Positions 1 to 22,232 of a DNA stretch of 22,232 nucleotides are shown here, in pieces. Source of the DNA: a virus; IMG/VR virus record IMGVR_UViG_3300006033_000118, positions 1-22,232 of that record; one strand, written 5' to 3'. The position numbers were made by a program, and so were the translations under genes. Under the pieces are notes generated by a model. The model searched no databases and was not told the origin of the DNA. It saw nothing but the letters and a program-made list of their open reading frames with translations. Numbering within the stretch: the stretch's first letter is position 1; each line of letters opens with the position of its first letter.

Positions 1-48
1 GTCAGCAGCCTGTTCGGCGGCTCGGAAGCCGCCGAACAGGCTGCTGAC
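1..48. repeat. Perfect inverted repeat at the left window edge
   Basis: Bases 1-22 are the exact reverse complement of bases 27-48, separated by the 4-base loop CGGA. The palindrome runs to the first base of the window and lies inside the tape measure gene. A repeat that ends exactly at a sequence edge, matched by another at the other edge, points to a fold-back artefact rather than a biological hairpin. The tape measure codons read from bases 1-26 are therefore doubtful. Confidence 0.9.
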
Positions 49-1686
49 AGCGCTGCCCAGCAGGTCGCCCGCGGCGCCGCTGCCGGTGCCGCCCACCAGG
101 TCGCCGAACAGGTACTTGCTCAGCTGCGCGGCGGCTGCCTGGGCCACCATGCTGTTGAGCATGCTGGTGAAGGCGTCGCCGATGTTGCTGAAGTTGCCTT
201 CCATGATCTGCTGGAAGGAGTTGCCCAGGTAGTCCTGGATGTTCTGCGCGGCGCGCTGGGTGAACTGGTCGAGTTCGGTGATGGCCTCGGTGGACTTGAC
301 CTCGGATTCGTACCGGGCCTGCGCCGCTTCGTTCGCGCGCATGTACGTGTCTTTGTAGGCCGGGCCGAGCTTGCGCAGCAGTTCGTCCTGGCGGGCCAGT
401 TCGATGTTCAGCCGCTCGATGGGGGTGCGCGTGGCGTCGTAGAAGCCTTGCGCCTCGTCCTTGAGCGCCTGCTGGGCGCGGGCAGCGGCTTCGCTGAGGT
501 CGGCGAATTCCTTGGTGGCGTCGTTGAGTGCCTTGTCGGCGTCGATGAGCTTGGCCGTCTCGGTCAGCTGGGCCTGCAGCTGCGGCGTGAGCTTGCCAAG
601 GCTGCCGGCACGGATGTCGGCCAGCAGCTTTTCGTAGACGGTCAGGCCCTCGGTGGTCTGCAGCTGCTTGCGCAGGCTTTCCAGGTAGCGGTTGGCTTCG
701 GCGTAGGGGTCTTTGGGGGTGGTGCTGCCGCCGGTCTTTTTGCTGCTGCTGCCACCACTGCCGCCCAGGCCACCCAGCGAGGGCTTGCGGCTGAGACGGG
801 CCAGCTCTGCCGCGCTCTGGTTGTCCGGGCTGTAGAGGTTGCCGGCGCGGCCCAGGCGGGCCGTTTCGGCGGCGGTCTCGGCCTGGTCGGCGCCGATGCC
901 GTAGAAGCCCTTGACCTGGTCGACGTAGTTGGCCAGCGCAATTTCCCAGAAGCCCTTGCCCTCTTTCTGGCCCTGGCGGAACCGGTCGATGACCTGGTTG
1001 AGCGCGGTGACCACGTCGACGGTCAGGGTGCGGGAGACATCGCCCGCCGTGGCCTGCAGCTTGAACAGCTCCTTGTTGAAGCGCTCCACCTCTTCGGCCT
1101 GCTGGGTGGTGATGCGGGCGTTGAGGGTGCCGGCTTCGGCCAGGTCTTTCAGGAACGGGCCGACGTCCTTGACGGACTTGCCGAACAGTTCCTGCACGGC
1201 GCGGGCCTTGTCACCGTCGTCGGCATAGCCCTGCAGGGCCACGGCGGTGCGGCGCATGGCTTCGGCGGGGTCCAGGCGCTTGAGTTCGGCGATGTCGAGG
1301 TTCAGGGCCTTGAGCACGGCGCCGGCGCCCTTGTCGGGGTCGGCGTCTTTCAGGACTGCGTTGAACTTGATCAGAGAGGATGAGACGTCTGCAAACGAAG
1401 CGCCGGTCTCGCGCGCCAGGCCGTCGAGTGCGCTGATGGATTCGACGGTGGATCCGGTGACGTCTTTCAGGTCGTTGAAGTCGTCGATGGCGTTGCGCGC
1501 CTCGTTGCCCAGCGCAACGATGGCGCCGGCCGACACCGGCACGGCAAGCGCGCCCAGCGCGGCCACGGCGCCGCCCTTGAGCCCGTCGAGGTTGAAGCCC
1601 AGCTTGTCGGCGCTGCGGCCGACGCTGGCGAACACGGCGGAGAGCTTGTCTTCGCCGGAGAGGACGACTTTGGCCTGGTTGGTCAT
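1..1686 (-). CDS. Phage tail tape measure protein (3'-truncated by window edge)
   Basis: This protein sets tail length during assembly and is packed inside the tail tube. About 562 codons are visible and the frame is open to the left edge, so the C-terminus is missing. It starts at ATG 1686 with a GGGAG Shine-Dalgarno 6-7 bases upstream, 17 bases after the gpT stop. Visible features are a hydrophobic segment near residues 38-60, long Ala/Glu/Lys/Gln-rich helical stretches, a Gly/Ser/Lys-rich linker in the middle, and a C-terminal part with Gly-rich hydrophobic patches (LFGG, DLVGGTGSG) typical of tape measure C-termini. The segment DVTGSTVESISALDGLA resembles the prophage tape measure family. 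Its place directly after the G/T chaperones is diagnostic. The last residues read from bases 1-26 may be an artefact of the terminal inverted repeat. Confidence 0.9.
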   Translation of the reverse strand, partial: MTNQAKVVLSGEDKLSAVFASVGRSADKLGFNLDGLKGGAVAALGALAVPVSAGAIVALGNEARNAIDDFNDLKDVTGSTVESISALDGLARETGASFADVSSSLIKFNAVLKDADPDKGAGAVLKALNLDIAELKRLDPAEAMRRTAVALQGYADDGDKARAVQELFGKSVKDVGPFLKDLAEAGTLNARITTQQAEEVERFNKELFKLQATAGDVSRTLTVDVVTALNQVIDRFRQGQKEGKGFWEIALANYVDQVKGFYGIGADQAETAAETARLGRAGNLYSPDNQSAAELARLSRKPSLGGLGGSGGSSSKKTGGSTTPKDPYAEANRYLESLRKQLQTTEGLTVYEKLLADIRAGSLGKLTPQLQAQLTETAKLIDADKALNDATKEFADLSEAAARAQQALKDEAQGFYDATRTPIERLNIELARQDELLRKLGPAYKDTYMRANEAAQARYESEVKSTEAITELDQFTQRAAQNIQDYLGNSFQQIMEGNFSNIGDAFTSMLNSMVAQAAAAQLSKYLFGDLVGGTGSGAAGDLLGSAVSSLFGGFRAAEQAAD

Positions 1687-1702
1687 GCGCGCTCCCGGCT
1701 GC

Positions 1703-2047
1703 TCAGGCGTCGGCCAGGCGGTTGAGGCGATCGACCTGCCGGGCCAGTTCGGCGGCCGTGGGCGGCGCAGGCGGCGGCGCGGTGGCCGCCTGCCACGGGT
1801 CGACGGGCAGCAGATCGAGCGCGCGCCAGAGCTGCTTGTCGCGCCGAGACAGCGGGCCGTTGTGCGCAGCGGCCAGCTGCTGCGCGTGGCGCAGCCGGTC
1901 GGCACTGGGGTGCAGCTGCTCGTTTTTGAAGATGCAGATCCATTCGCCGAATTCCTCTGCGCTCATGCGCTGGCCGAGTTCTTCCACGGTGCAGCCCAGC
2001 CGTAGGGCGAGGACGAAGGCAAAGCGCCTGTCCGGCTGGGTGCTCAG
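1703..2047 (-). CDS. Tail assembly chaperone T part (gpT-like, made by -1 frameshift from G)
   Basis: In lambda-type phages the T domain is joined to G by a programmed -1 frameshift. The GT protein coats the tape measure protein and recruits tail tube subunits. Here the T frame enters at the slippery site (2053-2047) and runs to TGA at 1705-1703, adding about 114 residues to G for a GT product of about 238 aa. The sequence after the junction (QPDRRFAFVLALRLGCTVEEL) continues smoothly into the body of the protein, and no strong independent ribosome binding site is evident. The C-terminus is Pro/Ala-rich. A GTG at 1987 or ATG at 1966 could serve as an independent start, but the frameshift is the better explanation. 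The tape measure gene follows, as in lambda. Confidence 0.75.
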   Translation of the reverse strand: MSTQPDRRFAFVLALRLGCTVEELGQRMSAEEFGEWICIFKNEQLHPSADRLRHAQQLAAAHNGPLSRRDKQLWRALDLLPVDPWQAATAPPPAPPTAAELARQVDRLNRLADA

Positions 2048-2053
2048 TTTTTT
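2044..2053 (-). promoter_or_regulatory. Programmed -1 ribosomal frameshift site A AAA AAC
   Basis: On the minus strand the 0-frame reads GAA AAA AAC TGA. The heptamer A AAA AAC (2053-2047) fits the X XXY YYZ rule for tandem -1 slippage and is followed at once by the G stop codon. Shifting back one base gives CTG from 2047 and enters the open T frame, which stays open to 1703. Placement between the two tail chaperone genes is where frameshifting is conserved in tailed phages. Confidence 0.8.
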
Positions 2054-2418
2054 TCGGTGGCCGCCTCTTCGTAGCCGCTCAGGCGCCGTGCGACGCGGTA
2101 GAGGCTGAGCACGTCGTCCGGGTGCGAAGCGCCGTGCAGGTTCCAGCCGGCAGCGTCGAACACGGGTTGCTGGTCGCCGGCAATGACGACGGTGCGGGCC
2201 AGCGTTTCGAACACGATGGCCGAGCCCGCGCGCCGGGCGGCTTGCTCTTCGGTCTCGCCCGGCAGCGGCTGGGCCATGGCAGCCTTGATGCCGTCGAGCG
2301 CCAGCCGGTCGGACAGCAGCAGGCCACAGACCACCACGTCGCCACCCAGCCCGGGAGCGGGGGCAGTTTCCTTGCGCAGCACAGGGGGGCGCACGTCGGC
2401 GCGTTGCAGCAGGGACAT
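2044..2418 (-). CDS. Tail assembly chaperone G (gpG-like)
   Basis: This is a 124-aa protein from ATG 2418 to TGA 2044, 5 bases after the tail tube stop. It lies between tail tube and tape measure genes, which is the position of lambda gene G. The gene ends in codons GAA AAA AAC TGA, so the slippery heptamer A AAA AAC directly abuts its stop codon. Most ribosomes should terminate and release G, while a minority shift to -1 and make GT. Sequence similarity between G proteins of different phages is low, so the call rests on position, size and the frameshift signal. It acts in the cytoplasm during tail assembly and is not expected in the virion. Confidence 0.75.
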   Translation of the reverse strand: MSLLQRADVRPPVLRKETAPAPGLGGDVVVCGLLLSDRLALDGIKAAMAQPLPGETEEQAARRAGSAIVFETLARTVVIAGDQQPVFDAAGWNLHGASHPDDVLSLYRVARRLSGYEEAATEKN

Positions 2419-2423
2419 GGCGG

Positions 2424-3056
2424 TCAGCTGGCGTAGTAGGTGGGCTTGCCGCGCAGCGAGACCTTCACCGGCGTGGTGACCACGGTGGAGCCGGCTGGGG
2501 TCATGGGCACGCTGGGGACGGCGGCCATGTACATCTTCATCCCGCTGGAGAACTCGATCATCATGGCCGCTGGGGTCTTGCTTTCGTCGAAGCTGGCAAG
2601 CGCGAGCAGGAACGGGTCGCTCACATCCCAGACCGAGGTGAAGCTGTAGGAGATGGCGGACCGGTTGCCAGGAATGCTGATGTCCTGGTCGTCGTGGATG
2701 GTGCGGATCTGGATGTCTTCGGCCTCGCCACCGGAGGGGGAAGGTTCCTGCAGCGTCTCGGCCTCGGTGCCGAAGGTGATTTCGGCGGCGGTGCCGCTCA
2801 CGAAGTCCGGGTAGGTGGTGGAGTCGATGCCTTCGAGCGCGAAGGTGTCGGCCGTCACGGCGCCGACGCGGACGACGCGCCAGTCCAGCTTGCGCATGCC
2901 CTTGACATTGAGCAAGACGATGTCGCCCAAGGTATACCCGTGGGCGACGCTGGTGGCCACGGCGGGGTTGGCCTTCGTGATGGCGGTGATGGTCTTTGCC
3001 GTCGCGATGACCGATTGCACGGCCACTTTGACGTTGTTCCAGGTCTGGACTTCCAT
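2424..3056 (-). CDS. Phage tail tube protein (gpV-like)
   Basis: This is a 210-aa protein that should polymerise into the tail tube through which DNA passes. It starts at ATG 3056 (MEVQTWNNVKVAVQ), supported by AAGGA 8-9 bases upstream. The N-terminal half contains a beta-rich domain with TWNNVKV and a HGYTLGDIVLL segment. That segment resembles the ubiquitin-activating/hedgehog-like loop seen in many betaproteobacterial phage tail tube proteins. The second half (SYSFTSVWDVSDPFLLAL, then FSSGMKMYMAAVPS) matches the tube fold with its beta hairpin. It sits between the tail terminator and the G chaperone, as gene V does in lambda. No C-terminal Ig-like domain is present. Confidence 0.8.
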   Translation of the reverse strand: MEVQTWNNVKVAVQSVIATAKTITAITKANPAVATSVAHGYTLGDIVLLNVKGMRKLDWRVVRVGAVTADTFALEGIDSTTYPDFVSGTAAEITFGTEAETLQEPSPSGGEAEDIQIRTIHDDQDISIPGNRSAISYSFTSVWDVSDPFLLALASFDESKTPAAMMIEFSSGMKMYMAAVPSVPMTPAGSTVVTTPVKVSLRGKPTYYAS

Positions 3057-3115
3057 GATGGGTTCCTTCTGTCGGCTTTTGGGTGGTGGGTTCTGGGTGG
3101 CTGACTGGTCGCTGG

Positions 3116-3562
3116 CTACAGGGCGACGTCGGGCGCCTTGCGGTGCGAGAGGGTGGTGAACGTCCAGGCCTGCTCGCGCACGGCCATGAGGCGGTCGCCG
3201 TCGCCGCTGGCGGCGTTGCGGCTGGCGGTGAGTTCGATGCCGAGCTTGCACAGGGCGGCCAGGGTGGCGCTGTTCTGCAGCAGCTTCTCGACGGCCAGGC
3301 CCAGGTCGCGCGCCTGGGCGGGTGCGTTGGCACCAGCCACCCAGCAACTGATCTGCACCGCCAACTGGCGCTGGTAGGCGCCGTGCACGGTGTAGGGCTG
3401 CACCTGCTCGCCGTCGGGTGCCTCTTCCACCAGCACGGCCGGCAGGTCGGTGGCCTGCAACGGGTCGACGCGGTCCACGAACACGCGGGTGCCGGCCGAG
3501 GTGCCGCCGCCGGCGATGACGTCGGCGATGGCGTCGAGGATCTGTTGCTGCAGGTGGGCCAT
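3116..3562 (-). CDS. Tail terminator protein (gpU-like)
   Basis: This 148-aa protein starts MAHLQQQILDAIADVIAGGG. An N-terminal helix is followed by a beta-rich body that includes RVFVDRVDPLQATDLPAVLV. That pattern is common in gpU-like tail terminators, where a strand and the conserved DLPAV motif follow helix 1. The C-terminus (REQAWTFTTLSHRKAPD) gives the last strand. Such proteins form a ring that caps the growing tail tube and joins it to the head. The gene lies between the gpFII-like and tail tube genes, which fits. A minor tail protein of another family is the main alternative. The start at 3562 has no strong Shine-Dalgarno. Confidence 0.65.
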   Translation of the reverse strand: MAHLQQQILDAIADVIAGGGTSAGTRVFVDRVDPLQATDLPAVLVEEAPDGEQVQPYTVHGAYQRQLAVQISCWVAGANAPAQARDLGLAVEKLLQNSATLAALCKLGIELTASRNAASGDGDRLMAVREQAWTFTTLSHRKAPDVAL

Positions 3563-3591
3563 GGTGGTTGATGCGGTCGGGGTGGCGCTGG

Positions 3592-3882
3592 TCAGGGCTT
3601 GCGCAGGCGCAGGGTGGTGATGCCGGTGCCGTCGGGTTCGGCCTCGGTGACAAGCCAGGTGTCGGCACCCAGCACCAGCTGCTTGCCCACCACACCGGCC
3701 GGCACCTGGGTGCTGGCCATGGTGTAGCGGGGACCGCTGGCGCTGGCGCCGCCTTCGGCAAAGTCGAAGGGCTGGTAGCCGTTGTCGAAGATGCCGGCGA
3801 CGCTGGCGCCGTCGAGCGTGCCCGCGGTGGCGAAGCCCAGGTCGGCGTCAAAGAAGGCGGCGGTGTCTTCGGCGAACGGCAT
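3592..3882 (-). CDS. Head-tail joining protein (gpFII-like)
   Basis: This small 96-aa protein runs from ATG 3882, 5 bases after the stop of the upstream gene. It has the layout of lambda gpFII: an N-terminal FFDADLGFATAG segment, then SVAGIFDNGY (compare the GVFDD region of gpFII), then a beta-strand pair around KQLVLGADTWLVTEAEPD and a short basic tail. gpFII-type proteins bind the bottom of the head connector and form the surface that the tail docks on. Size and place between capsid and tail genes agree. Confidence 0.7.
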   Translation of the reverse strand: MPFAEDTAAFFDADLGFATAGTLDGASVAGIFDNGYQPFDFAEGGASASGPRYTMASTQVPAGVVGKQLVLGADTWLVTEAEPDGTGITTLRLRKP

Positions 3883-3887
3883 GGCGG

Positions 3888-4163
3888 TCAGCCTTTCTTG
3901 CCGGCCTTGGCGGCCTCGGCTTCGGCGGCAGCCTTGGCGGCGGCTTCGGCTTCTGCGGCGGCTTTGGCTTCGGCCGTGGGCACCAGCACCGGCTGGGCGG
4001 GCTTGTCGGCGCTGAGCTTGCCGGCGGCCTTGAGTTCGGCGACGAGGACGCGGTCGGCCTTGGGGTCGTAGGCGAACTCGGTGCCGGGCTCCACGCGCTG
4101 GCCGGCCACGCAGAAGGCGCGGACGACGTAGAGGGTGGGCGCAGCGATTTGGTCGTTGGTCAT
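3888..4163 (-). CDS. Small capsid-adjacent protein with Ala/Glu/Lys-rich tail
   Basis: This is a 91-aa protein starting at ATG 4163. Residues 10-35 (TLYVVRAFCVAGQRVEPGTEF) form a small beta-type domain seen in many hypothetical proteins next to capsid genes. Residues from about 63 onward are almost entirely Ala, Glu and Lys in short near-repeats and should form a charged helix. In this location it could be a head-completion or capsid-associated protein, but I cannot assign a function from sequence. It is spaced 82 bases after the capsid gene and 5 bases before the gpFII-like gene, so it belongs to the same operon. Confidence 0.6.
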   Translation of the reverse strand: MTNDQIAAPTLYVVRAFCVAGQRVEPGTEFAYDPKADRVLVAELKAAGKLSADKPAQPVLVPTAEAKAAAEAEAAAKAAAEAEAAKAGKKG

Positions 4164-4245
4164 GGTGTGGGCTCCAGTGGGTGGGCTGCCTGGCGCCCTG
4201 CCCGGCCCGCTTGTGGCAGGCTGGGCAGGGGGTGCCGGGCTGGGC

Positions 4246-6216
4246 TCAGGTGATGGAGGTGGCGCGGCTGAAGGCGGCGGCCTGGCGGATGCCCACGTCC
4301 ACCGTCTGGATGGCGCGGATGCCGGTGATGGCGGCGCTGAAGTTGGCGTAGGGGTTCAGCGCGATTTCCAGCATGCCCCACTCGCCGATGACGACCTGCG
4401 AGAAGTCGCCGAAGGTCATGGAGGCGGCGGTCACCTGGGTGGTGGTGGTGGCGCGGTGGCCGCCGACCTGACCGTCCAGCACGGAGCCGGTCCACAGCGG
4501 GGTGTCGGTGCCGCTGAAGCGCTGGCGCTGCATCAGCAGGCCGGCCACGGCCGGGGTGGTGACGTAGGCAGAGCTGGCCGACAGGGCATTGGAAGCGGCG
4601 ACGTCGGTCTGGAACTCCACGATGCCGGCGTAACCCAGCGTGGTGCCGGTGACCGAGCCGATGCCCGCGGTGGCGCTGATGCCGGTGGGCGCGCCGCCGG
4701 TGCCCGGGCCTTCCAGAGCGGCCAGGTCGATGGCCAGGGCCAGCACCTTGGCCAGGTCGTCCATCACCAGCATTTCAGCGGCCGGGGTGCTTTGCAGCAT
4801 CAGCAGGCGCGAGAGTTCGGTGTAGGCGCCCAGGGTCTTGGGCGACAGCGCCAGCTGGCCGAAGGTCTGGTTGCTTTCGGTGATAGCGGTGGCTTCGTTG
4901 GTCAGCCAGTAGGCCGTGGAGGCGCCGGACTGCTTGGGGATGGCCACGTTGCCCACCAGGCCCGGCAGCATGGTGGCACCCAGGCCGGAGACCACGGAGC
5001 GGGCGCGCAGCAGGTCGATGAAGTTCTGCGGGCGCAGGTCGGTGGCGACCAGGTTGCCGCCGGCGGTGGCGGTGGCAACGGTCAGGTCGCGCTTCATGAC
5101 GTCCATGGGCAGGAAGAAGCCGCTGTGCGGCGCTTCGGGCAGGCCGGTGCGCTTGAGGATTTCGGCGTGGCACTCGGCTTCGAACTCGGCGCCCTTCCAG
5201 TTCTTGTCGGTCAGGGCGCGGATGGCCTTGAAGACCGAGAAGCGCTTCTGGTCGCCCTTGGACAGGTCCAGGTTGGTGACCTGGCTGGTCTGCTGGGCGG
5301 CCATGGCGTTCATGATGTGGCTGCGCAGCTGGTCGAGCGTTTCGCCCTTTTCGATGGCGGCCTTCGCCAGGGCTTCGCCGTTGAAGCGGGCGAAGGTGGA
5401 GCCGATGGCCAGCATTTCGCTGACCTGCTTGCGGGTGGCGGCGTCGGCGTTGCGGGTGGCTTCGCTGATGACGGCGGCGGAGGCGGCAGCCGGCGCGGCG
5501 GCTTGCTGCTGCTGGGTGGTGTCGGTGGCGGTGGTCATGGTGCGGGTTCCTTCGGTGGTGATGGGGGCGGCAATCGGGGTGGTGGTGGCAGGGTTGGCCG
5601 CCGCAATGGCGGCGGGCGCTGCCTGGCTGGTGGCGACGGCGACGACGGGCGATTCCTCGCCCGCGCTGCGGCCGACGCCGACCGAGGTGTCTGCCGGCAC
5701 GGAGACGAGGGAGACTTCAAAAGGCTCCCAGTCGGTGACGCGGTAGGTGTCCTGGTCTTCGTTGGTTTCGGTGAGCACGGCGGCGTGGATGCTGTAACCC
5801 ACGCTCACGTGACGGCGGATGCCATCGAGCACGTCGCGGAAGACCTCTTCGGCCCGCGCGCTTTTCCCAAAGCGCACGACGGCGCGGACAACCCGGTCCG
5901 CACCGACAGAAACCGACTCGATCACGCCGATGTGGTCGCGGGCGTTGTGGTCACACAGGAGCGGTCCGCCGTTGGTCAGGCGGCCCAGGCGAATGGATTG
6001 GGGGGCACAGTCCAGCACCTCCACACCCCACCAGCGGGCATAGGGCTGTTCGCTGGCAAAGGCCAGTTCGACCGTGCGCGCGGTTTCGTTGACCGCCGCA
6101 CGCTCGAACACCAGGCCGCGCTCCAGGCGCGTGCCGGGGCGCAGGGTGCGGCCAACCGGTGCCGCGGCAGGGGTGGCGGCAGCGGTGGCGCTGTGGGGAT
6201 TGGTTGTCTGTTCCAT
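4246..6216 (-). CDS. Prohead protease fused to HK97-type major capsid protein
   Basis: This is a 656-aa polyprotein. Residues about 30-180 are a HK97-type prohead serine protease with His90 (LLCDHN), Ser138 (HVSVGYSI) and the downstream EVSLVSVPAD block around Glu167. An Ala/Pro/Thr/Gln-rich linker covers about 185-255. Residues about 255-656 are a HK97-fold coat protein, with an N-terminal delta/scaffold-like helical segment and then the conserved shell domain. Protease and coat are separate genes in HK97 but fused in many betaproteobacterial phages. A second start inside the gene (Met227, ATG 5538) has its own AAGGAA Shine-Dalgarno 8 bases upstream and could make free coat protein. The annotated start at 6216 lacks a clear Shine-Dalgarno and directly abuts the 55-bp repeat. 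Confidence 0.9.
   Translation of the reverse strand: MEQTTNPHSATAAATPAAAPVGRTLRPGTRLERGLVFERAAVNETARTVELAFASEQPYARWWGVEVLDCAPQSIRLGRLTNGGPLLCDHNARDHIGVIESVSVGADRVVRAVVRFGKSARAEEVFRDVLDGIRRHVSVGYSIHAAVLTETNEDQDTYRVTDWEPFEVSLVSVPADTSVGVGRSAGEESPVVAVATSQAAPAAIAAANPATTTPIAAPITTEGTRTMTTATDTTQQQQAAAPAAASAAVISEATRNADAATRKQVSEMLAIGSTFARFNGEALAKAAIEKGETLDQLRSHIMNAMAAQQTSQVTNLDLSKGDQKRFSVFKAIRALTDKNWKGAEFEAECHAEILKRTGLPEAPHSGFFLPMDVMKRDLTVATATAGGNLVATDLRPQNFIDLLRARSVVSGLGATMLPGLVGNVAIPKQSGASTAYWLTNEATAITESNQTFGQLALSPKTLGAYTELSRLLMLQSTPAAEMLVMDDLAKVLALAIDLAALEGPGTGGAPTGISATAGIGSVTGTTLGYAGIVEFQTDVAASNALSASSAYVTTPAVAGLLMQRQRFSGTDTPLWTGSVLDGQVGGHRATTTTQVTAASMTFGDFSQVVIGEWGMLEIALNPYANFSAAITGIRAIQTVDVGIRQAAAFSRATSIT
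5538..5552 (-). promoter_or_regulatory. Internal ribosome binding site and start for the free capsid protein
   Basis: On the minus strand AAGGAA (5552-5547) lies 8 bases before an in-frame ATG at 5538, which is codon 227 of the protease-capsid gene. It falls in the linker just before the coat part and would give a 430-aa coat protein. The tail tube gene has a very similar ribosome site, GAAGGAACCC before its ATG. That supports a working signal. Confidence 0.55.
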
Positions 6217-6268
6217 GCCGGCGATGGTGGGCCGGCTGCTGTGTCAAAGACAGGGGGAGTTTGAGACG
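6214..6268 (-). repeat. 55-bp direct repeat, copy A (upstream of protease-capsid gene)
   Basis: Bases 6214-6268 match 9921-9975 at 53 of 55 positions in the same orientation. In each copy the repeat ends exactly on the ATG of the following minus-strand gene. It contains the dyad TGTC-TTT-GACA and the -35-like hexamer TTGACA on the minus strand, but no good -10. Because a terminator (6280-6304) lies just upstream, the capsid operon needs its own promoter, and this repeat is the obvious place. It could be an activator-dependent late promoter. Confidence 0.85.
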
Positions 6269-6279
6269 ACACAGGCATG

Positions 6280-6304
6280 AAAAAGCCCGCGCTGGGCGGG
6301 CTTT
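6280..6304 (-). terminator. Intrinsic terminator after the SGNH hydrolase gene
   Basis: A 9-bp perfect stem (AAAGCCCGC / GCGGGCTTT, 6282-6290 with 6296-6304) has a 5-base loop. On the minus strand it is followed by a T run of five, three of which belong to the stem. It lies 25 bases after the hydrolase stop and before the 55-bp repeat. Confidence 0.75.
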
Positions 6305-6328
6305 GGCATGAACGCTTATATGTCAAAA

Positions 6329-7735
6329 CTACCAGCCCTTGGCGGTGGCAGCGCCTTGCAGCAACTCCAGCATGTAGCGGGCGTAGAACTCGGTTCCGAC
6401 CTGCGTGAAGCTGGGCGACAGGTGTGTGCCGTCGTTGCCTTGGATGTAGCGGGTGTTGCCAGCGGTGCCGGTCGCGGTGTCGGTGTCGCGTGCGCCATAG
6501 ATTCGGCGGGGCGATGCGCCACTGATCGGAGCGAAGGCCACGCGGCTGCTGTTGGCTGCGTTCACAGCGGCCGCAATGCCAGCGTCAACGGCCTGGATTG
6601 CTGCGCTGTTGTTGCGCGTGGCCGGCTCTGCGCCGGTCAGCAGAATGTTTGCGCTGGTGGTCGCCAGCAGGTGATTGATGACCGTGGTGGCTGCTGCCTG
6701 GGTGTTGGCCGTGCTGACGCTGTTGTCGGCGTCGTTGAGGCCGAACACGGACATGACAGCGGGAGCGTTGGATGCGTTGATGACGTTGGTCAGCATCGCC
6801 AGCCGCTCGGCATGCGTGATCGGGTAGCCGATGCCGCCGTCATGCACATAGCCAGTGCCAGACACCCCCAGCGGAATGACGTTCAGGCCGCTAATCATGC
6901 TCATGGCACCGATCAGGCACGGGTCGCCGTTGACAGCCGGCGAAGTGGTTCCTTGCACGTATGAATCACCGAACACCACCAGCGCCGGAGCGCGCGCCAC
7001 AGAAACAAACTCGCCGTCAGCGTCCAGCACCACAGCGCCGACGGCCAGCGATTGCTCCATGCCGACGATCAGCTCATATTCGCCGTAGCGCGTCAGGTCG
7101 ATCTGGATGTAAGAGTCCGACGCAACAGCGCCAGCAGTGAAGCTCACACGCTTGAAGCCGCCGCCGCTGAAGTCATCCAGCCACATCGGGAAGTAGTCGG
7201 ACGACAGGCCGAAGCCTTTGCACTTGATCTGCACCTGTTTGGCCTTGAAGCGCACACGCATGTGCACACCACGGAGGTTCTGAGCGGTGATGCCGACGCC
7301 AGCGGCATTCTCCCAGAGCGGATAGCCGCCGACGTTTGTCAACACAAGGCTGGTGTAGCCAGTGAAGCCGGCCCTGTACGGAGCGCCGTAAATGCGCAGA
7401 TAGTCGTAAGCGCCCGCGTCGAACACGTTCTTGACCACGCCACCGCTGAACACCGTGGCGCCCAGCGTGACAGCCGACACGCGGCCTGCGGTTTGGCCGT
7501 AGGTGTCGTAGGGCGATTTTCCGGACCATGCGGAAAGCAACTGAGAGAGCGTGCTTTCAAACGGCCACGCTTGGTTTACGTTGATCACCGGCCAGCCAGC
7601 CTCGTAGGTGGCTTTCTTGTCGTGCACCAGCTGCGCCGCCAGATCGGCGGGTAGTGCCTGGGTGGTGCCGCTGGCCATGAGGCCGCTGGGGCCGTAGACG
7701 GCGGTGAGCATGGTGACGCGGGCGGTGGTGGTCAT
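6329..7735 (-). CDS. SGNH/GDSL-type hydrolase in the head gene cluster
   Basis: This 468-aa protein has three parts. Residues 1 to about 45 look like a small phage protein of their own. A beta-rich central region covers about 50-245. The C-terminal SGNH hydrolase domain shows block I GDSY (Ser258), block II near GVSGTGY (Gly293), block III GLND (Asn334) and block V DGTHLS (Asp435, His438). All four catalytic-site blocks are present, so it is probably an active esterase or carbohydrate deacetylase. The start overlaps the portal stop by ATGA. GC content falls from about 70% in the portal to about 60% after the first 40 codons, and the gene has its own terminator, so it looks like a later insertion. 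A virion role (deacetylating host surface sugar) or a lysogenic-conversion role are both possible. Confidence 0.8.
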   Translation of the reverse strand: MTTTARVTMLTAVYGPSGLMASGTTQALPADLAAQLVHDKKATYEAGWPVINVNQAWPFESTLSQLLSAWSGKSPYDTYGQTAGRVSAVTLGATVFSGGVVKNVFDAGAYDYLRIYGAPYRAGFTGYTSLVLTNVGGYPLWENAAGVGITAQNLRGVHMRVRFKAKQVQIKCKGFGLSSDYFPMWLDDFSGGGFKRVSFTAGAVASDSYIQIDLTRYGEYELIVGMEQSLAVGAVVLDADGEFVSVARAPALVVFGDSYVQGTTSPAVNGDPCLIGAMSMISGLNVIPLGVSGTGYVHDGGIGYPITHAERLAMLTNVINASNAPAVMSVFGLNDADNSVSTANTQAAATTVINHLLATTSANILLTGAEPATRNNSAAIQAVDAGIAAAVNAANSSRVAFAPISGASPRRIYGARDTDTATGTAGNTRYIQGNDGTHLSPSFTQVGTEFYARYMLELLQGAATAKGW

Positions 7736-9366
7736 GGCTGGGTGGCTCCGTTGGGGTTGGGTTCGTTGGGGTTCTGGCCGTCGCTGGCGGCTGCGGCGGG
7801 CGCGGCGGCCGGGCCGTCAAGGCCGGGGAATTTCAGACCCAGGCGCTGGCGCATCTCGCGGGCCTGGTTGATTTCGATGAGCAGGTCTTCGTAGTCCATG
7901 CCGAGCTTGGCGGCCACCTGTTGCGGGCTCTTGAGCCCGGCCTGGATGGCGGCCAGGTCGGCCTTGATGTCGCTGTTGGGGTCCACCCATTCCCAGCGCC
8001 GGCCCTGCCAGAGGTGGGCCGAGAATTTGTCGAGCTTGGCCAGGGGCAGCTGGCTTCCGCCGGGCAGGCGGATCTGGCCGAACAGCAGGGCGCTGGCCAG
8101 CCATTCCTGGTGCATGCGGTCGAGCACGGATTCGGCAAACCAGCCTTGCAGGATGGTCCAGTAGTCGCGGTCTTCCAGGGTGCCGCTGCGGATGCTGCTG
8201 AAGCTGACGCCTTCAAGGTTGTTGCCCACGCTGTGGTAGGCGGCAAGCAGGCCGCTGCAGGCGGCGCGCAGGTTGGCCGTGACGAAGGGCTCAAACATCT
8301 GCGCCGGGTAGTCCGGGTTGAAGGGGGTGAACTCGGTTCCGGCGGGCAGGCCCTGGAAGGTGCCGGGGTCGGCGTCCATGACCAGGGTTCCGAGGTCGCC
8401 CTCTTCTCCGTCTTGCCCGGTGGCGATTTCGGTGACGTCGCCCGTGGGGGTGGTGAAGAAGCCCATCTTGCTGGCGCCGACGCGGCTGGCGACGATGGCG
8501 GCTTCCTCGTAGGCGCCGATGTTGTTGAGCCGCTGCATGGCCGCGTGCGCCCAGGGGATGCCGCGCACCTGTTCGGGCCGGTCGGCCACGAATTCGTGGA
8601 TGACGTCTTCGGCCGGGATGCGCAGGGTCTGCATGCCGGCGGCGCCGACGGTGTGGTACTGCTCGCCGGGGTGGGTGTTGCGGATGTGGTAGGCCACCGG
8701 GCGGCCCCAGCGGTTGATTTCCACGCCCATGCGGATGGCGTTGCTGGTGCCGTCGGCGCTGCGGTTCAGGCGGGTTTCCATCCGGTCAGCGTCAATGAGG
8801 CGGAAGGCGATGCCGAAAGGGTTGCCGGCGTCGGCCGGGCCGCGCACGATCTGCATGAGCAGTTCGCCGTCGGTGGCCAGGGTCTTGATGGCGGTCTGCA
8901 GCATGGCGGCCAGGGTCTGGCGGCCGGTGACGTCGGCCACGCCTTTGCGGCCGAAGGCGGCCCAGGCGCTTTCCAGCGCGGCGTTGGCCGCGGCGTCTGG
9001 CACGCCGGGCCGGTCATACACCCGGGCCTGGTAGCGAAAGCCCTGCGGGCCGACGACGTTGGTGACCAGCAGGTGCAACCACTTGTGGATGTACTCGTTG
9101 TCGCGGGCGAGCTGGCGGCTGCGGGCGCGCAGGGCGTCCAGCGCGGCGTGGATGTCGCTGTTGGCACTGCCGCTGACGGTGGACCAGCCCTGGGTGAGGC
9201 GGTTGACCTGGGCGGCGGCGTAGCTGCGCTGGCGCTGAGGCGCCAGCATGCCGGCGCGCTGCAGGCCGCCGGGCCGCTGCGACAGCCAGGTGTTGAGGGT
9301 GGATGCGCCTTTGCGTTGCACGCGGCGGGCGTCGTACCAGATTGGGGCGGTGGCGGCGGTGCTCAT
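7732..9366 (-). CDS. Lambda-type phage portal protein (gpB-like)
   Basis: This 544-aa protein should form the dodecameric ring at the capsid vertex through which DNA enters and leaves. The N-terminus has a WSTVSGSANSDI...LRARSRQLARDNEYIHKWLHLLVTNVVG pattern that is characteristic of lambda-family portals (clip and stem helices follow). Further conserved segments are IRMGVEINRWGRPVAYHI and a C-terminal helical region. The length is typical for the family. The ATG overlaps the stop of the gpW-like gene (ATGA), as expected for translational coupling. The last 25 residues are Ala/Pro/Asn-rich and probably disordered. Confidence 0.92.
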   Translation of the reverse strand: MSTAATAPIWYDARRVQRKGASTLNTWLSQRPGGLQRAGMLAPQRQRSYAAAQVNRLTQGWSTVSGSANSDIHAALDALRARSRQLARDNEYIHKWLHLLVTNVVGPQGFRYQARVYDRPGVPDAAANAALESAWAAFGRKGVADVTGRQTLAAMLQTAIKTLATDGELLMQIVRGPADAGNPFGIAFRLIDADRMETRLNRSADGTSNAIRMGVEINRWGRPVAYHIRNTHPGEQYHTVGAAGMQTLRIPAEDVIHEFVADRPEQVRGIPWAHAAMQRLNNIGAYEEAAIVASRVGASKMGFFTTPTGDVTEIATGQDGEEGDLGTLVMDADPGTFQGLPAGTEFTPFNPDYPAQMFEPFVTANLRAACSGLLAAYHSVGNNLEGVSFSSIRSGTLEDRDYWTILQGWFAESVLDRMHQEWLASALLFGQIRLPGGSQLPLAKLDKFSAHLWQGRRWEWVDPNSDIKADLAAIQAGLKSPQQVAAKLGMDYEDLLIEINQAREMRQRLGLKFPGLDGPAAAPAAAASDGQNPNEPNPNGATQP

Positions 9367-9923
9367 CGGCTGGTGAACCTGACGGCCAGGGTGTTGCGCG
9401 TCGGCAGGCCGGCGGCGATGCGGGCGGCGTTGTCTTCGCGGGCCACTTCGGCGCTGAGCTTGTCGCGCAGGGCCATGAACTCGGCCGGGTTGCGGAAGGT
9501 CTGCTGCCGCCCGGCAATGCTGTAGGACTGCATGTAAGCCTTGGCGCCGTAAGCGGCCAGGGCGGTGTTCATGGCGTCCAGCGCCTGGCGGGCCGGGCTG
9601 CGGGTGTCCACTCCGCTGGTGGCAGCGGACAGGTTGGGCGCGATGGTCAGCCGCCCGTTGCCCACGGTGTGGCGGGTGGCCCCGAGGGTGACGGCGGCCG
9701 TCCAGGCGTAGCTGCCAGCGGCCCAGGCGGCCGTGGTGGCGGCTGCAACGCTGATGGCGTGCTCGTCACCACTGGCGGTAGCGGTGAAGTTGTAGGCAGC
9801 CGAGTTGCTGACGATGGCGTACCGCAGCACCCAGCCGGCGCTGGCAGGGTAGCTGGGCAGGCTCTTGACCCACTCAAGGGTGTCGCCCGCAGTGATGCGG
9901 TCAGGCTCTGTGGTGGCGGTCAT
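9363..9923 (-). CDS. gpW-like head-tail connector with an N-terminal beta domain
   Basis: This 186-aa protein lies between the large terminase and portal genes, where lambda has gpW (68 aa). Residues about 110-186 look gpW-like: a helix (RQALDAMNTALAAY), a beta hairpin (MQSYSIAGRQQTF), a second helix (PAEFMALRDKLSAEVARE) and a basic tail. Residues 1-105 are an extra beta-rich domain (GDTLEWVKSLPSYPASAGWVL onwards) that may be Ig-like. The C-terminal part should plug the portal channel and prepare it for the tail. The role of the extra domain is unknown. The gene starts directly at one copy of the 55-bp repeat and overlaps the portal start. The gpW assignment is by secondary-structure pattern and position only. 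Confidence 0.65.
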   Translation of the reverse strand: MTATTEPDRITAGDTLEWVKSLPSYPASAGWVLRYAIVSNSAAYNFTATASGDEHAISVAAATTAAWAAGSYAWTAAVTLGATRHTVGNGRLTIAPNLSAATSGVDTRSPARQALDAMNTALAAYGAKAYMQSYSIAGRQQTFRNPAEFMALRDKLSAEVAREDNAARIAAGLPTRNTLAVRFTSR

Positions 9924-9975
9924 GCCGCCGATGGTGGGCCGGCGGCTGTGTCAAAGACAGGGGGAGTTTGAGACG
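9921..9975 (-). repeat. 55-bp direct repeat, copy B (upstream of gpW-like gene)
   Basis: This is the second copy of the element at 6214-6268, differing at only two positions, and again ends on the ATG of the downstream gene (9923). It lies 42 bases after the stop of the Mor-like gene. Bases 9977-9988, just upstream, form a separate 12-bp palindrome (TTCGCCGGCGAA). See copy A for the possible promoter role. Confidence 0.85.
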
Positions 9976-10017
9976 GTTCGCCGGCGAATTCGTGTTCACT
10001 GCCTGCACGCCCATGCT

Positions 10018-10281
10018 TTACGACTTCTTGCGCATCGCCCGGTACACCGTGGACCGGCTCAGACCCGGCGCGCCGATGATGGTGCCCAGCTGGCGCTGGT
10101 GCCGCAGCCCGCTTTCAAGAATGCGCTGGCGCGTGGCGGTGCTCAGGCGCTTGCCGACGTAGGTTTCGCCACCCCCCCAAGCCTGGCGCAGATCCTGCTC
10201 AAGCCGGGTGGCTGCCAGGGGGTCAACCGTCGGCACCAGCGCAGCTAGGCGGCCGAGAAAGTCGTCAACGATGTCTGCCAT
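10018..10281 (-). CDS. Small helix-turn-helix protein, Mor-like C-terminus
   Basis: This 87-aa protein starts at ATG 10281 (MADIVDDFLGRL), 5 bases after the large terminase stop. A GTG at 10305 would add 8 residues and overlap the terminase end. Residues about 42-87 (GGGETYVGKR, then R..I, then GLSRSTVYRAMRKK) follow the order of the Mor/C activator family of phage Mu, with GGG.xY followed by a helix-turn-helix ending in TVYxAxR. Mor proteins dimerise and activate phage promoters. The N-terminal part is shorter than in Mu Mor (129 aa). Its neighbour is the 55-bp repeat that begins the gpW-like gene, so it could activate transcription there. It may instead be a small DNA-binding packaging factor. 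Confidence 0.65.
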   Translation of the reverse strand: MADIVDDFLGRLAALVPTVDPLAATRLEQDLRQAWGGGETYVGKRLSTATRQRILESGLRHQRQLGTIIGAPGLSRSTVYRAMRKKS

Positions 10282-10286
10282 GTTGG

Positions 10287-12467
10287 TCACCACTTCTTGA
10301 CCCACCCGGATTTTCTGGCCGGCAATGGGCTGAGCCTGGATGTGCGCTGCCCGGCCGCGCTGCTGGCGCTGCCGGGTGACGCTGCGGGTGCCCTTGTGGT
10401 GTCTGCGCGGCCGGTGGCCTGCGCAGGGTGTTGATGGCTTGGTGCGGCTGGCCGGCTTTCTTGAGCCTGTGATTCTGACGCCGCGACAGGTTCGATTGTC
10501 GCACCTTCTGCGTCAACGGTCAAGGCTTGCGGTTGTGGCGCTGGCGCTGCTGCCGGCTGGCCGCCAAACAGGTCGGCCGTGGATGGCGCCCAGCGCCGCT
10601 CGCGCCTGGCCCAGCTGGTTTCGCGGAACGACTGGATGCCCAGGTAGCAGGCGGCGGCATAGGCGTACACCATGCAGTCGCTGGCCTCGTCGCGCACGCC
10701 GCTGGGGGTCATCCACCGCATGCCGGGCTGGCCGCCAACGGTCACCGGCATGAGGCGCGCGGCGGTCATCTGCTCGAATTCGTCCGTCTCCAGGTAGGCC
10801 TTTGGAACGTGCATGTAGCCCGGCCCCACCGAGGTGATGCGCATGCGCCCGTACAGTAGGTGCTTGGCCGTGTCGGTGCCAATGGGCCAGAGCTTGACGC
10901 CGTTCTTGAGGGTGGAACCCCGGTAGTTCACGTCCACCCTGCTCGGCTTGCCCAGCACCGGCCCGCCGTATTTGCTGGCGCCCTTGACGGCCAGCACATG
11001 CGCGTGGGCGTGCGCCCGGCAGTAGGCATACACCGCGTTGGTGTTGTGCCCGCCAGTGTCGATGGCGGTGGCCTCAATGGGCATTTGCGTTCCGCAGGCG
11101 TGCGGCAGCAGGGTGCGGCGGATTTCGGTCAACCGGGTCCACGGGCTGCCTTCGGTGCCCTCTTCCAGGTTGGGGTCGCCGTGGATGATGTGCCGCTGCA
11201 CCAGCCACTTTTCCTCTCCGCGCCCGTAGGCCCACACGCGCGCCTCCAGCCGGTCGGGCTGGGTGTCAACGCCCATGGTCAACATCAAGCCGCCGCGCGG
11301 CACGATGTTGGTGGTGTAGTCCTCCACCCGGGCGGCCAGGCTCTTGCTGTCGGCGCCGGTGCCCTTCTCTTCCCACGTCTCGGCCAGGGAACTGTTCAGG
11401 AACTTCTTCAGCGGCGCGCTGTTGCCCACCCGCTGTGCTTTCTGGGCTTCGTGCCACTCTTCCACCAGGGCCGACCAGCTTTTCCAGCCCAGCGGGCTGT
11501 AGAGCTTGTTGAGCCAGAACCCGGCCCGCTTGCCCTGCCCTGCACCTGGCGCCTGGGCAATCCACAGGCCACCCTGCAGCATGTCGGTCTTGTGGTGTTC
11601 CTCGATCGCGGCGCCACAGTGCCGGCACACGTACACCGCGGTTTCTGGCCTGGGGTCACCGGCCGGCGTCTTGGCCCACTTCATGCCCCACGGCTCGGTG
11701 GCGCCCCACAGCAGGATCTGGCGCTCACCGCAGTGCGAGCACGGCACGTGGTACTGGCGCCGGTCGCTGGCCAGGTATTCGCGCTCCACCACGCTCAGGC
11801 CCTTGATGTTGCAGGTGCTGGCGATGATCAGTTTGCGCCGGGCAAAGTTGCTCATCCGCTCTTCCAGCAAGCCCAGCGGCGGGCCCTCGTTGTCCACGTC
11901 GTGCGGCCACTTGTCCACCTCGTCGGCAACGGCGAACCCCAGCGGCTTGGACGCCAGGCTGGCGGCCGAGTTCGCGCCGGCAAAGAACACGGTGAACCCG
12001 CCCTGGATGGATCGGCTGCGCCAGCTGGTCGACTCGTCGCGGCTCTTGCGCACGGCCACCTTGCCGTGCATCACCGGCGTCTGCATGATGGTCGGCAGAA
12101 ACCGCTGGCTGCTGTGGTCCTGCGCATCCTGCAGCGTGGGCTGCACCATCATCATGTCCTGCGGATCGGTGTGGATCCGCTGCATGACCGAGTTGTAAAG
12201 CACCTCGGACTTGCCCAGCTGCGTGGCAAACCACAGCACCACCCGCTCGTAGGGCTCGTGCGCGCTGGCGCAGCGCATCGGCTCCACCAGGTACGGCGTG
12301 CGCTCGTTGCGCCACGGCCCGCGCTCCGGCCCCTTGGCAATGTGCCGAAACCGCGCCGCCCATTCGGCGGTGTCCACACGCGGCGGCGGCCTAAGAAACT
12401 GCCGCTTGACCTCGGCCACCAGCTCGGCAGCACGGGCCTCGTCGTCAGGCAGGTCGCGGGCGCTCAA
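10287..12467 (-). CDS. terL: Terminase large subunit (GpA family)
   Basis: This 726-aa protein pumps DNA into the prohead with its ATPase and cuts concatemers with its nuclease. The Walker A-like loop is ATQLGKSE (residues 81-88), and Walker B with the catalytic Glu is FAVADEVDKWP (Asp182, Glu183). A zinc ribbon shows C243-x2-C246 and C281-x2-C284. The nuclease domain begins near GVDTQPDRLEARV with Asp401 as likely metal ligand. The fold and length match lambda GpA (641 aa). The last 80 residues are a low-complexity Ala/Pro/Ser/Gln tail, which explains the extra length. The start overlaps the small subunit stop by ATGA. Confidence 0.95.
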   Translation of the reverse strand: MSARDLPDDEARAAELVAEVKRQFLRPPPRVDTAEWAARFRHIAKGPERGPWRNERTPYLVEPMRCASAHEPYERVVLWFATQLGKSEVLYNSVMQRIHTDPQDMMMVQPTLQDAQDHSSQRFLPTIMQTPVMHGKVAVRKSRDESTSWRSRSIQGGFTVFFAGANSAASLASKPLGFAVADEVDKWPHDVDNEGPPLGLLEERMSNFARRKLIIASTCNIKGLSVVEREYLASDRRQYHVPCSHCGERQILLWGATEPWGMKWAKTPAGDPRPETAVYVCRHCGAAIEEHHKTDMLQGGLWIAQAPGAGQGKRAGFWLNKLYSPLGWKSWSALVEEWHEAQKAQRVGNSAPLKKFLNSSLAETWEEKGTGADSKSLAARVEDYTTNIVPRGGLMLTMGVDTQPDRLEARVWAYGRGEEKWLVQRHIIHGDPNLEEGTEGSPWTRLTEIRRTLLPHACGTQMPIEATAIDTGGHNTNAVYAYCRAHAHAHVLAVKGASKYGGPVLGKPSRVDVNYRGSTLKNGVKLWPIGTDTAKHLLYGRMRITSVGPGYMHVPKAYLETDEFEQMTAARLMPVTVGGQPGMRWMTPSGVRDEASDCMVYAYAAACYLGIQSFRETSWARRERRWAPSTADLFGGQPAAAPAPQPQALTVDAEGATIEPVAASESQAQESRPAAPSHQHPAQATGRADTTRAPAASPGSASSAAGQRTSRLSPLPARKSGWVKKW

Positions 12468-13090
12468 TCGAACGCTCCTTCGATGCGCTCCACCTCGTCG
12501 GCTGCACCGGCGAGGTCCTCGAGCGCCTTGTGGATCTCGGCATGCAGAAGGGTCTGCACCTCGGCCGCGTCGGACTTGGCCGCCAGCACCGGCCCCATGC
12601 GTGCCGGGATCTGCAGCAGCGCATCGCGCGTGGCCGCGAAGTCGGTAGCCATCTGCCGCTTCACCGCCGCCACCAGGATCACTTCGTGCCGCAGCTTCTG
12701 CTCGGCCAGCTCGGCAATGTTCGCCTCGGCGATCTCGCGCCGGGTGCGTGCGGCGTCCCGGTCCTCCACGCCATCGGGCGGCAGGTCGTCAGGGAGCGAC
12801 GCCCCAAACACGGGTCGGCCGCCGTGCATCACCTTGCCGCCGGGCACGTCAGCAAACGGGTCTCGCCCTTCGTTCCACGGCGCCCAGGCCCTGCGGTCCG
12901 GCGTCGCCGGCACGTCCGGCAGCGGCTTTCGCTGCGCCACGTTCTGCCGGGCCTCGCGCCACGCCTGGGCCGCCTCCACCGAGTCAACCGGCATGCCGGC
13001 CTGTTTGAGCTTCGTGATGGCGGCACCAGACAAGCCCAGCGCCCTGCCAAGCGCAGCTTGTGACAACCGTTTTCCATCGTTCTCGCTCAA
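12464..13090 (-). CDS. terS: Terminase small subunit (Nu1-like)
   Basis: This 208-aa protein should bind the packaging site and recruit the large subunit. Residues 9-35 (LSQAALGRALGLSGAAITKLKQAGMPV) form a winged helix-turn-helix of the Nu1 kind. A long helical middle segment follows (RTRREIAEANIAELAEQKL), then a C-terminal helical region. I chose the TTG start at 13090 because GAGGGG lies 6 bases upstream (13102-13097). An ATG a few bases inside the gene is in another frame. It overlaps the large subunit by 4 bases. Upstream is a repeat-rich intergenic region that could contain its binding site. Confidence 0.85.
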   Translation of the reverse strand: MSENDGKRLSQAALGRALGLSGAAITKLKQAGMPVDSVEAAQAWREARQNVAQRKPLPDVPATPDRRAWAPWNEGRDPFADVPGGKVMHGGRPVFGASLPDDLPPDGVEDRDAARTRREIAEANIAELAEQKLRHEVILVAAVKRQMATDFAATRDALLQIPARMGPVLAAKSDAAEVQTLLHAEIHKALEDLAGAADEVERIEGAFD

Positions 13091-13211
13091 TCGCTACCCC
13101 TCATCGTTTACCGTTAACCTTCACCATTCACCATTCACCAAACCCCTGCACTAGCGTGCCCGCGGGCTTCGAATTACCCTCGGGTGGGGGTTCTGTGGAA
13201 GGACCCATTTC
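13091..13211. other. Intergenic region upstream of small terminase: candidate cos/packaging site
   Basis: This is a 121-bp gap between the gpZ-like gene and the small terminase gene. It holds three perfect tandem copies of TTCACCA (13120-13140), preceded by two degenerate copies (TTACC at 13108, TTAACC at 13114), a 7-base period. It also holds the perfect palindrome GCCCGCGGGC at 13158-13167 and a short hairpin ACCCTCGGGT. In lambda-type phages cos lies directly upstream of the small terminase gene, with repeated binding sites for that protein. Position and structure suggest cos but do not prove it. Local AT content is above that of neighbours. Confidence 0.4.
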
Positions 13212-14015
13212 TCACTTGAACAGGCTGCCTTGCTGCGACAGGCGGGCGGTGCGCAGGGCCAGATCCCAGCTTTCATCCCAGTGGCGGCCGAAGTTCTGCT
13301 GGACCACGCGGTCGGCCAGTTCGAAGAAGCGGTAGCGCGGCCGGTAGTGGACGCGGGAGACGAACAGCATGACGGGCTTGACCGCCGTGCCCAAGGCACC
13401 GAAGCTGCGGCGCACCCAGATGCCGCGCGGCAGGTGTTGTGACTTCAGGCCGTTCTTCCAGGCGCCGCGCCCCGTCCATGAGCCTGGGCCGCGGCTGACG
13501 AAGTAGGCTTCTCGTTCGCGCTTGGCGCGGCTGCGTTTGCTGTTGGTGGCGTCGCTGTAGTCACCGACCACGGCGGCGGTCTTGAGCTGGCTGAGGATCT
13601 GCACGATCTGGCCGCGGCTGATGTTGCCGTATTGGTCCAGGCGTGCGCCTGCTGCAGGCACGGCGCGTTCGGTGGGCTGCATGTACCCGGCGCGCACGAG
13701 GCGTGCTTCGAAGCGCTTGAGCGGACGGTCACCGCCCTCGATCTGTGGCAGCAGGTAGTGGCTTGGTCGGTTGCCGTCCTTGAGCCAGACCTCGGCCTGG
13801 AGCTTCTGCTTGGTGGCTGGCTTGAGGTACACGCTGTTGCGGGTGTACGGCGTGGGGCGATCGAACACCCGCACGATTTCCTTGCGCTGGGCGTCTCGCA
13901 CGTCTTGCCCGGTTTTGGTCAGGGCGCGGGCCAGGGCGAATGGCACCTGGCGCTGGGCTCTTGCGAGAGCGGCCGAGACCTCGGGGAAGTTGTGGTTGAT
14001 GTTGATCTTGAGCAT
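13212..14015 (-). CDS. Minor tail protein Z-like (gpZ-like) phage protein
   Basis: This 267-aa protein has an N-terminus (MLKININHNFPEVSAALARAQRQVPFA with ALTKTGQDVRDAQRKEIVRVFDRP) that follows the pattern of lambda gpZ: a helix, then small-residue-rich helices and a basic segment, then beta strands. gpZ is needed for correct head-tail joining and DNA positioning in the tail. The rest is rich in Arg, Lys and aromatic residues and has no motif I recognise. In lambda gene Z lies between FII and U, whereas here those two are adjacent (3882 and 3562) and this gene is upstream of the terminase. Assignment is tentative. Another virion morphogenesis role is possible. Confidence 0.5.
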   Translation of the reverse strand: MLKININHNFPEVSAALARAQRQVPFALARALTKTGQDVRDAQRKEIVRVFDRPTPYTRNSVYLKPATKQKLQAEVWLKDGNRPSHYLLPQIEGGDRPLKRFEARLVRAGYMQPTERAVPAAGARLDQYGNISRGQIVQILSQLKTAAVVGDYSDATNSKRSRAKREREAYFVSRGPGSWTGRGAWKNGLKSQHLPRGIWVRRSFGALGTAVKPVMLFVSRVHYRPRYRFFELADRVVQQNFGRHWDESWDLALRTARLSQQGSLFK

Positions 14016-14027
14016 GTGGGTGTTCGA

Positions 14028-14252
14028 TCAGGTGGCCGCCTCGTAGGCGTAGCGCGAGCCTGACGGCACACGGCGCACGACGCCTGTGCACAGGCATTGC
14101 TGCAGGGCTTTGTTGGCAACCCAGAAAGGCCAGCCGGTGCATTCGACGATGTCGGTCAGGCCCATGGCGCCGTGCTCGAGCAGGCGCTTGAGGGCGTAGG
14201 TGCGCGGCATGGTGGCGCGCTGGCCGACGAAGCTGGCGGCGGGCCGGGTCAT
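14028..14252 (-). CDS. Small winged-helix-like phage protein
   Basis: This 74-aa protein starts at ATG 14252, overlapping the stop of the preceding 53-aa gene. Residues about 16-70 (TYALKRLLEHGAMGLTDIVECTGWPFWVANKALQQCL) have the alternation of helices typical of a winged helix-turn-helix: LTDI-x-ECTG as the turn and KALQQCL as the recognition helix. A short basic wing (RRVPSGSRYAYE) follows. It is probably a DNA-binding protein. In this region it may be a late regulator, but its target is unknown. Confidence 0.6.
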   Translation of the reverse strand: MTRPAASFVGQRATMPRTYALKRLLEHGAMGLTDIVECTGWPFWVANKALQQCLCTGVVRRVPSGSRYAYEAAT

Positions 14253-14410
14253 TTGAGGCCTTTCGGGACCGGAAGGCCCAGCGCCTCGTGGGCGAAGCGG
14301 TACACGGTGGGCGGGCGCTTCTCGCCGCGCAGGAACTGGGCGATGATGGCGCGGGCCCAGTCGCGCCCGTCGTTGCGCGGCGTTAGGTCTGGTGCGGGAT
14401 GGCTGGTCAT
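14249..14410 (-). CDS. Very small conserved-type phage protein (53 aa)
   Basis: The 53-aa reading frame from ATG 14410 to TGA 14249 overlaps its neighbours on both sides by ATGA, which is strong evidence for a real, translationally coupled gene. The N-terminus is Pro/Asp/Arg-rich, followed by a helix (DWARAIIAQFLRGEKRPPTVY). It has no domain I can name. Its place just after the replication gene suggests a small accessory to replication or packaging. Confidence 0.6.
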   Translation of the reverse strand: MTSHPAPDLTPRNDGRDWARAIIAQFLRGEKRPPTVYRFAHEALGLPVPKGLK

Positions 14411-15387
14411 GCGGCCTCCGTGCTGCGGTTGTCGGCCTGGCTGGCGCGGGCTTGCCGCACCCTGTCGGCGTAGGTGGACCAGGGCACGGTGCGGCCGTGC
14501 CTGTCGAGCTGCTGCCAGCGCCCGAGGCCCAGGCGTTCGCCGTCGGCCTCAATGGCGGCGCGGCTGTCGGGGTCGATGGGCGGGCCGGGTGGCGGCGCTG
14601 GCGGCAGGTCGGCGGCCGATGCGGCGTCGCGGCGCTGGCCCTCGGCCCTGGCCAGCGCCCACGGAAAACCCCGGCCGGCCTTGACGGCGGAGCGGGCGGC
14701 CTCGGCCAGTTCCGACGCGGTGATGCCGGCAGCGACCAGGGCGACCAGCCGGGGGTGGCTGGCGCTGACGTCGGCCAGCCCGACGGCCTGCATGGCCTGG
14801 GCGGCCTGCTGCGCTGGGTCGGCGGCGGCATGGTCGGGCGACAAGCCCGACACCGCAGGGTCTGCACCCGCAGGGTCTGCAAAACCGGCGCGCGCCGGGC
14901 CGGCAGGCCCGACGGGTGGACCGCCGCGCTGTTGGTGTCCAGATGGCTCGCTCGATTCTTGGTTACTGGTGTCTGGTGTCTGGTGATTGGGAGCATTGCC
15001 ATCGCAATGCGTTCGCATATGCGTTCGCATTGCGTTCGCACCTGCGTTCGCATTGCGTTCGGTTTGCGGCTGACCCTTCTTCCAGCGTGCGTTCGCAGAT
15101 GCGGCGGCCTTGCGCTGCTTCTCCTGATAGCGGTCAATCTCACGGTCGCAGCGACCGTGGCGCAGCAGGTCGCCGTCCACGGTGAAGAACTCATCGAGCA
15201 CGTTGCGCAGGGCGTCGCGCTCTTCCTTGGTGCGCACACCGCTCAGGCGCTCCACCTGAGCGGCTGGAATCGGCGCCTCGCGGGTGTAGTACACGTCCAG
15301 CAGGCGCCCGTAGACACCGTGCTCCAGCAGCGACAGGTGCGCCGTGTCCTTCAGGTAGTCGCCAATGTGGCGCTCGTAGTAGTTCAA
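14407..15387 (-). CDS. DUF1376/YdaU-family phage replication protein
   Basis: This is a 326-aa protein. Residues 1 to about 95 are a DUF1376 domain (MNYYERHIGDYLKDTAHLSLLEHGVYGRLLDVYY, then the RYQEKQRKAAASANARW helix). This domain is found in phage replication initiators such as YdaU of the Rac prophage. Residues about 110-130 are encoded by iterons (see 15008-15097), giving an Asn/Ala/Arg/His-rich segment. The rest is Pro/Ala-rich, with a helical part near 200-260 that could bind a helicase loader. No primase or helicase motif is visible. It is probably the lambda O equivalent: it binds the origin and recruits host helicase. It overlaps the next gene by ATGA. Confidence 0.8.
   Translation of the reverse strand: MNYYERHIGDYLKDTAHLSLLEHGVYGRLLDVYYTREAPIPAAQVERLSGVRTKEERDALRNVLDEFFTVDGDLLRHGRCDREIDRYQEKQRKAAASANARWKKGQPQTERNANAGANAMRTHMRTHCDGNAPNHQTPDTSNQESSEPSGHQQRGGPPVGPAGPARAGFADPAGADPAVSGLSPDHAAADPAQQAAQAMQAVGLADVSASHPRLVALVAAGITASELAEAARSAVKAGRGFPWALARAEGQRRDAASAADLPPAPPPGPPIDPDSRAAIEADGERLGLGRWQQLDRHGRTVPWSTYADRVRQARASQADNRSTEAA
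15008..15097. repeat. Helically phased iterons: candidate replication origin
   Basis: Five perfect copies of TGCGTTCGCA start at 15008, 15020, 15031, 15043 and 15088, with an 8/10 copy at 15054. The first five units are spaced 11-12 bases, near one helical turn, and the last lies about three turns away. Each is a near palindrome (TGCG-NN-CGCA). They lie inside the replication gene, as lambda iterons lie inside gene O. On one side is a stretch of about 53% GC (14941-15000) against about 68% around it, which could serve as the unwinding region. Confidence 0.7.
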
Positions 15388-15433
15388 GAGCAGGCCTCCT
15401 ACCGTCGTTGCATCGGCTGCGGTATCGGGGCGC

Positions 15434-15757
15434 TCATGCGCACAGACGCGCCTGGCGCAGCGGGATGAACCAGAGGTGGCTGGTCTTGCCTGTCAGGGGG
15501 TTCAGCTTGCGCTCTTCGGACTGCTGGACCAGGCCGGCGTCGCGCATTTCGTCAAGCCGGCCGGTGACCCAGCCCTTGTCGAAGCGGCGGGGGGCGTGGA
15601 TCTGTTCCAGCGCCTCGCGGATTTCGCTGGCGGTGAGTTCGGCCTGCCCGTGCCGCTGGCGGGCGATGAGGATGTCCAGCACCATCTTGTGACTGGGGCG
15701 CAGGGGCGCGGCGGTGCTGCGCTCGGCCAAGGTATCGGGGGCGGTGGTGACGGTCAT
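15434..15757 (-). CDS. Winged-helix-type small phage protein
   Basis: This is a 107-aa protein from ATG 15757, overlapping the CII-like stop by ATGA. The centre (residues about 22-80) is built like a winged helix: HKMVLDILIARQ, LTASEIREALEQI, GWVTGRLDEMRDAGLVQQ, and a wing KLNPLTGKTSHLWFI. The N-terminal 20 residues are disordered. It is probably DNA binding. Placed between CII-like and the replication gene, it could assist origin recognition or regulate the early operon, but no partner can be named. Confidence 0.65.
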   Translation of the reverse strand: MTVTTAPDTLAERSTAAPLRPSHKMVLDILIARQRHGQAELTASEIREALEQIHAPRRFDKGWVTGRLDEMRDAGLVQQSEERKLNPLTGKTSHLWFIPLRQARLCA

Positions 15758-16125
15758 GCTGCAACCCCCAACACGCGACGCATGGCGGCCAGGTCGTCGC
15801 GCAGGCGGCGGTTCTCGGCTTCCAGGGCGCTCTCGCGGCGACGCACGCTGTGCAGGTCGTAACCGCGCTGGTGCAGCATCCAGAGCACAGGCGCGTCGTT
15901 GCCGCACTTGTCCATGAGCGCGGTGAACTTGGCCCACTGCACGCCCTCGGTGCCGCTTTGCCACCGGCTGAATTGCGCTTTGTCGACGCCCAGCTCCTGC
16001 TGCAGCGTCTTGTCCAGCGCGTAGCCGCCCAGTTCGGCGCACAGTTCGATGGCGCCGCCCAGGCTTTGCTTGCGCATCACCTCGGCGGGACGGACGTCGA
16101 CGGGGATCGAAATCTGTTGGTTCAT
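15754..16125 (-). CDS. CII-like transcriptional activator
   Basis: This is a 123-aa protein. I start it at ATG 16125 (MNQQISIPVDV) with GAGG 4-5 bases upstream; the longer frame from 16203 would run through the terminator. The core QQELGVDKAQFSRWQSGTEGV corresponds to the helix-turn-helix of lambda CII (AVGVDKSQISRWK). The C-terminal 30 residues form a charged coiled-coil helix (RRRESALEAENRRLRDD) suited to oligomerisation, and the protein is somewhat longer than CII (97 aa). CII activates the establishment promoter for cI. Its position downstream of cro and a tR1-like terminator matches lambda. Another HTH regulator family is possible. Confidence 0.65.
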   Translation of the reverse strand: MNQQISIPVDVRPAEVMRKQSLGGAIELCAELGGYALDKTLQQELGVDKAQFSRWQSGTEGVQWAKFTALMDKCGNDAPVLWMLHQRGYDLHSVRRRESALEAENRRLRDDLAAMRRVLGVAA

Positions 16126-16415
16126 GAAGCCTCGCAACCTTGTTGAGAGCAGTTGAGGACCTTGCTCAGGCCAAAAAAAAGAGACTGCAGGCATGGCACA
16201 CACCCGCAGTCACCGACAGAAAAACACCCAGCCGCCCGCGCCGGCGGCCGAAGGCCCGCGCACCAGGGAGGACAAGCACATCAACACCACGCAGGCGCAG
16301 CCGGGGCGCATGGTGGGCGGCGGGGTGGGAAAACGGCAGCCCGGAAAGGGCGGGCCGCTCCGCTTCAAAAGACAATGCGATTTCCACGTCACACCGCCCT
16401 TCGAAGGGAGCACCC
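16126..16415. other. Intergenic region between CII-like gene and plus-strand gene
   Basis: These 290 bases contain no convincing gene. The open frames crossing them are GC-driven and lack ribosome binding sites. The region contains a minus-strand terminator (16173-16211) and a direct repeat GTTG-N6-GTTG (16142-16155) that resembles the spacing of lambda CII sites. Bases 16240-16360 are very GC-rich with no clear structure. Confidence 0.5.
16173..16211 (-). terminator. tR1-like intrinsic terminator between cro-like and CII-like genes
   Basis: Read on the minus strand, the stem is GACTGCGGG / CCTGCAGTC (nine pairs, one G-U). The loop is 11 bases and the stem is followed by TCTTTTTTTT, a run of 8 T after TC. 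It stands between the Cro-like gene and the CII-like gene, where lambda has tR1. Leftward genes beyond it would need read-through or antitermination. Confidence 0.75.
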
Positions 16416-16745
16416 ATGAACAAAGAGTTTTTCGAGAAACTGCGCCAGCAGGGCGTCACCCACGTCGGGCTGGCCTGGTTCGAGCCGGAGAGCTTTCAGC
16501 AGGTTGCCGCCGTCATGAAAGACCGAGACCGCATGGCGCGGACCTACGACGAGTGGATCGGTGGAGCCATGAGGACCGAAGAAACACTGCGCAGGGAAGG
16601 CTTCGTGACCGTGCGCGCGGTGCTCAGGCCGGACGAGTTCGTCGCCCACTGCCGCAGGCACGGAGAGGAAGTCGACGCCAGCGGACGCAACCACTTCGCC
16701 AGCTTCGTTGCGGCACAAGTACAGCGACAGGGAATGAAAGACTGA
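16416..16745 (+). CDS. Small hypothetical phage protein on the opposite strand
   Basis: This is a 109-aa protein from ATG 16416, supported by GAAGGGAG 6 bases upstream. I do not recognise the family. The sequence is soluble and helix-rich: N-terminal EFFEKLRQQGVTHVGLAWF, a charged middle (MKDRDRMARTYDEWIGG), and a C-terminal part with a RPDEFVAHCRRHG helix and a NHFASFVAAQVQRQGMKD end. It is the only plus-strand gene among the leftward genes and converges with the Cro-like gene, its stop 5 bases from that gene's stop. The leftward cro transcript is antisense to it. It could be carried on a plus-strand establishment transcript that continues towards cI, or be an accessory gene. Confidence 0.75.
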   Translation: MNKEFFEKLRQQGVTHVGLAWFEPESFQQVAAVMKDRDRMARTYDEWIGGAMRTEETLRREGFVTVRAVLRPDEFVAHCRRHGEEVDASGRNHFASFVAAQVQRQGMKD

Positions 16746-16750
16746 AGCCA

Positions 16751-17005
16751 TCACGCCACCCCCTGCGCTTGGCTGGTCTCGGCGGAGGTATCGGGGGACA
16801 GATCGGCCGGTCCGTAGATGTCCTCGTAGGTCACCACATGGCCGAGCGACTTGGCCCAGCTGATGAGCCGCTTGGCCGTTTCGGGCGGCACCGTCTGGCC
16901 GCGCGTCTCGTAGTGCCCCACATTGCCCTGCGTGCAGCCGATTGCCTCTGCCAGGGAAGCCTGTGTGACGCCCAGGCGCTCGCGGATGAGTTTGATGTGG
17001 TTCAT
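16751..17005 (-). CDS. Cro-like helix-turn-helix repressor
   Basis: This 84-aa DNA-binding protein has a helix-turn-helix at residues about 11-33 (LGVTQASLAEAIGCTQGNVG). The C-terminal 20 residues are Ser/Thr/Ala-rich and probably disordered. It is divergent to the CI-type repressor, and the gap holds the operator pair, so it is the lytic-side repressor (Cro role). ATG 17005 follows the predicted promoter closely and has no clear Shine-Dalgarno, leaving only a short leader. The length is that of Cro/YdaS-like proteins. It should repress cI and fine-tune its own promoter. Confidence 0.85.
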   Translation of the reverse strand: MNHIKLIRERLGVTQASLAEAIGCTQGNVGHYETRGQTVPPETAKRLISWAKSLGHVVTYEDIYGPADLSPDTSAETSQAQGVA

Positions 17006-17013
17006 GGGCTTGG

Positions 17014-17054
17014 ATTAGTCGGACTGCGATCTAGTTTATCGCAGTCTGACTAAT
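17014..17054. promoter_or_regulatory. Operator pair OR between cro-like and cI-like genes
   Basis: Two copies of the 12-mer ATTAGTCGGACT face each other, at 17014-17025 and, reversed with one base change, at 17043-17054. They form a 41-bp inverted repeat with 17-bp arms, a 7-bp spacer and one mismatch. Each site has the symmetric core AGTC-N-GACT. The same 12-mer recurs three times near 19489-19568. It is the probable binding site of the CI and Cro-like proteins. Confidence 0.85.
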
Positions 17055-17062
17055 TGCCGCAA
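17033..17062 (-). promoter_or_regulatory. Promoter for the Cro-like gene (PR-like)
   Basis: On the minus strand TTGCGG (17062-17057) and TAAACT (17038-17033) are separated by 18 bases. Start of transcription would fall near 17026, about 20 bases before the gene. Operator 17043-17054 lies in the spacer and operator 17014-17025 just downstream, so repressor binding would block it. Confidence 0.5.
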
Positions 17063-17077
17063 GCCCGCCTAGTAAAT
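17047..17077 (+). promoter_or_regulatory. Possible cI promoter (PRM-like)
   Basis: TAGTAA (17070-17075) could be a -10 element, with a weak -35 TGACTA (17047-17052) overlapping the operator, spacer 17. Transcription would start near 17082, only about 7 bases before the ATG, so the cI mRNA would be almost leaderless. That is also true of lambda cI from PRM. The -35 is poor, in line with a promoter that needs activation. Confidence 0.35.
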
Positions 17078-17088
17078 ATGGTTCTGCC

Positions 17089-17814
17089 ATGCCTACAAGA
17101 CCGACAACACCGGAGCAAAAACAGGATGCCAAGCGCCTTGAGGCCCTGTTTCAGGAGTGGCTGAAAGCAACTGGTGACCGCACCGGCGCCAGACCGACCC
17201 AAGAGTCCGTAGCGGCAGCGATCGGCATCAGCCAATCCGCCCTGTCCCAGCGCCTGCGGGGGAAAATGGCCATGTCTCGCGACTTTGCTACTGCGATTGC
17301 CAAGCTGATCGGCTGCGAGGTTCCGGACTTTTCCCCGACGCTTGCTGCGGAGATTGCAGGTCTGGCAGAAGGGCTCAAGTCCACCGACCCCGACGAGTTT
17401 GCGCAGGTGCGCCGCGTGGACGTGTCGGTGTCGGCCGGCCACGGCGCCCTGGTGGTCGAGGAATACAGCAAGAGCGCCCTCACCTTCCGCCGCAGCTTTC
17501 TGCAGGAGATCGGGGTCACCCCCAGCAGCGCGGTGATCGTCACCGTCAAGGGCCGCAGCATGGAGCCGACCATCCGCGACGGCGCGGTGCTGCTGGTGAG
17601 CACCAGCGCCAAGACAGTGATCAATGGCGAGGTGTACGCCTTTCGCGGTGACGGGCAACTCTACGTCAAGCGCCTGCACCGCCAATCAGACGCCAGCCTG
17701 CTGGCCATCAGCGACAACCCCGACCGAGAGGCCTACCCCGACATGCACATTGCAGCCTACGATCAGGACTTTGAGATCATCGGCCGGGCGCTGTGGATGG
17801 GGGCCAGGCTCTGA
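17089..17814 (+). CDS. CI-type phage repressor with S24 self-cleavage domain
   Basis: This 241-aa protein maintains lysogeny. The N-terminal helix-turn-helix (residues about 37-60, TQESVAAAIGISQSALSQRL) binds operators. The C-terminal LexA/CI-like S24 domain has the likely scissile Ala116-Gly117 (VSAGHGA), nucleophile Ser157 (GRSMEPTIRDG) and general base Lys194 (YVKRL). RecA-stimulated self-cleavage after DNA damage would induce the phage. It is divergent from the Cro-like gene across the operators, with 83 bases between. No strong Shine-Dalgarno is seen, consistent with a near-leaderless message. A membrane protein gene follows 56 bases later and may be co-transcribed. Confidence 0.92.
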   Translation: MPTRPTTPEQKQDAKRLEALFQEWLKATGDRTGARPTQESVAAAIGISQSALSQRLRGKMAMSRDFATAIAKLIGCEVPDFSPTLAAEIAGLAEGLKSTDPDEFAQVRRVDVSVSAGHGALVVEEYSKSALTFRRSFLQEIGVTPSSAVIVTVKGRSMEPTIRDGAVLLVSTSAKTVINGEVYAFRGDGQLYVKRLHRQSDASLLAISDNPDREAYPDMHIAAYDQDFEIIGRALWMGARL

Positions 17815-17870
17815 CCACCTCAGACGCCGCATGGCGGGCGGCGAACACCAACAATCCTGCGGGCCATAAA

Positions 17871-18785
17871 ATGACCGGCATGAGCGCAAAAATCCATTTT
17901 TCCATCAAGTACGACGGCCCTGCCCTGGCGAGCCACCAGATGGATGTGCGAGAGCTTGCGCCCGCGTTGATTGCGCTGTCCGAGTTGATCGAACACGCCA
18001 ACAAAGCAGCCTATCCCGACGCAAACGAAGTGCGCGTGAACGTCCAAGGCAACTTCAAAGGCGGGTCTTTTGGGGTCGACCTCATTGCGGTTCAGACAAT
18101 GGCCCAGCAGCTCGTCAGCCTGCTCAACGGAGAGGAAGCTACTGCAGCTGCCAACCTTTTTGGCATTTTGGCCGGCCTGGGACTTCTTGGTCACGGCGGC
18201 GTCATCGGCCTGATCAAGTGGCTTCGTGGGCGCAAACCCAGCACCATTCGAACCGTCGGCGACAAGGTTGTTTTCGAACTGGTGGACGCAGAGGAAAAAG
18301 AGACCTTCGAGGTTGATCTGATCACTGGAAAGCTGTACCAGACCCGCGTGGTTCGCCAAACATTGGCCAGGGTCGTCAAACCGCTGGAGCGCGAGGGCGT
18401 TGACGTCTTCGCCTGCGGCAAAGATGGCGAAACTCAAGCCGTGGTAACCAGCGATGAGCGCGCCTGGTTCGACATGGCCGCCAGCGAGGCCGATGTGGTG
18501 TCCAACACCGTGCGCCAGAACGTCCTGCTTCAAATTGAGTCGGCGGTCTTCAAAGAGGAAAACAAGTGGAGATTCCACGATGGATCAACCGCTTTTTTTG
18601 CCGAGATCACCGACCGAAGTTTTGTTGACAAGATCAACGCAGGCGCAGAGCGGTTCGGAAAAGGCGATGTACTCATTGCAGACCTTCGCATCGTTCAAAG
18701 CGTGACAGATGGCGGGCTTCGGCAGGAGTACCAGGTCGAGCGAGTGCACGACCACCGCGAACCGTTACAGCAGAAGCTGACCTGA
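17871..18785 (+). CDS. Accessory protein with one membrane segment, rexA-like position
   Basis: This is a 304-aa protein of a family I cannot name. It starts at ATG 17871 (or 17880), both with weak ribosome signals. Residues 7-87 form a soluble domain (AKIHFSIKYDGPALASHQMDVRELAPALIAL, then VRVNVQGNFKGGSFGVDLI). Residues about 93-117 are a hydrophobic segment rich in Gly/Leu followed by basic WLRGRKP, so the C-terminal 180 residues would be cytoplasmic. That part is beta-rich with no known enzyme motif. It lies 56 bases downstream of cI, probably expressed in the lysogen, and ends at a strong terminator. GC is about 53-55%, against about 70% in virion genes, suggesting transfer. The position equals lambda rexA; an exclusion or defence role is inference. 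Confidence 0.8.
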   Translation: MTGMSAKIHFSIKYDGPALASHQMDVRELAPALIALSELIEHANKAAYPDANEVRVNVQGNFKGGSFGVDLIAVQTMAQQLVSLLNGEEATAAANLFGILAGLGLLGHGGVIGLIKWLRGRKPSTIRTVGDKVVFELVDAEEKETFEVDLITGKLYQTRVVRQTLARVVKPLEREGVDVFACGKDGETQAVVTSDERAWFDMAASEADVVSNTVRQNVLLQIESAVFKEENKWRFHDGSTAFFAEITDRSFVDKINAGAERFGKGDVLIADLRIVQSVTDGGLRQEYQVERVHDHREPLQQKLT

Positions 18786-18814
18786 AAAACCACCCACCCG
18801 GGTGGTTTTTTCTT
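18785..18814 (+). terminator. Strong intrinsic terminator after the membrane protein gene
   Basis: An 11-bp perfect stem (AAAAACCACCC / GGGTGGTTTTT, 18785-18795 with 18800-18810) has a 4-base loop and then TCTT. The stop codon of the preceding gene overlaps the first base of the stem. It is nearly symmetric and could act in both directions. It separates the cI operon from the lipoprotein gene. Confidence 0.9.
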
Positions 18815-18847
18815 GCGCCATCCCCCATTCGATGGATGCCGCGATCA

Positions 18848-18875
18848 TGTAACAAGTCGTAGTAGTACCTATGAT
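18848..18875 (+). promoter_or_regulatory. Possible promoter of the lipoprotein gene
   Basis: TATGAT (18870-18875) is a good -10 match, with a weak TGTAAC (18848-18853) 16 bases upstream. The next gene starts at 18907, giving a leader of about 25 bases. The strong terminator upstream makes a separate promoter necessary. No AGTCNGACT operator is visible here, so expression in the lysogen is plausible. Confidence 0.4.
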
Positions 18876-18906
18876 GAGAGATCGATCACCACCAGAGTCA
18901 AGAACC

Positions 18907-19434
18907 ATGAAGACCATCAAGATCTCGGCAGTCGTTGCCTTGCTTGCGCTCGCATTGGCTGGCTGCGTAACACAGCCACCCCGCAAGACACTTCTGACCG
19001 CAGAAGACACAGCCGCCGCCGTCCAGGTTTCAAGGGACGACTTCAAGAAGGTGACACACTTCACCGGCACTGGCATCGGAGACGGCTCCGATGAGGTTTT
19101 GTTCCTTCGCGCCTGGAAGGCCGACGGCATGCCAACAAGGTACCAGGTCTATGTGGCCGACTTCTACAGAAGCGAGTGGCGGTTCTACGAATCAGCTCAT
19201 GACATTGATGGCAACACCCTGGACGTCACCTTGATCGACCGAAAGGTGGGGGCCTGCAGCCGTTACAGCGGCTGCTCACACCACGAGCACTTGGCAATCA
19301 ACATTTCTCGAGAGTACCTTGAGCAACGAGTGCCCAGCGGCATGAGCTTCCAGATCAGCGGAAAAGGTGGCAAGGAGGTGTTTTTCGTACCAGGTTTCCA
19401 CATCGCTGGATTCCTGGCCAGCACCCAAAAATAG
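18907..19434 (+). CDS. Phage-encoded lipoprotein, rexB-like position
   Basis: This 175-aa protein has a lipoprotein signal peptide: basic MKTIK, a hydrophobic core to residue 18, and lipobox LAGC with Cys20. It should be lipidated and exported to the periplasmic face of a membrane. Asp is not at the +2 position (Val follows), which predicts sorting to the outer membrane. The mature part is soluble, has a Cys pair in CSRYSGC, and a HHEH segment. I do not recognise the family. I chose ATG 18907 because it begins the signal peptide; an upstream ATG at 18871 would add a charged extension. It stands between two strong terminators with its own promoter, at lower GC than virion genes. Blocking infection by related phages or altering the surface are possible roles. 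Confidence 0.85.
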   Translation: MKTIKISAVVALLALALAGCVTQPPRKTLLTAEDTAAAVQVSRDDFKKVTHFTGTGIGDGSDEVLFLRAWKADGMPTRYQVYVADFYRSEWRFYESAHDIDGNTLDVTLIDRKVGACSRYSGCSHHEHLAINISREYLEQRVPSGMSFQISGKGGKEVFFVPGFHIAGFLASTQK

Positions 19435-19452
19435 CCCGCCGCTGCGCTGGAC

Positions 19453-19477
19453 AGCCACCACGGAGGTGGCTTTTTTT
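19453..19477 (+). terminator. Intrinsic terminator after the lipoprotein gene
   Basis: A 7-bp perfect stem (AGCCACC / GGTGGCT, 19453-19459 with 19465-19471) has a 5-base loop and then six T. It isolates the lipoprotein gene from the early promoter region. Confidence 0.9.
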
Positions 19478-19488
19478 GCTCGGTCCAC

Positions 19489-19500
19489 ATTAGTCGGACT
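19489..19500 (+). promoter_or_regulatory. Operator OL copy 1 (ATTAGTCGGACT)
   Basis: This is an exact copy of the 12-mer found between the cro-like and cI-like genes. It lies 41 bases upstream of the second copy. Confidence 0.8.
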
Positions 19501-19529
19501 GTTGTATTTGAGCAAATTCGCACCTTCAT

Positions 19530-19541
19530 ATTAGTCGGACT
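19530..19541 (+). promoter_or_regulatory. Operator OL copy 2 (ATTAGTCGGACT)
   Basis: This is an exact copy whose last base is the first base of the -35 hexamer TTGACT (19541-19546). Bound repressor would cover the -35 region. Confidence 0.85.
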
Positions 19542-19570
19542 TGACTTAAATGTTTGAGTCCGACTAATAT
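19541..19570 (+). promoter_or_regulatory. Early rightward promoter (PL-like)
   Basis: The -35 is TTGACT (19541-19546), the spacer 18 bases, and the -10 TAATAT (19565-19570). Start of transcription would be near 19577, giving a leader of about 29 bases before the first gene. Operators touch the -35 and overlap the -10. This should drive the operon from 19606. Confidence 0.7.
19557..19568 (-). promoter_or_regulatory. Operator OL copy 3 (reversed)
   Basis: AGTCCGACTAAT is the exact reverse complement of ATTAGTCGGACT. It overlaps the start of the -10 region, so it lies opposite copy 2 across the promoter. Confidence 0.85.
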
Positions 19571-19605
19571 TCCTCCACGGCCAACAACAGGCCAAGGAGA
19601 ACACC

Positions 19606-19830
19606 GTGCAGACCAGCCAGCCGGCGCGCAGCTACCGCGCCACCTACCACCACAAGGACCAGAACGGCCACCCCGTGGCCAGCGAAACTGGCGTGCTGCC
19701 CAGCATCCAGCTGCAGGCGCCCAACGCCGAAGCGGCCGCGCTGCTGGCCGGCGCCATCACCGGCTGCGTGATCGCCCAGGTCGAGCGCCTGGAAAGCGCC
19801 GACGCCACCGAATGCGAGGTGGCCGCATGA
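19606..19830 (+). CDS. Small early phage protein
   Basis: This 74-aa protein starts at GTG 19606 with AAGGAG 6 bases upstream, a strong site that decides the start. Sequence: N-terminal RSYRATYHHKDQNGHPV, then a helix ASETG...AEAAALLAGAITGCVIAQVERL. It resembles small hypothetical proteins of betaproteobacterial phages, for which I know no function. It is the first gene after the repressed early promoter, so it is made early in infection. It overlaps the next gene by ATGA. Confidence 0.75.
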   Translation: MQTSQPARSYRATYHHKDQNGHPVASETGVLPSIQLQAPNAEAAALLAGAITGCVIAQVERLESADATECEVAA

Positions 19831-20003
19831 CCACACCCGCCCTGCTCACCATCGTGGTGACCCACCGCCGCCGCGGGCGTCACCCGGTTCGCATCGTCGG
19901 GCTGTTCGCCAGCACGGCCGAGGCCATCGCCAATCACCTGGACACGCTGGCCCGCGCCGGCGCCACGGAGGCGGGCCGCATCAGCGCCCGGGTGCTGGCA
20001 TGA
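19827..20003 (+). CDS. Very small early phage protein (58 aa)
   Basis: This is a 58-aa protein from ATG 19827, coupled by ATGA overlaps at both ends, which supports it as a real gene. The N-terminal strand and Arg-rich turn (LLTIVVTHRRRGRHPVRIVGLF) and a helix (STAEAIANHLDTLARAGA) suggest a compact alpha/beta fold. The function is not recognised. Confidence 0.65.
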   Translation: MTTPALLTIVVTHRRRGRHPVRIVGLFASTAEAIANHLDTLARAGATEAGRISARVLA

Positions 20004-20395
20004 GCGCCACCGTCACCCCCATCCACGCCCGCCGCACCAGCGAGGGCACCGTCAGCGCGCAGCGGCTGCAGGGCCTGCGGCCGTGGGAGGCGCCCAGCAG
20101 CCGGCCGGCGCCGCTGGACGGGCTGGACCTGCACCGCGTGCACCACGTGGACACGCACGACCTGGGCCATGGCGACGGGGTGTCGGTGGGTGGCACGTGC
20201 CTGCCGCCGCCGTCTTCTTCTGCGCGGCGGGTCGACATTGACCTGCAGCGCCTGGGCCGGGGCGAAGACGTGCACCCGGATGAGCGCGACCCGGCGGCGC
20301 GCGCGCTGTTCTGGCGTCTGTACATGGGCGCCATGGTGGCCGGTCTGTCGCTGGTGGCCTGGGGCGCCTGGCAGTTGCTGGCCGCAGGGGGTTGA
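20000..20395 (+). CDS. Early phage protein with a C-terminal membrane segment
   Basis: This 131-aa protein starts at ATG 20000, overlapping the previous stop. Residues 1-105 are hydrophilic, rich in Pro, His, Asp and Arg. Residues about 108-128 (LYMGAMVAGLSLVAWGAW) are a single hydrophobic segment near the C-terminus, so it is tail-anchored with the bulk in the cytoplasm if it inserts. No family is recognised. As an early repressed gene it may act at the inner membrane during infection. Confidence 0.7.
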   Translation: MSATVTPIHARRTSEGTVSAQRLQGLRPWEAPSSRPAPLDGLDLHRVHHVDTHDLGHGDGVSVGGTCLPPPSSSARRVDIDLQRLGRGEDVHPDERDPAARALFWRLYMGAMVAGLSLVAWGAWQLLAAGG

Positions 20396-20399
20396 TGCC

Positions 20400-20693
20400 A
20401 TGGGCACAGCCATCACCACCAGCACCACGGCCGCCGCCATGGCCAGCAAGGGGCCGCTGCCGCCCGTGACCGAAGCGCACCGCCGCGCGGCGTTCACGTT
20501 GCTGAGCTGGCCGGACTGCAGCTTTGAAGCCGCCATGGCCAACCCGCTGCGGCGCCGCCTGATCGAGTGCTGCGCGGCCGACCTGCGCAACCGCGAGGCG
20601 CAGCGCGCCCAGCGCGTGGCCCGGCGCGGCAGCGCCTACCGCCACACCACCACGGACGTGAAGCGCGCTGCGGCGGGCGACTTTGACGACTGA
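20400..20693 (+). CDS. Small basic early phage protein
   Basis: This 97-aa protein starts at ATG 20400, with AGGGGG about 8 bases upstream and 5 bases after the previous stop. The first 20 residues are Thr/Ala/Ser-rich. Residues 24-75 are helical and basic (VTEAHRRAAFTLLSWPDCSFEAAMANPLRRRLIECCAADL). The core spacing with WPDCSFEAAMANPL is seen in hypothetical betaproteobacterial phage proteins. The role is unknown. A shorter start at 20439 is possible. Confidence 0.7.
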   Translation: MGTAITTSTTAAAMASKGPLPPVTEAHRRAAFTLLSWPDCSFEAAMANPLRRRLIECCAADLRNREAQRAQRVARRGSAYRHTTTDVKRAAAGDFDD

Positions 20694-20737
20694 TCACCAC
20701 CCCACCACTCATATCACCACCACCCGGAGAACCACAC

Positions 20738-21358
20738 ATGCGCGTTTACCTGAGCGGCCCCATGACGGGCATCGAAGACAACAACTTCCCCGAGTTCCAC
20801 AAGTGGGCCGAAGTGCTGAGGTCCAGCGGCCTTGACGTCGTCAGTCCGGCAGAGATCCAGGAAGCCGGCACCTGGGAACTGTGCCTGCGCTCCGACCTGC
20901 GCGAGTTGTGCACCTGCGACGCGATCGCTCTCATGCCCGGATGGGAGAACAGCAAGGGCGCCAACCTGGAGTTGCACGTTGCACACCGCCTTGGCATGCA
21001 GGTGATGCACCTGCCGCTTCAGTTTGACCTGGTCACACACCTGCACCGCCAGCGCGCCTTCAGCCTACGCACTTTCGGCCCCGGCGATCGCACTGACGGC
21101 GTGTGCGACCACATCCGAAAAGAACTGCTGGAGGTGCAAGACGACGCGGGCGCAGGCCTTCCCACGCTGGACGAGTGGGTTGACGTGATCATCCTCGGCT
21201 TCGATGGCGCATGGCGCTCTGGTGCAACGCCTGAGCAGATCGTCCGGGCCATCGAGCGCAAACAGGACAAGAACGAGGGCCGCAAGTGGCCGGACTGGCG
21301 CACCCAGGACCCTGGCAAGGCCATCGAACACGACCGCACCGCCGACGTGAATGCCTGA
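20738..21358 (+). CDS. DUF4406 - DUF550 (MazG-like) fusion, nucleotide metabolism
   Basis: This is a 206-aa, two-domain protein. Residues 1 to about 92 are DUF4406 (YLSGPMTGIEDNNFPEF, VSPAEI, then LMPGWENSKGANLELHVA), related to nucleoside 2-deoxyribosyltransferases. Residues about 95-190 are DUF550, a MazG-like dATP/dGTP pyrophosphohydrolase. The metal ligands E129-x2-E132 and E146-x2-D149 form the EXXE...EXXD pattern, and the end KNEGRKWPDWRT is typical. It probably hydrolyses a nucleotide and removes or exchanges its base during infection. GGAG stands 9 bases before the ATG. Both domains occur as separate phage genes; the joined form is less common in my experience. Role in nucleotide supply or in avoiding nucleotide-based defence is inference. 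Confidence 0.85.
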   Translation: MRVYLSGPMTGIEDNNFPEFHKWAEVLRSSGLDVVSPAEIQEAGTWELCLRSDLRELCTCDAIALMPGWENSKGANLELHVAHRLGMQVMHLPLQFDLVTHLHRQRAFSLRTFGPGDRTDGVCDHIRKELLEVQDDAGAGLPTLDEWVDVIILGFDGAWRSGATPEQIVRAIERKQDKNEGRKWPDWRTQDPGKAIEHDRTADVNA

Positions 21359-21372
21359 CCACACACACCACC

Positions 21373-22011
21373 ATGAGCAACGCATACCGCCCCCGCACCG
21401 GATCGCTGGCCGAGCAGGTCATCAACCACCTCCGCGCCAACCCGGGCGCCGAGCTGACCAGCAAAGACATCGCCACAAAGTTCAACGCCTCGCGCAACAG
21501 CGTGTTCGCCAACCTGGAAACGGCCGTGCACCGTGGCGCCCTCACCATGACGCGCAACGACGATCTGGAATACGTCTACCGCGCCGGCGGCGGCCGTTCC
21601 AGCCACCCCGCGCCCGTCGCGCCGGTGTGGCCGCCCATTCCTGGCAAAGCCACCACCCCCAGCGACACCAGCGAAGCGGCCAGCAGCGACACCGGTACCG
21701 CCCCCACCGTCAAGTCACAGCGCGGCACCGCGCAGGCCCAGGTGTCCGTCACCGCGGCCGAGATCGAGGCGCTGGAGGTGGAAACCGGCATCCCCATCGG
21801 CACCCAGGGCCGCACCGTAGACAAGTGGGCGCCCCTGTTCAACAAGCTGACCACACCGGGCACGTCTGTGCGCTTTCCCGCGCGCTGGAAGAGCGCCGTG
21901 GCCGCCCAGGCCACCAAGCGCAACCGCCAGGCCAAGGCCGCCGGCTACGGCACCGAATACAAGGTGCGCATCATCAGCGCCGAGCATGCGCGCGTGTGGA
22001 GGATTGCATGA
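21373..22011 (+). CDS. Winged-helix early phage protein
   Basis: This is a 212-aa protein from ATG 21373, with no clear Shine-Dalgarno and 14 bases after the previous stop. Residues 10-65 (LAEQVINHLRANPGAELTSKDIATKFNASRNSVFANLETAVHRGAL) form a winged helix-turn-helix. A Pro/Ser/Thr-rich linker covers about 75-130. The C-terminal part (VTAAEIEALEVETGIPI...FNKLTTPGTSVRFPARWKSAVAAQATKRN) is compact, with a basic end. It is probably a DNA-binding protein of the early operon that works with the ParB-like protein encoded by the overlapping next gene. No target site can be named. Confidence 0.7.
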   Translation: MSNAYRPRTGSLAEQVINHLRANPGAELTSKDIATKFNASRNSVFANLETAVHRGALTMTRNDDLEYVYRAGGGRSSHPAPVAPVWPPIPGKATTPSDTSEAASSDTGTAPTVKSQRGTAQAQVSVTAAEIEALEVETGIPIGTQGRTVDKWAPLFNKLTTPGTSVRFPARWKSAVAAQATKRNRQAKAAGYGTEYKVRIISAEHARVWRIA

Positions 22012-22047
22012 CCACCCCCGACACCTTTGCGCACATCCCGCTGGCGC
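22008..22047 (+). CDS. ParB-like protein, start only (plus-strand copy)
   Basis: The ATG at 22008 overlaps the previous stop (ATGA) and encodes MTTPDTFAHIPLA before the sequence folds back at 22047. On the plus strand the frame then leaves the gene. The true continuation is on the minus strand, at 22122-22048 (see the next entry). The gene is the seventh of the early operon. Confidence 0.7.
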
Positions 22048-22162
22048 GGATGCTCTCGGCCAGTTCGTGCAGCTTGACCGGGTTGAAGTGCTTGCGCGGG
22101 TTGGTGCGGCTGGCGACGATGTGCGCCAGCGGGATGTGCGCAAAGGTGTCGGGGGTGGTCAT
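22048..22162 (-). CDS. ParB/Srx-like nuclease-fold protein, N-terminal 38 residues
   Basis: Read on the minus strand from ATG 22162, the sequence gives 38 residues: MTTPDTFAHIPLAHIVASR, then TNPRKHFNPVKLHELAESI. This is the start of a ParB-family domain (IPLAHI..S..NPRKHF...KLHELAESI). Phages use such proteins as plasmid-type partition factors, transcription factors or nucleases. The last 25 codons lie in the spacer of the inverted repeat and are the only copy of that sequence. Beyond 22048 the frame enters the fold-back and is not real. Confidence 0.7.
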
Positions 22163-22232
22163 GCAATCCTCCACACGCGCGCATGCTCGGCGCTGATGAT
22201 GCGCACCTTGTATTCGGTGCCGTAGCCGGCGG

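What the first reader, a model, noticed from the sequence alone, without database searches (positions are those of the whole stretch)
17871..19434. Two low-GC accessory genes in the rexAB position: a one-pass membrane protein and a lipoprotein
Between cI and the second operator cluster lie a 304-aa protein with one hydrophobic segment (residues 93-117) and a 175-aa lipoprotein (Cys20). Both have GC of about 53-60%, well below the virion genes, and each ends at a strong terminator. Lambda carries the rexAB exclusion genes in the same place, and expression in the lysogen is expected. I recognise neither family, so this is the best candidate for an undescribed prophage defence or surface-exclusion system.
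Basis: partly seen in the sequence, partly recalled or inferred. Interest (0 to 1): 0.75.

Follow-up and report, generated by a model that had tools for sequence, protein, structure and literature searches.

The report
Candidate phage-defence gene beside prophage repressor
Next to its repressor gene this temperate phage carries one gene from a widespread family already listed as a candidate anti-phage defence gene but never tested, plus a separate, unrelated surface-lipoprotein gene, so this is a good test case rather than a wholly new kind of system.

Summary
The layout is real. Identical operator half-sites (ATTAGTCGGACT) bracket cI (17089-17814), a 304-aa protein (17871-18785) and a 175-aa lipoprotein (18907-19434), as lambda OR/OL bracket cI-rexAB. 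Both accessory genes are low in GC and each ends at a terminator.

The 304-aa protein is not unknown. It belongs to PADLOC candidate PDC-S42 (E=5.5e-87), NCBIfam LAPAL (E=6.6e-84, 'putative phage structural protein') and phrog_3243. I retrieved about 110 non-redundant relatives. They sit behind cI-type repressors, beside integrases, solitary in chromosomes, or antisense to Mu-like structural genes. This argues against a structural role and for a lysogen-expressed cargo gene. Its C-terminal module is shared with Pipsqueaks gp31, which lies in the mycobacteriophage cluster-N defence locus. Its fold resembles a phage DUF6575 protein; DUF6575 is the toxin domain of the validated system PD-T4-10, but sequence comparison did not support homology. 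Most likely it is a single-gene, prophage-expressed anti-phage protein. Mechanism is inferred, and no activity has been shown.

The lipoprotein belongs to a mostly chromosomal family with an immunoglobulin-like predicted fold. It is a separate transcription unit, absent from the related phage contigs tested, so the two genes are not a rexAB-type pair.

The parts
16751..17005 (-). small HTH (Cro/CII-like) regulator, divergent from cI
   Evidence: Pfam HTH_31 E=6.8e-8, HTH_3 E=2.9e-7; phrog transcriptional regulators
17014..17054 (.). first operator cluster (OR-like): inverted ATTAGTCGGACT / AGTCTGACTAAT
   Evidence: 17-nt arms, 94% complementary; exact half-site count
17089..17814 (+). cI-type repressor, HTH + S24 peptidase-like domain
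   Evidence: Peptidase_S24 E=1.4e-24, HTH_3 E=5.9e-7; phrog_4 E=1.9e-45
17871..18785 (+). 304-aa PDC-S42 / LAPAL / phrog_3243 protein; candidate prophage-encoded anti-phage gene; alternative start 17880
   Evidence: relatives; model
18785..18814 (+). intrinsic terminator after the 304-aa gene
   Evidence: -17.2 kcal/mol, z=-3.9; palindrome I5
18907..19434 (+). 175-aa lipoprotein (Cys20), independent cargo gene, Ig-like beta-sandwich model
19453..19479 (+). intrinsic terminator after the lipoprotein gene (7-bp stem, T7)
19489..19568 (.). second operator cluster (OL-like): three ATTAGTCGGACT half-sites; sigma-70-like promoter 19541-19570 overlaps it

Best explanation
The 304-aa gene is a single-gene, lysogen-expressed anti-phage (superinfection-exclusion or abortive-infection) determinant of the PDC-S42/LAPAL family, carried as cargo just downstream of cI and read with it. 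Shown: position, family membership, and domain layout (N-terminal alpha/beta domain 1-75, Gly/Ala-rich hydrophobic helical segment 88-118, C-terminal beta module about 125-300). Inferred: the C-terminal module, which resembles OB-type folds only weakly, recognises an invading phage's nucleic acid or a replication product, and the hydrophobic segment brings the protein to or into the inner membrane to stop the infected cell, i.e. a one-chain analogue of what RexA (sensor) and RexB (membrane effector) do together. The lipoprotein next to it is a separate lysogenic-conversion gene of a mostly chromosomal envelope-lipoprotein family, not a partner.
For: PADLOC PDC-S42 E=5.5e-87. About 110 non-redundant relatives with scattered distribution: several phyla but only 6 of 401 genomes over cut-off in the Hydrogenophaga family, with some decayed copies (L045, L062, L086). 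Context: an S24/HTH repressor directly upstream on the same strand in 12 loci including the window; integrase within 800 nt in 8; 26 of 44 non-redundant phage loci have a repressor/HTH gene or integrase within 3 kb. Isolated temperate phages show the same: Lactobacillus A2 ORF19 (lysin/int boundary), Listeria vB_LmoS_188 ORF27 (next to int), Bifidobacterium PMBT6 (next to int). C-terminal module shared with Pipsqueaks gp31 (hhalign 97%, E=2e-11; gp31 hits the PDC-S42 profile at 8.7e-13); gp31 lies between the lysis genes and int, in the central variable region to which all characterised cluster-N defences map (PMC7542560). Best viral fold hit is a DUF6575 protein, E=2.7e-7; DUF6575 proteins match PD-T4-10_B, the toxin of a validated anti-phage toxin-antitoxin system (PMC9519451).
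Against: No member is experimentally tested in any paper found. Defence-island enrichment was not shown: immediate neighbours and genes 6-10 kb away both contain defence genes. No PDB fold match at E<=0.001. Sequence comparison with DUF6575 is not significant (E=0.02, probability 2.4%). The hydrophobic segment is weak in some relatives. NCBIfam calls the family structural.
Confidence: 0.5

Rival explanations
1. The 304-aa protein is an accessory factor of the phage's own lysogeny (tuning repression, immunity, integration or induction) rather than a defence against other phages.
For: Recurrent location beside cI-type repressors and integrases; overlap or near-overlap with cI in L006 and L091.
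Against: Many relatives are solitary in chromosomes with no phage gene adjacent and occur in Mu-like phages with other regulation; the C-terminal module occurs in a protein beside restriction genes (L184).
Confidence: 0.2
2. It is a lysogenic-conversion or maintenance protein (toxin-like or host-physiology gene) without an anti-phage role.
For: Solitary chromosomal copies between housekeeping genes; fold resemblance to a DUF6575 protein, the PD-T4-10_B toxin domain.
Against: No antitoxin-like partner gene next to it here; scattered distribution, prophage cargo position and link to the cluster-N defence locus fit defence better.
Confidence: 0.15
3. It is a virion structural protein, as the NCBIfam name says.
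For: NF053583 'LAPAL motif-containing putative phage structural protein'; some members lie within Mu-like structural regions.
Against: In the structural regions of L017, L081, L090, L095 and L189 it is transcribed opposite to the structural genes (same strand in L052, L098, L113). Elsewhere it sits with repressor or integrase, and many copies are in chromosomes without phage genes.
Confidence: 0.05
4. The 304-aa protein and the lipoprotein are one two-gene exclusion system, a functional RexAB pair.
For: Adjacent, same strand, between the two operator clusters.
Against: A strong terminator separates them. The lipoprotein is absent from L006, L091 and the two host genomes with the closest relatives, and its family is otherwise found apart.
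Confidence: 0.04

Closest known systems
PADLOC PDC-S42 (PDLC05015) / NCBIfam NF053583 LAPAL_fam / phrog_3243
   Same: Full-length profile matches, E=5.5e-87, 6.6e-84 and 3.8e-67; the same family under three names
   Different: Nothing tested differs; its function is predicted only (defence candidate versus structural protein)
Mycobacterium phage Pipsqueaks gp31
   Same: Shares the C-terminal module (hhalign E=2e-11) and lies in the cluster-N defence locus (PMC7542560)
   Different: 184 aa: lacks the N-terminal domain and the hydrophobic segment; no published test of gp31 found
PD-T4-10 (DUF6575 toxin with antitoxin)
   Same: Overall fold of a phage DUF6575 protein resembles the model (Foldseek E=2.7e-7)
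   Different: No DUF6575 domain by sequence, profile comparison not significant, no partner antitoxin gene
Lambda rexAB (and the Rex-like Sbash, CarolAnn and Butters systems)
   Same: Downstream of cI between two operator clusters; expected lysogenic expression
   Different: One protein with at most one hydrophobic segment instead of a soluble plus polytopic pair; no Rex family match
DUF7946-DUF7947 proteins
   Same: Weak N-terminal resemblance (E=0.015; E=0.003); L187 has one two genes downstream of an S24 repressor
   Different: Different C-terminal domain; below Pfam cut-off

Membership tests
PDC-S42 / LAPAL_fam | Full-length match to the family profile above curated cut-off | tested here: met
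   281.7 bits against cut-off 60; PDLC05015 E=5.5e-87 over 7-301
PDC-S42 / LAPAL_fam | Anti-phage activity | not testable with these tools
   No assay; no paper found naming the family
LAPAL_fam as phage structural protein | Encoded with and co-oriented to structural genes | tested here: not met
   Here it lies with cI; in Mu-like loci L017, L081, L090, L095 and L189 it is antisense to structural genes, though same strand in L052, L098, L113
Lambda RexAB | Position between cI and the second operator cluster | tested here: met
Lambda RexAB | Co-transcribed two-gene pair with polytopic RexB | tested here: not met
   Terminator between the genes; at most one hydrophobic segment
PD-T4-10 | DUF6575 / PD-T4-10_B profile match | tested here: not met
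   No PF20215 match at E<=1; no PD-T4-10 model at E<=10; hhalign E=0.02
PD-T4-10 | Antitoxin gene (PD-T4-10_A) beside it | tested here: not met
   Neighbours are cI and a lipoprotein; neither accessory protein matches PD-T4-10 models
Ltp-type superinfection-exclusion lipoprotein (for the 175-aa protein) | Lipobox plus the conserved Ltp (host cell surface-exposed lipoprotein) domain | tested here: not met
   Lipobox present, but no such Pfam match; modelled as a beta sandwich

The most novel reading that the evidence does not exclude
PDC-S42/LAPAL proteins are single-chain sensor-effector exclusion proteins: a C-terminal beta module, shared with a cluster-N mycobacteriophage gene and related in fold to the PD-T4-10 toxin, recognises infection, and a hydrophobic segment attacks or signals at the membrane. 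They would be a widespread prophage defence class across Gram-negative and Gram-positive hosts, currently mislabelled as structural.
Probability: 0.25. Interest if true: 0.7.

Novelty: new member of a known kind. Interest (0 to 1): 0.45.

Why it matters
The family is widespread in temperate phages of Gram-negative and Gram-positive hosts and carries two conflicting database labels, defence candidate and structural protein. The context survey here argues for the first. Showing protection by one member would assign a function to a whole PHROG family, correct an NCBI annotation, and link an untested gene of the cluster-N mycobacteriophage defence locus to a broader fold group. The window member is convenient to test because it is one gene directly behind cI.

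Tried and rejected
A close relative of the lipoprotein in viral contigs: none; its 5-sequence alignment was too diverse for that search. Solved relatives by sequence: none for either protein. A PDB fold match for either model at E<=0.001: none; the lipoprotein's antibody-domain hits reflect only an Ig-like sandwich. Defence-island enrichment: near (112 proteins, 243 PADLOC families matched) and far (85 proteins, 111 families) sets both hold strong defence hits, and the tool does not count distinct proteins, so this is inconclusive. DUF6575 homology by sequence: not significant, and DUF6575 was found in only 1 of 151 and 2 of 398 genomes. A close phage relative of the virion part of the window (1-16000): none. 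Literature on PDC-S42, LAPAL or DUF7946: none held; Dedrick 2017 (cluster-N defence) is not held.

Full report
WHAT IS THERE. The window is a 22,232-base IMG/VR viral record. It holds portal, head-tail joining and minor-tail genes on the minus strand, a small divergent HTH gene, and a cI-type S24 repressor at 17089-17814. Identical operator half-sites (ATTAGTCGGACT) lie on both sides of the block: an inverted pair at 17014-17054 and three copies at 19489-19568. There are no other exact copies in the window. Between them, all on the plus strand, are cI, the 304-aa gene, a terminator, the 175-aa lipoprotein gene and a second terminator. This is the lambda OR-cI-rexA-rexB-OL layout. The GC drop is real. 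The gap between cI and the 304-aa gene is 57 nt with no terminator-like hairpin, so shared transcription with cI is likely but not shown.

THE 304-AA PROTEIN. It matches PADLOC PDC-S42, NCBIfam LAPAL_fam and phrog_3243 over its full length. Pfam has no family for it; DUF7946 matches 38 N-terminal residues below cut-off. I retrieved 75 loci in viral contigs and the best 80 of 122 in bacterial genomes. These reduce to 110 groups at 85% identity, and the bacterial records span Proteobacteria, Desulfobacterota, Acidobacteria, Bacteroidota, Bacillota, Actinomycetota and Patescibacteria.

CONTEXT SURVEY. A repressor directly upstream on the same strand is found in 12 loci including the window; an integrase within 800 nt in 8; and a repressor/HTH gene or integrase within 3 kb in 26 of the 44 non-redundant phage loci. 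The repressor profile was iterated and also picks up small HTH genes, so it counts lysogeny-module neighbours rather than cI proper. In L006 and L091 the gene overlaps or nearly overlaps the end of cI. In isolated temperate phages it lies next to int (Lactobacillus A2, Listeria vB_LmoS_188, Bifidobacterium PMBT6). Pfam scans of immediate neighbours in phage loci are led by Peptidase_S24, HTH, integrase, amidase and Bro-N. In bacterial chromosomes the neighbours are diverse housekeeping or mobile genes. In Mu-like prophages (L017, L081, L090, L095, L189) the gene is antisense to the structural genes. This is the pattern of a mobile cargo gene expressed in the lysogen, not of a virion component, so I consider the NCBIfam product name misleading.

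STRUCTURE. AlphaFold2 with 100 homologues gives pLDDT 87.9, pTM 0.78: an N-terminal alpha/beta domain, a hydrophobic helical segment at 88-118, and a C-terminal beta-rich module carrying several of the most conserved residues (W233, D248, F262 and D266 are invariant). No solved structure matches at E<=0.001; the weak hits are mostly SEA, HIN-200, RPA and SSB domains. The two matches at E<=0.001 among viral models are a DUF6575 protein (E=2.7e-7) and Mycobacterium phage Pipsqueaks A0A142K7V1 (E=1.6e-6). The second is identified by its 184-aa length as gp31 of KU935730, located between the lysis genes and int. Sequence profiles confirm that link (E=2e-11; PDC-S42 hit 8.7e-13). The published Butters work states that all characterised cluster-N prophage defences map to this variable region (PMC7542560). 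DUF6575 proteins match PD-T4-10_B, and PD-T4-10 is an experimentally validated anti-phage toxin-antitoxin system (PMC9519451). The sequence test of the DUF6575 link was not significant, so I treat it as fold resemblance only. The C-terminal module also occurs in a protein beside an HsdR-like fragment (L184).

THE LIPOPROTEIN. It has a canonical lipobox and, in most relatives, a conserved cysteine pair (C117, C123). Its family occurs in about 1-2% of genomes sampled (5 of 401; 8 of 398). Copies are mostly chromosomal, one is next to a tyrosine recombinase (L162), and some are in prophages (Acinetobacter; L196). The model is a confident beta sandwich (pLDDT 86.9) with only weak Ig-like hits. Two related cI-linked phage contigs (L006, L091) and the two genomes with the closest relatives of the 304-aa protein (L009, L010) lack it. 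It is an independent cargo gene; an envelope role is all the evidence allows.

JUDGEMENT. What this work adds is the context evidence against the structural label, the shared module with a gene in a known prophage defence locus, and the separation of the two genes into independent units. The mechanism stays inferred. I found no published test of any family member.

Noticed in passing
window 21937-22046 and 22123-22232: Exact 110-nt inverted copy at the contig end; looks like an assembly artefact.
   Followed up: partly
window 20738-21358: Early-operon protein fusing DUF4406 with a dATP/dGTP pyrophosphohydrolase domain (PF04447, E=5.2e-19).
   Followed up: no
L187 2598-3401: DUF7946-DUF7947 protein two genes downstream of an S24 repressor: a different family in a similar rex-like position, with weak N-terminal resemblance to the LAPAL family.
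   Followed up: partly
L115 between cI and the LAPAL gene: An apparently unrelated small lipoprotein gene sits between the repressor and the LAPAL gene.
   Followed up: no
L178 2573-4278 and L177 230-1867: DUF6575 genes on Pantoea and Oscillatoria plasmids each follow a gene of about 135 aa (PD-T4-10_A-like in Oscillatoria): PD-T4-10-type pairs.
   Followed up: partly
L162 134-1938: The closest relative of the lipoprotein (53%) is the C-terminal part of a longer protein next to a tyrosine recombinase fragment that resembles an integron integrase (resemblance judged by eye).
   Followed up: no
L045, L062, L086: Burkholderia and Allopusillimonas copies of the LAPAL gene appear truncated or frameshifted, i.e. 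decaying.
   Followed up: no
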